Shown in pieces: positions 1 through 64,000 of a DNA stretch of 64,000 bases (positions within the stretch are counted from its first letter, which is position 1; each line of letters opens with the position of its first letter). Both the position numbers and the translations under genes were made by a program. Location: contig NZ_OX030782.1 of assembly GCF_943733665.1 (NCBI RefSeq), forward strand, positions 640,001 to 704,000, read 5' to 3'. The notes below the pieces were generated by a model. That model ran no database searches. It saw only the letters and a list, made by a program, of their open reading frames with translations, and was not told where the DNA came from. This stretch comes from Aquimarina sp. Aq107. Its GTDB lineage: Bacteria; Bacteroidota; Bacteroidia; Flavobacteriales; Flavobacteriaceae.

Positions 1-3000
1 ACCAGCGATTAGTGTATAGGACTGTGTAGTTTGTGCTGTATAGTCATCCCCATCAATTGCTGTTGCATCAGATGTAGTAAGAATAAATATGATATTTTCT
101 TCCGCTGGTATATTACTAGTTACCGTAAAGTTTTCTGTTTGTGTAGCTTCATTTTCAGTGATTGTAAATCCTGCAATGCTCAGTTCCAGACTATCATTAT
201 CAAGTATTTCTGCTGTTCCTTGGTTCTCTGTAATAGTTATTCCTGTTTGTCCATTGGTTTGTAGATTGCTTAGATTCACAAAATAGGTTTCCGTAGGTTC
301 CGCAATGTTATTATCAAGTATAGTTACACTAAAGGTTTGTATATTGTTATTAGTTCCTCCAAAGGTCAGTGTTGTTGCGGCTATTGTTGTATAATCATCA
401 CCTGTGATTGCTGTATTATCAGCAGTACTGTAATCTATGGTAAAGTCGTTCTGTACATTCCCTGTTAGTGTAACCGTAAAAGTAGCTGTTCCATCATCTT
501 CATTGACACTTACATCATTGATACTTAAAGTAACAGTATCATTATCAAGTATTTCTGCTGTTGCGGTATCTGTTGTAATAGCTACTTGTTGAGCATTAGT
601 ATTGGTAAGAGCTATAGTTCCAGTAAATGTTTCTGTAGGTTCAGCTATAAGATCTCCCAGTATAGATACAGGTAAATTAATAGCTGTTTGACCAGCGATT
701 AGTGTATAGGACTGTGTAGTTTGTGCTGTATAGTCATCCCCATCAATCGCTGTTGCATCAGATGTAGTAAGAGTAAATATGATATTTTCTTCCGCTGGTA
801 TATTACTAGTTACCGTAAAGTTTTCTGTTTGTGTAGCTTCATTTTCAGTGATTGTAAATCCTGCAATGCTCAGTTCCAGACTATCATTATCAAGTATTTC
901 TGCTGTTACGGTATCTGTTGTAATAGTTACTTGTTGAGCATTAGTATTGGTAAGAGCTATAGTTCCAGTAAATGTTTCTGTAGGTTCAGCAATAAGATCT
1001 CCCAGTATAGATACAGGTAAATTAATAGCTGTTTGACCAGCGATTAGTGTATAGGACTGTGTAGTTTGTGCTGTATAGTCATCCCCATCAATTGCTGTTG
1101 CATCAGATGTAGTAAGAGTAAATATGATATTTTCTTCCGCTGGTATATTACTAGTTACCGTAAAGTTTGTTGTTTGTGTAGCTTCATTTTCAGTGATTGT
1201 AAATCCTGCAATGCTCAGTTCCATACTATCATTATCAAGTATTTCTGCTGTTGCGGTATCTGTTGTAATAGCTACTTGTTGAGCATTAGCATTGGTAAGA
1301 GCTATAGTTCCAGTAAATGTTTCTGTAGGTTCAGCAATAAGATCTCCCAGTATAGATACAGGTAAATTAATAGCTGTTTGACCAGCGATTAGTGTATAGG
1401 ACTGTGTAGTTTGTGCTGTATAGTCATCCCCATCAATTGCTGTTGCATCAGATGTAGTAAGAGTAAATATGATATTTTCTTCCGCTGGTATATTACTAGT
1501 TACCGTAAAGTTTGCTGTTTGTGTAGCTTCATTTTCAGTGATTGTAAATCCTGCAATGCTCAGTTCCAGACTATCATTATCAAGTATTTCTGCTGTTGCG
1601 GTATCTGTTGTAATAGTTACTTGTTGAGCATTAGTATTGGTAAGAGCTATAGTTCCAGTAAATGTTTCTGTAGGTTCAGCAATAAGATCTCCCAGTATAG
1701 ATACAGGTAAATTAATAGCTGTTTGACCAGCGATTAGTGTATAGGACTGTGTAGTTTGTGCTGTATAGTCATCCCCATCAATTGCTGTTGCATCAGATGT
1801 AGTAAGAGTAAATATGATATTTTCTTCCGCTGGTATATTACTAGTTACCGTAAAGTTTGCTGTTTGTGTAGCTTCATTTTCAGTGACTGTAAATCCTGCA
1901 ATGCTCAGTTCCAGACTATCATTATCAAGTATTTCTGCTGTTACGGTATCTGTTGTAATAGTTACTTGTTGAGCATTAGTATTGGTAAGAGCTATAGTTC
2001 CAGTAAATGTTTCTGTAGGTTCAGCAATAAGATCTCCCAGTATAGATACAGGTAAATTAATAGCTGTCTGACCAGCGATTAGTGTATAGGACTGTGTAGT
2101 TTGTGCTGTATAGTCATCCCCATCAATTGCTGTTGCATCAGATGTAGTAAGAGTAAATATGATATTTTCTTCCGCTGGTATATTACTAGTTACCGTAAAG
2201 TTTGCTGTTTGTGTAGCTTCATTTTCAGTGATTGTAAATCCTGCAATGCTCAGTTCCAGACTATCATTATCAAGTATTTCTGCTGTTGCGGTATCTGTTA
2301 TAATAGCTACTTGTTGAGCATTAGTATTGGTAAGAGCTATAGTTCCAGTAAATGTTTCTGTAGGTTCAGCTATAAGATCTCCCAGTATAGATACAGGTAA
2401 ATTAATAGCTGTCTGACCAGCGATTAGTGTATAGGATTGTGTAGTTTGTGCTGTATAGTCATCCCCATCAATTGCTGTTGCATCAGATGTAGTAAGAGTA
2501 AATATGATATTTTCTTCCGCTGGTATATTACTAGTTACCGTAAAGTTTGCTGTTTGTGTAGCTTCATTTTCAGTGATTGTAAATCCTGCAATGCTCAGTT
2601 CCAGACTATCATTATCAAGTATTTCTGCTGTTGCGGTATCTGTTGTAATGGCTACTTGTTGAGCATTAGCATTGGTAAGAGCTATAGTTCCAGTAAATGT
2701 TTCTGTAGGTTCAGCAATAAGATCTCCCAGTATAGATACAGGTAAATTAATAGCTGTTTGACCAGCGATTAGTGTATAGGACTGTGTAGTTTGTGCTGTA
2801 TAGTCATCCCCATCAATCGCTGTTGCATCAGATGTAGTAAGAGTAAATATGATATTTTCTTCCGCTGGTATATTACTAGTTACCGTAAAGTTTGCTGTTT
2901 GTGTAGCTTCATTTTCAGTGATTGTAAATCCTGCAATGCTCAGTTCCAGACTATCATTATCAAGTATTTCTGCTGTTGCGGTATCTGTTGTAATAGCTAC

Positions 3001-6000
3001 TTGTTGAGCATTAGTATTGGTAAGAGCTATAGTTCCAGTAAATGTTTCTGTAGGTTCAGCTATAAGATCCCCCAGTATAGATACAGGTAAATTAATAGCT
3101 GTCTGACCAGCGATTAGTGTATAGGACTGTGTAGTTTGTGCTGTATAGTCATCCCCATCAATTGCTGTTGCATCAGATGTAGTAAGAGTAAATATGATAT
3201 TTTCTTCCGCTGGTATATTACTAGTTACCGTAAAGTTTGCTGTTTGTGTAGCTTCATTTTCAGTGATTGTAAATCCTGCAATGCTCAGTTCCAGACTATC
3301 ATTATCAAGTATTTCTGCTGTTGCGGTATCTGTTGTAATAGTTACTTGTTGAGCATTAGTATTGGTAAGAGCTATAGTTCCAGTAAATGTTTCTGTAGGT
3401 TCAGCTATAAGATCCCCCAGTATAGATACAGGTAAATTAATAGCTGTCTGACCAGCGATTAGTGTATAGGATTGTGTAGTTTGTGCTGTATAGTCATCCC
3501 CATCAATTGCTGTTGCATCAGATGTAGTAAGAGTAAATATGATATTTTCTTCCGCTGGTATATTACTAGTTACCGTAAAGTTTGCTGTTTGTGTAGCTTC
3601 ATTTTCAGTGATTGTAAATCCTGCAATGCTCAGTTCCAGACTATCATTATCAAGTATTTCTGCTGTTGCGGTATCTGTTGTAATGGCTACTTGTTGAGCA
3701 TTAGCATTGGTAAGAGCTATAGTTCCAGTAAATGTTTCTGTAGGTTCAGCAATAAGATCTCCCAGTATAGATACAGGTAAATTAATAGCTGTTTGACCAG
3801 CGATTAGTGTATAGGACTGTGTAGTTTGTGCTGTATAGTCATCCCCATCAATTGCTGTTGCATCAGATGTAGTAAGAGTAAATATGATATTTTCTTCCGC
3901 TGGTATATTACTAGTTACCGTAAAGTTTGTTGTTTGTGTAGCTTCATTTTCAGTGATTGTAAATCCTGCAATGCTCAGTTCCATACTATCATTATCAAGT
4001 ATTTCTGCTGTTGCGGTATCTGTTGTAATAGCTACTTGTTGAGCATTAGCATTGGTAAGAGCTATAGTTCCAGTAAATGTTTCTGTAGGTTCAGCAATAA
4101 GATCTCCCAGTATAGATACAGGTAAATTAATAGCTGTTTGACCAGCGATTAGTGTATAGGACTGTGTAGTTTGTGCTGTATAGTCATCCCCATCAATTGC
4201 TGTTGCATCAGATGTAGTAAGAGTAAATATGATATTTTCTTCCGCTGGTATATTACTAGTTACCGTAAAGTTTGCTGTTTGTGTAGCTTCATTTTCAGTG
4301 ATTGTAAATCCTGCAATGCTCAGTTCCATACTATCATTATCAAGTATTTCTGCTGTTGCGGTATCTGTTGTAATAGTTACTTGTTGAGCATTAGTATTGG
4401 TAAGAGCTATAGTTCCAGTAAATGTTTCTGTAGGTTCAGCAATAAGATCTCCCAGTATAGATACAGGTAAATTAATAGCTGTTTGACCAGCGATTAGTGT
4501 ATAGGACTGTGTAGTTTGTGCTGTATAGTCATCCCCATCAATTGCTGTTGCATCAGATGTAGTAAGAGTAAATATGATATTTTCTTCCGCTGGTATATTA
4601 CTAGTTACCGTAAAGTTTGCTGTTTGTGTAGCTTCATTTTCAGTGATTGTAAATCCTGCAATGCTCAGTTCCATACTATCATTATCAAGTATTTCTGCTG
4701 TTGCGGTATCTGTTGTAATAGCTACTTGTTGAGCATTAGCATTGGTAAGAGCTATAGTTCCAGTAAATGTTTCTGTAGGTTCAGCTATAAGATCTCCCAG
4801 TATAGATACAGGTAAATTAATAGCTGTCTGACCAGCGATTAGTGTATAGGACTGTGTAGTTTGTGCTGTATAGTCATCCCCATCAATTGCTGTTGCATCA
4901 GATGTAGTAAGAGTAAATATGATATTTTCTTCCGCTGGTATATTACTAGTTACCGTAAAGTTTGCTGTTTGTGTAGCTTCATTTTCAGTGATTGTAAATC
5001 CTGCAATGCTCAGTTCCAGACTATCATTATCAAGTATTTCTGCTGTTGCGGTATCTGTTATAATAGCTACTTGTTGAGCATTAGTATTGGTAAGAGCTAT
5101 AGTTCCAGTAAATGTTTCTGTAGGTTCAGCTATAAGATCCCCCAGTATAGATACAGGTAAATTAATAGCTGTCTGACCAGCGATTAGTGTATAGGATTGT
5201 GTAGTTTGTGCTGTATAGTCATCCCCATCAATTGCTGTTGCATCAGATGTAGTAAGAGTAAATATGATATTTTCTTCCGCTGGTATATTACTAGTTACCG
5301 TAAAGTTTGCTGTTTGTGTAGCTTCATTTTCAGTGATTGTAAATCCTGCAATGCTCAGTTCCATACTATCATTATCAAGTATTTCTGCTGTTGCGGTATC
5401 TGTTGTAATGGCTACTTGTTGAGCATTAGCATTGGTAAGAGCTATAGTTCCAGTAAATGTTTCTGTAGGTTCAGCTATAAGATCTCCCAGTATAGATACA
5501 GGTAAATTAATAGCTGTTTGACCAGCGATTAGTGTATAGGACTGTGTAGTTTGTGCTGTATAGTCATCCCCATCAATCGCTGTTGCATCAGATGTAGTAA
5601 GAGTAAATATGATATTTTCTTCCGCTGGTATATTACTAGTTACCGTAAAGTTTGCTGTTTGTGTAGCTTCATTTTCAGTGATTGTAAATCCTGCAATGCT
5701 CAGTTCCAGACTATCATTATCAAGTATTTCTGCTGTTGCGGTATCTGTTGTAATAGCTACTTGTTGAGCATTAGTATTGGTAAGAGCTATAGTTCCAGTA
5801 AATGTTTCTGTAGGTTCAGCTATAAGATCTCCCAGTATAGATACAGGTAAATTAATAGCTGTTTGACCAGCGATTAGTGTATAGGACTGTGTAGTTTGTG
5901 CTGTATAGTCATCCCCATCAATCGCTGTTGCATCAGATGTAGTAAGAGTAAATATGATATTTTCTTCCGCTGGTATATTACTAGTTACCGTAAAGTTTTC

Positions 6001-9000
6001 TGTTTGTGTAGCTTCATTTTCAGTGATTGTAAATCCTGCAATGCTCAGTTCCAGACTATCATTATCAAGTATTTCTGCTGTTACGGTATCTGTTGTAATA
6101 GTTACTTGTTGAGCATTAGTATTGGTAAGAGCTATAGTTCCAGTAAATGTTTCTGTAGGTTCAGCAATAAGATCTCCCAGTATAGATACAGGTAAATTAA
6201 TAGCTGTCTGACCAGCGATTAGTGTATAGGACTGTGTAGTTTGTGCTGTATAGTCATCCCCATCAATTGCTGTTGCATCAGATGTAGTAAGAGTAAATAT
6301 GATATTTTCTTCCGCTGGTATATTACTAGTTACCGTAAAGTTTGCTGTTTGTGTAGCTTCATTTTCAGTGATTGTAAATCCTGCAATGCTCAGTTCCAGA
6401 CTATCATTATCAAGTATTTCTGCTGTTGCGGTATCTGTTATAATAGCTACTTGTTGAGCATTAGTATTGGTAAGAGCTATAGTTCCAGTAAATGTTTCTG
6501 TAGGTTCAGCTATAAGATCTCCCAGTATAGATACAGGTAAATTAATAGCTGTCTGACCAGCGATTAGTGTATAGGATTGTGTAGTTTGTGCTGTATAGTC
6601 ATCCCCATCAATTGCTGTTGCATCAGATGTAGTAAGAGTAAATATGATATTTTCTTCCGCTGGTATATTACTAGTTACCGTAAAGTTTGCTGTTTGTGTA
6701 GCTTCATTTTCAGTGATTGTAAATCCTGCAATGCTCAGTTCCAGACTATCATTATCAAGTATTTCTGCTGTTGCGGTATCTGTTGTAATGGCTACTTGTT
6801 GAGCATTAGCATTGGTAAGAGCTATAGTTCCAGTAAATGTTTCTGTAGGTTCAGCAATAAGATCTCCCAGTATAGATACAGGTAAATTAATAGCTGTTTG
6901 ACCAGCGATTAGTGTATAGGACTGTGTAGTTTGTGCTGTATAGTCATCCCCATCAATTGCTGTTGCATCAGATGTAGTAAGAGTAAATATGATATTTTCT
7001 TCCGCTGGTATATTACTAGTTACCGTAAAGTTTGTTGTTTGTGTAGCTTCATTTTCAGTGATTGTAAATCCTGCAATGCTCAGTTCCATACTATCATTAT
7101 CAAGTATTTCTGCTGTTGCGGTATCTGTTGTAATAGCTACTTGTTGAGCATTAGCATTGGTAAGAGCTATAGTTCCAGTAAATGTTTCTGTAGGTTCAGC
7201 AATAAGATCTCCCAGTATAGATACAGGTAAATTAATAGCTGTTTGACCAGCGATTAGTGTATAGGACTGTGTAGTTTGTGCTGTATAGTCATCCCCATCA
7301 ATTGCTGTTGCATCAGATGTAGTAAGAGTAAATATGATATTTTCTTCCGCTGGTATATTACTAGTTACCGTAAAGTTTGCTGTTTGTGTAGCTTCATTTT
7401 CAGTGATTGTAAATCCTGCAATGCTCAGTTCCAGACTATCATTATCAAGTATTTCTGCTGTTGCGGTATCTGTTGTAATAGTTACTTGTTGAGCATTAGT
7501 ATTGGTAAGAGCTATAGTTCCAGTAAATGTTTCTGTAGGTTCAGCAATAAGATCTCCCAGTATAGATACAGGTAAATTAATAGCTGTTTGACCAGCGATT
7601 AGTGTATAGGACTGTGTAGTTTGTGCTGTATAGTCATCCCCATCAATTGCTGTTGCATCAGATGTAGTAAGAGTAAATATGATATTTTCTTCCGCTGGTA
7701 TATTACTAGTTACCGTAAAGTTTGCTGTTTGTGTAGCTTCATTTTCAGTGACTGTAAATCCTGCAATGCTCAGTTCCAGACTATCATTATCAAGTATTTC
7801 CCCTGTTCCTTGGTTCTCTGTAATAGTTATTCCTGTTTGTCCATTGGTTTGTAGATTGCTTAGATTCACAAAATAGGTTTCCGTAGGTTCCGCAATGTTA
7901 TTATCAAGTATAGTTACACTAAAGGTTTGTATATTGTTATTAGTTCCTCCAAAGGTCAGTGTTGTTGCGGCTATTGTTGTATAATCATCACCTGTGATTG
8001 CTGTATTATCAGCAGTACTGTAATCTATGGTAAAGTCGTTCTGTACATTCCCTGTTAGCGTAACCGTAAAAGTAGCTGTTCCATCATCTTCATTGACACT
8101 TACATCATTGATACTTAAAGTAGCAGTATCATTATCAAGTATTTCTGCTGTTGCGGTATCTGTTGTAATAGCTACTTGTTGAGCATTAGTATTGGTAAGA
8201 GCTATAGTTCCAGTAAATGTTTCTGTAGGTTCAGCAATAAGATCTCCCAGTATAGATACAGGTAAATTAATAGCTGTCTGACCAGCGATTAGTGTATAGG
8301 ACTGTGTAGTTTGTGCTGTATAGTCATCCCCATCAATTGCTGTTGCATCAGATGTAGTAAGAGTAAATATGATATTTTCTTCCGCTGGTATATTACTAGT
8401 TACCGTAAAGTTTGCTGTTTGTGTAGCTTCATTTTCAGTGATTGTAAATCCTGCAACGCTCAGTTCCAGACTATCATTATCAAGTATTTCTGCTGTTGCG
8501 GTATCTGTTGTAATAGTTACTTGTTGAGCATTAGCATTGGTAAGAGCTATAGTTCCAGTAAATGTTTCTGTAGGTTCAGCAATAAGATCTCCCAGTATGG
8601 ATACAGGTAAATTAATAGCTGTCTGACCAGCGATTAGTGTATAGGACTGTGTAGTTTGTGCTGTATAGTCATCCCCATCAATTGCTGTTGCATCAGATGT
8701 AGTAAGAGTAAATATGATATTTTCTTCCGCTGGTATATTACTAGTTACCGTAAAGTTTGCTGTTTGTGTAGCTTCATTTTCAGTGATTGTAAATCCTGCA
8801 ATGCTCAGTTCCAGACTATCATTATCAAGTATTTCCCCTGTTCCTTGGTTCTCTGTAATAGTTATTCCTGTTTGTCCATTGGTTTGTAGATTGCTTAGAT
8901 TCACAAAATAGGTTTCCGTAGGTTCCGCAATGTTATTATCAAGTATAGTTACACTAAAGGTTTGTATATTGTTATTAGTTCCTCCAAAGGTCAGTGTTGT

Positions 9001-10539
9001 TGCGGCTATTGTTGTATAATCATCACCTGTGATTGCTGTATTATCAGCAGTACTGTAATCTATGGTAAAGTCGTTCTGTACATTCCCTGTTAGTGTAACC
9101 GTAAAAGTAGCTGTTCCATCATCTTCATTGACACTTACATCATTGATACTTAAAGTAGCAGTATCATTATCAAGTATTTCTGCTGTTGCGGTATCTGTTG
9201 TAATGGTTACTTGTTGAGCATTAGCATTGGTAAGAGCTATAGTTCCAGTAAATGTTTCTGTAGGTTCAGCTATAAGATCCCCCAGTATAGATACAGGTAA
9301 ATTAATAGCTGTCTGACCAGCGATTAGTGTATAGGACTGTGTAGTTTGTGCTGTATAGTCATCCCCATCAATTGCTGTTGCATCAGATGTAGTAAGAGTA
9401 AATATGATATTTTCTTCCGCTGGTATATTACTAGTTACCGTAAAGTTTGCTGTTTGTGTAGCTTCATTTTCAGTGATTGTAAATCCTGCAATGCTCAGTT
9501 CCAGACTATCATTATCAAGTATTTCTGCTGTTGCGGTATCTGTTGTAATAGTTACTTGTTGAGCATTAGTATTGGTAAGAGCTATAGTTCCAGTAAATGT
9601 TTCTGTAGGTTCAGCTATAAGATCCCCCAGTATAGATACAGGTAAATTAATAGCTGTCTGACCAGCGATTAGTGTATAGGATTGTGTAGTTTGTGCTGTA
9701 TAGTCATCCCCATCAATTGCTGTTGCATCAGATGTAGTAAGAGTAAATATGATATTTTCTTCCGCTGGTATATTACTAGTTACCGTAAAGTTTGCTGTTT
9801 GTGTAGCTTCATTTTCAGTGATTGTAAATCCTGCAATGCTCAGTTCCAGACTATCATTATCAAGTATTTCTGCTGTTGCGGTATCTGTTGTAATGGCTAC
9901 TTGTTGAGCATTAGCATTGGTAAGAGCTATAGTTCCAGTAAATGTTTCTGTAGGTTCAGCAATAAGATCTCCCAGTATAGATACAGGTAAATTAATAGCT
10001 GTTTGACCAGCGATTAGTGTATAGGACTGTGTAGTTTGTGCTGTATAGTCATCCCCATCAATTGCTGTTGCATCAGATGTAGTAAGAGTAAATATGATAT
10101 TTTCTTCCGCTGGTATATTACTAGTTACCGTAAAGTTTGTTGTTTGTGTAGCTTCATTTTCAGTGATTGTAAATCCTGCAATGCTCAGTTCCATACTATC
10201 ATTATCAAGTATTTCTGCTGTTGCGGTATCTGTTGTAATAGCTACTTGTTGAGCATTAGCATTGGTAAGAGCTATAGTTCCAGTAAATGTTTCTGTAGGT
10301 TCAGCAATAAGATCTCCCAGTATAGATACAGGTAAATTAATAGCTGTTTGACCAGCGATTAGTGTATAGGACTGTGTAGTTTGTGCTGTATAGTCATCCC
10401 CATCAATTGCTGTTGCATCAGATGTAGTAAGAGTAAATATGATATTTTCTTCCGCTGGTATATTACTAGTTACCGTAAAGTTTGCTGTTTGTGTAGCTTC
10501 ATTTTCAGTGATTGTAAATCCTGCAATGCTCAGTTCCAT
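1..10539 (-). CDS. Giant Calx-beta repeat protein, continuation toward the C-terminus (partial, runs off left edge)
   Basis: This is the same reading frame as the giant gene to its right: codons end on the same position modulo three and the frame is open to position 1, where it still reads YTLIAG of the repeat unit. It consists entirely of 115-residue Calx-beta units, about thirty in this stretch, with no start-site features of its own. The first in-frame ATG is the Met of SMELS at 10539, which is internal to a repeat and is not a credible translation start. Three 1-nt insertions between 10585 and 10756 separate it from the N-terminal part; together they add three bases, so the frame is restored. 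I regard it as the same gene split by assembly errors. The protein's end and any T9SS sorting domain lie left of the window. Confidence 0.8.
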   Translation of the reverse strand, partial: MELSIAGFTITENEATQTANFTVTSNIPAEENIIFTLTTSDATAIDGDDYTAQTTQSYTLIAGQTAINLPVSILGDLIAEPTETFTGTIALTNANAQQVAITTDTATAEILDNDSMELSIAGFTITENEATQTTNFTVTSNIPAEENIIFTLTTSDATAIDGDDYTAQTTQSYTLIAGQTAINLPVSILGDLIAEPTETFTGTIALTNANAQQVAITTDTATAEILDNDSLELSIAGFTITENEATQTANFTVTSNIPAEENIIFTLTTSDATAIDGDDYTAQTTQSYTLIAGQTAINLPVSILGDLIAEPTETFTGTIALTNTNAQQVTITTDTATAEILDNDSLELSIAGFTITENEATQTANFTVTSNIPAEENIIFTLTTSDATAIDGDDYTAQTTQSYTLIAGQTAINLPVSILGDLIAEPTETFTGTIALTNANAQQVTITTDTATAEILDNDTATLSINDVSVNEDDGTATFTVTLTGNVQNDFTIDYSTADNTAITGDDYTTIAATTLTFGGTNNNIQTFSVTILDNNIAEPTETYFVNLSNLQTNGQTGITITENQGTGEILDNDSLELSIAGFTITENEATQTANFTVTSNIPAEENIIFTLTTSDATAIDGDDYTAQTTQSYTLIAGQTAINLPVSILGDLIAEPTETFTGTIALTNANAQQVTITTDTATAEILDNDSLELSVAGFTITENEATQTANFTVTSNIPAEENIIFTLTTSDATAIDGDDYTAQTTQSYTLIAGQTAINLPVSILGDLIAEPTETFTGTIALTNTNAQQVAITTDTATAEILDNDTATLSINDVSVNEDDGTATFTVTLTGNVQNDFTIDYSTADNTAITGDDYTTIAATTLTFGGTNNNIQTFSVTILDNNIAEPTETYFVNLSNLQTNGQTGITITENQGTGEILDNDSLELSIAGFTVTENEATQTANFTVTSNIPAEENIIFTLTTSDATAIDGDDYTAQTTQSYTLIAGQTAINLPVSILGDLIAEPTETFTGTIALTNTNAQQVTITTDTATAEILDNDSLELSIAGFTITENEATQTANFTVTSNIPAEENIIFTLTTSDATAIDGDDYTAQTTQSYTLIAGQTAINLPVSILGDLIAEPTETFTGTIALTNANAQQVAITTDTATAEILDNDSMELSIAGFTITENEATQTTNFTVTSNIPAEENIIFTLTTSDATAIDGDDYTAQTTQSYTLIAGQTAINLPVSILGDLIAEPTETFTGTIALTNANAQQVAITTDTATAEILDNDSLELSIAGFTITENEATQTANFTVTSNIPAEENIIFTLTTSDATAIDGDDYTAQTTQSYTLIAGQTAINLPVSILGDLIAEPTETFTGTIALTNTNAQQVAIITDTATAEILDNDSLELSIAGFTITENEATQTANFTVTSNIPAEENIIFTLTTSDATAIDGDDYTAQTTQSYTLIAGQTAINLPVSILGDLIAEPTETFTGTIALTNTNAQQVTITTDTVTAEILDNDSLELSIAGFTITENEATQTENFTVTSNIPAEENIIFTLTTSDATAIDGDDYTAQTTQSYTLIAGQTAINLPVSILGDLIAEPTETFTGTIALTNTNAQQVAITTDTATAEILDNDSLELSIAGFTITENEATQTANFTVTSNIPAEENIIFTLTTSDATAIDGDDYTAQTTQSYTLIAGQTAINLPVSILGDLIAEPTETFTGTIALTNANAQQVAITTDTATAEILDNDSMELSIAGFTITENEATQTANFTVTSNIPAEENIIFTLTTSDATAIDGDDYTAQTTQSYTLIAGQTAINLPVSILGDLIAEPTETFTGTIALTNTNAQQVAIITDTATAEILDNDSLELSIAGFTITENEATQTANFTVTSNIPAEENIIFTLTTSDATAIDGDDYTAQTTQSYTLIAGQTAINLPVSILGDLIAEPTETFTGTIALTNANAQQVAITTDTATAEILDNDSMELSIAGFTITENEATQTANFTVTSNIPAEENIIFTLTTSDATAIDGDDYTAQTTQSYTLIAGQTAINLPVSILGDLIAEPTETFTGTIALTNTNAQQVTITTDTATAEILDNDSMELSIAGFTITENEATQTANFTVTSNIPAEENIIFTLTTSDATAIDGDDYTAQTTQSYTLIAGQTAINLPVSILGDLIAEPTETFTGTIALTNANAQQVAITTDTATAEILDNDSMELSIAGFTITENEATQTTNFTVTSNIPAEENIIFTLTTSDATAIDGDDYTAQTTQSYTLIAGQTAINLPVSILGDLIAEPTETFTGTIALTNANAQQVAITTDTATAEILDNDSLELSIAGFTITENEATQTANFTVTSNIPAEENIIFTLTTSDATAIDGDDYTAQTTQSYTLIAGQTAINLPVSILGDLIAEPTETFTGTIALTNTNAQQVTITTDTATAEILDNDSLELSIAGFTITENEATQTANFTVTSNIPAEENIIFTLTTSDATAIDGDDYTAQTTQSYTLIAGQTAINLPVSILGDLIAEPTETFTGTIALTNTNAQQVAITTDTATAEILDNDSLELSIAGFTITENEATQTANFTVTSNIPAEENIIFTLTTSDATAIDGDDYTAQTTQSYTLIAGQTAINLPVSILGDLIAEPTETFTGTIALTNANAQQVAITTDTATAEILDNDSLELSIAGFTITENEATQTANFTVTSNIPAEENIIFTLTTSDATAIDGDDYTAQTTQSYTLIAGQTAINLPVSILGDLIAEPTETFTGTIALTNTNAQQVAIITDTATAEILDNDSLELSIAGFTITENEATQTANFTVTSNIPAEENIIFTLTTSDATAIDGDDYTAQTTQSYTLIAGQTAINLPVSILGDLIAEPTETFTGTIALTNTNAQQVTITTDTVTAEILDNDSLELSIAGFTVTENEATQTANFTVTSNIPAEENIIFTLTTSDATAIDGDDYTAQTTQSYTLIAGQTAINLPVSILGDLIAEPTETFTGTIALTNTNAQQVTITTDTATAEILDNDSLELSIAGFTITENEATQTANFTVTSNIPAEENIIFTLTTSDATAIDGDDYTAQTTQSYTLIAGQTAINLPVSILGDLIAEPTETFTGTIALTNANAQQVAITTDTATAEILDNDSMELSIAGFTITENEATQTTNFTVTSNIPAEENIIFTLTTSDATAIDGDDYTAQTTQSYTLIAGQTAINLPVSILGDLIAEPTETFTGTIALTNTNAQQVTITTDTVTAEILDNDSLELSIAGFTITENEATQTENFTVTSNIPAEENIIFTLTTSDATAIDGDDYTAQTTQSYTLIAGQTAINLPVSILGDLIAEPTETFTGTIALTNTNAQQVAITTDTATAEILDNDTVTLSINDVSVNEDDGTATFTVTLTGNVQNDFTIDYSTADNTAITGDDYTTIAATTLTFGGTNNNIQTFSVTILDNNIAEPTETYFVNLSNLQTNGQTGITITENQGTAEILDNDSLELSIAGFTITENEATQTENFTVTSNIPAEENIIFILTTSDATAIDGDDYTAQTTQSYTLIAG

Positions 10540-10584
10540 ACTATCATTATCAAGTATTTCTGCTGTTGCGGTATCTGTTGTAAT
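5578..10584. repeat. Left copy of a ~5.0-kb block duplicated at 10756-15762
   Basis: The succession of 345-bp units, their variant bases and the two type B modules match those of 10756-15762 at a constant offset of 5,178 bp. That offset is fifteen units (5,175 bp) plus the three inserted bases at the junction. I compared unit fingerprints and many individual variant sites, not every base. The block is flanked on the left by the unit starting near 5197 and on the right by the anomalous junction unit at 10585-10756. Confidence 0.85.
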
Positions 10585-10756
10585 AGGCTACTTGTTGAGC
10601 ATTAGCATTGGTAAGAGCTATAGTTCCAGTAAATGTTTCTGTAGGTTCAGCTAATAAGATCTCCCAGTATAGATACAGGTAAATTAATAGCTGTTTGACC
10701 AGCGATTAGTGTATAGGACTGTGTAGTTTGTGCTGTATAGTCATCCCCATCAATTC
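10585..10756. other. Junction with three 1-nt insertions, each carrying both alleles of a variable repeat site
   Basis: Units of the array carry either A or G in taat[A/G]gcta, T or A in cagc[T/A]ataag, and T or C in caat[T/C]gctg. Here the sequence reads taatAGgcta (10585/86), cagcTAataag (10652/53) and caatTCgctg (10755/56): both alleles side by side at all three sites. The G/T/C combination is that of the unit just left of the duplicated block (5197-5578). The A/A/T combination is that of the unit just right of it (15904 to the start of the next). The three insertions break the giant ORF and sum to +3. Confidence 0.85.
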
Positions 10757-13700
10757 GCTGTTGCATCAGATGTAGTAAGAGTAAATATGATATTTTCTTC
10801 CGCTGGTATATTACTAGTTACCGTAAAGTTTGCTGTTTGTGTAGCTTCATTTTCAGTGATTGTAAATCCTGCAATGCTCAGTTCCAGACTATCATTATCA
10901 AGTATTTCTGCTGTTGCGGTATCTGTTGTAATAGCTACTTGTTGAGCATTAGTATTGGTAAGAGCTATAGTTCCAGTAAATGTTTCTGTAGGTTCAGCTA
11001 TAAGATCTCCCAGTATAGATACAGGTAAATTAATAGCTGTTTGACCAGCGATTAGTGTATAGGACTGTGTAGTTTGTGCTGTATAGTCATCCCCATCAAT
11101 CGCTGTTGCATCAGATGTAGTAAGAGTAAATATGATATTTTCTTCCGCTGGTATATTACTAGTTACCGTAAAGTTTTCTGTTTGTGTAGCTTCATTTTCA
11201 GTGATTGTAAATCCTGCAATGCTCAGTTCCAGACTATCATTATCAAGTATTTCTGCTGTTACGGTATCTGTTGTAATAGTTACTTGTTGAGCATTAGTAT
11301 TGGTAAGAGCTATAGTTCCAGTAAATGTTTCTGTAGGTTCAGCAATAAGATCTCCCAGTATAGATACAGGTAAATTAATAGCTGTCTGACCAGCGATTAG
11401 TGTATAGGACTGTGTAGTTTGTGCTGTATAGTCATCCCCATCAATTGCTGTTGCATCAGATGTAGTAAGAGTAAATATGATATTTTCTTCCGCTGGTATA
11501 TTACTAGTTACCGTAAAGTTTGCTGTTTGTGTAGCTTCATTTTCAGTGATTGTAAATCCTGCAATGCTCAGTTCCAGACTATCATTATCAAGTATTTCTG
11601 CTGTTGCGGTATCTGTTATAATAGCTACTTGTTGAGCATTAGTATTGGTAAGAGCTATAGTTCCAGTAAATGTTTCTGTAGGTTCAGCTATAAGATCTCC
11701 CAGTATAGATACAGGTAAATTAATAGCTGTCTGACCAGCGATTAGTGTATAGGATTGTGTAGTTTGTGCTGTATAGTCATCCCCATCAATTGCTGTTGCA
11801 TCAGATGTAGTAAGAGTAAATATGATATTTTCTTCCGCTGGTATATTACTAGTTACCGTAAAGTTTGCTGTTTGTGTAGCTTCATTTTCAGTGATTGTAA
11901 ATCCTGCAATGCTCAGTTCCAGACTATCATTATCAAGTATTTCTGCTGTTGCGGTATCTGTTGTAATGGCTACTTGTTGAGCATTAGCATTGGTAAGAGC
12001 TATAGTTCCAGTAAATGTTTCTGTAGGTTCAGCAATAAGATCTCCCAGTATAGATACAGGTAAATTAATAGCTGTTTGACCAGCGATTAGTGTATAGGAC
12101 TGTGTAGTTTGTGCTGTATAGTCATCCCCATCAATTGCTGTTGCATCAGATGTAGTAAGAGTAAATATGATATTTTCTTCCGCTGGTATATTACTAGTTA
12201 CCGTAAAGTTTGTTGTTTGTGTAGCTTCATTTTCAGTGATTGTAAATCCTGCAATGCTCAGTTCCATACTATCATTATCAAGTATTTCTGCTGTTGCGGT
12301 ATCTGTTGTAATAGCTACTTGTTGAGCATTAGCATTGGTAAGAGCTATAGTTCCAGTAAATGTTTCTGTAGGTTCAGCAATAAGATCTCCCAGTATAGAT
12401 ACAGGTAAATTAATAGCTGTTTGACCAGCGATTAGTGTATAGGACTGTGTAGTTTGTGCTGTATAGTCATCCCCATCAATTGCTGTTGCATCAGATGTAG
12501 TAAGAGTAAATATGATATTTTCTTCCGCTGGTATATTACTAGTTACCGTAAAGTTTGCTGTTTGTGTAGCTTCATTTTCAGTGATTGTAAATCCTGCAAT
12601 GCTCAGTTCCAGACTATCATTATCAAGTATTTCTGCTGTTGCGGTATCTGTTGTAATAGTTACTTGTTGAGCATTAGTATTGGTAAGAGCTATAGTTCCA
12701 GTAAATGTTTCTGTAGGTTCAGCAATAAGATCTCCCAGTATAGATACAGGTAAATTAATAGCTGTTTGACCAGCGATTAGTGTATAGGACTGTGTAGTTT
12801 GTGCTGTATAGTCATCCCCATCAATTGCTGTTGCATCAGATGTAGTAAGAGTAAATATGATATTTTCTTCCGCTGGTATATTACTAGTTACCGTAAAGTT
12901 TGCTGTTTGTGTAGCTTCATTTTCAGTGACTGTAAATCCTGCAATGCTCAGTTCCAGACTATCATTATCAAGTATTTCCCCTGTTCCTTGGTTCTCTGTA
13001 ATAGTTATTCCTGTTTGTCCATTGGTTTGTAGATTGCTTAGATTCACAAAATAGGTTTCCGTAGGTTCCGCAATGTTATTATCAAGTATAGTTACACTAA
13101 AGGTTTGTATATTGTTATTAGTTCCTCCAAAGGTCAGTGTTGTTGCGGCTATTGTTGTATAATCATCACCTGTGATTGCTGTATTATCAGCAGTACTGTA
13201 ATCTATGGTAAAGTCGTTCTGTACATTCCCTGTTAGCGTAACCGTAAAAGTAGCTGTTCCATCATCTTCATTGACACTTACATCATTGATACTTAAAGTA
13301 GCAGTATCATTATCAAGTATTTCTGCTGTTGCGGTATCTGTTGTAATAGCTACTTGTTGAGCATTAGTATTGGTAAGAGCTATAGTTCCAGTAAATGTTT
13401 CTGTAGGTTCAGCAATAAGATCTCCCAGTATAGATACAGGTAAATTAATAGCTGTCTGACCAGCGATTAGTGTATAGGACTGTGTAGTTTGTGCTGTATA
13501 GTCATCCCCATCAATTGCTGTTGCATCAGATGTAGTAAGAGTAAATATGATATTTTCTTCCGCTGGTATATTACTAGTTACCGTAAAGTTTGCTGTTTGT
13601 GTAGCTTCATTTTCAGTGATTGTAAATCCTGCAACGCTCAGTTCCAGACTATCATTATCAAGTATTTCTGCTGTTGCGGTATCTGTTGTAATAGTTACTT

Positions 13701-16700
13701 GTTGAGCATTAGCATTGGTAAGAGCTATAGTTCCAGTAAATGTTTCTGTAGGTTCAGCAATAAGATCTCCCAGTATGGATACAGGTAAATTAATAGCTGT
13801 CTGACCAGCGATTAGTGTATAGGACTGTGTAGTTTGTGCTGTATAGTCATCCCCATCAATTGCTGTTGCATCAGATGTAGTAAGAGTAAATATGATATTT
13901 TCTTCCGCTGGTATATTACTAGTTACCGTAAAGTTTGCTGTTTGTGTAGCTTCATTTTCAGTGATTGTAAATCCTGCAATGCTCAGTTCCAGACTATCAT
14001 TATCAAGTATTTCCCCTGTTCCTTGGTTCTCTGTAATAGTTATTCCTGTTTGTCCATTGGTTTGTAGATTGCTTAGATTCACAAAATAGGTTTCCGTAGG
14101 TTCCGCAATGTTATTATCAAGTATAGTTACACTAAAGGTTTGTATATTGTTATTAGTTCCTCCAAAGGTCAGTGTTGTTGCGGCTATTGTTGTATAATCA
14201 TCACCTGTGATTGCTGTATTATCAGCAGTACTGTAATCTATGGTAAAGTCGTTCTGTACATTCCCTGTTAGTGTAACCGTAAAAGTAGCTGTTCCATCAT
14301 CTTCATTGACACTTACATCATTGATACTTAAAGTAGCAGTATCATTATCAAGTATTTCTGCTGTTGCGGTATCTGTTGTAATGGTTACTTGTTGAGCATT
14401 AGCATTGGTAAGAGCTATAGTTCCAGTAAATGTTTCTGTAGGTTCAGCTATAAGATCCCCCAGTATAGATACAGGTAAATTAATAGCTGTCTGACCAGCG
14501 ATTAGTGTATAGGACTGTGTAGTTTGTGCTGTATAGTCATCCCCATCAATTGCTGTTGCATCAGATGTAGTAAGAGTAAATATGATATTTTCTTCCGCTG
14601 GTATATTACTAGTTACCGTAAAGTTTGCTGTTTGTGTAGCTTCATTTTCAGTGATTGTAAATCCTGCAATGCTCAGTTCCAGACTATCATTATCAAGTAT
14701 TTCTGCTGTTGCGGTATCTGTTGTAATAGTTACTTGTTGAGCATTAGTATTGGTAAGAGCTATAGTTCCAGTAAATGTTTCTGTAGGTTCAGCTATAAGA
14801 TCCCCCAGTATAGATACAGGTAAATTAATAGCTGTCTGACCAGCGATTAGTGTATAGGATTGTGTAGTTTGTGCTGTATAGTCATCCCCATCAATTGCTG
14901 TTGCATCAGATGTAGTAAGAGTAAATATGATATTTTCTTCCGCTGGTATATTACTAGTTACCGTAAAGTTTGCTGTTTGTGTAGCTTCATTTTCAGTGAT
15001 TGTAAATCCTGCAATGCTCAGTTCCAGACTATCATTATCAAGTATTTCTGCTGTTGCGGTATCTGTTGTAATGGCTACTTGTTGAGCATTAGCATTGGTA
15101 AGAGCTATAGTTCCAGTAAATGTTTCTGTAGGTTCAGCAATAAGATCTCCCAGTATAGATACAGGTAAATTAATAGCTGTTTGACCAGCGATTAGTGTAT
15201 AGGACTGTGTAGTTTGTGCTGTATAGTCATCCCCATCAATTGCTGTTGCATCAGATGTAGTAAGAGTAAATATGATATTTTCTTCCGCTGGTATATTACT
15301 AGTTACCGTAAAGTTTGTTGTTTGTGTAGCTTCATTTTCAGTGATTGTAAATCCTGCAATGCTCAGTTCCATACTATCATTATCAAGTATTTCTGCTGTT
15401 GCGGTATCTGTTGTAATAGCTACTTGTTGAGCATTAGCATTGGTAAGAGCTATAGTTCCAGTAAATGTTTCTGTAGGTTCAGCAATAAGATCTCCCAGTA
15501 TAGATACAGGTAAATTAATAGCTGTTTGACCAGCGATTAGTGTATAGGACTGTGTAGTTTGTGCTGTATAGTCATCCCCATCAATTGCTGTTGCATCAGA
15601 TGTAGTAAGAGTAAATATGATATTTTCTTCCGCTGGTATATTACTAGTTACCGTAAAGTTTGCTGTTTGTGTAGCTTCATTTTCAGTGATTGTAAATCCT
15701 GCAATGCTCAGTTCCATACTATCATTATCAAGTATTTCTGCTGTTGCGGTATCTGTTGTAATAGTTACTTGTTGAGCATTAGTATTGGTAAGAGCTATAG
15801 TTCCAGTAAATGTTTCTGTAGGTTCAGCAATAAGATCTCCCAGTATAGATACAGGTAAATTAATAGCTGTTTGACCAGCGATTAGTGTATAGGACTGTGT
15901 AGTTTGTGCTGTATAGTCATCCCCATCAATTGCTGTTGCATCAGATGTAGTAAGAGTAAATATGATATTTTCTTCCGCTGGTATATTACTAGTTACCGTA
16001 AAGTTTGCTGTTTGTGTAGCTTCATTTTCAGTGATTGTAAATCCTGCAATGCTCAGTTCCATACTATCATTATCAAGTATTTCTGCTGTTGCGGTATCTG
16101 TTGTAATAGCTACTTGTTGAGCATTAGCATTGGTAAGAGCTATAGTTCCAGTAAATGTTTCTGTAGGTTCAGCAATAAGATCTCCCAGTATAGATACAGG
16201 TAAATTAATAGCTGTTTGACCAGCGATTAGTGTATAGGACTGTGTAGTTTGTGCTGTATAGTCATCCCCATCAATTGCTGTTGCATCAGATGTAGTAAGA
16301 GTAAATATGATATTTTCTTCCGCTGGTATATTACTAGTTACCGTAAAGTTTGCTGTTTGTGTAGCTTCATTTTCAGTGACTGTAAATCCTGCAATGCTCA
16401 GTTCCAGACTATCATTATCAAGTATTTCCCCTGTTCCTTGGTTCTCTGTAATAGTTATTCCTGTTTGTCCATTGGTTTGTAGATTGCTTAGATTCACAAA
16501 ATAGGTTTCCGTAGGTTCCGCAATGTTATTATCAAGTATAGTTACACTAAAGGTTTGTATATTGTTATTAGTTCCTCCAAAGGTCAGTGTTGTTGCGGCT
16601 ATTGTTGTATAATCATCACCTGTGATTGCTGTATTATCAGCAGTACTGTAATCTATGGTAAAGTCGTTCTGTACATTCCCTGTTAGCGTAACCGTAAAAG

Positions 16701-19700
16701 TAGCTGTTCCATCATCTTCATTGACACTTACATCATTGATACTTAAAGTAGCAGTATCATTATCAAGTATTTCGCCAATAGCAGAAAGATTATTAACATT
16801 ACCGTTTAGGGTAATACTTTGACCATTTGTTACTAGGTTGTTAATAGTTCCATTTAGAGTTTCGCTTGGCTCAATAATAGTATCATCAGTAATTGGAACG
16901 CTTACTGTTTGACTTTCTGAGTTTGATCCTCCAAATGTCAGAAGAGTAGTTGTAATTTCTGTATAATCAGATCCAGCAATTGCAGAGATATCAGAAGTAA
17001 GGAATTCTAATGTTATTTCATTTTGTATTGCTTTATCTGTTGAAATTGTAAAATCAGCAGAGCCAATATTTTCACTTACATTAAAACCCGTTATAGAAAT
17101 TATGGCATCATCATCATTGGTAATAGTTCCAACAGCGGAATCATCACTAAAGGTAATGGATGAATTTGGAGCTGATACTGTAGTGATATTACTTAAGTTT
17201 ACTAAGAAGGATTCATCTAGTTCTATAATTTCGTCTCCGTTAATAGTAATCTCAATAGTTTCTTGTTCGTTTGCTAAACCCTCGAATGTTAGTGTTCCTA
17301 TATTAGCCACATAATCAGAGTTAGCAGTTGTTGCTGTTCCATCAGCAGTAGTATAATCAACGGTTAAGCCATCTTCAACTTCTCCACTTAGTTCTGCGGT
17401 AAATGTGAGTAAAGATGTACCTGAGTTTCCTTCTGTTATAGATACATCAGAAATAGATAAAGAAGAACTATCATCATTGATAATGGTACCGACACCGGTT
17501 TTTCCTGCAGGATCAATAGTAATATCTTTGCCTGGAGCAATTACACTATTAAGCACCACATTAAATGTTTCATTAATCTCTACTGCAGTATCTCCATTAA
17601 CAGATATTGTGATGATCTGTGTTTCTCCGATAGCACCAGTTGCGAAATTAATAACACCTCCATTGGCTGTAAAATCGGATGGTGCTCTGGCTTCAACATT
17701 AGAAGTAAAGAATGTCACCCCATATCCACCAACAACTTCAGCACCAGAATGAGTAACGGTAAACTCATAATCAATCGTTCCTGAGTCACCTTCAGTCTCT
17801 GTGACACTATCAATAGAAAGAAGAGCTGCATCATCATCTGTATTATTAACAGCTACATCATCAGGATCTAGTAGATCATAATTATCATCCGTAGTTAATG
17901 TTGTATTTATTGTATTTACAATGGTATATGGGATACTACCGTCTACAAGAATGTCATCTATACCTGTTACAGTCACAGTTTGTGGAATATTCCAGTTTGC
18001 AACAGTAAACGTTAAAGAAGATGTATCTACTGTCCCTTCATTTGTATTATTACTTGCCACATCTATAATTACGACACGATCTTCTATATCAGAAGCTGGT
18101 CGACTGGTTAATACAATCGTATATGTAGCTGTTGCTCCAGTTTCAGAAGTGGTTATTGAAGTAGGAGTGACAATAAACCCTGCATTATCGTTATCTTCAT
18201 TAATAACACTAACATCATCCACAACCAACGAATCATATTTAGGATCTGAAGAAGTCGTATTACTAGTAACTATAGTATATGTAATATCTCCATCCACAAT
18301 ATCATCATCTTTACCCGTAACAGTTACAATTTGAGGATTATCCCAATCTGCAGGTATAAATGTTAAGGAAACAGGACTAAACGTATCGCTTTCAGTTAGG
18401 TCATTACTAGAAAGGGTGATAGTAACATTTTCTGTAGGTTCAGTATTAAGGACAACGGTAAAGGTAGCAGTGCCATTATTTTCAGTAGTATTACCAGAAA
18501 TTGCAGATACAGTTACGCCTGCAGTATCATTATCTAAATTTATGGCAGCAACATCTGCTGGGTCAACATTTTCATATCCTGATAAATCATCAGTTGCAGC
18601 TTGATCCGTAGTTAAGATGATGTTATAATTAATATCACCGTCATCAAGATCATCATTAACACCTGTTATAGTTACTGTCTGAGGTATATTCCAATTAGAT
18701 GCATTAAATGTTAGTGTATTAGCAGATACAGTTCCTTCTGTAAGATCATCACTCGATACATTAAAAACTACATTTCCAGAAGGCGCAAAAGGTAATACAA
18801 CTGTAAAGGTATCTGTTGTTAAATCTTCTGAAGTTTGTATAGAAGTTTCTGAAACGATAACCGTATTATCGGGTAATGCATTTATGGTTACTAAGAAGGT
18901 ACACGTTTCTGTATTCCCAGCTGTATCCTCGGCAGTATAGGTTACTGTAGTTGTTCCTAAATTAAAACTAATACTACTCAATTCATTGATTCCCGATGCC
19001 TGAGCAGCTGAAGTTGTTGCACCTGAAAGTTCATAAGTCAATTTGGTTACGGCACAATTATCTGCATATGTTGGAGCAGGAATACCGGAAACTACAACAG
19101 ACGAATCCCCTCCATTATCAACATCCTGAATAATATTTGATGGACAAGAAATCGTTGGTGTTTCATTATCAGTAACAATGACGTTAAAATTAACTGTTCC
19201 TGTATTAGACGGAGAAGCATTATCTGATACCGTCCAAGTTACGGTAGTGGTTCCAGGTTCAAAAATTTGACCGTTTAGGGTAGTATTGACCCCTGTAACT
19301 ACTGTAGTAGCTCCCGTTAGTGTATAAGTAATTGTTGGATTAGGATCACAATTGTCAATTGGATTCCAAGTATTGTCTGTATGTGTATAGGTACATACAT
19401 TAGTATCTGTAACTACATTTCTATCTGTTAAATCATCCAAAGTAGGGGATTGTGTATCTTCTACGATAACTGTAGTGCTGCACACATTGGTACGTCCAGA
19501 AGAATCAGTAACCCTTAAATAAACAGTGTTAGTTCCAATTTCAGAACAAATATATGTTAATGATGAACTATATGTAATATCATCTTTTGATATTTCATAG
19601 ATAGAAATGGAACAATTATCAGTAGAATTATTGTCTATATCTGTTGTTGTTAAGGATGCTGTACCATCTCTTAGTAACTGAATGGTGGCTGTTTGACATA

Positions 19701-22700
19701 TTGCCACCGGATCTTCGGTATCTGTTACTGTTACTGTATAAGAACAACTGTTGCTATTATTTTCTGCATCTAAAACCGTCCAGATTACAGTAGTAGTCCC
19801 CTGTTCAAATATTTGTCCATTAAGATCGGTGTTAGTTCCTGTGATAGTGGTTGTAGCACCAGTAAGAGTGTAGGTTAATACAGGTGAGGTGTCGCAATTA
19901 TCAGTAGCAATAGGGTTTAAGCTATTATCAGGATTTGTATAGTTACAAAGAGCATTGTCTGTTACTACGGATTGGTTTGATGGACAGGTAGTGAATACAG
20001 GAGATATGTTATCTTCTACCGTTACAATTGCAGTACAAGTCGATTGATTTCCATTAACATCTGTAACGGTTAATGTTACTGTGTTTTGACCTATGTCTGA
20101 ACAATCAAAAGAATTTTGATCAACGGTAAATAGGTTTATTCCACAAGAGTCTGAAGAACCATTATCTAAATCTTGTGCTAAAATATTAGCATCTCCGAAT
20201 TCATCTAATTGGATGGTGATATCTTGACAAACTGCAATTGGGGGTGTAATATCTTGAACGGTTATCGTTGTTGTACAACTATTGGTGTTCCCGGCAATAT
20301 CAGTTATTGTAAGTGTAACTGTATTGTCACCTATTTCAGCGCATGAAAATGTATTGGGCGATACACTTGCTGTAAAATTAGGGCAGTTATCCGAGGATCC
20401 AAAAGCAATTGAATCTACATCTATATTAGATAGGTTATAGGTTCCGTTAGCATCTAATTGAATCGTAATTGGAGTGCAGGAAACAACGGGGTTTATAGTG
20501 TCTTGAACAGTGACAATTACATTATCAGTTGTTATATTTCCACTAGTATCAGTAACCGTTAGTGTAACAGTATTTGTGCCAAAATCAGCACATGTAAAAT
20601 CAGTTTTATCAATTACTAAACTTTGGATTCCACAATTATCCGAAGAACCATTGTTAATATCATTTGCAGTAATGCTTACCGTGCCGCTAGCATCTAATTG
20701 TATAGATATATCCTGACCAATAGCAATTGGGGGTGTTGTGTCATTAACAGTAACAGTATAAGAACATTGAGAAGAAACACCACTACCATCAATTGCTGTC
20801 CAGGTTACTGTAGTAATACCAGTATTAAATAGTTGTCCATTTAAAGAAGTATTTGTTGGATTATCGGCTAATATTGTATCTCCAGATAGGGCATAAGTAA
20901 GATCATTTATAGTAATACATCCGTCAGAAGCAGTGGCATCCCAGGCTGTACCACTATGTTCATATCCACATTTATCACTATCAGTTCCGACGATCTGCGA
21001 TGCAATACACGTTATTATAGGAGCGATATCATCTTCTACGGTTACCAATGCAGTAGCTGTAGATACATTATTATTAACATCTGTTACTGTAAGAGTAACA
21101 GTATTTGTAGCTGGATTAGCTCCAAGATTAGAGCAATCAAAATCAGTTATGTCTAGTGTTATAGAAGCTATGCCACAACTATCAGAAGAACCATTATCAA
21201 TATCAGCCGGAGTTATAGCAGCGTTACCTATATTATCCAAGTTTATAGTAATGTCTTGTGCAAGAGCAATAGGAGGAACATTGTCTTCTACAGTTACAAT
21301 AGCGGTACAAGTATCTGAATTACCTGTAGTGTCTGTGATCGTTAAAGTAACTGTGTTCGCACCAACATCGTTACAATCAAAATCATTTTTACTTAGTGTC
21401 CTTACTAGAGAATCCTGACAATTATCAAAAGAGCCATTATCAATATCTAAACCTGTAATACTAACATTACCTGTAGCATCAAGATCAACAGTAATATTTT
21501 GGCAAACCGCCACAGGATCGATATCATCCAGGATTGTTACTATGGCATCACAAGTATTACTATTTCCAGCAAGATCTGTTACTGTTAGAGTTACGGTATT
21601 TGTTCCTAGATTTGTACAATCAAAAGTTGTCTCACTAATTGCCAGACTAACAGCTCCACATGCATCAGATGATCCATTATTGATATCTTCTGGGGTTATA
21701 CTAGCATTTCCAAAGGCATCTAAAACAATAGATATAGGAGTACATAAGGCAGTAGGAGGTGTTACATCCTCTACTGTTAATGTTGCATTACAACTACTGA
21801 TATTTCCGTTGTTATCGGTTACGGTTAGTGTTACAGTATTTAATCCTATTTCAGTACATGTAAATGTATTTGGTGTGATTACCAAACTAGCAATTCCACT
21901 AGGATCCGAGGTTCCTAAAGAAATTGCGTTAATATTGTCCGTTGTTAACGCATAATTTCCAGTGTTATCTAATTGTATGGTGATGTCATTACACACTACT
22001 GTTGGATCTTCATCATCGGTAATGATGACTTGATATGTGCCTGTATTTGTATTACCGTTTACATCGGTAGCTTCCCAGACGACATCATGAACTCCAATTC
22101 CAAAACTTTCTCCAATAATAGAGGTTGACAGATCGGTTCCAATAATACTTCCTCCATCAATCTGATAGGTTATGGTTAGTAAATCGCAGTTATCAGTAGC
22201 AGGAATGTCCCACGATGAATCGGTTGTATTTGTTGCTGTATAGGTGTTAAATCCAGTGTTTAAACTTCTTGTTTGTGTAGCTATAGTAACGAAGGTTGGA
22301 CTTTGTGTATCTGTGATAGTAAATTCTGTAGTACAGGTAGCACTTACGTTATCGCTTGTGTCATATAAACGCCAAAGTACTGTGATATTAGGATTAGCTA
22401 TGGTTCCCACAGGAATTTGTTCTCCCGATAGGGTGGTGCTTAAATCTGATCCAATTTCTGCCGCTCCATTTATAGAATATGTGAGTCTTGATAAACCAGC
22501 GTTATCTTCGAAAGAAAAAGGATCAAATTCTGAACCGACAACTTGATAATAACATTCCCCAGCTTCAGCATTTTGCGCTACTGTAGCATCCGGACAATTA
22601 TTTATCACAGGTAACTCCGTATCTGTAATCACTACATCAATACTACATGAAAAAGCATTGTTGCTATCATCTGTAGCGGTCCAATTAACCATTGTAGTTC

Positions 22701-25700
22701 CTATAGGGAATGTTTCACCGGCTAAAGAGGTGTTATTATTATAATCATTACTTAAGGTGACGTCGCAGTTATCGCTAAAATTAGTAGGGTCAAATTCTAT
22801 TCCTGATGCCGTATAAAATGCTTCTCCAGCATCCGTGTCTCGGTTAAATTGATTTCCTAAGTCCCCTGTTGGGCAGTTGATTGTGGGCAAGATATTATCT
22901 ATTACACTAATGGTAAAGCTATAGTTAAAGGTGTTTCCAGCTTCATCAGTTACAGCATATGTTACATTGGTATCTCCTAAAGGAAATTCGTATCCTGGAA
23001 CAGCTACATCTGGTGTAATTATAATAGCTAAATCTACTTCATCAGTAACGTTATCAATAAATGTTGGGGGAGTATAATTAACTTCTGCGGAACAACCACT
23101 CGATATGTTTACAGAAATATCGGTTGGAGCTGAGAGTAGGCGAGGCTCTTCTGTATCTATAATAGTGACCGTAAAAATTGCGGTACCTACATTTCCATTG
23201 TCATCCGTTGCTTCCCAGGTAATCGTATTTTCACCTATAGGTAATTGTTGTCCATCTAAAGTTCCTAAATTAAATTCATTTACTAGAGTAGTAACAATTC
23301 CACAATTGTCTGAAGCGGTTACTTCATCAAATTCAGTTCCTTGAACTGTATAAAAATTTTGATTTAAATCTGTAGGCCTTACCTGATTTCCTAAAACTAT
23401 AATGCTGGGGGGTTCATTATCGTTAATCGTTAATGTATAAGAACAACTACTTATTTGTCCATTAGAATCTTCTGATGACCAGTTGATCGTTATTCGTCCT
23501 GTATTAACCCCATTTTCAGGGCCTCTGGGAATGGTCACTCCAGAAAGTGTATTTGTTCCTGTAATTAGTATGTTGGTATCTGGATTTATAAAATTCCAAG
23601 TTAATACAGGTGCTGTGCAATTATCAGTTGCTTCTATTGGATCTAATTCGTTTCCTATTACGGTATATGAGCAACTATCAGCATCTGTATTTCTTGTTTG
23701 ATCAGCTACACAAGTAATAGTCGGAGGTGCGTCAGTAACAGTGACATCAAAAGAACAGGTAGAAACATTACCATCGTTGTCAGTAGCCGTGTAAATAACC
23801 GTTGTAGTTCCTATATCAAATAAACTGCCAGGAGCAAAGTTTGATATAAAAGAATCTGTACCCGAACAAAGATCAGTAGCTGTTAACGCAGGCCAAGATA
23901 CAGCAGCCTGACAAGAGTTTCCTTCAGCTGCAACTATTATTTCAGAACTTGGACAATTTGTTATGGTTGGAGCTTCATTATCAACTACTGTTACTAACTG
24001 ATCATAATTTGCCTGATTTCCTGCTTCGTCTGTTAATACCCATCTAACTGAAGTAACTCCTAAAAGGAAAGTAGTAGGAGCATTACTAGTAATGGTGATG
24101 TCGCCAGGTTCGGAACAATTATCCGTTGCTGTAGGAGGAGTTAATGTAATTGTATTGTTACAGGTCCCTGGAGTTACATTTAAAATTACATCATCAAAAG
24201 GAGTGTCTAATACCGGACCTTCTTCATCTTCCACGGTAAAATTAAAACTACAAGTGTTCGTATATACCGTACCACCTATTGTTTGAGAAGCAGTCCAAGT
24301 AATAGTGGTTGTTCCTAATGGTATTTCTGCACCTGCTAAAGTGGTATTTGAAGGAGCTCCAGGAAGATCATGCGTTAGCGTTCTAGAATCTCCAGTAACG
24401 GATACAAAGGTAGCGTCAAACCCAGTATTTCCAATAGGTATTGTGTAGTTACAAGAACCATTATCTGCAGGTTCTGTAGCATTGTTAGAACAAGCAGTTT
24501 CTGGTTCAAGTGCATCTACAACAATTAGATTAACATCACAAGTGGTAGTATTTGTTCCATCACTAGCAGTCCAAGTAAAAATATATGAGCCAGCTGTTAG
24601 TTCTTCTCCATTTAAAAATCCAGTTCCTGTTCTGTTATTTGTATATGAAATTACTTCGCAATTATCTGATACCGGAGGAGTAAATTCATTTCCATTTACG
24701 TAATAGAAATTCGAACCATTTGAGTATTCTCTATAATAGGTAACCACAGGACAGTCGATTACAGGGGCTTGATTATCCGTCACTGTAACACGTTGTGTAA
24801 AAAACTGAAAATTACCTCTGATATCTCTGGCTGACCAAAAAACAAGTGTTTCTCCTAATTCAAAAGTAGTTTCACTTGTAGATTGGGTATAAACAATATC
24901 AATTGGTCCATCACAGTTATCTGTAGATGTTGGAGCACCTAAGTTTACACCAGTAGCTACGCAATCACCCAAGTCCGCATTAACATTTATATCTGCAGGC
25001 CAAGTAATGACTGGATCTTCATTGTCAATTACAAAAATACTATAGATACAGTAGGAGTTAGAATTGGAGCCGTTATCGGCATTCCAGGTAACAATAGTTT
25101 CTCCTCTGTTTAATACAATCCCACTCAGACTAGAACCTCCTGTTCCTGTAGTTGCACCTGCTAACGTATATGTGAAAGTAACTCCTGGAGCTGTAGAAGA
25201 AACATCCATTTCAGTTCCTTGAACCGTATATGTACAGATATTTGTATCTGTATTTCTAGATTGATTTTGTCTACAAGTTACTGGTGGTGATGTATCTGTA
25301 TCATCAGTAATTGTAATATTCATTACGCAGGTTGAGATATTACCTAGTATATCTGTAAAGGTCCAGGTAACTATTGTAGTTCCCTCTGGAAATTGAACTC
25401 CCGATAGACTATCAGTATTATTAAAATCATTAATTGTTGTAAATGAAGAGCAGTCAAAAATTCTAAACGGTTTAAATTCATCTCCAAAAACAGTATAAAA
25501 ATTTTGTCCTTGATCTACTCTTCTTGTAATATTAGATCTACAATTAAAAGAAGGAGCATCATCATCTACTATTGTAATGTCTTGGGTGGTAAAAGAAATA
25601 TTTCCATGAATATCTTCTACAAACCAGGTAACTGATTGTGTCCCCAAACTAAAACTATTATTAATAATATTATTCCAAACTCTTGATACTCCACAATTAT

Positions 25701-28700
25701 CAGATGTAATTGGCGTTCCTAATGCAGTAACTTCTGCCATACAATTCCCTGTAGTTCCTGTAGTAATATCTGCGGGAGCAGTTATAGAAGGGAGTTCATT
25801 ATCATTTACGGTTACAAAGAAGTTACAAATATCTGTATAGGTTACACCTTCGACCACTTGAGAAGCGGTCCAAGTAACCAATGTTATTCCTTCTGGGAAA
25901 ATCGCTTCATCCAATGTAGCTAAATTGTTATAATCGTTCACTAATGTTGCACCTGCTGTTGATGCAAAAGGATCAAACTCTGTTCCCTGTGCAGTATATG
26001 TACATTGGTTTGTATCTGTATCTTTTACCTGATTGTCAACACAGCTTAAAGAAGGAAACACACTATCAACAACATCAACAGTAATTAAACAAATTTGTGT
26101 GTTTGCTGGTACTGCCGTATCTGTTGCTGTCCAGGTAATAATATTTAATCCTTGGTTTAATGTGGTGCCTGCAATATTGGTACCTGAACCCGCAGTGGCA
26201 CCTGAGATAACATATGTATAAGAAGCTAGCGCGCAATTATCATCAACATTGGGTTGCAATTCTCTGTTTCTTACCGTGTAAAAAGATTCTCCAATATCCC
26301 TTACCCTAGTAATCGTACTAGAAGGACAATCAATTGTGGGACTTATATCATCTACAACCGTTAATTCTAATGTTTTAGTTATTGTATTTCCTGCATTATC
26401 TGTAATGCTCCAATTTACTGTGGTCGTCCCAACTGGAAAGGTAGCGAAAGCTAGAGAGCTAAAATTGTTATAATCGTTTACAACAGTAAAATTTTCAAGT
26501 GTACAATTATCTGTTATTGCTTGAGGATCAAATTCTGACCCCACAGTTTCATAAAAACAATCTTCATTACTGGTTGATTGTGTAGTAGTAACTACGGTAT
26601 CAGAGCTAGCAATTAATTCAAAATCAGGAGGATCTACATCCAAGACTTCTACTTGATATTCTATTACAGCCACATTACCCCCAGCATCAGTAGCAGTCCA
26701 TACTACAACTGTAATACCTAATGGAAAATCAAACCCAGCCAAGGTATTAGTTCCGTTTTGATTATTTACTAAAACCACTCCAGGGCAATTATCTGTTACA
26801 GTAGTTGGATCAAATTCGTTTCCTACAACAGTATAAACGCAACTTGTAGCAGTTGCATTTTCTGTTTGATCCGCTACTGTAGAAATAGAAGGGCCATCAT
26901 TGTCAATTATAGTAATATTAAATTCACAACTTGCTGTGTTTCCAATTACATCAGTTACATTCCAAATTACTGTATGAACTCCAGCAGACAATATTTCATT
27001 TTCTAAAGAGCTTGAAGCGCCACCAGAAACTCCATCTAAAATATAGGAAACAGTTAAATCACCTGATACATCACAATTATCGGCTAATGAAGTAAGATTA
27101 AACTCTGCACCTTGTACAGTATAGTCGCACAATCCACCTGAAATATTTCTAATCACATTACCATTACAAACAAATGTTGGTGCTTGATTATCCGATATCG
27201 TTATTGTAAATGTACCAGCATCTACTGAATTTCCATTAACATCACTTAATGTCCATTGAACTATATAAGGGTTTGTTTCGTCTTTTGGAAGTTGTAAACC
27301 AGACAAAGAAGTATTTCCTGTAAAAACAGTAATCCCCTCTTTTGTAATAGTATATGTTGGATCTTCTAAATCACAATTATCCGCAATATTTTGTAAATCA
27401 AAACTAGCATCATTTACTGTGAAAAAACATTGAGAAGGATCAGTATTTCGTACAAAATTTCCTGTAGGTGCAGTAAAAGTAGGCATTTGATTATCTTCTA
27501 CAGAAACATAAATAGTACAACTAGAGCTATTTCCGTTCTCATCTGTGGCAGTCCATATAATTGTATTGATACCAACTGGTAAAATTTTATTTGCTAATGT
27601 TGTGGTTCCGTCAAAGGAATTTGTAGCAGAATCTACATCACAACCATCTTCTGTAGTAGGATCGAATTCTGTTCCCTGAACAGTATAAGAGCAATTACCA
27701 ATATCTGCTTCTCTTATAAATGGGCTACTTATAGTACTTCCAGGAACACAAGTTAATACTGGTGGTGTTAAGTCATTTACGGTAACATCAAAACTCATAG
27801 TTACTAAATTACCTGATGAATCTGTAGCTCTGTAGATTATGGTTGTAGTTCCTACTGAAAAAGCAGAACCACTAGATAATCCATTTATTTGTTCTAAAGT
27901 AAAGCCAGGACAGTTATCAGTTACTGTAGGTTCTGTCCAATTTACTATGGCATCACACCCTGTAGTAATATTCTCAGTAATATCATTAATTATAGAAATT
28001 TCAGGATTCTCATTATCTACAACGGTAACTCTAAAGCTTGTTGATCTTGTGTTTACTCCATCACTGGCAGTCCATACAATGGTATTTAATCCAATGGGGA
28101 TAGTTACCCCATCTAACGTAGATGCTAGTACAGAAGGATCAGAGTTTACAGTATAGGAAACAGACGTAATTCCACAATTATCATCAAAAATCGCATCAAA
28201 CTCGTTACCGGATACAATATATCCGCAGATAGTAGTTGTCGTATTTTTAAACTGATTACTCACCGCGGTGACTGTTGGTTGTTGAGTGTCTATTACAGTT
28301 TTGGTAAATGTTAATGGAGTAGAAGTATTAGTGCCATCAGAAGCTGTCCAGCTTATCGTGTTTGCTCCTAACTCTAGAGTTGCTCCCACCAAGGAACCCG
28401 TTCCAGATAACGTAGTAGCTCCAGTAACAGTATAAGATAATATAGTGCCAGGACAATTGTCAGATACTGTAGGGTCGAATTGTGATCCTTGTACAGTATA
28501 GGAACAGAATCCTAGATCTGCGCTTATATTTCCATTTGTGGTTTCTGTACTTGCATTTAATACAGGAACATTAGTGTCTGTGATGGTTACCGTTGTATTA
28601 CAAATACTCGAATTTCCAGCTTCATCAGTAACAGTAACAAGGACCGCATTAGGTCCTAAATTAGAACAATTAAAAACTGTTTGATTAAAAGTATAAGTTA

Positions 28701-31548
28701 AATTAGCTGAGGTTGTGCAATTATCTGTAGTGCCACCATCAACATCGGTACTAGTTATTGTTACATTCCCTGATGCATCCAAATCAAGTGTTGGTGATAA
28801 GCAAATTACATTAGGTGCTTCATTATCAGTTACGGTAATTGTAAAACTACAATTACTACTGTTATTGCCTGATTCATCGGTTGCTACATAGGTCACAGTG
28901 GTCGTTCCTGTTGGAAAGCTATCCCCAGAATTATGAGAACTGGACCAAACAATAGCTGTATCTATAGTACAATTATCCGTAACAGTAGGTTCCACCCAGC
29001 TTGCCGTTGCAAAACACGCTCCCGAATCTGAATTTATTGTAATGTCAGTGGGACAGTTACTTAAAACCGGAGCTTCTAAATCTTCTACAGTAATATCAAA
29101 GGAACAAACAAGACCTTGGTTTCCAGATTCATCTGTAGCTGTATAGGTTACAGTAGTTGTCCCAACCGAGAAGGTATCTCCAGGGAGATGTGATCTTACC
29201 CAAATAATATCCTCTGGATTACTACAGTTATCTATAACACTGGGTTCCGTCCAGCTTACAGTAGTGGAACATGTTCCTAAGTTACTTGGTTTTGATATAT
29301 TAGAAGGACAATCTTGGATAAGAGGGATTTGATTGTCGTTTATTGTAACAGTAAAACTATTGTCAACACTGTTTCCGGAAGCATCAGTAATAGTGTAGGT
29401 AATTGTAGTATCTCCTATCGGAAAAAAAGTACCATTGGTATTTCCTCCTGTTTGAATAATTGTGCTTCCAGGGCAATTATCTGTAGAAGATGGTTCTGTC
29501 CAATTTACAATTGCACCACAATCATCGATATCATTGTTAGTATTTATATCAGATGGTAAATTAACAATGGTTGGATTTTCTATATCTAAAATGATAATAT
29601 CAAAACTACAGCTAATCGAATTTCCCGACGCATCTGTAATTTCAAAAGTATTTGTTGTAGTACCTACAGGAAATGTAGCTCCAGAAGCTAATCCAGCTAT
29701 TTGAGAAGTATTAGAACTAGGGCAATTATCAGTGCCAATAGGTGGAGTATAAACGATAACTGCTCCACAAACTCCAGGATCAGAGTTTTGCGTAATAGTA
29801 GAAGGACAATTAATTTCAGGTATTTCATTATCAACTACTATGACATTAAAACTTTCAACAGTAGTATTACTATTATCATCTATAGCAGTATAAGTAATAG
29901 TAGTTGTACCAACCGGAAAATTACTTCCATTAATCAAACCTGTTGTTGGATTAGAAGTTTGTTCAAAACTTTGGATACCACAATTATCATTTGCAGTAGG
30001 AACTATCCAAGTTACTGCACTATCACAAGAATTTGAGGTATTGTTAATAGTAATATCTGATGGAAGATTAATAATTTCCGGAACTTCAATATCATTAATA
30101 GTAACGATAAAACTACAACTGTCCTCATTTCCAGAGCTGTCTGAAGCAGTAGCAGTTACAGTTGTAACACCTTCATTAAAAGAAGCACCATTAAGAGTAT
30201 TAATAATAGTATTTGTGGTAGCTCCAGTGAGTACATAAGTAATGGATGGAGTTCCACAATTATCAGTTGTATTAGCATCCCAAGAATTATTATTCTTTGT
30301 ATAGGTACATTGACCGCTATCCGTAATTTCGGTTTGATCGGCAATACAGTTTATACTAGGGTTGGTATCATCAGTTACTTCTACAGTAAAACTACAGGTC
30401 GAAACTAAACCGGCAATATCTATTACTGTCCACGTTACAGTGGTAATTCCTTGAGAAAAAGCTACTCCATCTAAACTGATTCCTGTTCCTGTAGATGCAC
30501 CACTTAAGGCATATGATATCGAATTGATTGAACAGTTATCTGACGCTACAGCATCCCATAACGTATCAGAGTGTGTATACTCACATAAGGCATCTCCTGC
30601 TTCAGTCTGATCTGATACACAGGTGATCATTGGGTTTTGATTATCTATTAATGTAACATTAAAATTATAAGTGTTTTCATTTCCGGATTCATCAGTAGCT
30701 GTAATAATTACATTTTGTATCGTACTATGATCACTTATAATAGTGCCTGAAACTGGGTTTTGAACCAATGTGATGTTACCAATTGTAGAACAATTATCAG
30801 AAACAGTTAAGGTGGAAGTATAGTCTGGTAATACTTGATTACAACTATCTAGGCCGGTGTTAATTGTTTGATCACCCTCTCCTATAATAGAAGGAATCGT
30901 ATTTTCTAAAGTCGTAGTAATCGGTGCCGATGTAATACATCCTTCGGTACTGATAGCTCGTACTGTATAATTGGTATTTGCAGTAATTGAAATTGAAATA
31001 GGGATATCTCCAATTTTCATGAGATTAGTCTCATTCCATAACTCATACGTAGCAGCATCAGTAGCTGAAGCTTCAATTAAAAAAGGAGTATTAAAACAAA
31101 TAGGATTACCCGAATTTATAGTAGTATTGATATTAGATGGTAAAGGATTTACATTTACTGTAACTGCAGAGGCATTAATTGGAAGTTGTATACCAAAACT
31201 ATCTAATACATCTACCAAAAAGTAGGTAGTAGTAACTGTGGGAGATATAACAATAGGATCACCACCAAAAGTTGGGCTTTCAGGATCAGAATCACTGTTG
31301 TAATTCGTAATTGTGAAATTACTAGTACCATCAGAGTAAACAACCGTATAAGGTCCTAAACTTGCTCCAATAATTACCTGTATAGAAGTTGTTTCACCTA
31401 TACAGATTGAAGAGGGACCATCAAAAATTAATTCGGCATCCTGAGCATTTAAATTATATACAATTCCAAAAGATAAAAACAGTAAAATATAATAATTCCT
31501 TGCAAGGGTGATGATAGATTTGACAGGATAAATAAAAAAATCAAGCAT
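10750..31548 (-). CDS. Giant HYR/Calx-beta repeat surface protein, N-terminal part (frame broken in assembly)
   Basis: This is a secreted giant repeat protein, probably an adhesin or cell-surface fibre. The ATG at 31548 is preferred over an in-frame TTG at 31554. It starts a hydrophobic signal peptide ending near LNAQ. A Cys-containing head of about 200 residues follows, then about fifty HYR-type modules of ~80 residues (to nt ~18860) with recurring [14 protein letters not shown] and GNxSxCSF motifs. Next come three ~115-residue modules with [13 protein letters not shown] motifs (nt ~18850-17830), three divergent Calx-beta modules (nt ~17830-16756), and about 17 near-identical 115-residue Calx-beta units. 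The frame ends at a TGA (10750-10752) inside a repeat, where neighbours read AIDGDDYT. That stop is caused by one extra base at 10755/56 and is probably not real. Bacteroidota proteins of this kind usually leave through T9SS, but the C-terminal sorting signal lies outside the window. The role is inferred from architecture only. Confidence 0.88.
10756..15762. repeat. Right copy of the ~5.0-kb block
   Basis: This is the partner of 5578-10584. Matching variants include the rare cagtgact and cctgttagcg forms in the type B-flanking units and the unique atggata variant near 13774 (matching 8596). Divergence begins after 15762, where this copy reads atagttact while the left copy enters the junction with the doubled bases. 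Confidence 0.85.
18860..30900 (-). repeat. HYR-domain array of about fifty diverged ~240-bp modules
   Basis: The encoded protein repeats a ~80-residue pattern: a Cys near the start of each module, a DNC motif in the middle, then [11 protein letters not shown] and GNxSTC near the end. These are hallmarks of the HYR (immunoglobulin-like, hyalin-repeat) family. A sub-type with ITIQLDxxGxxxIT and [11 protein letters not shown] dominates around nt 19500-22000 and recurs near 28600-28800. Unlike the neighbouring 345-bp array, these modules are well diverged at the DNA level, so they are older and less prone to recombination. The paired Cys residues suggest intramodule disulfides in a secreted fibre. 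Confidence 0.88.
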
Positions 31549-31554
31549 TCTCAA

Positions 31555-32019
31555 TCATATTAATATACCAATAGTTAAACAAGAGTAACACATGTGTTCT
31601 TTTAGTATTAGGAAATAAGTTTTATAGTCCCAATATGGAGCATGTATATAGTACGCTGTTATGAAATTTCTCAATCATGGGGTAAGTAAATTGAGAGAGA
31701 ATTCCCTTTGTTTTATTATTTTAAAGGTATAGTTAAAATATGTTAAGAACAATTTTTTTGTTAATAAAAACGTTAAAAAGGCTTTTTTTATGTTAAAAAA
31801 GAGGTTTTTGTATTGTTTGAGTAAGTTTTAACCTTCGTCGTGAAAACATAACTTGATGTTTTATTTCATTTTAAACACATTTTTTAACACTACAAAATAA
31901 ATAATTTTCTAAATAAACATGGGGAGAAAAAATATTCATTGTGAATTGATCATTGATTTTTTGATGTTTGAATATTTTTAAACTAAGACTGTTTTAATGT
32001 AAATTTTATGCAAATAAAA
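31555..32019. other. Intergenic region upstream of the giant gene
   Basis: This is about 465 bp of AT-rich DNA between the giant gene start and the tRNA terminator. It must hold the giant gene's promoter and leader on the minus strand, but I find no exact TAnnTTTG element. An 11-bp direct repeat (ttctcaatcat) occurs at the gene start (about 31548) and again near 31668. A 10-bp palindrome, acacatgtgt, lies near 31588. No coding potential is seen. Confidence 0.5.
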
Positions 32020-32020
32020 A

Positions 32021-32059
32021 AAGCGGACAAAAAGTTAATTTTAACTTATTTGTCCGCTT
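32021..32059 (-). terminator. Rho-independent terminator of the tRNA-Arg gene
   Basis: The arms aagcggacaa and ttgtccgctt pair, with an inner aagttaa/ttaactt stem. On the minus strand the hairpin is followed by a run of T (32014-32020). It lies 4 nt beyond the tRNA 3' end. Confidence 0.85.
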
Positions 32060-32063
32060 AAAG

Positions 32064-32137
32064 TGACCTCGGCAGGATTCAAACCTGCAACCTCTTGAGC
32101 CGTAATCAAGTGCACTATTCAGTTATGCTACGAGGCC
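32064..32137 (-). tRNA. tRNA-Arg(ACG)
   Basis: A 74-nt cloverleaf is seen. The acceptor arm is GGCCTCG/CGAGGTC with discriminator A. The D stem is GCAT/GTGC. The anticodon stem is CTTGA/TCAAG around the loop TTACGGC, giving anticodon ACG. The T stem is GCAGG/CCTGC with loop TTTGAAT. Anticodon ACG is expected to be edited to ICG by TadA and to read CGU, CGC and CGA codons. The D loop has GA where GG is usual and the T loop has T at position 56 where C is usual, consistent with a compensating 19-56 pair. CCA is not encoded. Confidence 0.92.
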
Positions 32138-32181
32138 TTTTTTGCGGGTGCAAATATATGAGTATTTCATAAAATATAAAA

Positions 32182-32409
32182 CTATTTTGAAATTTCTTTT
32201 TGAAATTTTTTGATGATTTCACTAGCTTTTTTAGCATCATCATTATAAACGAATAGTTCAGTTGAACCTTCAATAGCTCCAAAACCTGCTAATCTTCCTG
32301 ATTCTTTGTGATCTTTTATTATAAAAGGGATGTTTATTTCATCTAATAGATAAGCTAGTCTGTTAACCATGATAGATGTTCCTGTATATATATTTATATG
32401 CTTTTCCAT
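32182..32409 (-). CDS. DUF2007-type small protein (putative signal transducing protein)
   Basis: A 75-residue soluble protein with no signal peptide or membrane segment. The pattern fits the DUF2007 family: an N-terminal beta strand (INIYTGTSIMVNRLAYLLDE), a central IPFIIKDH segment and a C-terminal ELFVYNDDAKKASEIIKKF helix. Members are ferredoxin-like small domains common in Bacteroidota, and their biochemical role is unknown. It lies downstream of and co-directional with the SPFH gene (60-bp gap containing an inverted repeat) and upstream of the tRNA. The family call is from pattern recognition, and no specific function can be given. Confidence 0.75.
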   Translation of the reverse strand: MEKHINIYTGTSIMVNRLAYLLDEINIPFIIKDHKESGRLAGFGAIEGSTELFVYNDDAKKASEIIKKFQKEISK

Positions 32410-32431
32410 ATGTTAAGTTTATTAGATTATT

Positions 32432-32458
32432 AGCGGAATGAAACACTTTCATTCCGCT
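32432..32458. repeat. Inverted repeat between the SPFH and DUF2007 genes
   Basis: A perfect 12-bp stem (agcggaatgaaa/tttcattccgct) with a 3-nt loop. The T-run lies on the plus-strand side, so it is not a canonical terminator for the two minus-strand genes around it. It may instead stabilise the 3' end of the SPFH mRNA. Confidence 0.55.
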
Positions 32459-32469
32459 TTTTTTAAATG

Positions 32470-33810
32470 TTACTCTTTGGACGCTTTTTGTGACATCATC
32501 TTTTTGGCAAGATCAGCACCAATCAAAGATTGTAGTAGGTTGCCATCCGTTCCTGATTTACTTCCATCCTGGATATAAATTTCAGGAAGTTTTAGGTCTT
32601 TAAGCTGTTTTGCAACATTGACAGAGGTTTTAAATTCCCACTCTGCTCGTTCTTGAGGCGTAAGACCTGCAGTTACTAGTTTTGCGTTTTCATAAGATTG
32701 TGCATCAGCCATTGTTTTCTGGGTTTTGGCCTTAAACTGTGCAACCTCATAATTTTTCCGCTCTTCAATAAGATTAAATTCTGCTACTTTGGCTTTTGTT
32801 TCAGCTTCAATAGTTTTCTGAATTTGCTCTTTTTCTAATCTAGCTCTTTCTGCAGCTTTTTCAGCTTCACCTCGCGCAGTTTCTTTTTGAGCACGATAAA
32901 ATTCACGCTCCGCTTGCTGTTTTTCTAACTGAGTCTGTGCGACTTCTTCTTTTTGTAACTGAAGACGTTTGTCGAATTCTGGTTCCCAATCTATTTCGGT
33001 AACAACAGCTTGTACAACCGTTAGACCATATCCTTTTAACGAATTTCCTTTTTCTCTAACTGGTTCTCCATCGTGATACTTTATTCTAAAACGTTTTTGC
33101 TTTGATTCTTTGTTAACAATCGTTCGTACCGTAGCACTATCACCAATGATTTCTCTATTTTCATTAGCAATAAATTCCTCAAGAACATACATTCCATTTT
33201 CTAATTGATCTTTAAAATATCTGTCAAAATCCGAAGCTTGTCCAGATATATAATCTTGGGCATCCATAAGCTTACAGGTGTTTTTAATAGATTGATCAAT
33301 ATTAGGTATGATTCTAGATCTAATCAAGTTTCTTTCGGTTTTGTTACGATCAGCAACAGATAAAAATTGATCTTGATCTGCTGTATTGATGCTAATAACT
33401 ACCGAAGTTGCAATTCTGGCTTTTACTGCATCACTAAACGCCCAATACTTAGCTTTGTCAACATTCGCATATTTACTTTGCTCTCCCAATTCATTCTTCT
33501 TGTTTGGGATTACATATTTAATTGGTAATTCGAATTGAATAGGGATTAATCGTCCCCACATTTTAGTATGAATTCCTTGATGCACTACTGCTTTTTGACT
33601 CCCCCAAGGATACTGAACTGCATAAGCAGTACCTGGTTCGGCATAAAAGAACATTCCCGAAATTACACTCATGACTAATCCAATTATAATCATTGAGATA
33701 TTTCTTTTTCGAGTGAATTTATGTAGTGTTTTTGATTCTTTAAAAAAAGGTTTGATGATAAAGATGGTGATTCCTATAAACACCATGATAATTCCTAGAT
33801 ATGTTAGCAT
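32470..33810 (-). CDS. SPFH/band 7 (prohibitin-like) membrane protein
   Basis: A 446-residue protein with two N-terminal hydrophobic segments (about residues 3-20 and 39-57). An SPFH/prohibitin-type domain follows (about residues 60-290, including EFIANENREIIGDSATVRTIV). A long charged coiled coil rich in Glu, Lys, Arg and Gln (about 290-375) and a C-terminal LTPQERAEWEFKTSVNVAKQL segment complete it. SPFH proteins oligomerise into membrane microdomain scaffolds (flotillin, stomatin, HflK/C and prohibitin are relatives). No NfeD-type partner is adjacent. The role as a membrane scaffold is family knowledge; the client is unknown. Confidence 0.85.
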   Translation of the reverse strand: MLTYLGIIMVFIGITIFIIKPFFKESKTLHKFTRKRNISMIIIGLVMSVISGMFFYAEPGTAYAVQYPWGSQKAVVHQGIHTKMWGRLIPIQFELPIKYVIPNKKNELGEQSKYANVDKAKYWAFSDAVKARIATSVVISINTADQDQFLSVADRNKTERNLIRSRIIPNIDQSIKNTCKLMDAQDYISGQASDFDRYFKDQLENGMYVLEEFIANENREIIGDSATVRTIVNKESKQKRFRIKYHDGEPVREKGNSLKGYGLTVVQAVVTEIDWEPEFDKRLQLQKEEVAQTQLEKQQAEREFYRAQKETARGEAEKAAERARLEKEQIQKTIEAETKAKVAEFNLIEERKNYEVAQFKAKTQKTMADAQSYENAKLVTAGLTPQERAEWEFKTSVNVAKQLKDLKLPEIYIQDGSKSGTDGNLLQSLIGADLAKKMMSQKASKE

Positions 33811-34187
33811 AGTTATGATGTATTAAATTTTATTAATTAATTATTTAGTTAATAAGTGTACATCGTTGATTACATGATTTCTATGCTTTTAATAGTGAAA
33901 AAGTTGGTTTAATTAATTCTCGTGCATGTAAGATATATAGGTTGTTGTAATTAGAAAAATATTTATATTAAAATCTATAAAGGTGAATTAATATTGTAAG
34001 CTTAAAGATGATTTTAGTTCTGGATTGAAACTTAAAATATCTATTTATTGTTTTAAATTGTAATATAATATTTGCTTTTTAGGTGTAAATGTAATTTTTC
34101 AAGAGGTGTTTTTGAGATGATTTTTTAATTGTAGACCATTTTCATAATTTTTGGTACTCTTTTTTCTAATTTCATTATTTTGCAATC
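33811..34187. other. Divergent intergenic region between the SPFH gene and apt
   Basis: 377 bp, strongly AT-rich and without coding potential. It must carry both promoters. The closest promoter-like element is ttattttg (7 of 8 matches to TAnnTTTG) about 10 nt before the apt start codon. No convincing operator or RNA structure is seen. Confidence 0.45.
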
Positions 34188-34700
34188 ATGAATTTAGAAA
34201 AGTTAATAAGAGATATTCCTGATTTTCCAAAACCTGGAATTATTTTTAAAGATATTACTCCACTTTTAGCAAACTCTGAAGCTTTAGTGTATTGTGCGGA
34301 CCAATTAGCAGCATTATCTCCAGATAGGATTAAAATTGATAAAGTGATTGGTATTGAAGCAAGAGGTTTTATATTAGGTAGTATGATTGCAGAAAGATTA
34401 GCCGCGGGTTTTATTCCGGTGCGTAAGAAAGGGAAGTTACCTTTTGAAGTAATTTCAAAAAGTTATGGGTTAGAATATGGAGAAGATATTTTAGAAATCC
34501 ATAAGGATGCAATCAAACCGGGGGATAACATTTTGATACATGATGATGTTTTAGCAACAGGAGGAACAGCAAATGCTGTTTGTCAACTTGTAACAGAATT
34601 GGGTGGAAATATAGTACAATGTAATTTTATAATGGAATTAGGTTTTCTAAATGGGAAGGAAAAACTTAACTGTAATGTAGCTTCGTTGCTAAGTTATTAA
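34188..34700 (+). CDS. apt: Adenine phosphoribosyltransferase
   Basis: A 170-residue type I phosphoribosyltransferase that converts adenine and PRPP to AMP in purine salvage (cytosolic). The N-terminal IRDIPDFPKPGIIFKDITPLL is the APT signature. The substrate segment GIEARGFILG is at about residues 60-70, and the PRPP-binding loop ILIHDDVLATGGTANA at about 120-135. The length is normal for the family. The ATG at 34188 is the only plausible start. The gene is monocistronic, diverges from the SPFH gene, and is followed by a hairpin shared with the convergent gene. Confidence 0.97.
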   Translation: MNLEKLIRDIPDFPKPGIIFKDITPLLANSEALVYCADQLAALSPDRIKIDKVIGIEARGFILGSMIAERLAAGFIPVRKKGKLPFEVISKSYGLEYGEDILEIHKDAIKPGDNILIHDDVLATGGTANAVCQLVTELGGNIVQCNFIMELGFLNGKEKLNCNVASLLSY

Positions 34701-34708
34701 TAAAAAAG

Positions 34709-34744
34709 AAACAGCTTTCAGTATTATAATCTGAAAGCTGTTCC
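34709..34744. terminator. Terminator between convergent apt and the ectodomain-paralogue gene
   Basis: The arms aacagctttcag and ctgaaagctgtt form a 12-bp stem. The T-rich tail is best on the minus strand (TTTCTTTTTTATT), so it probably ends the minus-strand gene and may also serve apt. Confidence 0.7.
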
Positions 34745-34761
34745 ATTAATAATTTAAAGTC

Positions 34762-35583
34762 TTATTTTTTAGAAGTTGCGATAATAGCACCGTCTTTTGC
34801 TTTGTCACCATATAAACTTATTGCAGTAGTAGCTTTTAGGAAGTCTACCGCTTCTAGTTTATCTGCTTTAGCTAATTCGTCCAATGTTTTAAAATCAGAT
34901 TCTTTTCCGTCAATGATTATTAGCTTTTCTATGTCTGGATCATCTATAAAACTAAACTTTTTAGATTTGCTAAAATGCGAAGGGAATTGTTGTCCATTAA
35001 AAATTAGGTTTCCGTTTTCATCTTCTTCAAATTCGAAAGAGTTCATGATTTGATTTTTTAAACTACCTATATCAAAATGTTTTCCATTAAAAAATATGGA
35101 GTCACCTTCTTTGTCAAAATCAAAGTTAAATCTAAAGTTTTGGTTTTTTAAAATACTATCTAAATCAAAGTTTTGTTTGTTAAAACCAATCTGGTTTCTC
35201 CAAGAAGAAATGTCAAACATGCCAGAGTTAGTAATGTAAAGATTTCCATTTTTATACCCAAGCTCAACATCAGATATGGGTTCGGATGATGATGATGAGT
35301 ATTTGCTCTTAGCATTTCCTTTTTTTAGAATAATGTTTAAACTAGTGATTTCATTTTGACTATTAAACTCTATATTTTCAATAATTAGTTCAATGCCATT
35401 TTCTAAAAAAAACATTTTAAGGTCCTCTAACTCCTTTTCAGTGGTGTTCTTGTTTATTGTTGCTATAATTTCATTAAACTCAGATACTAACTGTTGAGGT
35501 GTGTTTGTAGTCGATCCTGAGGTGAATGCTGATAGGGAAAGTATACCTAGTATACCCATTCCAAAAATGATCCATTTTTTCAT
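34762..35583 (-). CDS. Secreted or membrane-anchored protein resembling the C-terminal ectodomain of the adjacent M56 sensor
   Basis: A 273-residue protein with one N-terminal hydrophobic segment (WIIFGMGILGILSLSAF), so it is exported or anchored. Residues ~45-110 (TEKELEDLKMFFLENGIEL...) align by eye with the middle of the neighbouring M56 protein (TKKDLEKIKRILKNEYDV...). The C-terminus (LIIIDGKESDFKTLDEL ... DGAIIATSKK) matches the plug-like terminal modules of that same protein. It is a free-standing version of the sensor's extracellular part. It lies in the same direction two genes downstream of the M56 gene, but terminators separate them. Function is unknown; it might modulate or be cleaved by the M56 protease. 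Confidence 0.7.
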   Translation of the reverse strand: MKKWIIFGMGILGILSLSAFTSGSTTNTPQQLVSEFNEIIATINKNTTEKELEDLKMFFLENGIELIIENIEFNSQNEITSLNIILKKGNAKSKYSSSSSEPISDVELGYKNGNLYITNSGMFDISSWRNQIGFNKQNFDLDSILKNQNFRFNFDFDKEGDSIFFNGKHFDIGSLKNQIMNSFEFEEDENGNLIFNGQQFPSHFSKSKKFSFIDDPDIEKLIIIDGKESDFKTLDELAKADKLEAVDFLKATTAISLYGDKAKDGAIIATSKK

Positions 35584-35710
35584 ACTAAATATTATTTTGA
35601 TTTTCGATTTTTAATTGAAATGAATTCAATATAAATACGAAAAAGGAAAATGGATGTTGCAGAATATAATTCTTTCTTATCTGAGCTTGTTGTTTGTATT
35701 TAAGTGAATA

Positions 35711-35860
35711 CTAAAGAGCTCTTTTGGTTACATATAATCTCCAACCAAAAATTAGCATTTGTAGTTTAGAAGCTTTACTAAGATCCAGTTGTCGTTTTGT
35801 AAAACTAGGAAGTAATAGTTTGTTTAATTTTGCTAAAAATATAAAAAGCTGTTTTTTCAT
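35711..35860 (-). CDS. Small basic conserved flavobacterial protein
   Basis: A 49-residue protein starting at the ATG at 35860 (MKKQLFIFLAKLNKLLLPSF). The longer frame to 35893 begins inside a terminator hairpin and is rejected. It is rich in Lys, Leu and aromatic residues, with LDLSKASKLQMLIFGWRLYVTKRAL at the C-terminus. I recall similar ~50-residue flavobacterial proteins that are often labelled SsrA-binding protein in databases; this is too short to be SmpB and I would not use that name. Function is unknown. Confidence 0.6.
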   Translation of the reverse strand: MKKQLFIFLAKLNKLLLPSFTKRQLDLSKASKLQMLIFGWRLYVTKRAL

Positions 35861-35873
35861 ATCTCTAAAATAA

Positions 35874-35903
35874 AAAAACTCACTCGAATTCAAGTGAGTT
35901 TTT
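35874..35903 (-). terminator. Terminator of the blaI-M56 operon
   Basis: The arms aaaaactcact and agtgagttttt close around a short loop, and on the minus strand the hairpin runs into TTTTTTTATTTT. It lies 20 bp beyond the M56 stop codon. Confidence 0.85.
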
Positions 35904-35923
35904 GAGTAATTGTGATATTGATT

Positions 35924-37954
35924 TTATTTTTTTAATATAACTTCTACAACACCATTTTCACCTTTAGAACCAAATTTAGTAATTGCTTTTAAGGATTTAT
36001 AGACATTTACAGATGCTATATTATCCGGATTTATTTTAGTGAGTTCACCGTATTTAGATTCTTTTCCGTTGATAAAAATTAAGGGCTTCGGTTCGTTGTC
36101 ATTAGATGATCCAATTTGGATATCCTTTTTGTCTATTCTAATGTCAAAACCAGTTTCTTTTTTTGTTTTCTTTTTTGTTGTAATATGAATGACACCATCT
36201 TCTCCTTTTTTTCCATATTTCATTACATTTTCTTTTCCTTTGGATACATTTATACTCTGTATCTCATCAGATTTTAGCTTTTTTACTTCTTTTTTACTGG
36301 CTTCTTTTCCATCGATAATGTATAAAGGGTCTTTATCAGAATCACTATCAAAATCAAAAAGCGTTTTGCTGCCGTCGGAGTGAAAAGATAAATGACTTTG
36401 ATTATCATCAGTTTCTATAAAAATTGTATTTTTTCCATCTTTTTTTCGTGATACTTTTCTTTTTTTCTTTTTATCACCTTCTACAATAAAAATACTTTCT
36501 TTATCATCATCAGAATTAATTTCTATAATTTGTGTATCACTATGTTTACTTCCTTTACTCTTGCTAATCCAAATGTTATTGTTAGATTGTCCGATGTTTA
36601 TTTTGTCTTCTTTACTATCATAGGATAAAACGAATGGTGTAATTGGAGAATCATTTGATAATGAAAAATTGGTATTACTTTTTTTAGAGGATACATCAAC
36701 GCTGATGCTATTGATGTCATTGTTGTTGTCACGTTTGACTTCACTAAAAATTACTGTTACATCATATTCATTTTTTAAAATCCGCTTTATTTTTTCTAGG
36801 TCTTTTTTTGTGGATTTCTTATTGATTACAAACTCAATCGTATTTTTCTTACTTTTTACAAGGACTTCTTTTTTTACATCTGTTTCGTTTTCTTCAGTTT
36901 TTTCTTGTTTAGGAAACTTAGTTGATAGGATTGCTTTTTCTTTATTAGGTGTATTGTTGTTCGGGTATTCTTTTTTAGAATCCTCTTTCTTTTCTATAGG
37001 GAATTTCTCCTTTTTAATAATATTATCAGTCTCATTAGGTACTATATCTTCTATAGTAGTTGTAGCTTGATCAGAAGTGTTGTTTTGGATATATTGTATT
37101 TCTGTTTTAGTATTAAAGCTCCATAAAAATAAACTTAGAAGTGGTAAGATGATTGTTGCTTTCCATAGATTTTGATTTTTTGATTCTTTTTTGTTTAACA
37201 TAACGATTCGTTTTTTGATTAATGATTGATAAAAATTATTAGTGATTGATGAATAATTATTTGATGATACTTTGACCAGTGTTAACTGATATTCTTTTTT
37301 TGAAGGGATATCTCGAACAGCCTCTTGATCTGCGATAAATTCTAAATTTTGTTGTAAACTTTTTTTGTATATCCAGGAAAAAGGATTGATCCACTGAAAT
37401 ATCACAAAAATATTAGCGATCAGTATATCCAGTGTGTGATATTGTTTAGCATGAATTTTTTCATGTTTTATGATCATTTCTAATTCTTTAGACTCGTGTA
37501 AAGTGGGATTAAATATGATGTATTTAAAGAAAGAAAATGGAGCAATATCTTCTTCGGTTTTTAAGAAAGAAAACCCATTATTTCGTTTATTAGGACTTTT
37601 TTTAAATATCCTTTGTAAGGATACAAGTTGAAAAATAAATCGTATCAATAAAATGGAGGTAATAGTGATATATATGCTAAAGACTATAACCCACCAGTCT
37701 ATCGGCGTTGTCTGATTTTCGGGAGTAGAAGTAGTTGAAGAGTTAACTTCTATTATTTGAAAATTAGGTTGTTCTATAAATTCTATTGCTGTGAATTCTA
37801 AGAGTGGCAGTAATAGAGCGCTTACAATTCCTGTAAGTAAGAAGTGTCTATTAACTGTAAAGAAAGTGTCCTTTCTTAAAAGAAAAAAATAAACAAGGTA
37901 AAATAAGGATAATACAATACTGGACTTAACTAAATAGATTAAAAAAGCTTCCAT
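35924..37954 (-). CDS. M56-family (BlaR1-like) membrane metallopeptidase sensor with C-terminal plug-like modules
   Basis: A 676-residue inner-membrane protein. Transmembrane segments lie at about residues 5-25, 36-55, 90-110 and 270-285. The zinc-protease motif HEKIH is at 164-168, with a downstream EFIADQEAV segment that fits the third-ligand region of M56 peptidases. After the last membrane segment comes a long charged linker, a TKKDLEKIKRILKNEYDV domain, and two plug-like modules (LYIIDGKEA...GVIHITTKK and LIFINGKES...GVVEVILKK). In the BlaR1/MecR1 family, ectodomain sensing activates cleavage that inactivates the BlaI repressor. The gene starts 4 nt after blaI, so the two are co-transcribed. 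The plug-like ectodomain in place of a penicillin-binding domain argues against beta-lactam sensing. Confidence 0.88.
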   Translation of the reverse strand: MEAFLIYLVKSSIVLSLFYLVYFFLLRKDTFFTVNRHFLLTGIVSALLLPLLEFTAIEFIEQPNFQIIEVNSSTTSTPENQTTPIDWWVIVFSIYITITSILLIRFIFQLVSLQRIFKKSPNKRNNGFSFLKTEEDIAPFSFFKYIIFNPTLHESKELEMIIKHEKIHAKQYHTLDILIANIFVIFQWINPFSWIYKKSLQQNLEFIADQEAVRDIPSKKEYQLTLVKVSSNNYSSITNNFYQSLIKKRIVMLNKKESKNQNLWKATIILPLLSLFLWSFNTKTEIQYIQNNTSDQATTTIEDIVPNETDNIIKKEKFPIEKKEDSKKEYPNNNTPNKEKAILSTKFPKQEKTEENETDVKKEVLVKSKKNTIEFVINKKSTKKDLEKIKRILKNEYDVTVIFSEVKRDNNNDINSISVDVSSKKSNTNFSLSNDSPITPFVLSYDSKEDKINIGQSNNNIWISKSKGSKHSDTQIIEINSDDDKESIFIVEGDKKKKRKVSRKKDGKNTIFIETDDNQSHLSFHSDGSKTLFDFDSDSDKDPLYIIDGKEASKKEVKKLKSDEIQSINVSKGKENVMKYGKKGEDGVIHITTKKKTKKETGFDIRIDKKDIQIGSSNDNEPKPLIFINGKESKYGELTKINPDNIASVNVYKSLKAITKFGSKGENGVVEVILKK

Positions 37955-37958
37955 AAGT

Positions 37959-38315
37959 TTATTTTTTTTGTTCGATTACATCTAAAATCTCTCTTAACTC
38001 TTCTGCGGTGATTTTTTCTTCTTTAGCGAAAAAAGAAACCATGTTCTTGTAAGAGTCATTAAAGTATTGGCTCATCGCTTTACTAACAAAGTTGTTTCTG
38101 TACATTTCTTTTGTGATAATAGGGAAGTATTGGTGTGTTTTCCCATATGCTTTATGATCAATGTATCCTTTTTCCTCTAGATTTCTTATGATAGTTGATA
38201 CCGTATTATAATGAACAGTGTTGTTTAATTCAGCTTGAACCTCTTTAGCAAAAGCTTTTTCTAATTTCCATAGCGCTTGCATAATCTCCTCTTCCTTATT
38301 AGTAAGTTTTTCCAT
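37959..38315 (-). CDS. BlaI/MecI/CopY-family transcriptional repressor
   Basis: A 118-residue winged-helix DNA-binding protein of normal family length. The N-terminal LTNKEEEIMQALWKLEKAF, the recognition region NTVHYNTVSTIIRNLEEKGY and the wing segment IDHKAYGKTHQYFPII are all typical. The C-terminal half (FFAKEEKITAEELREIL) is the dimerisation region that M56 proteases cut. It is first in an operon with the M56 gene. Three palindromes and a TATATTTG promoter element sit directly upstream, indicating autorepression. Confidence 0.93.
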   Translation of the reverse strand: MEKLTNKEEEIMQALWKLEKAFAKEVQAELNNTVHYNTVSTIIRNLEEKGYIDHKAYGKTHQYFPIITKEMYRNNFVSKAMSQYFNDSYKNMVSFFAKEEKITAEELREILDVIEQKK

Positions 38316-38335
38316 TTTATTTTTTTAGATGAGTT

Positions 38336-38343
38336 CAAATATA
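38336..38343 (-). promoter_or_regulatory. Promoter -7 element of the blaI operon
   Basis: On the minus strand this reads TATATTTG, an exact match to the Bacteroidota consensus TAnnTTTG, 20 bp upstream of the blaI ATG. The first of the three palindromes begins 2 bp upstream of it. Confidence 0.7.
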
Positions 38344-38344
38344 T

Positions 38345-38400
38345 AACTACATAATTAGTTTCACAACTATTTTTATAGTTATTTAACTATTTTAATAGTT
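38345..38400. promoter_or_regulatory. Three BlaI-type operator palindromes, AACTA-N6-TAGTT, at 20-bp period
   Basis: AACTACATAATTAGTT (38345-38360), AACTATTTTTATAGTT (38365-38380) and AACTATTTTAATAGTT (38385-38400) are each perfect in the 5-bp outer arms and start exactly 20 bp apart, so they lie on one face of the helix. They cover the region upstream of the blaI promoter and are also about 100 bp upstream of the divergent antiporter gene. They are the most likely binding sites of the adjacent repressor. Confidence 0.82.
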
Positions 38401-38498
38401 TTCGTTTGCTTTTTAAGCAGAATTGCTACTAAAAAATGATTGTTATATTCATTAGATATGGTATACTTATTTTATATTCGCAAACAAATTAACAGCAT

Positions 38499-39452
38499 AT
38501 GATTCAGAGTATACTTTTTGTAATTATAGGATTTGTACTTCTTGTAGTTGGAGGAGAGTATTTAGTGCGTTCTTCGGTAGCATTGTCGTTTAGATTAAAG
38601 CTTTCAAAAATGGTGATAGGCCTTACAGTAGTATCTTTTGCTACTTCTGCGCCAGAGTTGTTAGTTAGTTTACAGGCTGCTTTAGGAGGCTCTGCTGATC
38701 TTTCTTTGAGTAATGTGATTGGATCAAATGTTGCTAATATAGGGTTGGTTTTAGGTATAACTGCATTGATTGGTCCATTGGCTATAGATAAAGATTTTTA
38801 TAAGTTTAATTGGCCAGTGATGATGCTTTTGTCTTTAGTGCTTTATTTTTTCTTAGATAATGATGGTGTTCTTACCAGAGTTGAAGGAGGAGTGTTACTA
38901 GGATCACTTTTTGTGTATATGTTTTTGTTGATAAGAAGAGCAAGAAAGCACGCCGATAAAACGGCAGAAGATGTTGATGATTCGTTAGAAAAGATATCTA
39001 ATTTTAAAATGATTCTCTGGTTGCTCATTGGTGGTGTAGCTTTGTATTTTGGTTCGGAGTTGTTAGTAGAAGGAGCCAAGGATATAGCAACTAGAATGGG
39101 AGTTAGTGAAGCTGTGATTGGTCTTACGATGGTTGCAATTGGGACTAGTGTTCCTGAATTGGCGGCTTCAGTAATTGCAGCGTTGAAACAAGAAAAAGCA
39201 ATTTCTCTAGGCAATCTTATAGGCTCTAATATTTTTAATATAGCTTCAGTTTTAGGTGTTACTTCTTTAATTCAACCTATCGCTGTAACAGATACTCGTT
39301 TAATGAATATAGATATATTTTGGATGTTAGGATTTGCAATGATTCTATTGCCTTTGGCATTTATTCCTAAAAAAATGGTTTTAGGTAGACCAAAAGGTTT
39401 TTTGATCTTTTCTTGTTATTGCGTTTTTATTGCCTTAGTTTTTTTGAAGTAG
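38499..39452 (+). CDS. Calcium/sodium antiporter (CaCA family)
   Basis: A 317-residue inner-membrane exchanger with about ten transmembrane segments. The two inverted alpha repeats that define the CaCA family are clear: GLTVVSFATSAPELLVSLQA at 41-60 and GLTMVAIGTSVPELAASVIA at about 208-227. Each has the Glu of the PEL motif that coordinates cations. An acidic cytoplasmic loop (about 150-168) separates the halves. The organisation is like E. coli YrbG. The gene diverges from the blaI operon, so it could also respond to that repressor (inference). Confidence 0.93.
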   Translation: MIQSILFVIIGFVLLVVGGEYLVRSSVALSFRLKLSKMVIGLTVVSFATSAPELLVSLQAALGGSADLSLSNVIGSNVANIGLVLGITALIGPLAIDKDFYKFNWPVMMLLSLVLYFFLDNDGVLTRVEGGVLLGSLFVYMFLLIRRARKHADKTAEDVDDSLEKISNFKMILWLLIGGVALYFGSELLVEGAKDIATRMGVSEAVIGLTMVAIGTSVPELAASVIAALKQEKAISLGNLIGSNIFNIASVLGVTSLIQPIAVTDTRLMNIDIFWMLGFAMILLPLAFIPKKMVLGRPKGFLIFSCYCVFIALVFLK

Positions 39453-39660
39453 GTAATTCTTTTATGTTAGCTTAATGGTGTCTGTCAGTTTGTTTTAGGA
39501 TAATTTATTTGCTGTCGATTGATTTTTGCTTGTAATAGAAATTTACATACATATATAGATGAGGGATGTGTTTTATTGTTTCTTATATAATCTTTTGTTT
39601 TAATGATTAATTAGGATAACAGTATTGTAAATCTGTATTTTGTTCAGAAATAAGAGAATA

Positions 39661-39693
39661 AAAAAGCCTTCAAAGTACTTTGAAGGCTTTTTT
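39661..39693. terminator. Bidirectional terminator between the antiporter and glnA
   Basis: A perfect stem, aaaaagccttcaaag/ctttgaaggctttttt, with A-runs on one side and T-runs on the other, placed between convergent genes. Confidence 0.9.
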
Positions 39694-39731
39694 GCGTTTA
39701 ACAAATTTAGTTAGTTACTTGCTTAAAATCA

Positions 39732-40754
39732 TTAGGCAGTGATTGCTGAAACATCAGCGGTTTTTACAGTCTTAACAATTCTAGCAGCGATTTTATAAGG
39801 ATCACCATTAGATGCAGGACGACGATCTTCTAACCATCCTTTCCATCCATTCTCTACAGTGATAATAGGAATTCTTATTGAAGCTCCTCTATCTGATACT
39901 CCGTAAGAGAATTCATTAATAGATTGAGTTTCGTGTTCTCCTGTTAATCTTTGGTCATTAAATTCACCATAAACAGCAATGTGCTCTTTAGTTACTGGTC
40001 TAAATGCTTCACATATAGTTTCATAAACTTCTTTAGAACCACAAGTTCTTAATACTTCGTTAGAGAAGTTAGCGTGCATACCAGAACCATTCCAGTCACC
40101 TTTTACTGGTTTTGGGTGATATTCAATATAGTATCCATATTTTTCTGTAAGTCTATCTAGTAAGTATCTAGCTACCCATATTTCATCTCCAGCTTTCTTT
40201 GCTCCTTTAGAAAATAATTGAAATTCCCATTGTCCACTTGCAACTTCTTGGTTGATACCTTCGAAGTTAAGACCAGCATCAATACATAAATCAGCGTGTT
40301 CTTCTACAAAATCTCTACCATGAGTATTTCTACCTCCAACAGAACAATAATACATACCTTGTGGTCCAGGATATCCTCCAACAGGGAAACCTAAAGGTAA
40401 TTGAGTGTTTTTGTCCATAATAAAGTATTCCTGTTCGAAACCAAACCAGAAATCACCATCATCATCAATTGTAGCTCTTGCGTTAGATTCGTGTGGAGTT
40501 CCATCAGCATTAAGAACCTCAGTCATTACTAGGTATCCATTTCTTCTTGTTGGATCTGGATAAATAGCAACTGGTTTTAATAAACAGTCAGAAGATCCTC
40601 CTTCTGCTTGTTTTGTAGAACTACCATCAAAAGACCATACAGGACAATCTTCAAGCTTTCCACTAAAATCATCTTCAACTTTTGTTTTACTTCTTAGATT
40701 AGCAGTTGGCTTATAACCATCTAACCAAATGTATTCTAATTTAGCTTTACTCAT
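39732..40754 (-). CDS. glnA: Glutamine synthetase, GSII (eukaryote-like) type
   Basis: A 340-residue cytosolic enzyme forming glutamine from glutamate, ammonia and ATP. The ATG at 40754 (MSKAKLEY) is preferred over an upstream GTG. The beta-grasp part contains WSFDGSSTKQAEGGSSDCLL. The catalytic part contains FGFEQEYFIMD (metal-binding Glu), GDWNGSGMHANFS and NEFSYGVSDRGASIRIP. This length and motif set belong to GSII rather than the ~470-residue GSI. It is divergent from GSIII across a 220-bp shared regulatory region. Confidence 0.95.
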   Translation of the reverse strand: MSKAKLEYIWLDGYKPTANLRSKTKVEDDFSGKLEDCPVWSFDGSSTKQAEGGSSDCLLKPVAIYPDPTRRNGYLVMTEVLNADGTPHESNARATIDDDGDFWFGFEQEYFIMDKNTQLPLGFPVGGYPGPQGMYYCSVGGRNTHGRDFVEEHADLCIDAGLNFEGINQEVASGQWEFQLFSKGAKKAGDEIWVARYLLDRLTEKYGYYIEYHPKPVKGDWNGSGMHANFSNEVLRTCGSKEVYETICEAFRPVTKEHIAVYGEFNDQRLTGEHETQSINEFSYGVSDRGASIRIPIITVENGWKGWLEDRRPASNGDPYKIAARIVKTVKTADVSAITA

Positions 40755-40789
40755 AATTAACACTTTATAAATTGAACTCTTAAAGGTTT

Positions 40790-40797
40790 CAAAATTA
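40790..40797 (-). promoter_or_regulatory. Promoter -7 element of glnA
   Basis: On the minus strand this reads TAATTTTG, an exact TAnnTTTG match, 36 bp upstream of the chosen ATG. This also supports that start. Confidence 0.6.
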
Positions 40798-40865
40798 GTT
40801 TTATTTTGTGATAACGGAAAAAAAATAGGGGGTCAATTGTAGTTTTTTTATTAATTTTTATCAAC

Positions 40866-40885
40866 ACCCTACTTTTTTGTAGGGT
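40866..40885. promoter_or_regulatory. Palindrome ACCCTAC-N6-GTAGGGT in the shared glutamine synthetase control region
   Basis: A perfect 7-bp inverted repeat with a T6 spacer lies near the middle between the two divergent synthetase genes, about 65 bp upstream of the glnN promoter element and 70 bp from that of glnA. Its position suggests an operator for joint control. It could instead be a hairpin in a long leader. Confidence 0.5.
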
Positions 40886-40947
40886 ATTTTGGTTTTATTT
40901 TAATTTTTAAAGAACATTTTTTTAATATTAACAATAAAAACTTCTTT

Positions 40948-40955
40948 TATATTTG
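40948..40955 (+). promoter_or_regulatory. Promoter -7 element of glnN
   Basis: TATATTTG is an exact TAnnTTTG match, 19 bp upstream of the ATG. Confidence 0.65.
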
Positions 40956-40974
40956 TAAAAAAACTTATTCAATT

Positions 40975-43161
40975 ATGTCAACACTTAGATTCCAAGCATT
41001 AAAAGAAGCATTAAATCGTAGTTCTGTGGTAATTACAGAAACAGAACGTAGATCTGTCTTGTTTGGTGAGAATGTATTTAATCAATCAACGATGCTCCAA
41101 TATTTGACCAAGGACGCTTATAGCAGCGTTATGGATGCGATTGATCATGGAACTAAGATTGATAGAAGAATTGCCGATCAGATTGCATCTGCAATGAAGG
41201 ATTGGTCGTTGTCAAAAGGAGTAACTCATTATACACATTGGTTTCAACCTCTTACAGGAGCGACTGCAGAAAAACATGATGCGTTTTTCGAAACTATAGG
41301 TAATGGCTTAGGTATAGAAAAATTTGGTGGAGGTCAGTTGGTACAACAGGAGCCCGATGCTTCTTCTTTTCCTCATGGAGGTATTCGTAATACATTCGAG
41401 GCTAGGGGTTATACTGCTTGGGATCCTACATCTCCAGCATTTATTTATGGAACTACTTTGTGTATACCAACTGTATTTGTCGCTTATACAGGAGAAGCTC
41501 TAGATTATAAAACACCATTGTTAAGAGCTTTACAAGCAGTTGATACAGCAGCTACAGCAATTGCAAAGTATTTTGATAAAAATGTAAAAAAAGTAAATGC
41601 TTCCTTAGGATGGGAGCAGGAATATTTTTTAATAGATCGAGCTTTAGTAGAATCCCGTCCAGATCTTTTAATGACTGGTAGAACTCTTTTAGGACATTCC
41701 TCTGCCAAAGGGCAGCAGTTGGACGATCATTATTTTGGAAGTATTCCTAATAGAGCTTTGGCTTTTATGAGAGATTTAGAAGTGGAATGTATGTTATTGG
41801 GGATTCCAGTAAAAACTAGACATAATGAAGTGGCTCCTAATCAATTTGAACTTGCTCCTATTTATGAGGAAACGAATCTAGCAGTTGATCATAATTCTTT
41901 ATTAATGGATATTATGGAAAAAGTTGCTTCTAGACATAATCTAAAGGTTCTGCTACACGAAAAACCTTTTGCAGGAGTAAATGGGTCTGGTAAACATAAT
42001 AATTGGTCATTAAGTACAAATACAGGTGTAAATTTATTAGGGCCTGGTAAAACACCAATGAGTAATCTTCAGTTTTTAACATTTTTTATAAATACAATTA
42101 AGGCTATTAATGAGCACGAAGAGTTGATGAGAGCAGGAATAGCTTCGGCTAGTAATGATCATCGATTAGGAGCTAATGAAGCCCCACCTGCTATTATGTC
42201 TGTTTTTATAGGGGAGCAGCTTACTTCTGTACTAAAAGAATTAGAAGGTGTTACTGACGGTAAGTTATCTCCAAAAGAAAAAACGGATTTAAAGCTTAAT
42301 GTAGTTGGTAAAATTCCTGAAATCTTGCTAGATAATACGGATCGCAATAGAACATCTCCTTTTGCGTTTACTGGAAACAAGTTTGAATTCAGGGCGGTTG
42401 GGTCAAAAGCGAATTGTGCTAATCCGATGACTATATTAAATACTATTGTGGCAAAACAACTTGTGGAATTCAAGAAGGAGGTTGATGTACTAATCGATAA
42501 GAAAAGTCTAAAAAAGGATGAGGCGATCTTTAATGTATTAAGAGAGTATATTAAGCAATCTAAAAGTATTCTTTTTGAAGGAAATGGATATGGTGAGGCT
42601 TGGGAAAAAGAAGCTAAAAAGCGAGGTCTTAGTAATAATAAAACAACTCCAGAAGCATTAAAAGCTAAGGTTTCTAAAAAAACAATAGACCTTTTCGAAG
42701 AAATGGGTGTAATGAATAAAATAGAAGCAGAGGCACGTTATGAAATCGAAATTGAAGAATATGTAATGCGTATTCAGATTGAAGGTCGGGTATTGGGTGA
42801 TGTAGCAAGGAATCATATTATTCCTACGGCGATTAAATATCAAAACATGTTAATTAGTAATGTTTCTGGATTAAAAAATCTCTATGATAAAGATTTTAAG
42901 AAATATGCAAAAGAACAGATGGAGATTATAGAAGAAATTTCTAAACATATTGGTGAGATAAATACTAAAGTTAATGAAATGACCGAAGAACGAAGAAAAG
43001 CTAACAAATTATCTAATATAGAAAAGAAGGCCTTAGATTATTGTAAGAAAGTAAAACCTCTCTTTGATCAGATTCGATATAGTTGTGATGAATTAGAGTT
43101 GTTGGTAGATGATGAGTTGTGGCCTTTAACTAAGTACAGAGAGCTTCTTTTTACTAGATAG
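40975..43161 (+). CDS. glnN: Glutamine synthetase, type III
   Basis: A 728-residue enzyme with the length and motifs of GSIII, the dodecameric form common in Bacteroidota. Visible motifs are THWFQPLTGATAEKHDAF near residue 81, LGWEQEYFLID near 208, NGSGKHNNWSLST near 336 (ATP and metal binding), and ASNDHRLGANEAPPAI near 392. The C-terminal third is helical and charged, as usual. It runs divergently from the GSII gene. The two enzymes do the same reaction, so differential expression with nitrogen supply is likely (inference). Confidence 0.96.
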   Translation: MSTLRFQALKEALNRSSVVITETERRSVLFGENVFNQSTMLQYLTKDAYSSVMDAIDHGTKIDRRIADQIASAMKDWSLSKGVTHYTHWFQPLTGATAEKHDAFFETIGNGLGIEKFGGGQLVQQEPDASSFPHGGIRNTFEARGYTAWDPTSPAFIYGTTLCIPTVFVAYTGEALDYKTPLLRALQAVDTAATAIAKYFDKNVKKVNASLGWEQEYFLIDRALVESRPDLLMTGRTLLGHSSAKGQQLDDHYFGSIPNRALAFMRDLEVECMLLGIPVKTRHNEVAPNQFELAPIYEETNLAVDHNSLLMDIMEKVASRHNLKVLLHEKPFAGVNGSGKHNNWSLSTNTGVNLLGPGKTPMSNLQFLTFFINTIKAINEHEELMRAGIASASNDHRLGANEAPPAIMSVFIGEQLTSVLKELEGVTDGKLSPKEKTDLKLNVVGKIPEILLDNTDRNRTSPFAFTGNKFEFRAVGSKANCANPMTILNTIVAKQLVEFKKEVDVLIDKKSLKKDEAIFNVLREYIKQSKSILFEGNGYGEAWEKEAKKRGLSNNKTTPEALKAKVSKKTIDLFEEMGVMNKIEAEARYEIEIEEYVMRIQIEGRVLGDVARNHIIPTAIKYQNMLISNVSGLKNLYDKDFKKYAKEQMEIIEEISKHIGEINTKVNEMTEERRKANKLSNIEKKALDYCKKVKPLFDQIRYSCDELELLVDDELWPLTKYRELLFTR

Positions 43162-43494
43162 GTAAGAATTTACTGACCATTTATTTTTTTTGTTTTATTC
43201 TTAACAAAAAATTAATATCTGTTAAACCCTTGACAAAATCATATAAAACTCTGGTTTTTATGGCTTTTCCGTAATGCATTTTGTCGAATTCTTACAGAAT
43301 ATGTAAAAATACCCTTAAGGTTTTCATAAATTTGCTTTGTTCGGCAATAGCGCATAAATATTATTTGCAGAACGACTCCCCCAGATTTTTTATAAGGAAA
43401 GAGCGTTAGGTATTGATAAATATCTATCACTTAATCGTACACCCCAAAATGTTTATTAAGAATTGAATTATTAATCAAATTTAATATTTTACGT
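43162..43494. other. Control region of the curli operon
   Basis: 333 bp without a credible gene. A TAAATTTG element (43327-43334) matches the promoter consensus and would give a leader of about 150 nt. A minus-strand frame at 43239-43430 has no family features and is dismissed. No operator can be assigned. Confidence 0.45.
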
Positions 43495-44937
43495 ATGAAA
43501 AAAGTAATTTTTAGTCTAGCAACTTTATTAAGTGTGTCAGTGATGGTTGCACAATCAAACACAAGTAATGTTACCCAAACTGGAGAGGATAACAGTACAG
43601 ATGTTACTCAGATCGGAAATTCTAATGCTTCGGTTACAATTCAAGAAGGTTCTGCTAATACTGCGACTGCCATTCAAGGAAGTGATTTTTTTAACTCTAG
43701 AAATGGAATTGTTGAGCAAACTCAGATTGGTGGTAAGAATACTGCTTTCGCACAGCATGAAGAAGATAATAATGAAGTCTATCAAGATCAGATAGGTGAC
43801 GGGAATTCTGCTAGCGCAACTCAGAACCTGTTATTTTTTGGAGGTTTTAATTTCACAAGCCAATCTCAAGAAGGTAATGGGAATGAAGGGACAGTTTCTC
43901 AAGAAGGAGATGCGAATACAGCTTTCCAAATTCAAACAGGAGATGCCAATTCGGCGACTACTTCTCAAGAAGGAGGTTTTAATTTTAGTGGTATTCTACA
44001 AGAAGGAGCTTTTAATAGTGCTGCGATGGCTCAGGTTGGTGATTTTAATACGGCAGAACAGTTTCAGATAGGAGAAGCAAATACAGCTGCAGGTGAACAA
44101 TGGGGTGAAGGAAACTCTGTGATTCAAAATCAGCAAGGTGGAGGTAATTCAGCAACTTCTTTACAAGGTAGTAGCCTTTTTAATTCAAGAGGAGGTGATG
44201 TGCAACAAATCCAGATAGGTGATGAGAATACGGCGTTTGCTAACCACGAAGAAGATAATAATGTTATCCTTCAAGGACAAGTAGGAGATGGTAACATCGT
44301 TTCTGCTGATCAAAATTTAGGATCATTTGGAGGAGAAAACTTCGTTATTCAAACTCAGTTTGGAAATGGTAATATTGCTGCGGCTTCTCAGAATGGGAGT
44401 AATAATGTTGGTGATCAGGATCAGGTTGGTGATGAAAACCTAGCAACTATTTCTCAGGATGGAACTGATAATGAAACTATCCAATCTCAGAATGGTAATG
44501 GTAACTCTGCTGAGTCTATCCAAGGAAGTTTCATTTTTGCATCTAGAGGAGGAATTGTTGAGCAAACTCAATCTGGAGATGGAAATGTTGCTTTTGCACA
44601 GCATGAAGAAGATAATAATGTGGTATCACAAACTCAAATCGGGAATGGGAATGATGCTTCTGTAACACAGAATTTACTAGCTTTTGGAGGGAGTAACTTA
44701 ACTTTGCAATTCCAATTTGGAGAGGAAAATATTGCTGTTTCTTCTCAGGAAGGAGTTGAAAATATTAGTGATATCTTCCAATTTGGTGACTCAAACTTTG
44801 CACAAGATACTCAGTTTGGAACTGGTAACACTACTTTTGTAACTCAAATAGGAGAATCTCATAGTAGCATTATTTCGCAAAGTGGGACAGGAAATGCTGC
44901 AGTGGTTACACAGAGTGGTTCTGGAGGAGAGCTTTAA
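43495..44937 (+). CDS. Large curlin-repeat protein (CsgA-like major curli subunit)
   Basis: A 480-residue secreted amyloid subunit. A signal peptide ends at VMVAQ (residue 20). The rest is almost wholly curlin repeats of about 22 residues with spaced Gln, Gly and Asn (SQEGxxN, TQIGxGNxA), the strand-loop-strand units that stack in curli. E. coli CsgA has five repeats in 151 residues; here there are about twenty. Three longer modules (about residues 59-118, 222-281 and 342-400) interrupt the pattern. Each carries QGS..F.SR.G, then HEEDNN (88-93, 251-256, 370-375), then FGG.N. It is first in the operon, with a hairpin after it. Protein-level similarity is strong; the exact symbol is withheld because composite curlins differ from CsgA. 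Confidence 0.88.
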   Translation: MKKVIFSLATLLSVSVMVAQSNTSNVTQTGEDNSTDVTQIGNSNASVTIQEGSANTATAIQGSDFFNSRNGIVEQTQIGGKNTAFAQHEEDNNEVYQDQIGDGNSASATQNLLFFGGFNFTSQSQEGNGNEGTVSQEGDANTAFQIQTGDANSATTSQEGGFNFSGILQEGAFNSAAMAQVGDFNTAEQFQIGEANTAAGEQWGEGNSVIQNQQGGGNSATSLQGSSLFNSRGGDVQQIQIGDENTAFANHEEDNNVILQGQVGDGNIVSADQNLGSFGGENFVIQTQFGNGNIAAASQNGSNNVGDQDQVGDENLATISQDGTDNETIQSQNGNGNSAESIQGSFIFASRGGIVEQTQSGDGNVAFAQHEEDNNVVSQTQIGNGNDASVTQNLLAFGGSNLTLQFQFGEENIAVSSQEGVENISDIFQFGDSNFAQDTQFGTGNTTFVTQIGESHSSIISQSGTGNAAVVTQSGSGGEL

Positions 44938-44956
44938 GAAATATTTTTAATATATT

Positions 44957-44999
44957 TGAAAGAGTTACGCTGACCTTTAGTTAGTGTAACTCTTTTACT
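44957..44999 (+). terminator. Attenuator-like hairpin between the first and second curli genes
   Basis: The arms aaagagttacgct and agtgtaactcttt pair along 13 bp (one G-U), followed by a weak T tract. A partial terminator here would give more mRNA for the major subunit than for the assembly genes downstream. Confidence 0.6.
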
Positions 45000-45020
45000 A
45001 CTTTTAAAACCCTTTTACTA

Positions 45021-45536
45021 ATGAAAAAATACTTCACATTTTATATCATAGCGTTAGGCTTATTTCTTTGTGGAAATTCCTACGCTCAGAATAGCGAAAG
45101 TCAGGATGAATCGTTGGTAGAAAGTCAAGAGCGATTCATTAGACTAGATCAATTGCAAAACAATACTACTTTGCTAGTTGCTCGAGAAAATATGGCGAAT
45201 AATAGCGCCGTGTTTATCCAACAAATAGGTAATGGTAATCAGGTGTTTACAAATGTTACAGCGCAAGCATTAGATGTTCGTTTAAGTCAGAACGGAGAAC
45301 AAAACCTGATCGAAATAGATGAAGCCTCTAGGGAGATTGAAAAACTTATTACTCAAAATGGTAATAATAATAGGGTGATTGATTTTTCTTTTAATTCCAA
45401 TATATCAACTAGTCTAGAACTTATTCAAGAAGGAGATAATCTTTCTTTTGAACGATTTGGAAGTAATGAGTTATCTAATAACTTAAAGTTTAGGATGACT
45501 GGAAACGCCCGTACAATTATTGTTAGAAGTTTTTAA
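45021..45536 (+). CDS. Minor curlin-like protein (CsgB-type nucleator candidate)
   Basis: A 171-residue secreted protein with a signal peptide ending at NSYAQ. After an N-terminal region of about 45 residues (NSESQDESLVESQERF), five degenerate curlin-like repeats follow: AVFIQQIGNGNQVF, DVRLSQNGEQNLIEI, EKLITQNGNNNRVID, LELIQEGDNLSFERF and LKFRMTGNARTIIV. The length, repeat number and basic C-terminus resemble CsgB, which nucleates CsgA polymerisation at the cell surface. It is second in the operon, 83 bp after the major subunit. The nucleator role is inferred from position and form. Confidence 0.78.
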   Translation: MKKYFTFYIIALGLFLCGNSYAQNSESQDESLVESQERFIRLDQLQNNTTLLVARENMANNSAVFIQQIGNGNQVFTNVTAQALDVRLSQNGEQNLIEIDEASREIEKLITQNGNNNRVIDFSFNSNISTSLELIQEGDNLSFERFGSNELSNNLKFRMTGNARTIIVRSF

Positions 45537-45556
45537 GCGATATTTTATTGCTTCTT

Positions 45557-46279
45557 ATGAACTTTAAACTGGTCATATTGTTTTTTTTGGTATTTCAATT
45601 TTCGAATGGTCAGCATACCAATATAGAAGTAGTTGCTAAGATTAAAACAGAAAGAATAGATGATATTATTTCTGTTAGTGCAGAAGCGACAAATGCTACA
45701 GAGGTTTATAAAAGTTTAAAATATACATTTTCGATTTTTAGAACAGATAGCAAAAATAATGTTACTAAAAACAATCAAGAAGAAAGATTTACATTAGAGG
45801 CTAATGAACAAAAGAGTCTTGCTAATACATCAATAGGTGTTGATGAGCAGGATAAAATTGTGATACTTTTGTTAATTTATGAAGAAGAAGCAATAGTTGG
45901 TAAAGACCGAATCGCCTTTAATGAAGAAACGAAAAAAAAAGAAAAAGAAGAAGAGTATGCAGAAGATGACGGTATCGAATTGAAAGGTATCGTTATTGAA
46001 GAAACAAAAACAAAACCTGGTAAGGATTTTTATGATTTTTTCTACACTTCTTACACATTAAATAGAATAAATGGTTCTAAAATAGTTGGAGTTTATGAAA
46101 AACTTAGTTTTGGTAGAAGTACAATTATCCAGGTAAAAATAGAAGATAGAGTCATTCATGAATTCCTTGGAAAACCTGATATAGAATATTTAGAGCAAAT
46201 GTCTAAAATTTCAATACGTCGGGTTTACAAATATTTTAAAGATCTTAAAAAACAAAAAAGAGATATTTTTCAGTATTAA
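45557..46279 (+). CDS. CsgH-CsgE fusion: curli assembly and amyloid-inhibitor protein
   Basis: A 240-residue periplasmic protein. I chose the ATG at 45557 (MNFKLVILFFLVFQF) over a TTG at 45548. After the signal peptide, residues ~20-118 resemble CsgH: IEVVAKIKTERIDDIISVSA, a Lys- and Asn-rich turn, LEANEQKSLANTSIGV, and DKIVILLLIYEEEAIVGKDRI. A charged linker rich in Lys and Glu follows. Residues ~138-235 resemble CsgE (GIVIEETKTKPGKDFYDFF, FGRSTIIQVKIEDRVIHEFL). CsgE caps and gates the CsgG secretion channel, and CsgH inhibits premature curlin polymerisation. Having both in one chain would keep curlin unfolded at the channel entrance (inference). The gene follows the nucleator gene by 20 bp. 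Confidence 0.82.
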   Translation: MNFKLVILFFLVFQFSNGQHTNIEVVAKIKTERIDDIISVSAEATNATEVYKSLKYTFSIFRTDSKNNVTKNNQEERFTLEANEQKSLANTSIGVDEQDKIVILLLIYEEEAIVGKDRIAFNEETKKKEKEEEYAEDDGIELKGIVIEETKTKPGKDFYDFFYTSYTLNRINGSKIVGVYEKLSFGRSTIIQVKIEDRVIHEFLGKPDIEYLEQMSKISIRRVYKYFKDLKKQKRDIFQY

Positions 46280-46295
46280 TTACTTATTAAAACAC

Positions 46296-46703
46296 ATGAA
46301 GTCAATCATAGTAACTACTTTGCTTGTTTTCTCAGCTTTTCAACTTAGCTATGGACAAGACTTGGTATATCGGCCAAAAAATCCTGCTTTTGGAGGTGAT
46401 ACTTTTAATTATCAATGGCTATTAAGTTCGGCGGAAGCTCAGAATACATTTACAGATGAAAATGATCCAAACGCTGATAATAGATCAGATTTGGAAAGAT
46501 TTACAGAAAGTCTAAATAGCCAATTATTAGGTCAGATATCTAGAACTTTATTTACCGAGCAATTTGGAGACGAAGGACTAACTGAAGGTACTTTTAGTTT
46601 TGGAACATTGTTTATCGAGATTTTTCCCTCTGGAGAAGGATTGGTGATAAACATTTTAGATACTGGCACCGGAGATCAATCTCAAGTAATAATTCCTAAT
46701 TAA
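46296..46703 (+). CDS. csgF: Curli assembly factor CsgF
   Basis: A 135-residue exported protein. A signal peptide ends at QLSYGQ, directly followed by the CsgF signature DLVYRPKNPAFGGDTFNYQW and LLSSAEAQN. In E. coli the corresponding N-terminal segment inserts into the CsgG pore and couples secretion to nucleation at the cell surface. The length is normal. It lies 16 bp after the csgE-type gene and 6 bp before csgG, so tight co-translation is likely. Confidence 0.93.
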   Translation: MKSIIVTTLLVFSAFQLSYGQDLVYRPKNPAFGGDTFNYQWLLSSAEAQNTFTDENDPNADNRSDLERFTESLNSQLLGQISRTLFTEQFGDEGLTEGTFSFGTLFIEIFPSGEGLVINILDTGTGDQSQVIIPN

Positions 46704-46709
46704 TTTTTA

Positions 46710-48185
46710 ATGCGTCATAAGTTTTATCAAGTAATTCTAGTAATTTCTTGTACAATATTGCTGTCTGGATGTGGAACCTATTTTAATCAACCTATTACAA
46801 TAGAACAAGCAAGAATTGGAGAGGATACACAGTTTACTCAGACTTTAAGAGATTTCCCCAGGCCTACGGAACCTGTAGTGGTAGGAGTGTATAAGTTTAG
46901 AGATCAAACGGGTCAATATAAACCTACTGAAGCAGGAAGTACATTTAGTACTGCTGTTACTCAAGGGGCAACTACCATTTTGGTAAAAGCCTTAGAAGAT
47001 TCTAAGTGGTTCGTGCCTATCGAAAGAGAAAATCTTAGTAATTTATTGAATGAACGAAATATTATTCGTTCCACTAGAAAAGAATATAGAAAAAATAAAA
47101 ATTCTAAAGAACCTCAATTACCACCATTATTATATGCAGGAATTATTTTAGAAGGTGGTATCGTGTCCTATGACTCTAATATCATTACGGGAGGATTGGG
47201 AGCAAGATATTTTGGAATAGGTGGTTCTACTCAATATAGACAAGATAGAATTACAGTATATCTAAGAGCTGTTTCTACATCTAGTGGTAAAATTTTAAAA
47301 ACTGTTTATGTTTCTAAAACAATATTATCACAAGCATTGGATGCTAGTTTTTTTAGATATGTTAAGTTCAGTCGATTGTTAGAAGCTGAAACTGGTTTTA
47401 CCAAAAATGAGCCTGGACAAATAGCAGTTTCTGAGGCAATAGAAAAGGCTGTCGAAGCGCTAATAATAGAAGGGATAGAAGATAAGCTTTGGAGTTCTAA
47501 AGCAGAACCAGAAAAAGTAAATGCATTAGTGGCTGACTATAATGAAGAGAAGAATGAAGCACATAATAAAGGGCTCTACGAACGATATTTTAAAGAAAGA
47601 AGAGGAGAAAAATCATTATTCGCTAATGGAGGAATGGCTCTTATTAGCGGAGATTATAATAACGCCGATTTATCATATTCTATAGGAGTAGGAGGTAAGT
47701 GGTATTTTAATCCGTACTTAAATGCTAATGCAAGTATTAATAAATTTGAATTGCGAAATGAAGGAGCATTCTCTGAAGGGTTTAATGCAATTGATATAAA
47801 TGCAGAGCTGACCTTATTGCCTTTTGAAAAACTCACTCCTTATTTCTTCGGAGGAATGGGAACTGTAAATAGTGATGATTTTGATAGAACCTTTTTTAAG
47901 TTTCAATATGGAGGAGGTATCGAATATTTAGTTTCTGACCATATAGGAGTGTCATTAGGTGCGACCCATAATCTGGTATTAGGCGATAAACTAGATAATG
48001 TTACACAAGGTAAAAGAGATGATCAATATTTTAATTTTTCTTTAGGTTTAAATTGGTATTTCAAAACTCCTTTGAAAATGGATAAAGAACTTCGTAAACA
48101 AAAACGAACAGAAGATAAAGAGCTTAGAAAACTAAAAAAAAGAAATCGACAAGTAATTGAAAATGGTGAAGTTCCTAAAGGATAA
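46710..48185 (+). CDS. csgG: CsgG-type curli secretion channel fused to an outer-membrane beta-barrel domain
   Basis: A 491-residue outer-membrane lipoprotein. The lipobox is LLSGC (Cys21). Residues ~21-270 match CsgG, the nonameric curlin export pore: VVVGVYKFRDQTGQYKP, WFVPIERENLSNLLNERNIIR, LLYAGIILEGGIVSYDSN and DRITVYLRAVSTSSGKIL. E. coli CsgG stops at about 277 residues. Here about 160 further residues of alternating aromatic/Gly strands follow (SIGVGGKWYFNPYLNANASI ... YFNFSLGLNWYF), as in an OmpA-like 8-strand barrel or surface-antigen domain. A basic tail (KELRKQKRTEDKELRKLKKR) ends the protein. The extra barrel may anchor or brace the pore (inference). Confidence 0.92.
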   Translation: MRHKFYQVILVISCTILLSGCGTYFNQPITIEQARIGEDTQFTQTLRDFPRPTEPVVVGVYKFRDQTGQYKPTEAGSTFSTAVTQGATTILVKALEDSKWFVPIERENLSNLLNERNIIRSTRKEYRKNKNSKEPQLPPLLYAGIILEGGIVSYDSNIITGGLGARYFGIGGSTQYRQDRITVYLRAVSTSSGKILKTVYVSKTILSQALDASFFRYVKFSRLLEAETGFTKNEPGQIAVSEAIEKAVEALIIEGIEDKLWSSKAEPEKVNALVADYNEEKNEAHNKGLYERYFKERRGEKSLFANGGMALISGDYNNADLSYSIGVGGKWYFNPYLNANASINKFELRNEGAFSEGFNAIDINAELTLLPFEKLTPYFFGGMGTVNSDDFDRTFFKFQYGGGIEYLVSDHIGVSLGATHNLVLGDKLDNVTQGKRDDQYFNFSLGLNWYFKTPLKMDKELRKQKRTEDKELRKLKKRNRQVIENGEVPKG

Positions 48186-48192
48186 AACCCTG

Positions 48193-49689
48193 ATGAAAAT
48201 GAAAAAACATATAATAAGAATAATAACCGTATTTATGGTTTTTGCTATCACTTCATGTAGCGAAGATACAATAGATTTAGAAGGTTTGGGTGCTGTTAGA
48301 GGAAGAGTGGTGGCTGTGGGAACCAATGAGCCTCTAGAGAATGTGAAAATATCTACAAACCCTTCTTCAAGTACAGTTTTTACAGATGCTGATGGAGAAT
48401 ATGTTATTGAGAATATTCCTTCTGGAGATTACTCTCTTTCTGCTCAAAGAGATGGGTTATTAGCTCAGTTTGAAGCAATATCGATTCTTGCTGATCGAGA
48501 GTTAGAGATCGTTTTTGAGATGGATGTAGAGACTGCGGGAAATAGAGCACCTGATGCTGCAATCTTAGATTCGCCAGAAGATAATTCAGTAGATCAACCA
48601 TTGGAAGTTACATTAGTTTGGACAGGTTCTGATCCTGATGATGATACTCTTACTTATACCATTACTTTGCGTAATGATGAAAACTCCGAAGTAGAAGTAT
48701 TTGAAAATATTACTGATACAACCTATACGCTTACAAATCTTTCTTATAAGGTTAAATATTTTTGGCAAGTAAGCAGTAACGATGGGATAAATGATGCTGT
48801 AAATAGTAGTAGTTTTGCTTTTGAAACTATGAGTCCTCCAAATAATCGAATTGTGTATACAAGATCAATCGGTGATAACGGAGTGATTTATTCTGCAGAT
48901 GAACAAGGAAGTACAGAAATCCAACTGACTTCAGAGACTAAAAATAGTTTTAGACCTAGACGTCATGTGGGTACAGGTAAGATTGCTTTTCTGCAGTCTG
49001 TTGGTTCGCAGACGCACTTGTTTACAATGAATGAGGATGGTTCTCAGGTTATGCAAGTTACTTCTCAGGTTTCTGTTGCTGGATTTAATTTAGGAGAAAT
49101 TGATTTTTCTTGGACTGAAAATGGGGCTAAATTATTATTTCCTAATCAAGATAAATTATATAGTATTAATGCCGATGGAAGTGGTCTAGTTTTAGTTTAT
49201 CAAACGACTAACGGAGATCTTATTTCAGAAGTAGATACGAATGATAATAATAATGTAATTGTACTTAAGACTAATAATTTAGATGGTTACGAGGTAGAGA
49301 TTTTTACAATCAATACATCAGGAACTGTTCTTGATACTATATTGTCAGGAGTTTCCGGAGCAGCAGGAAGTATAAATCTTTCTGTTGATGGGACTAAACT
49401 TTTATATAGTCGTGATATTTCTGGTTTTGAAAGCAGTGAATATAGACAATTAGATTCTCACATATTCATATATGACTTTGGTGATAGTTCTAATTTAGAT
49501 ATCTCTATTGAAAAACCAGCCGGTACTAATGATTTAGATGGAAGGTTTTCTCCAAATGAAGCTTCAGTTATTTTTGTGAACACTTCTAATGACGGGATAT
49601 CACAAAAAAATATACAAACAATGTCAATTTTAGAAATAGCTAATAGAGCTGATTTAATTACGAATGCTTCTATGGCGGATTGGGAATAA
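48193..49689 (+). CDS. Curli-operon lipoprotein with carboxypeptidase-regulatory-like and TolB-like domains
   Basis: A 498-residue exported lipoprotein. The ATG at 48193 lies 7 nt after the csgG stop; the longer frame to 48157 overlaps csgG and is unlikely. The lipobox is AITSC (Cys22). Residues ~30-105 form a carboxypeptidase-regulatory-like beta sandwich (VRGRVVAVGTNEPLENVKIS ... GEYVIENIPSGDYSLSA). Residues ~120-205 look fibronectin-III-like (LVWTGSDPDDDTLTY, YFWQVSSNDG). Residues ~215-495 are TolB/WD40-like propeller blades (KIAFLQSVGSQTHLFTMNED). It ends the curli operon before a strong terminator. Its part in curli display is unknown; a cell-surface adaptor is plausible. Confidence 0.8.
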   Translation: MKMKKHIIRIITVFMVFAITSCSEDTIDLEGLGAVRGRVVAVGTNEPLENVKISTNPSSSTVFTDADGEYVIENIPSGDYSLSAQRDGLLAQFEAISILADRELEIVFEMDVETAGNRAPDAAILDSPEDNSVDQPLEVTLVWTGSDPDDDTLTYTITLRNDENSEVEVFENITDTTYTLTNLSYKVKYFWQVSSNDGINDAVNSSSFAFETMSPPNNRIVYTRSIGDNGVIYSADEQGSTEIQLTSETKNSFRPRRHVGTGKIAFLQSVGSQTHLFTMNEDGSQVMQVTSQVSVAGFNLGEIDFSWTENGAKLLFPNQDKLYSINADGSGLVLVYQTTNGDLISEVDTNDNNNVIVLKTNNLDGYEVEIFTINTSGTVLDTILSGVSGAAGSINLSVDGTKLLYSRDISGFESSEYRQLDSHIFIYDFGDSSNLDISIEKPAGTNDLDGRFSPNEASVIFVNTSNDGISQKNIQTMSILEIANRADLITNASMADWE

Positions 49690-49717
49690 TATCTTTCTAG
49701 AGATACGTAGTTTGTGT

Positions 49718-49758
49718 CCCAAATTCAAGAATATTAATACTTGAATTTGGGATTTTTT
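49718..49758 (+). terminator. Terminator of the curli operon
   Basis: The arms cccaaattcaag and cttgaatttggg form a 12-bp stem, followed by attttttat. It lies 28 bp after the last stop codon of the operon. Confidence 0.9.
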
Positions 49759-49789
49759 ATATTCAATTTAGTGATTGAGGTAAATTCAA

Positions 49790-49797
49790 TTATCTTT
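49790..49797 (+). promoter_or_regulatory. Promoter -7 element of purM
   Basis: TATCTTTG, an exact TAnnTTTG match, lies 30 bp upstream of the ATG at 49828, which places the transcription start after the rejected upstream TTG frame. Confidence 0.65.
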
Positions 49798-49827
49798 GCG
49801 GTTTACTATCCGTATAATACTGTAATA

Positions 49828-51009
49828 ATGAGTCAAGAAGTAAGTAAACGCTACGCTCAGCGTGGAGTTTCGGCATCTAAAGAAGATGTTCATAGTGCTA
49901 TTAAGAACATAGATAAGGGTCTTTTTCCAAAAGCATTTTGTAAAATAGTTCCGGATTACCTTACTGGTGACGAGGATTATTGTTTGATAATGCATGCGGA
50001 TGGAGCAGGTACCAAATCTTCTTTGGCTTATATGTATTGGAAGGAAACAGGAGATGTTTCTGTATGGAAAGGTATAGCTCAAGATGCATTAATAATGAAT
50101 ATAGATGATTTATTATGTGTTGGAGCAACTGATAATATTATGCTTTCATCCACTATAGGAAGAAATAAAAATCTGATTCCTGGAGAAGTAATTTCTGCAA
50201 TTATTAATGGGACTGAGGAGTTATTAGAGGAATTAAAAAGTTTTGGAGTTACCATTCATTCTACTGGTGGAGAAACGGCTGATGTAGGGGACTTAGTACG
50301 AACAATTATAGTAGACTCTACGGTAACAGCTCGTGTAAAGCGTAAAGATGTTATTGATAATGCTAATATAAAAGAAGGAGATGTAATAGTTGGTTTGGCT
50401 TCTTTTGGTCAAGCTACTTACGAAAAAGAATATAATGGCGGAATGGGGAGTAATGGCCTGACATCTGCTCGTCATGATGTTTTTCATAAGGTTTTGGCAG
50501 AGAAATATCCTGAAAGTTTTGATGCTGCGGTACCTTCTGAATTGGTGTATTCAGGAAAAACAAACCTTACGGATGAGGTAAAAAATGCACCAATTGATGC
50601 TGGTAAATTAGTATTGTCTCCCACAAGAACTTATGCACCTATAATAAAAAGTATTTTATCTAAGTTTGATAGTTCAGACGTTCATGGAATGGTTCACTGC
50701 AGTGGAGGAGCTCAAACTAAAATTTTACATTTTATAGATAATTTACATATTGTTAAAGATAATTTATTCGATGTACCTCCTTTATTTCAATTAATCCAGG
50801 AAAATTCTGGTACGGATTGGAAAGAAATGTATCAAGTTTTTAATATGGGGCATCGAATGGAGTTATATGTTTCTCCAGAAATTGCAGATGAAATTATTTC
50901 AATTTCAAAAAGCTTTAATGTAGATGCTAAAATTGTTGGACGTGTTGAGGGGTCTGAAGAAAAGAAGCTAACGATAAACAGCGAATTCGGTACATATACC
51001 TATAACTAA
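49828..51009 (+). CDS. purM: Phosphoribosylformylglycinamidine cyclo-ligase (AIR synthase, Bacteroidota type)
   Basis: A 393-residue cytosolic enzyme of the PurM/PurL ATP-grasp-like superfamily that closes the imidazole ring in purine synthesis. The start is ATG 49828 (MSQEVSKRYAQRGVSASKED). The open frame runs back to a TTG at 49741, but that codon sits in the curli terminator stem and a promoter element lies between. Motifs are DGAGTKSSLAYMYW near 56, MNIDDLLCVGATDNIMLSS near 90, TGGETADVGDL near 145 and GMVHCSGGAQTKIL near 288. It is somewhat longer than E. coli PurM (345), as in other Bacteroidota. Neighbouring prfA within a few kb is a familiar flavobacterial arrangement. Confidence 0.9.
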   Translation: MSQEVSKRYAQRGVSASKEDVHSAIKNIDKGLFPKAFCKIVPDYLTGDEDYCLIMHADGAGTKSSLAYMYWKETGDVSVWKGIAQDALIMNIDDLLCVGATDNIMLSSTIGRNKNLIPGEVISAIINGTEELLEELKSFGVTIHSTGGETADVGDLVRTIIVDSTVTARVKRKDVIDNANIKEGDVIVGLASFGQATYEKEYNGGMGSNGLTSARHDVFHKVLAEKYPESFDAAVPSELVYSGKTNLTDEVKNAPIDAGKLVLSPTRTYAPIIKSILSKFDSSDVHGMVHCSGGAQTKILHFIDNLHIVKDNLFDVPPLFQLIQENSGTDWKEMYQVFNMGHRMELYVSPEIADEIISISKSFNVDAKIVGRVEGSEEKKLTINSEFGTYTYN

Positions 51010-51099
51010 ATTGTGCTATAGGATTGTCAAACATGCATTAAACAAGTGTACATGTAACTTGTGAATACTAATTTTTCAAAACCTTTATTGATTATCTAC

Positions 51100-51588
51100 T
51101 TAAAGATTCATTTTATCCAAATACTTATTTCTAAGAAACTCTAGTTTGGGTTCTATATATCGTGTGCAAAACGGTTTTTTTGGGTTGTTTTTGTAGTAGT
51201 TGATTAATTCTATTCTCGAAGGTTTAAAGGAATTGAATTTTAAAACCTTTGTTATTAATCGATTTTGAAAATTTTCATTTAGTTGAGTAATGATTGTTTC
51301 AATAATTGACTTTTGTTCAATTTCGAAATAATAAATTGCACTTCGGTATTTTTCCATAAAGCTATGATTAGAGGTGCTTTTATGTGTAAGTAAATGAATC
51401 TCAATTAAGTCCTTTAGACTTATTACTTCGGTTGAGAATACTACGATCACAGCTTCCGAAAAAGAGTTGTTTTTTCCAGTACTTTTTATATAGCCTTGTT
51501 CAACAGAGGTTACACCTTTTAAGGATTGAAAAACGGCTTCTGTACACCAGTGACATCCTCCACCTAGTCCTATTTTTAAATTACTCAT
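51100..51588 (-). CDS. Divergent MsrA-like peptide methionine sulfoxide reductase
   Basis: A 162-residue protein starting at the ATG at 51588 (MSNLKIGLGGGCHWCTEAVF); a TTG three codons upstream is less likely. The catalytic motif is GGCHWCTE, with His where most MsrA have Phe (GCFWC). Downstream, the usual GHAE segment is replaced by FSEAVIVVFSTEVISLKDLI, and the usual GTQYRSAI by EKYRSAIYYFEIEQKSIIE. The C-terminal part is weakly conserved. The fold and the nucleophilic Cys are retained, but several substrate-pocket residues are altered, so activity or specificity may differ. It converges on purM. Confidence 0.78.
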   Translation of the reverse strand: MSNLKIGLGGGCHWCTEAVFQSLKGVTSVEQGYIKSTGKNNSFSEAVIVVFSTEVISLKDLIEIHLLTHKSTSNHSFMEKYRSAIYYFEIEQKSIIETIITQLNENFQNRLITKVLKFNSFKPSRIELINYYKNNPKKPFCTRYIEPKLEFLRNKYLDKMNL

Positions 51589-51648
51589 TGGATTCAAAAT
51601 TCGTAATTTAATTTCTAATTATTATATTGAATTTTATAAAGTTATATT

Positions 51649-52143
51649 ATGAGTAATCCAGTTATTAAAGTTGAAAAGGAGTTGATTGATATTTTGTTAG
51701 AAATGATAATGTTTATTGGTTTGATTGCTTTAATTTTAATTCCTGTGTTTTATTATAAGGACCTTCCAGAAATGATTCCAACTCATTTTAATGCAAAAGG
51801 AGCCCCAGATGATTATAATTCTAAATCCATGATTTGGTTCCTTCCTATTATTGGTTTGTTTCTAGCCGCAGGTCTTTTTGTTTTAAATAAATCACCTCAT
51901 GTTTTTAATTATCCTAAAGCACTTACTATCGATAATGCATCTAAATATTATAAGAATAGTACTAGACTTATTAGAGTACTAAACCTTATTATTACGTGGG
52001 CTTTCGTTTTTGTTTTATATAAATCTGTTCAAGTGGCGTTAGGTGATTCTGAAAATTTAGGGATATGGTTTTTACCAGTTTTTCTAATTATTATTTTTAG
52101 TGCAATTATTTACTTCGCTATAAAGACAAGAAAAATATCATAG
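51649..52143 (+). CDS. DUF1648-domain membrane protein
   Basis: A 164-residue integral membrane protein with four hydrophobic segments (about residues 17-36, 62-82, 108-126 and 140-158). Between the first two lies YKDLPEMIPTHFNAKGAPDDYNSKS, the characteristic DUF1648 loop (P..IP.HF...G.PD). In some Bacillus proteins of this family (SdpI-like) the domain confers immunity or signalling, but most members are uncharacterised. It is divergent from the msrA-like gene with a short 60-bp spacer. An inverted repeat (tctaga arms, 52148-52180) follows the stop codon. Confidence 0.8.
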   Translation: MSNPVIKVEKELIDILLEMIMFIGLIALILIPVFYYKDLPEMIPTHFNAKGAPDDYNSKSMIWFLPIIGLFLAAGLFVLNKSPHVFNYPKALTIDNASKYYKNSTRLIRVLNLIITWAFVFVLYKSVQVALGDSENLGIWFLPVFLIIIFSAIIYFAIKTRKIS

Positions 52144-52147
52144 GTTT

Positions 52148-52180
52148 TCAAGAGTCTAGAAGTTTGTGTCTAGACTCTTG
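52148..52180. terminator. Inverted repeat after the DUF1648 gene
   Basis: The arms caagagtctaga and tctagactcttg form a perfect 12-bp stem between convergent genes. The T-run is poor on both strands, so termination is likely but not certain. Confidence 0.55.
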
Positions 52181-52211
52181 AATATAGAATTTAGCTGTTT
52201 TTCCAAGCTTA

Positions 52212-52409
52212 TTATGATCCCAGTTCGTCATTGAATCGAACTGTTTTAGTTTCTGTTTCCTCTTCTTTTGTCTCTACAAGTTCAATTGTATTTTCATCGT
52301 TAAACTTTCCCTCTTTTTTTTGAAAAAAGATAGGTACAGGAATCATAGCTACCATTATAATGAATAGTAGTAAGACGATACGCCTTAGTATTTTTTTAAA
52401 TCTTTTCAT
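52212..52409 (-). CDS. Small single-pass membrane protein, hypothetical
   Basis: A 65-residue protein. A basic N-terminus (MKRFKKILRR) and one membrane helix (IVLLLFIIMVAMIPVPIFF) precede an acidic periplasmic tail (DENTIELVETKEEETETKTV). No known family is recognised. The next gene upstream in the same direction encodes another small single-pass protein that also contains ENTIELV, suggesting the two are related or act together. Confidence 0.6.
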   Translation of the reverse strand: MKRFKKILRRIVLLLFIIMVAMIPVPIFFQKKEGKFNDENTIELVETKEEETETKTVRFNDELGS

Positions 52410-52503
52410 TTTAAGAATAATGTAATGTACTACACCACCAGTTGTTGGTAATGGTACGTTAATAGTTGTTGTTTTTTTGGCTAAAAGCCTTTAAAGAAAG
52501 GGG

Positions 52504-52875
52504 TTACCCTATATGAAAAGAATTTTCTTCAGAAATGTAATTAGTGTTCTTAGGAAAGAATATTTTATGTTTTAAAGTCAAAGAAATAGTATTGTCAAAT
52601 TCTTTTCCCTTAACAATGTGGATGGTATTATGTAATCTTACTAGAAATAGTAAATCAGAATCATAATATCTGAATTTTTGATCACTCTTTTTGACGTTGT
52701 TGTAAGAAGTAGTTTTAAGATCATTTTCCTTAGGAGAAATTACTAATTCGATAGTATTTTCGTAAGAAATAGGTTGGGTGTAATTCGTATAGCCACCAAT
52801 ACCTAAGAAAAGTAAAAGAGTAATAAACCAACTAAAAAGCAGTTTGTGATTATATGTGTACGAGCGATTTAGCAT
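52504..52875 (-). CDS. Single-pass membrane protein, hypothetical
   Basis: A 123-residue protein with one N-terminal membrane helix (LLFSWFITLLLFLGIGGYT) and a mostly beta, Lys-rich soluble domain (ISYENTIELVISPKEND, YDSDLLFLVRLHNTIHIV, ISLTLKHKIFFPKNT). No family is recognised. It shares ENTIELV with the small protein 94 bp downstream. It is divergent from prfA. The assignment as a real gene rests on length, hydrophobic profile and intergenic placement. Confidence 0.55.
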   Translation of the reverse strand: MLNRSYTYNHKLLFSWFITLLLFLGIGGYTNYTQPISYENTIELVISPKENDLKTTSYNNVKKSDQKFRYYDSDLLFLVRLHNTIHIVKGKEFDNTISLTLKHKIFFPKNTNYISEENSFHIG

Positions 52876-52998
52876 TTGGAGGATAAAAATACAACTTTTT
52901 TATATTAATAATTCTACTTCAGAATATTAAAAGTCAATATGACCTTTGGACAAAAAAACGTACTTTTGTGAATTCCACTGACAAGGATAGATAGAACT

Positions 52999-54075
52999 AT
53001 GATTGATAAATTAAATATTGTAAAGCAACGATTTGATGAGGTAACTGATCTTATTATCCAACCAGATATTATTTCTGATCGTAAGAGATATGTTCAACTT
53101 AATAAAGAATATAAGGATCTAAAAGCATTGATGGATCAGAGAGATCATTATATAGAGTTGACTAATAATAGAAAGGAAGCGGAAGAGATCATTGCAGATG
53201 GTAGCGATGCAGAAATGGTTGAGATGGCAAAAATGCAATTAGAAGAAGCTAAAGAAGAGTTGCCAGCTTTAGAGGAGAAAATAAGATATATGTTAGTGCC
53301 TAAGGATCCAGAAGATGCTAAAAACTGCGTAGTGGAGATTCGTGCTGGAACAGGTGGTGATGAAGCAAGTATTTTTGCTGGAGACTTATTCAGAATGTAT
53401 ACTAAATATTGTGAAGGTAAGGGATGGAGTACTAGTGTGGTAGATCTAAGTGAAGGAACTAGTGGAGGATATAAAGAGATTATTTTTGAAGTAAATGGAG
53501 AGGATGCATACGGAACAATGAAGTTCGAGGCAGGAGTACATCGTGTACAACGTGTTCCTCAGACAGAGACTCAAGGACGTGTGCATACTAGTGCTGCAAC
53601 TGTGATGGTTTTGCCAGAGGCAGAAGAGTTTGATGTAGAGCTTGATATGACAGAGGTGAGGATAGAGCGAACTACTTCTACAGGTCCTGGTGGGCAATCT
53701 GTAAATACTACTTATTCTGCGATTAAGTTACATCATGAGCCGACGGGTATGATTGTTAGTTGTCAGGATCAGAAATCATCGCATAAAAACTTAGAGAAGG
53801 CATTAAAAGTACTGCGTTCTCGTTTATATGATATTGAATTAGAAAAGAAACAAGCTGCTGATTCAGAAAAGCGTAAGAGTATGGTTTCTTCTGGTGATAG
53901 ATCTGCAAAAATTAGAACATATAATTATCCACAGGGTAGGGTGACTGATCATCGTATAGGATTAACCTTATATGATCTTGGTAATATTATTAATGGAGAT
54001 ATCCAGAAAATAATAGATGAGTTACAACTGGTAGAAAATACAGAGAAACTAAAAGAGTCTAACGAGGTATTCTAA
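52999..54075 (+). CDS. prfA: Peptide chain release factor 1
   Basis: A 358-residue cytosolic protein that recognises UAA and UAG stop codons and triggers peptide release. The GGQ motif lies at residues 231-233 in [19 protein letters not shown], with the catalytic Gln that is normally N5-methylated. The N-terminal coiled coil (to about residue 95) and the domain [26 protein letters not shown] are typical, and the C-terminal [18 protein letters not shown] is family-specific. The length is normal. A decayed second copy of its last ~190 bp lies 1.4 kb downstream (55309-55505). Confidence 0.97.
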
Positions 54076-54106
54076 TCGAATAGAGTTAGGTGATATTTAT
54101 GGGATT

Positions 54107-54147
54107 AAAAAAAAGGTTGTGTAAAAATGTTTGCACAACCTTTTTTC
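54107..54147 (+). terminator. Terminator of prfA
   Basis: The arms aaaaggttgtg and cacaacctttt pair, with a following T6. The A-run on the left allows it to work for the convergent gene as well. Confidence 0.88.
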
Positions 54148-54199
54148 TGAGTAATTTTAGTTAAAAAATTAGATCAATTAACCGATACGAATTTAATTA

Positions 54200-55054
54200 T
54201 TATGTTCTGTTGGTTGCAAATGAAATTGTTTCCACTCTTTGCCGCGTATTATTCGAACCTCCATCAGGCATATAAGCTCCATGTTTCCAATAAAAATTAC
54301 CATCTAATCTACTCCAGTCAGAATCAAAACTAAAAGTGTTTCTGGCTCTTTCTCCAGTGTCTAGGTTGTCAATTCTTACATCTAGATTTCGTGAACCATT
54401 AGGAGTTTCCATTCTAATCCTGTACCGATCATTTTGTCTGAATGGGATAGTTTCTGCAGCGGTTGTAGTACTAGACCCCGTAGGAGCATTAGTTCTTTTT
54501 AAGCGAACTATTCCATTTTCTGCCACTACAGTTGCATATGGTCTACGAGCGTCTCTATGATCATTATGTAGTTGTGCTAAAATAAGTTCGTGTCTGTTGT
54601 CATAACCTCTAACATCAAAGGTGAGATCTAATCGATTCCTACGATCCATATCAATATTGGTTTGATCTCTATATTCGGCTCTTCTTCTTTCATTACCATT
54701 AGGACACTGTAAGATTAATCGACTACCGTCAACATAAATGTAATCAGTGATATCAAAACCATTGTCGTTAGGATCATCCTGATATTCGCGTTCATTCCAA
54801 TTATGAGCTCCTCCACCATCATTGTCAACTTGAAAATCATCATTACTGGAGTAGGAACTATCAAAATCCCAAGGAGTATCAGAAGATGCTTTAGAGAGGT
54901 CATTAAGATCGTTGTCTTCTACAATATTGGTTATATCTGTATCCGAGATAGCTTCTTCTTCACATGAGATAACAGTCAATATAAGAACAATGAGTACTGT
55001 TGGTTTAAATAATAAATTGATAATATTTATTATTTTGTAAATTAAAATTGTCAT
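54200..55054 (-). CDS. PL7-like alginate lyase lipoprotein
   Basis: A 284-residue exported lipoprotein. The ATG at 55054 is chosen because the longer frame starts with a TTG inside an operator palindrome. The lipobox is VISC (Cys31). After a low-complexity acidic linker comes a jelly-roll with the three PL7/alginate_lyase2 motifs: RxExR as RAEYR (125-129), Q(I/V)H as QLH (161-163), and Y(F)KxGxY as YWKHGAY (255-261). These carry the catalytic Arg, His and Tyr in the family, which cuts alginate by beta-elimination. No SusC/SusD genes are nearby, so it is an isolated surface lyase. The exact substrate (poly-M, poly-G or another uronan) cannot be told. Confidence 0.82.
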   Translation of the reverse strand: MTILIYKIINIINLLFKPTVLIVLILTVISCEEEAISDTDITNIVEDNDLNDLSKASSDTPWDFDSSYSSNDDFQVDNDGGGAHNWNEREYQDDPNDNGFDITDYIYVDGSRLILQCPNGNERRRAEYRDQTNIDMDRRNRLDLTFDVRGYDNRHELILAQLHNDHRDARRPYATVVAENGIVRLKRTNAPTGSSTTTAAETIPFRQNDRYRIRMETPNGSRNLDVRIDNLDTGERARNTFSFDSDWSRLDGNFYWKHGAYMPDGGSNNTRQRVETISFATNRT

Positions 55055-55059
55055 AATCG

Positions 55060-55067
55060 TAAAGTTA
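55060..55067 (-). promoter_or_regulatory. Probable -7 element of the alginate lyase gene
   Basis: On the minus strand this reads TAACTTTA, 7 of 8 matches to TAnnTTTG, 5 bp before the ATG at 55054. Weak, but correctly placed just downstream of the operators. Confidence 0.35.
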
Positions 55068-55093
55068 ATAGTTAAAATTTGCGTTAAATGAAT

Positions 55094-55125
55094 TTGGTTG
55101 ACCAAAATAAATATTGGTCAACCAA
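55094..55125. promoter_or_regulatory. Double UxuR/GntR-type operator, TTGGTNNACCAA x2
   Basis: TTGGTTGACCAA (55094-55105) and TTGGTCAACCAA (55114-55125) are each palindromic and lie 20 bp centre to centre; together they also form one larger inverted repeat. The 5-bp arms match the operators of the GntR/FadR-type hexuronate regulators UxuR and ExuR (TTGGTATACCAA in E. coli). Placement 40-70 bp upstream of an alginate-lyase start fits control by uronate availability. Confidence 0.75.
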
Positions 55126-55308
55126 AAACCATATAAAAAATGTTAATTTCACGTTTTCAATGCATTTATTAACAATAATTAACTAATAAAATAACAAAAC
55201 ACATGGTTTGTGTAGGTTTTTTTTGAGAATATAAAATATTTGAGTGTTCGTTTGTGAAAAAAGTAACTCTTTTGAATATGTTTTTGTGTGTATATAATTT
55301 TATACAAG
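55106..55308. other. Non-coding stretch between the alginate lyase operator and the prfA remnant
   Basis: About 200 bp of AT-rich DNA. The second operator palindrome overlaps its left end. Nothing else is recognisable. Confidence 0.5.
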
Positions 55309-55505
55309 GTTTCTTCAGAAGGTCGATCTACAAAAATTAGAACATATAATTATCCGTAAGGCAGGATGATTGATCATTATGTAGGATTAACTTTATATGA
55401 TCTTGGTAACATTATTAATGGTGATATTCAAAAAAAATATTGACGAATGAATTACAATTGATAGAAAATGCGAAGAAGTTAAAAGAATTAAACGAGATTT
55501 TTTGA
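55309..55505 (+). pseudogene. Decayed duplicate of the prfA 3' end
   Basis: The DNA aligns with prfA positions 53883-54075 through most of its length, including an unbroken identical stretch caaaaattagaacatataat and tatatgatcttggtaa. It carries an in-frame stop (ccg taa where prfA has cca cag) and an A-run frameshift near 55430, then continues to the end of the gene. Identity is roughly 80-85% by eye. It has no start and cannot encode a release factor. It marks an old duplication or insertion event that placed the alginate lyase gene between the two copies. Confidence 0.9.
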
Positions 55506-55520
55506 ATACAATCTATATAT

Positions 55521-55566
55521 AGAAAAAAGTGATCAGTAGCACACTAACTACCGATCACTTTTTATT
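55521..55566. terminator. Bidirectional terminator after the FG-GAP gene
   Basis: The arms aaaagtgatc-gtag and ctac-gatcactttt pair with one mismatch and have T-runs on both strands. It lies directly downstream of the minus-strand FG-GAP gene. Confidence 0.85.
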
Positions 55567-55567
55567 A

Positions 55568-57358
55568 TTATTTAATAAATTTTATAGAATGGAAAGTTTT
55601 TTCGTTTTTATAAATATTTAAAAAATATATTCCTTTTGATAACTGTTGAGTGTTAATTTCAACGATGTTATCAATTATTACATAGTCATCTAAAGGAAGT
55701 AATTTTCCATTGATATCAGTAATTTTGATTTTCTCGAACTCTAATATTGATGTTAAACCCTCAATTCTAAGATAATTTTCTGTAGGAATTGGATATGCAA
55801 TAAAATCGTTTTTAGATGATGATGGAATAGACAATGTGTTGTCTGTAGAACAAGTGTTTATAAATGCTGAGCTTAATTCGTCGCTACTATCTAAAAAAGC
55901 GTCGTTAGCTTTACAGATGCATCTCCCATCACTTTCTTTGAATGTTATATAGGAAGCATCAGTCTCATAAGCTTTTATGGAGCATTGTTCAAAACTTAAA
56001 GGTCCCGTAACTGTTTGGGTATTATGATTCCAGTTAGAGAATAATGTTGTTCCTCCATTCCAGAAATTAAATCCTGGTTCTTCAGATAGTTTGCAGGGTT
56101 TTAAAAACATAATGTATAAGGCTCCAGTTCCTCCGGCACCACCTCCAATATTTACAGCAAGACTTCCATCTCCTTTAAGATCTCCAATAAAGGAAATTGA
56201 TCTAGAAAAACGTTCTTCAGGTTCTAAAGAAAGATCAAAACCTCCTTCAGTGTTATTTATTTTCGTATACGTTTTTACAGTTTTATCCTCATTAAGATAT
56301 AAGATATAGGCATGACCTTCATCTTGCTGATTAGCACCTGTTATTAACTCAGGAATACCATCTGCGTTAAGATCTCCGGGGCTTGTCATAGCATGTCCAA
56401 ATTGTGCTCCAATTGTTCCATTAGGATTCGTTTCTGTATCCAAGTTGTCTGTAAAACCTCCTATTCCTTCCGTGATTTTTTGTTTGGAGATAACATTGTA
56501 GTTATCATTGCTTAAAGATAGAATCCAGATAGCTCCTTTACCACCTTCGGATTGAAATGCTCCAACGGCAAGTTCTTTGTTACCATCGTTGTCGATATCT
56601 CCTAACATAGAGACCTCACGACCTCCGAAAGAATCCCCGTTTTCTAATCCAGATCCAAATCCCCCGTTTGTAGAACTTATCGTTACTGTTTCTGAAATCT
56701 CAACTTCTGATTGTTCGTTTAAAAATAAAATATCAATAGCTCCTCTATCTGTTCCTCCATCATCAGAACCTGGATTGCAGGCTACGAGATCAATCCTTCC
56801 GTCATCATTTAGATCTCCAATTGCAGAAAGTCCCTGAGCGATAATGTTAGCGTTTTTTACAAAACTCTTGACAGTACCATCACGATTTAAGTGAATGATG
56901 TATAAAGCTCTGTTGGATTGAGTCGGAGCAGAAACAGCGATGTCGGGAATAGAATCGTTGTTGTAATCTCCAATCCCTGCGACCCCATATCCAAAGAAAT
57001 TTCCTTCGGTTAATGTCTCGCTAAAATTTCCTTCTAACATAGATATTTTTTGATGGGTAGATACGGTTCCGTCAGGATTCATAAATAAAATGTAAACTGC
57101 ACCTGCATCTGTGGCACCATCATCATCAGATCTTGCACCAATGACTAGGTCAAGTACTCCATCATTATTGATATCACCGGCTACATCGTGATCTCTACTA
57201 AAACGATCTCCTCCTTCAAGATTGCCATCAAAACCTCCTTCTCCTTCGGAAATGCGTGTAAAATTTTCAGGTGCATACGAGTTGGTGTTTTGACAGAATA
57301 GTTTGGGATTATTTAGGAAAAAAGATATTCCTAAAAGTAAAATTACTGTTACTCTCAT
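55568..57358 (-). CDS. FG-GAP/VCBS repeat protein with T9SS type A sorting domain
   Basis: A 596-residue secreted protein. A signal peptide ends at LFCQ. Residues ~35-420 contain six or seven FG-GAP repeats (GDINNDGVLDLVIGARSDDD, GIGDYNNDSIPDIAVSAPTQ, GDIDNDGNKELAVGAFQ, GDLNADGIPELITGANQ). Their DxDxDG loops bind Ca2+ in integrin-like propellers. A Cys-containing segment follows (about 425-505). The C-terminal ~80 residues (FIAYPIPTENYLRIEGL ... LSKGIYFLNIYKNEKTFHSIKFIK) are the T9SS type A sorting domain, so export and surface attachment or release by T9SS is expected. The ligand is unknown. Confidence 0.9.
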   Translation of the reverse strand: MRVTVILLLGISFFLNNPKLFCQNTNSYAPENFTRISEGEGGFDGNLEGGDRFSRDHDVAGDINNDGVLDLVIGARSDDDGATDAGAVYILFMNPDGTVSTHQKISMLEGNFSETLTEGNFFGYGVAGIGDYNNDSIPDIAVSAPTQSNRALYIIHLNRDGTVKSFVKNANIIAQGLSAIGDLNDDGRIDLVACNPGSDDGGTDRGAIDILFLNEQSEVEISETVTISSTNGGFGSGLENGDSFGGREVSMLGDIDNDGNKELAVGAFQSEGGKGAIWILSLSNDNYNVISKQKITEGIGGFTDNLDTETNPNGTIGAQFGHAMTSPGDLNADGIPELITGANQQDEGHAYILYLNEDKTVKTYTKINNTEGGFDLSLEPEERFSRSISFIGDLKGDGSLAVNIGGGAGGTGALYIMFLKPCKLSEEPGFNFWNGGTTLFSNWNHNTQTVTGPLSFEQCSIKAYETDASYITFKESDGRCICKANDAFLDSSDELSSAFINTCSTDNTLSIPSSSKNDFIAYPIPTENYLRIEGLTSILEFEKIKITDINGKLLPLDDYVIIDNIVEINTQQLSKGIYFLNIYKNEKTFHSIKFIK

Positions 57359-57564
57359 GATTTGTGTTTTTTAAGTTGTAGTACTTTGACTTTTGAAAAG
57401 TAAAAAGGTTTAAGTTCTAAAATGGAAATTCTTTTTTTGTAGAGAGTAATTAGTTATTTGGTAAATAGTGATTTAGGGTTCTTCTGTGTTTTGTTTTGTT
57501 GGGTGATTAAATAGGAGTTATTGAGTTTTTTTTTTTTTGATAATAGTAACCTAAGCGAAAAATA

Positions 57565-57600
57565 AAAAGAGGATAATTTCTAAAAATTATCCTCTTTTTA
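57565..57600. terminator. Terminator of the folE-cysS-yidD-lgt cluster
   Basis: A perfect stem, aaaagaggataattt/aaattatcctctttt, with T-runs both ways, 18 bp after the lgt stop codon. Confidence 0.88.
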
Positions 57601-57617
57601 TAAATGGTGTGTTTTTT

Positions 57618-58568
57618 TTATTTTAAGGTATATGATTTTGGGTCTTCTTTTATTTTCTTTGCTGTTACTACAAAATAGAGTCCAACTAATATAAAAGGAA
57701 TGCTTAGCCACTGACCAGTAGAAAGTATTCCGTTAGGTCCATCTCCAAATCCATCCTGACTTGTTTTTACATATTCTACAATGAAACGAACAATGAATAT
57801 AAGCATCATATACATTCCAAATAAAAATCCTCTATTATTTCGTTTGTTCGTTTTCCAATAAAATAACCAAAGTATTAAGGATACAAATATATATCCAAAT
57901 GCTTCGTATAGTTGAGCAGGGTGGCGATATGGAATTGCTTCTAATAGATTAGCAAATTTAGGGTTGTTTACAATAGCGGAGTACGCTTCATTAATATTTT
58001 TAATTCCTGTTTCTCTTACAACTTCTCCTTTGCTTAATCCATCTCTTATAAATTTTACTCCAAAGGCAGAATCTCCGGAAGGTTCTCCGATAATTTCTGA
58101 ATTAAAAAAGTTTCCTAATCGAACAAAAATCCCTCCGAAAGCAGCTGGGATAGTTACTCTGTCCATTATCCATAAAGGATGTTTTTTTAAAACATTTTTA
58201 GAGTAATAATACATAGCTGTAATAAATGCTATAGCAGCTCCGTGACTTGCAAGTCCTCTAAATCCTATAAATTCAAATGTTGGATTGAATTTAAAAGGTA
58301 AAATAATTTCTAGTAAATTATTTCTGTAATAATCCCAATCATAAAAGAACACATGGCCTAATCGCGCTCCTAGTAAAGTACCTATTACTGCGTAGATAAA
58401 TACAGAGTCTAATTTTTCCATTGAGATTTTTTCACGGATATATATTTTCTTCATTAGATACCATCCTAATGAAAAAGCAACTACGAACATCAGGCTGTAA
58501 AAACGAATAACAAAAAAACCAAGATCAAATCCTTCTATAGGATTCCATACTATTTTAGAGAATATCAT
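57618..58568 (-). CDS. lgt: Prolipoprotein diacylglyceryl transferase
   Basis: A 316-residue inner-membrane enzyme that moves diacylglycerol from phosphatidylglycerol to the lipobox Cys of prolipoproteins, the first step of lipoprotein maturation. About seven membrane segments are seen. The catalytic region FIGFRGLASHGAAIA has His109. The Lgt signature AFGGIFVRLGNFFNSEIIG lies at 143-161, with a conserved Arg and Asn. RHPAQLYEA near 217-225 is also typical. The length is slightly above E. coli Lgt (291). It is last in a minus-strand cluster, 90 bp after yidD. It would process the lipoproteins seen in this window. Confidence 0.96.
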   Translation of the reverse strand: MIFSKIVWNPIEGFDLGFFVIRFYSLMFVVAFSLGWYLMKKIYIREKISMEKLDSVFIYAVIGTLLGARLGHVFFYDWDYYRNNLLEIILPFKFNPTFEFIGFRGLASHGAAIAFITAMYYYSKNVLKKHPLWIMDRVTIPAAFGGIFVRLGNFFNSEIIGEPSGDSAFGVKFIRDGLSKGEVVRETGIKNINEAYSAIVNNPKFANLLEAIPYRHPAQLYEAFGYIFVSLILWLFYWKTNKRNNRGFLFGMYMMLIFIVRFIVEYVKTSQDGFGDGPNGILSTGQWLSIPFILVGLYFVVTAKKIKEDPKSYTLK

Positions 58569-58658
58569 GTGGGAAACTATTTTTCTAGGGTAAATATAGG
58601 TATTTAATTGAACTCAAAATTATAAATAAAACATTAATGAGGTAAACAAGTATGGGGT

Positions 58659-58934
58659 TTAGTTTAACTTTTCTTTTTTTTTGTTGGTATTGACATCTGG
58701 AACTGGATCATATCCACTACCTCCCCAAGGATGACAGCTAAAAATACGTTTTACAGCAAGTTTTCCGCCTTTGAACAATCCATGCTTTTCTAATGCCTCT
58801 ACAGTGTAATGAGAGCACGTTGGTTGATAACGACAGGTAGCAGGAGTTAAAGGTGAAATTACATGTTGGTATAATTTCACAAGTCCAACAAATGGTAGTA
58901 TTAAAACCTTTTTTAAGGTTAAATTTGAACCCAA
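58659..58934 (-). CDS. yidD: Membrane protein insertion efficiency factor YidD
   Basis: A 91-residue membrane-associated protein that assists YidC-dependent insertion. The family core is clear: [32 protein letters not shown] and [14 protein letters not shown], with the conserved Cys residues. The start is probably the TTG at 58934, since no in-frame ATG lies upstream of the core. It begins 14 bp after the cysS stop, so it is co-transcribed. A Lys- and Glu-rich C-terminal extension ([10 protein letters not shown]) is not conserved. Confidence 0.93.
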
Positions 58935-58948
58935 AATAAAATATTAAA

Positions 58949-60445
58949 TTAATTTAGAGTAAAAGTAGTCCCTTCACGACCATCCTTTAGCTGAATTCCC
59001 ATAGCTAATAATTCGTCTCTGATTTTATCACTAGTAGCAAAATCTTTATTAGCTCTTGCCTCAGCTCTTAAATGAATTAATAATTCAACAGTGCTAGAAA
59101 GTTTATCGCTAATATCAGAAGAAGCTTCGTTAACATTAACCAATCCTAAAACGTCAAAGACTAATTCGCTTATTTTAGTTTTTAGAGTTTCATGATCTTC
59201 TTTTGATATGGAAGCTTTTTCTTCTTTTATAGAATTAATGAATTTTACCGCTTCAAAAAGTTTAGCAATTAGAATAGGACTATTAAAGTCATCGTTCATA
59301 GCAGCATAACATTCTGTTACCCAATTCTGAACATGAAATCCTTCTGTAGTGTCACCGATTTTTACATTTCCTAAAGTTTCAATAGCCTCCATGAGTCGAT
59401 AAAAACCTTTTTCTGAAGCTTCCAAAGCGTCGTTAGAAAAATCTAAGATACTTCGATAGTGAGCTTGTAGCATAAAAAATCTAGCAACCGTTGGGGCAAA
59501 GGCTTTATTTAATTTGTCACTTTCTCCATTAAAAATTTCTGCGGGTGATAATATATTACCTGTGGATTTAGACATTTTTTTTCCGTCTAGGGTAAGCATA
59601 TTGGCGTGCATCCAATAATTTACAGGGCTAACACCACAAGCTGCTTCTCCTTGGGCGATTTCACATTCATGATGTGGAAACTTTAGATCCATTCCACCTC
59701 CATGAATATCAAATTTTTCACCTAGATATTTCGTGCTCATTACTGTACATTCTAAATGCCACCCAGGAAAACCATCACTCCAAGGAGATGGCCATCGCAT
59801 AATATGCTCTGGTTCTGCTTTTTTCCATAAAGCAAAATCCTGAGGGTTTTTTTTATCACTTTGTGCAGCTAATTCTCTGGTATTAGCAATCATATCTTCA
59901 AGATTACGACCACTTAACTTACCGTAATCATTAGTTTCATTGAATTTCTTAACGTCAAAGTATACAGAACCATTCGTTACATATGCAAAACCATTATCGA
60001 TTATGGATTTAATCATTTCAATTTGTTCAACAATATGACCTGTAGCAGTTGGTTCTATGCTAGGAGGGATATTATTGAATTTTGCTAAAATATTATGGAA
60101 ATCTAAAGTATATCGCTGCACTATTTCCATAGGCTCTAATTGTTCTAATCTTGCTTTTTTAGAAACTTTGTCTTCTCCTTCGTCTGCATCATTCTCTAAA
60201 TGCCCTGCGTCTGTTATGTTTCGAACATAACGCACCTTAAAGCCTAAGTGTTTAAGGTATCTATAAACTAAATCAAAAGAAATAAAAGTTCGACAATTTC
60301 CTAAATGTACATTACTATAAACGGTTGGACCACAAACATACATACCAATATTACCTTCTGTAATTGGAATGAATTCTTCTTTTTGACCCGAAATTGAGTT
60401 GTAAATTTTTAGTTTTTGGGTTTTGTACAATGGAGCTATTGCCAT
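58949..60445 (-). CDS. cysS: Cysteinyl-tRNA synthetase
   Basis: A 498-residue class I aminoacyl-tRNA synthetase that charges tRNA-Cys. The HIGH motif appears as HLGN (47-50), preceded by [12 protein letters not shown] whose Cys38 is a zinc ligand. Other zinc-site residues lie in WHLECTVMS and [15 protein letters not shown] is at about 288. The C-terminal DALR-type helical domain contains [15 protein letters not shown]. The length is normal. It lies between folE and yidD in the same direction (44- and 14-bp gaps). Confidence 0.97.
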
Positions 60446-60489
60446 GATTTTAATGAGTTCTTGTGATTATTGATTGAATAAATATAAAA

Positions 60490-61167
60490 TTAAAAGGTGG
60501 TGTCTAATTTAATGTAGTCTAGAAATTCTCTGCGTACAGCTTGATCTTTAAATTTCCCTCCAAATTCGCTAGTTACTGTGCTGCTTTCGATATCTCTTAT
60601 TCCTCTGGAATTTACGCATAGATGTTTTGCGTCTATTACACATGCAACATCTTTGGTGTTTAGAACTATCTGAAGATCCTGAACAATTTGCATAGTTAAA
60701 CGCTCTTGTACTTGAGGGCGTTTTGCATAATAATCGACTATTCGATTCATTTTAGATAATCCTACAACTGTACCGTTAGAAATATATGCTACATGAGCTC
60801 TTCCTATAATTGGAAGTAAATGATGTTCGCAAGTAGAATATACTGTAATATTCTTTTCTACTAACATCTCTCCATATTTGTAGTTGTTGTCAAAGGTAGA
60901 AGCCTCTGGTTTTCTTTGTGGATGCAAACCAGAAAAAATTTCATTCACAAACATTTTTGCAACTCGTTGGGGGGTTCCTTTAAGACTATCGTCATCAAGG
61001 TCTAATCCCAAAGTTTCCATAATATGCTTTACATCTTCTCTGATTAAAGCGATTTTTTCTTTATCACTTAATTTAAATGCATCTTCTCTAAGAGGAGTTG
61101 TTGCGCTAGTAGCTACATGATTATCACCTAGCGCTTCAATAGCTTCAAGGGCCTTGTCTATCTTCAC
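60490..61167 (-). CDS. folE: GTP cyclohydrolase I
   Basis: A 225-residue cytosolic enzyme that makes 7,8-dihydroneopterin triphosphate from GTP, the entry to folate (or queuosine) synthesis. The zinc ligands Cys113 and His116 (STCEHHLLPI) and Cys184 (KHLCVNSRGI) are present, as are GLSKMNRIVDYYAKRPQVQE and RGIRDIESSTVTS. The start is most likely GTG at 61167, because the first internal ATG would remove conserved N-terminal sequence. It is first in the folE-cysS-yidD-lgt cluster. Confidence 0.97.
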   Translation of the reverse strand: MKIDKALEAIEALGDNHVATSATTPLREDAFKLSDKEKIALIREDVKHIMETLGLDLDDDSLKGTPQRVAKMFVNEIFSGLHPQRKPEASTFDNNYKYGEMLVEKNITVYSTCEHHLLPIIGRAHVAYISNGTVVGLSKMNRIVDYYAKRPQVQERLTMQIVQDLQIVLNTKDVACVIDAKHLCVNSRGIRDIESSTVTSEFGGKFKDQAVRREFLDYIKLDTTF

Positions 61168-61535
61168 AAGTTCAAAATTTTATTATTATCAAATAAAAAG
61201 AATTATGAGTAGAAACATCAATAAATTAAATTACTACTTTTTAATCAGTATTATCTATTCAAAATTGAAAGTAAAATTATTTACAATCCCAACGTATTCT
61301 TTTTCTAAATTTCTTACAGTTTTCATATTGATTTTCATCAATATATTTAAGTGATTTTTCGAAATCAAATAAAATCAACTATAAACAGGCTGCAAAGATA
61401 CGATTTTGTCTTTTTACTTAGTGAAAGCTATGTTAACAATTATAAATAATATGATACTTTTATGTGCACTATATATTAAAATTAGTAAATTTAATTCCTA
61501 CACAAGAAAATAGACGAACCTACGTTATATAAAAC
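61168..61535. other. Divergent intergenic region between folE and the T9SS type B protein gene
   Basis: 368 bp, AT-rich. A 66-codon plus-strand frame (61154-61354) overlaps the folE start, lacks family features and is not credible. No exact TAnnTTTG element is found for either gene; 7-of-8 matches (cAAATAAA on the folE side, TAAATTTA on the other) are too common to call. Confidence 0.45.
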
Positions 61536-63068
61536 ATGACAAAATTACTACCTCAAATCTTATTATTGTCTGTACTGTTTTTTTTTAATAGTGCACTAGT
61601 AAACGCACAGGACTTTGATGTTGCCTGTAGAAATGCTCAACCATTCTGTTCAGATGCTTCTTTAGAACTAACATTCCCCAATACAATTGGTGATATTGAT
61701 GGTTTAGGAGAAGTTGGATGTTTAAACACCACCCCAAATCCTTCATGGTACTTTTTGCTTATTGATGAATCCGGAGAACTGGTTTTTGATATAAGACAAT
61801 GGATGGATACTGATGGAGATAATCGTTTGGATCGTGATGAAAGACAGCTTGATGTTGATTTTATAGCATGGGGGCCTTTTCAAACTTCTTTCATTATTAA
61901 TTGCGATGATGAGTTGTCAAGAGGGTGTGATCTTAATGGAGATGGAGATAATATTCGGCCAGCGGAATGTGTAAATAATGCTGATGAACCTGATTTTTAT
62001 ATCGATGATGAAGATAATACAAACATTGTAGATTGTAGTTATGCGAGAACATCAGATGATAATTTTATAGAAACATTTACAATACCAAATGCTCAGACAG
62101 GAGAGTTTTATATAGTACTAATTACTAATTTTTCTGATGAAGCTGGAGTTATACAGTTAGAGCAGACAAATCTTGGAGAAGATGGAGCAGGAACTACAGA
62201 TTGTAGTGTTTTAGAACCAGGTATACCTCAGGATAGGATTGCTACATGTGGAGAATTTCCTTTAACAATAGAAGGTAGGTTTCCTGCCAGTACAGGTCCT
62301 CCAGCTGTTCCAGCAGCCGAAACTTTTCAATGGTCTAGAGCAGATTTGGGAGATACAAATTTTGTAGATATTCCTGGTGCTACTTTTCCTTTTTATGATA
62401 ATGTTACTTCTAACGGAATTTATAGATTAAGAGGTTTTGATGCTAGCGGTATAGAAGTGCCAGATTCTCCAGATCAAGTTTCTGTATTAGATGTTTCTCA
62501 AATTACATTTCAGGTTGGGTATACTATTACAGAAGAATCGTTTGCTGGTAGTTATATTATTACTGCAGAAATATCTACGGACCCAATCGTTGAGGCTGAA
62601 GGATTTACTGATTTTGAATATCGATTAGATAGAGATGTAAATATGGATGGTAATTTTGTAGAATCCAGGCCTTACCAATCTTCGCCAATATTTGAAGGAG
62701 TTCCTCCTGGGGATTATCGTATCGTCGCTAGATATGTTAATTGTCCGGATAATGAAAGAACATCGGTAGATATCATGATCTTAGGGTACCCTAAATATTT
62801 TACGCCTAATGGAGACGGTTTTCATGAAACTTGGAATTTAATCAATCCAGAAGATCAACCTACTCCCGCATTGGTTTATATATTTGATAGACATGGAAAA
62901 TTGTTGAAACAATTAAATCCAACTGGAGCTGGATGGGATGGTACTTATAATGGAAATTTAATGCCTTCTTCACAGTATTGGTTTAGGGTAGAGTTTAATG
63001 AACAGTCCGATCGTGATCCGAATAGAGGAAGAAGGGTGTTTGCAGGTAGTTTTTCTTTAATTAGATAA
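61536..63068 (+). CDS. Secreted protein with gliding-motility-associated (T9SS type B) C-terminal domain
   Basis: A 510-residue exported protein. A signal peptide ends at LVNAQ. The N-terminal domain starts DFDVACRNAQPFCSDASLEL and has a Cys-rich, acidic beta-sandwich (NPSWYFLLIDESGEL, LDVDFIAWGPF, EFYIVLITNFSDEAG). A middle Ig-like region (about 240-320) follows. The C-terminal ~90 residues (KYFTPNGDGFHETWNLI ... VYIFDRHGKLLKQL ... GWDGTYNGNLMPSSQYWF) are the T9SS type B/gliding-associated sorting domain. Such proteins are exported by T9SS and often bound to the surface. The next gene encodes a protein with the same N-terminal domain, so they form a tandem pair. Confidence 0.92.
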   Translation: MTKLLPQILLLSVLFFFNSALVNAQDFDVACRNAQPFCSDASLELTFPNTIGDIDGLGEVGCLNTTPNPSWYFLLIDESGELVFDIRQWMDTDGDNRLDRDERQLDVDFIAWGPFQTSFIINCDDELSRGCDLNGDGDNIRPAECVNNADEPDFYIDDEDNTNIVDCSYARTSDDNFIETFTIPNAQTGEFYIVLITNFSDEAGVIQLEQTNLGEDGAGTTDCSVLEPGIPQDRIATCGEFPLTIEGRFPASTGPPAVPAAETFQWSRADLGDTNFVDIPGATFPFYDNVTSNGIYRLRGFDASGIEVPDSPDQVSVLDVSQITFQVGYTITEESFAGSYIITAEISTDPIVEAEGFTDFEYRLDRDVNMDGNFVESRPYQSSPIFEGVPPGDYRIVARYVNCPDNERTSVDIMILGYPKYFTPNGDGFHETWNLINPEDQPTPALVYIFDRHGKLLKQLNPTGAGWDGTYNGNLMPSSQYWFRVEFNEQSDRDPNRGRRVFAGSFSLIR

Positions 63069-63274
63069 TTTATGAATAGACTTATTTTTGTAAACTTTTG
63101 GATTAAAAAAAGGTTTTTTAAATGTAGTTTATTGAGGTAATAATTTTGATTACTACACTATTCCGGTTTTGTTATATTATTTGTTAGGGTTTCTTGCGGT
63201 ATGATTGTTTTTATATAAGAAAGCTTTGGATTTAAGAAATAAAGCTATTTTATCATTTATTTTAAAGACTGGTA

Positions 63275-64000
63275 ATGAGTAAAAGAATACCTGTATCGAT
63301 ATTATTTTTATCATTTTTCATTTATACGAATTTTAGTATAGCACAAGGTTCTGTTTGTGCTGATTCCTTAGGAGATGATGGTGCCGATCCCTTTTGTAGT
63401 ACTACTGGTATTGTTTTTCCGAATTGTAATAGCTCTAATAGTAGCTGTGTAAATAGCTCAGAAATTGGCCCTAATTATGGGTGTTTAACTACGCAACCTT
63501 TCCCTGCTTGGTATTATTTACAGATAGATGATACAGGAGCATTGACTTTTCGCATTTCGCAATCTACTAATGAAGATGGGACTGGTACCCAATTGGATGT
63601 GGATTTTATATGTTATGGACCTTTTGCCGACCCTGTTTCTCCTTGTACTGCTGAGTTAACAGCGGGTAATACGGTTGATTGTAGTTATTCGCCAGATGCA
63701 GTAGAAGCGATGAATATTCCAGCTGCAACTGCTGGAGAGTTTTATCTTGTATTGATTACTAATTTTTCAGAGCAACCAGGTTTTATAAATTTTCAGCAAA
63801 CTGGTGGTACAGGTTCTACAGACTGTTCTATACTAGAAGCTGCACTAGGGCCTAATCAAGATATTTGTGGTTCAGATCCTGTTGTGTTGGATGGTACATC
63901 GGATGGAGCTATCAGATACGAATGGTCTGTTTATAATGAGACTACCATGGTATTTGATATTATTTCGGATGAAATTAGTCCGACATATACAGTTACGACA
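63275..64000 (+). CDS. Paralogue of the preceding T9SS type B protein, partial at right edge
   Basis: At least 242 residues, open at the window end. A signal peptide (MSKRIPVSILFLSFFIYTNF) ends near SIAQ. The N-terminal domain matches that of the gene just upstream: DPFCSTTGIVFPNC, FPAWYYLQIDDTGALTF, LDVDFICYGPFADPV, DCSYSPDAVEAMNIP and AGEFYLVLITNFSEQPG. A new beta domain begins at about residue 205 (LGPNQDICGSDPVVLDG), which looks like the SprB/PKD-like type often repeated in long flavobacterial surface proteins. It is 206 bp after the upstream gene and the same way round. The C-terminal sorting domain is beyond the window. Confidence 0.85.
   Translation, partial: MSKRIPVSILFLSFFIYTNFSIAQGSVCADSLGDDGADPFCSTTGIVFPNCNSSNSSCVNSSEIGPNYGCLTTQPFPAWYYLQIDDTGALTFRISQSTNEDGTGTQLDVDFICYGPFADPVSPCTAELTAGNTVDCSYSPDAVEAMNIPAATAGEFYLVLITNFSEQPGFINFQQTGGTGSTDCSILEAALGPNQDICGSDPVVLDGTSDGAIRYEWSVYNETTMVFDIISDEISPTYTVTT

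Follow-up and report, generated by a model that had tools for sequence, protein, structure and literature searches.

The window analysed here is a stretch of 64,000 nucleotides from the genome of Aquimarina sp. Aq107, which is assembled as one contig (Table 1). This contig closes from position 5500051 to position 1 as a circle; its first position falls midway through an RND efflux gene, and it was not rotated to dnaA. The minus strand of the window carries a giant adhesin gene, which begins at 31554 with HYR domains in 15 stretches, continues into a long array of Calx-beta units (profile match to PF03160, E = 6e-22 for two units) and ends, left of the window, with a T9SS type B sorting domain (TIGR04131, Bac_Flav_CTERM). 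The match to TIGR04131 scored 36.7 bits against a cut-off of 35, the sequence tested being the C-terminal piece at contig 637796-640000. As assembled, the gene measures about 33.8 kb, or about 11,250 codons (contig 637796 to window 31554), which is very large for a bacterium, and its true length is uncertain by about 5.2 kb (15 units); the adhesin itself would have about 11,000 residues.

A single uninterrupted frame for the adhesin is absent from the assembly. The gene is broken at 10540-10749, and only there, into an N-terminal part and a C-terminal ORF of 4,263 codons. The first-pass annotation of this DNA had stated that three single-base insertions break the giant ORF. The minus-strand ORF is indeed interrupted, but the insertions amount to a net gain of three bases, which restores the frame, so that the shifted reading is limited to about 170 bp, a stretch that contains stops. 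Homologous proteins of relatives have long open frames. In Aquimarina macrocephali, the nearest named relative (83% identity over the stretch adjoining the array), the frame of the ortholog is open through the units up to the end of the contig inside the array (12326-12517 of the locus in that species), and the fact that this contig ends within the array shows that the array does break assemblies. A search for a second genome of the same species found none, the relatives found being other species. The remaining genes of the window look intact, so the assembly is not error-ridden throughout, a point against an artefact.

The array itself is built of units of 345 bp. This length is kept exactly by 46 of the 48 units, the exceptions being unit 10351 with 347 bp and unit 10698 with 346 bp, and three doubled bases are the sole indels among all 48. 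The array also contains, as a mosaic, a second type of unit: interspersed units in which about 95-110 of the 345 positions are unlike the consensus. Within the array a block of 5,010 bp is present in two copies without a single mismatch (0 over 5,010 bp), at a lag of 5178, that is, 15 x 345 + 3. The second-longest exact repeat of the array measures 1,770 bp (3016-4785 = 14404-16173). The first 1,361 bp of this repeat recur at 9226-10586, ending exactly at the seam of the two block copies, and this stretch is thus found in three copies around the suspected mis-join. Scanned for promoters and terminators, the seam gave one weak terminator-like site and no excess of promoters.

Table 1. Features of the adhesin locus. 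Positions are those of the window unless the contig is named.
Feature	Position	Strand	Remarks
Window under study	contig 640001-704000		one circular contig of 5,500,051 bp
Tandem array of 345-bp Calx-beta units	1..16435 (in window)	-	TRF, PF03160; extends left past window
Off-consensus units	1/346, 7591/7936, 8626/8971, 12769/13114, 13804/14149, 16219		adjacent pairs, split at same point
C-terminal part of adhesin gene as assembled	1..10539	-	extends left beyond window to contig 637796
N-terminal part of adhesin gene as assembled	10750..31554	-	6,934 codons; HYR domains first, Calx-beta units after them
Left flank of block (one putative blend parent)	5198..5576		without indels
Block copy 1	5577..10586		about 15 units
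Putative blend zone, outer limits	10373..10886		measured against in-register right flank
Doubled site 1	10585..10586		AG = right-flank A (15763) + left-flank G (5410)
Doubled site 2	10652..10653		TA = left-flank T (5476) + right-flank A (15829)
Doubled site 3	10755..10756		TC = right-flank T (15931) + left-flank C (5578)
Block copy 2	10755..15764		exact match to copy 1
Right flank of block (other putative blend parent)	15765..16218		units 15529 + 15874; without indels

All three array indels fall inside 171 bp, at the seam. As the first-pass annotation had noticed, each of the dinucleotides AG, TA and TC holds both alleles side by side. The flanks carry one each: both parents are clean, the left with only G, T and C and the right with only A, A and T at these sites. 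In a walk along the junction on the plus strand, we observed right-type alleles only at 10306, 10315, 10348 and 10372 and left-type alleles only from 10887 onward, and between these two parts both alleles stand adjacent at the three sites (10585-10756). A single clean switch of alleles, as in a real unequal crossover, is not seen, as three sites carry both.

It had further been claimed that the left unit and the right unit, the latter placed at 15904, differ at these same three positions. The right unit actually starts at 15874, and against it the count of three is correct; against the in-register unit 15529, on the other hand, the left flank shows five differences, at 5410, 5412, 5430, 5476 and 5578 (range 5198-5708). 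The claim of exactly three differences thus hinges on the choice of the right-hand comparison unit. Parental differences are doubled at the junction in three cases out of three when unit 15874 is used, and in three out of five when unit 15529 is used; at 5412 and 5430, both of them C/T, the junction shows nothing but the left allele. Its second haplotype is that of unit 15874 at 18 of the 18 polymorphic sites compared.

From this arrangement of letters we consider it highly probable that the three extra bases are a consensus artefact of assembly rather than a biological frameshift. One alternative is that they are real mutations which split the adhesin gene in this strain; after all, the assembly does contain these letters, the ORF is interrupted at them, and without selection a gene of this kind could be lost from a laboratory strain. 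In a random model of three one-base insertions in the junction stretch, with 541 distinct outcomes, the chance that all three double a flank allele came to 3e-7 with three sites and 3e-6 with five, and to 5e-5 when any array-polymorphic site was allowed. This range, 3e-7 to 5e-5, supports the earlier contention that three independent mutations would not give such a pattern. Real mutations are also opposed by the lack of any further indel in the 48 units and by the otherwise open frame of both halves. A T9SS sorting domain needs an export signal on the same protein, and the second half would end in a sorting domain that is useless without the export signal of the first. We therefore regard real mutations as extremely improbable. 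The stop codon of the N-terminal part sits within the blend zone, and in the living cell the adhesin gene is probably one open frame.

In the mechanism that we propose for the consensus artefact, sequences from two places of the array, either reads or contig ends, would have been overlaid, namely from the left flank (~5410-5578) and from the right flank (~15763-15931), with the near-identical next unit (15874) as an alternative right-hand source; either the in-register flank or unit 15874 works as the supplier of the right alleles. The consensus step would have retained both alleles as neighbouring bases at three sites, choosing neither, and the contig ends would have been joined at a similar but wrong unit, whereby the 15-unit block was written twice. 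The seam would then have no reads of its own and would recruit reads from both parents, which fits the observation that both parents are clean. Since a real unequal crossover gives one clean switch, the order of right-type, both and left-type alleles speaks for a blend, and this order, together with the clean parents, supports the merging of both flanks by consensus that had been put forward on first reading. Because the doubling sits at the join of two perfectly identical copies, we think that the 15-unit duplication is probably false and the block single in the cell, a conclusion which follows less strictly than the consensus blend. In long-read assemblies, false duplications at contig boundaries are documented, frameshifting short indels arise from consensus calling, and duplicated copies attract reads during polishing (PMC8081667).

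How far a blend reproduces the actual letters depends on the scoring. For a 50:50 mixture, retaining both alleles is the best consensus only where the cost of a base that a read lacks is low beside that of a mismatch and of an extra base. With the left flank and unit 15874, the junction text was then among eight equally best consensus strings; with the left flank and unit 15529 under the same scoring, the junction text was not among the best strings. Against the blend, several simple gap scorings of a half-and-half mix do not favour doubled bases, and linear scoring with the in-register flank would double five sites instead of three. Equal-cost gap scoring was rejected as the source of the doubling, as it yields ties only.

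A further lead comes from the order in which nucleotides are flowed over the template. The nucleotide flow order TACG was that of 454 pyrosequencing, and the Ion Torrent order begins with it. In a flow model, a substitution either alters two flows within the same cycles (synchronous) or shifts the cycle count. Under TACG and with the in-register flank, the sites that were flow-synchronous on both strands were the three doubled ones and no others, 5412 and 5430 not being among them; averaged signals, rounded up, reproduced the junction letters exactly. None of the five other flow orders tested fits. The chance of the TACG fit is 1 in 80 (three doubled sites of five, with free order within each pair), and about 58% of random substitutions are synchronous under TACG. 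Since the fit was spotted after the doublets had been seen, we take it as a lead to the platform and no proof. Both the merge step and the sequencing platform are what we infer. A literature search on the sequencing method of the strain returned papers which cover other Aquimarina strains (ERC-38, 4.43 Mb, PMC10163077; A. muelleri, 5.32 Mb, PMC12509623).

Two further explanations accept a consensus error at the seam and differ in what the cell contains. The 15-unit duplication could be real, having arisen by recent unequal crossing-over between sister arrays, and the junction unit could have been mis-called through reads of the left flank and of other near-identical units. Exact recent duplications do occur in arrays, this array holds other exact repeats of up to 1,770 bp, and the circular contig closes elsewhere. 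Foreign reads should, however, contaminate the two flanks as much as the junction, yet both flanks are clean, and a true junction unit would be covered by reads of its own and would change alleles once, cleanly. We hold a real duplication to be rather unlikely for these reasons; even so, it still makes the three bases an artefact. Alternatively, the culture may have been a mixture of cells differing in the number of array units through natural variation in array length, with a consensus that blended two true variants. The agreement of the second haplotype with unit 15874 at all compared sites looks as if a subpopulation had lost unit 15529. A flow-type consensus with the in-register flank gives the same pattern, though, and there would be no need for variation in a population to fall only at the seam between exact copies, so that a mixed culture appears improbable. 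It is scarcely credible that the DNA itself holds the doubled alleles as the outcome of an array recombination that kept both mismatch bases, a templated insertion disrupting the gene at a fresh duplication junction. We also considered the seam as the circularisation join and rejected it: the end of the contig runs in frame into its start, inside the RND efflux gene, and no repeat of its first 1.5 kb is present at the other end.

As biology the finding is of low interest; its use lies in a warning about assembly quality and in a read-free diagnostic. The adhesin gene ought not to be entered among the pseudogenes, and the unit count of the array (at least 48 in the assembly, possibly 15 fewer) as well as the protein length are unverified. 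Furthermore, the succession of right-type, both-adjacent and left-type alleles offers a way of testing repeat arrays for blended joins which works without reads and could be applied across public genomes.

The case resembles the homotype false duplication described at the contig boundaries of overlap-layout-consensus assemblies (PMC8081667), with the same exact duplicate beside a join and the same short-indel frameshift errors in the consensus. The cases in that study come from vertebrate genomes and have read-level proof, whereas ours concerns a bacterial repeat gene and is drawn from the assembled sequence alone. The adhesin, for its part, is an ordinary type of giant flavobacterial surface protein: like the T9SS type B giant Calx-beta/HYR surface proteins of Flavobacteriaceae, it has N-terminal HYR domains, a long Calx-beta array and a C-terminal Bac_Flav_CTERM domain, and compared with them only its length is unusual, and that length carries an uncertainty of 15 units.
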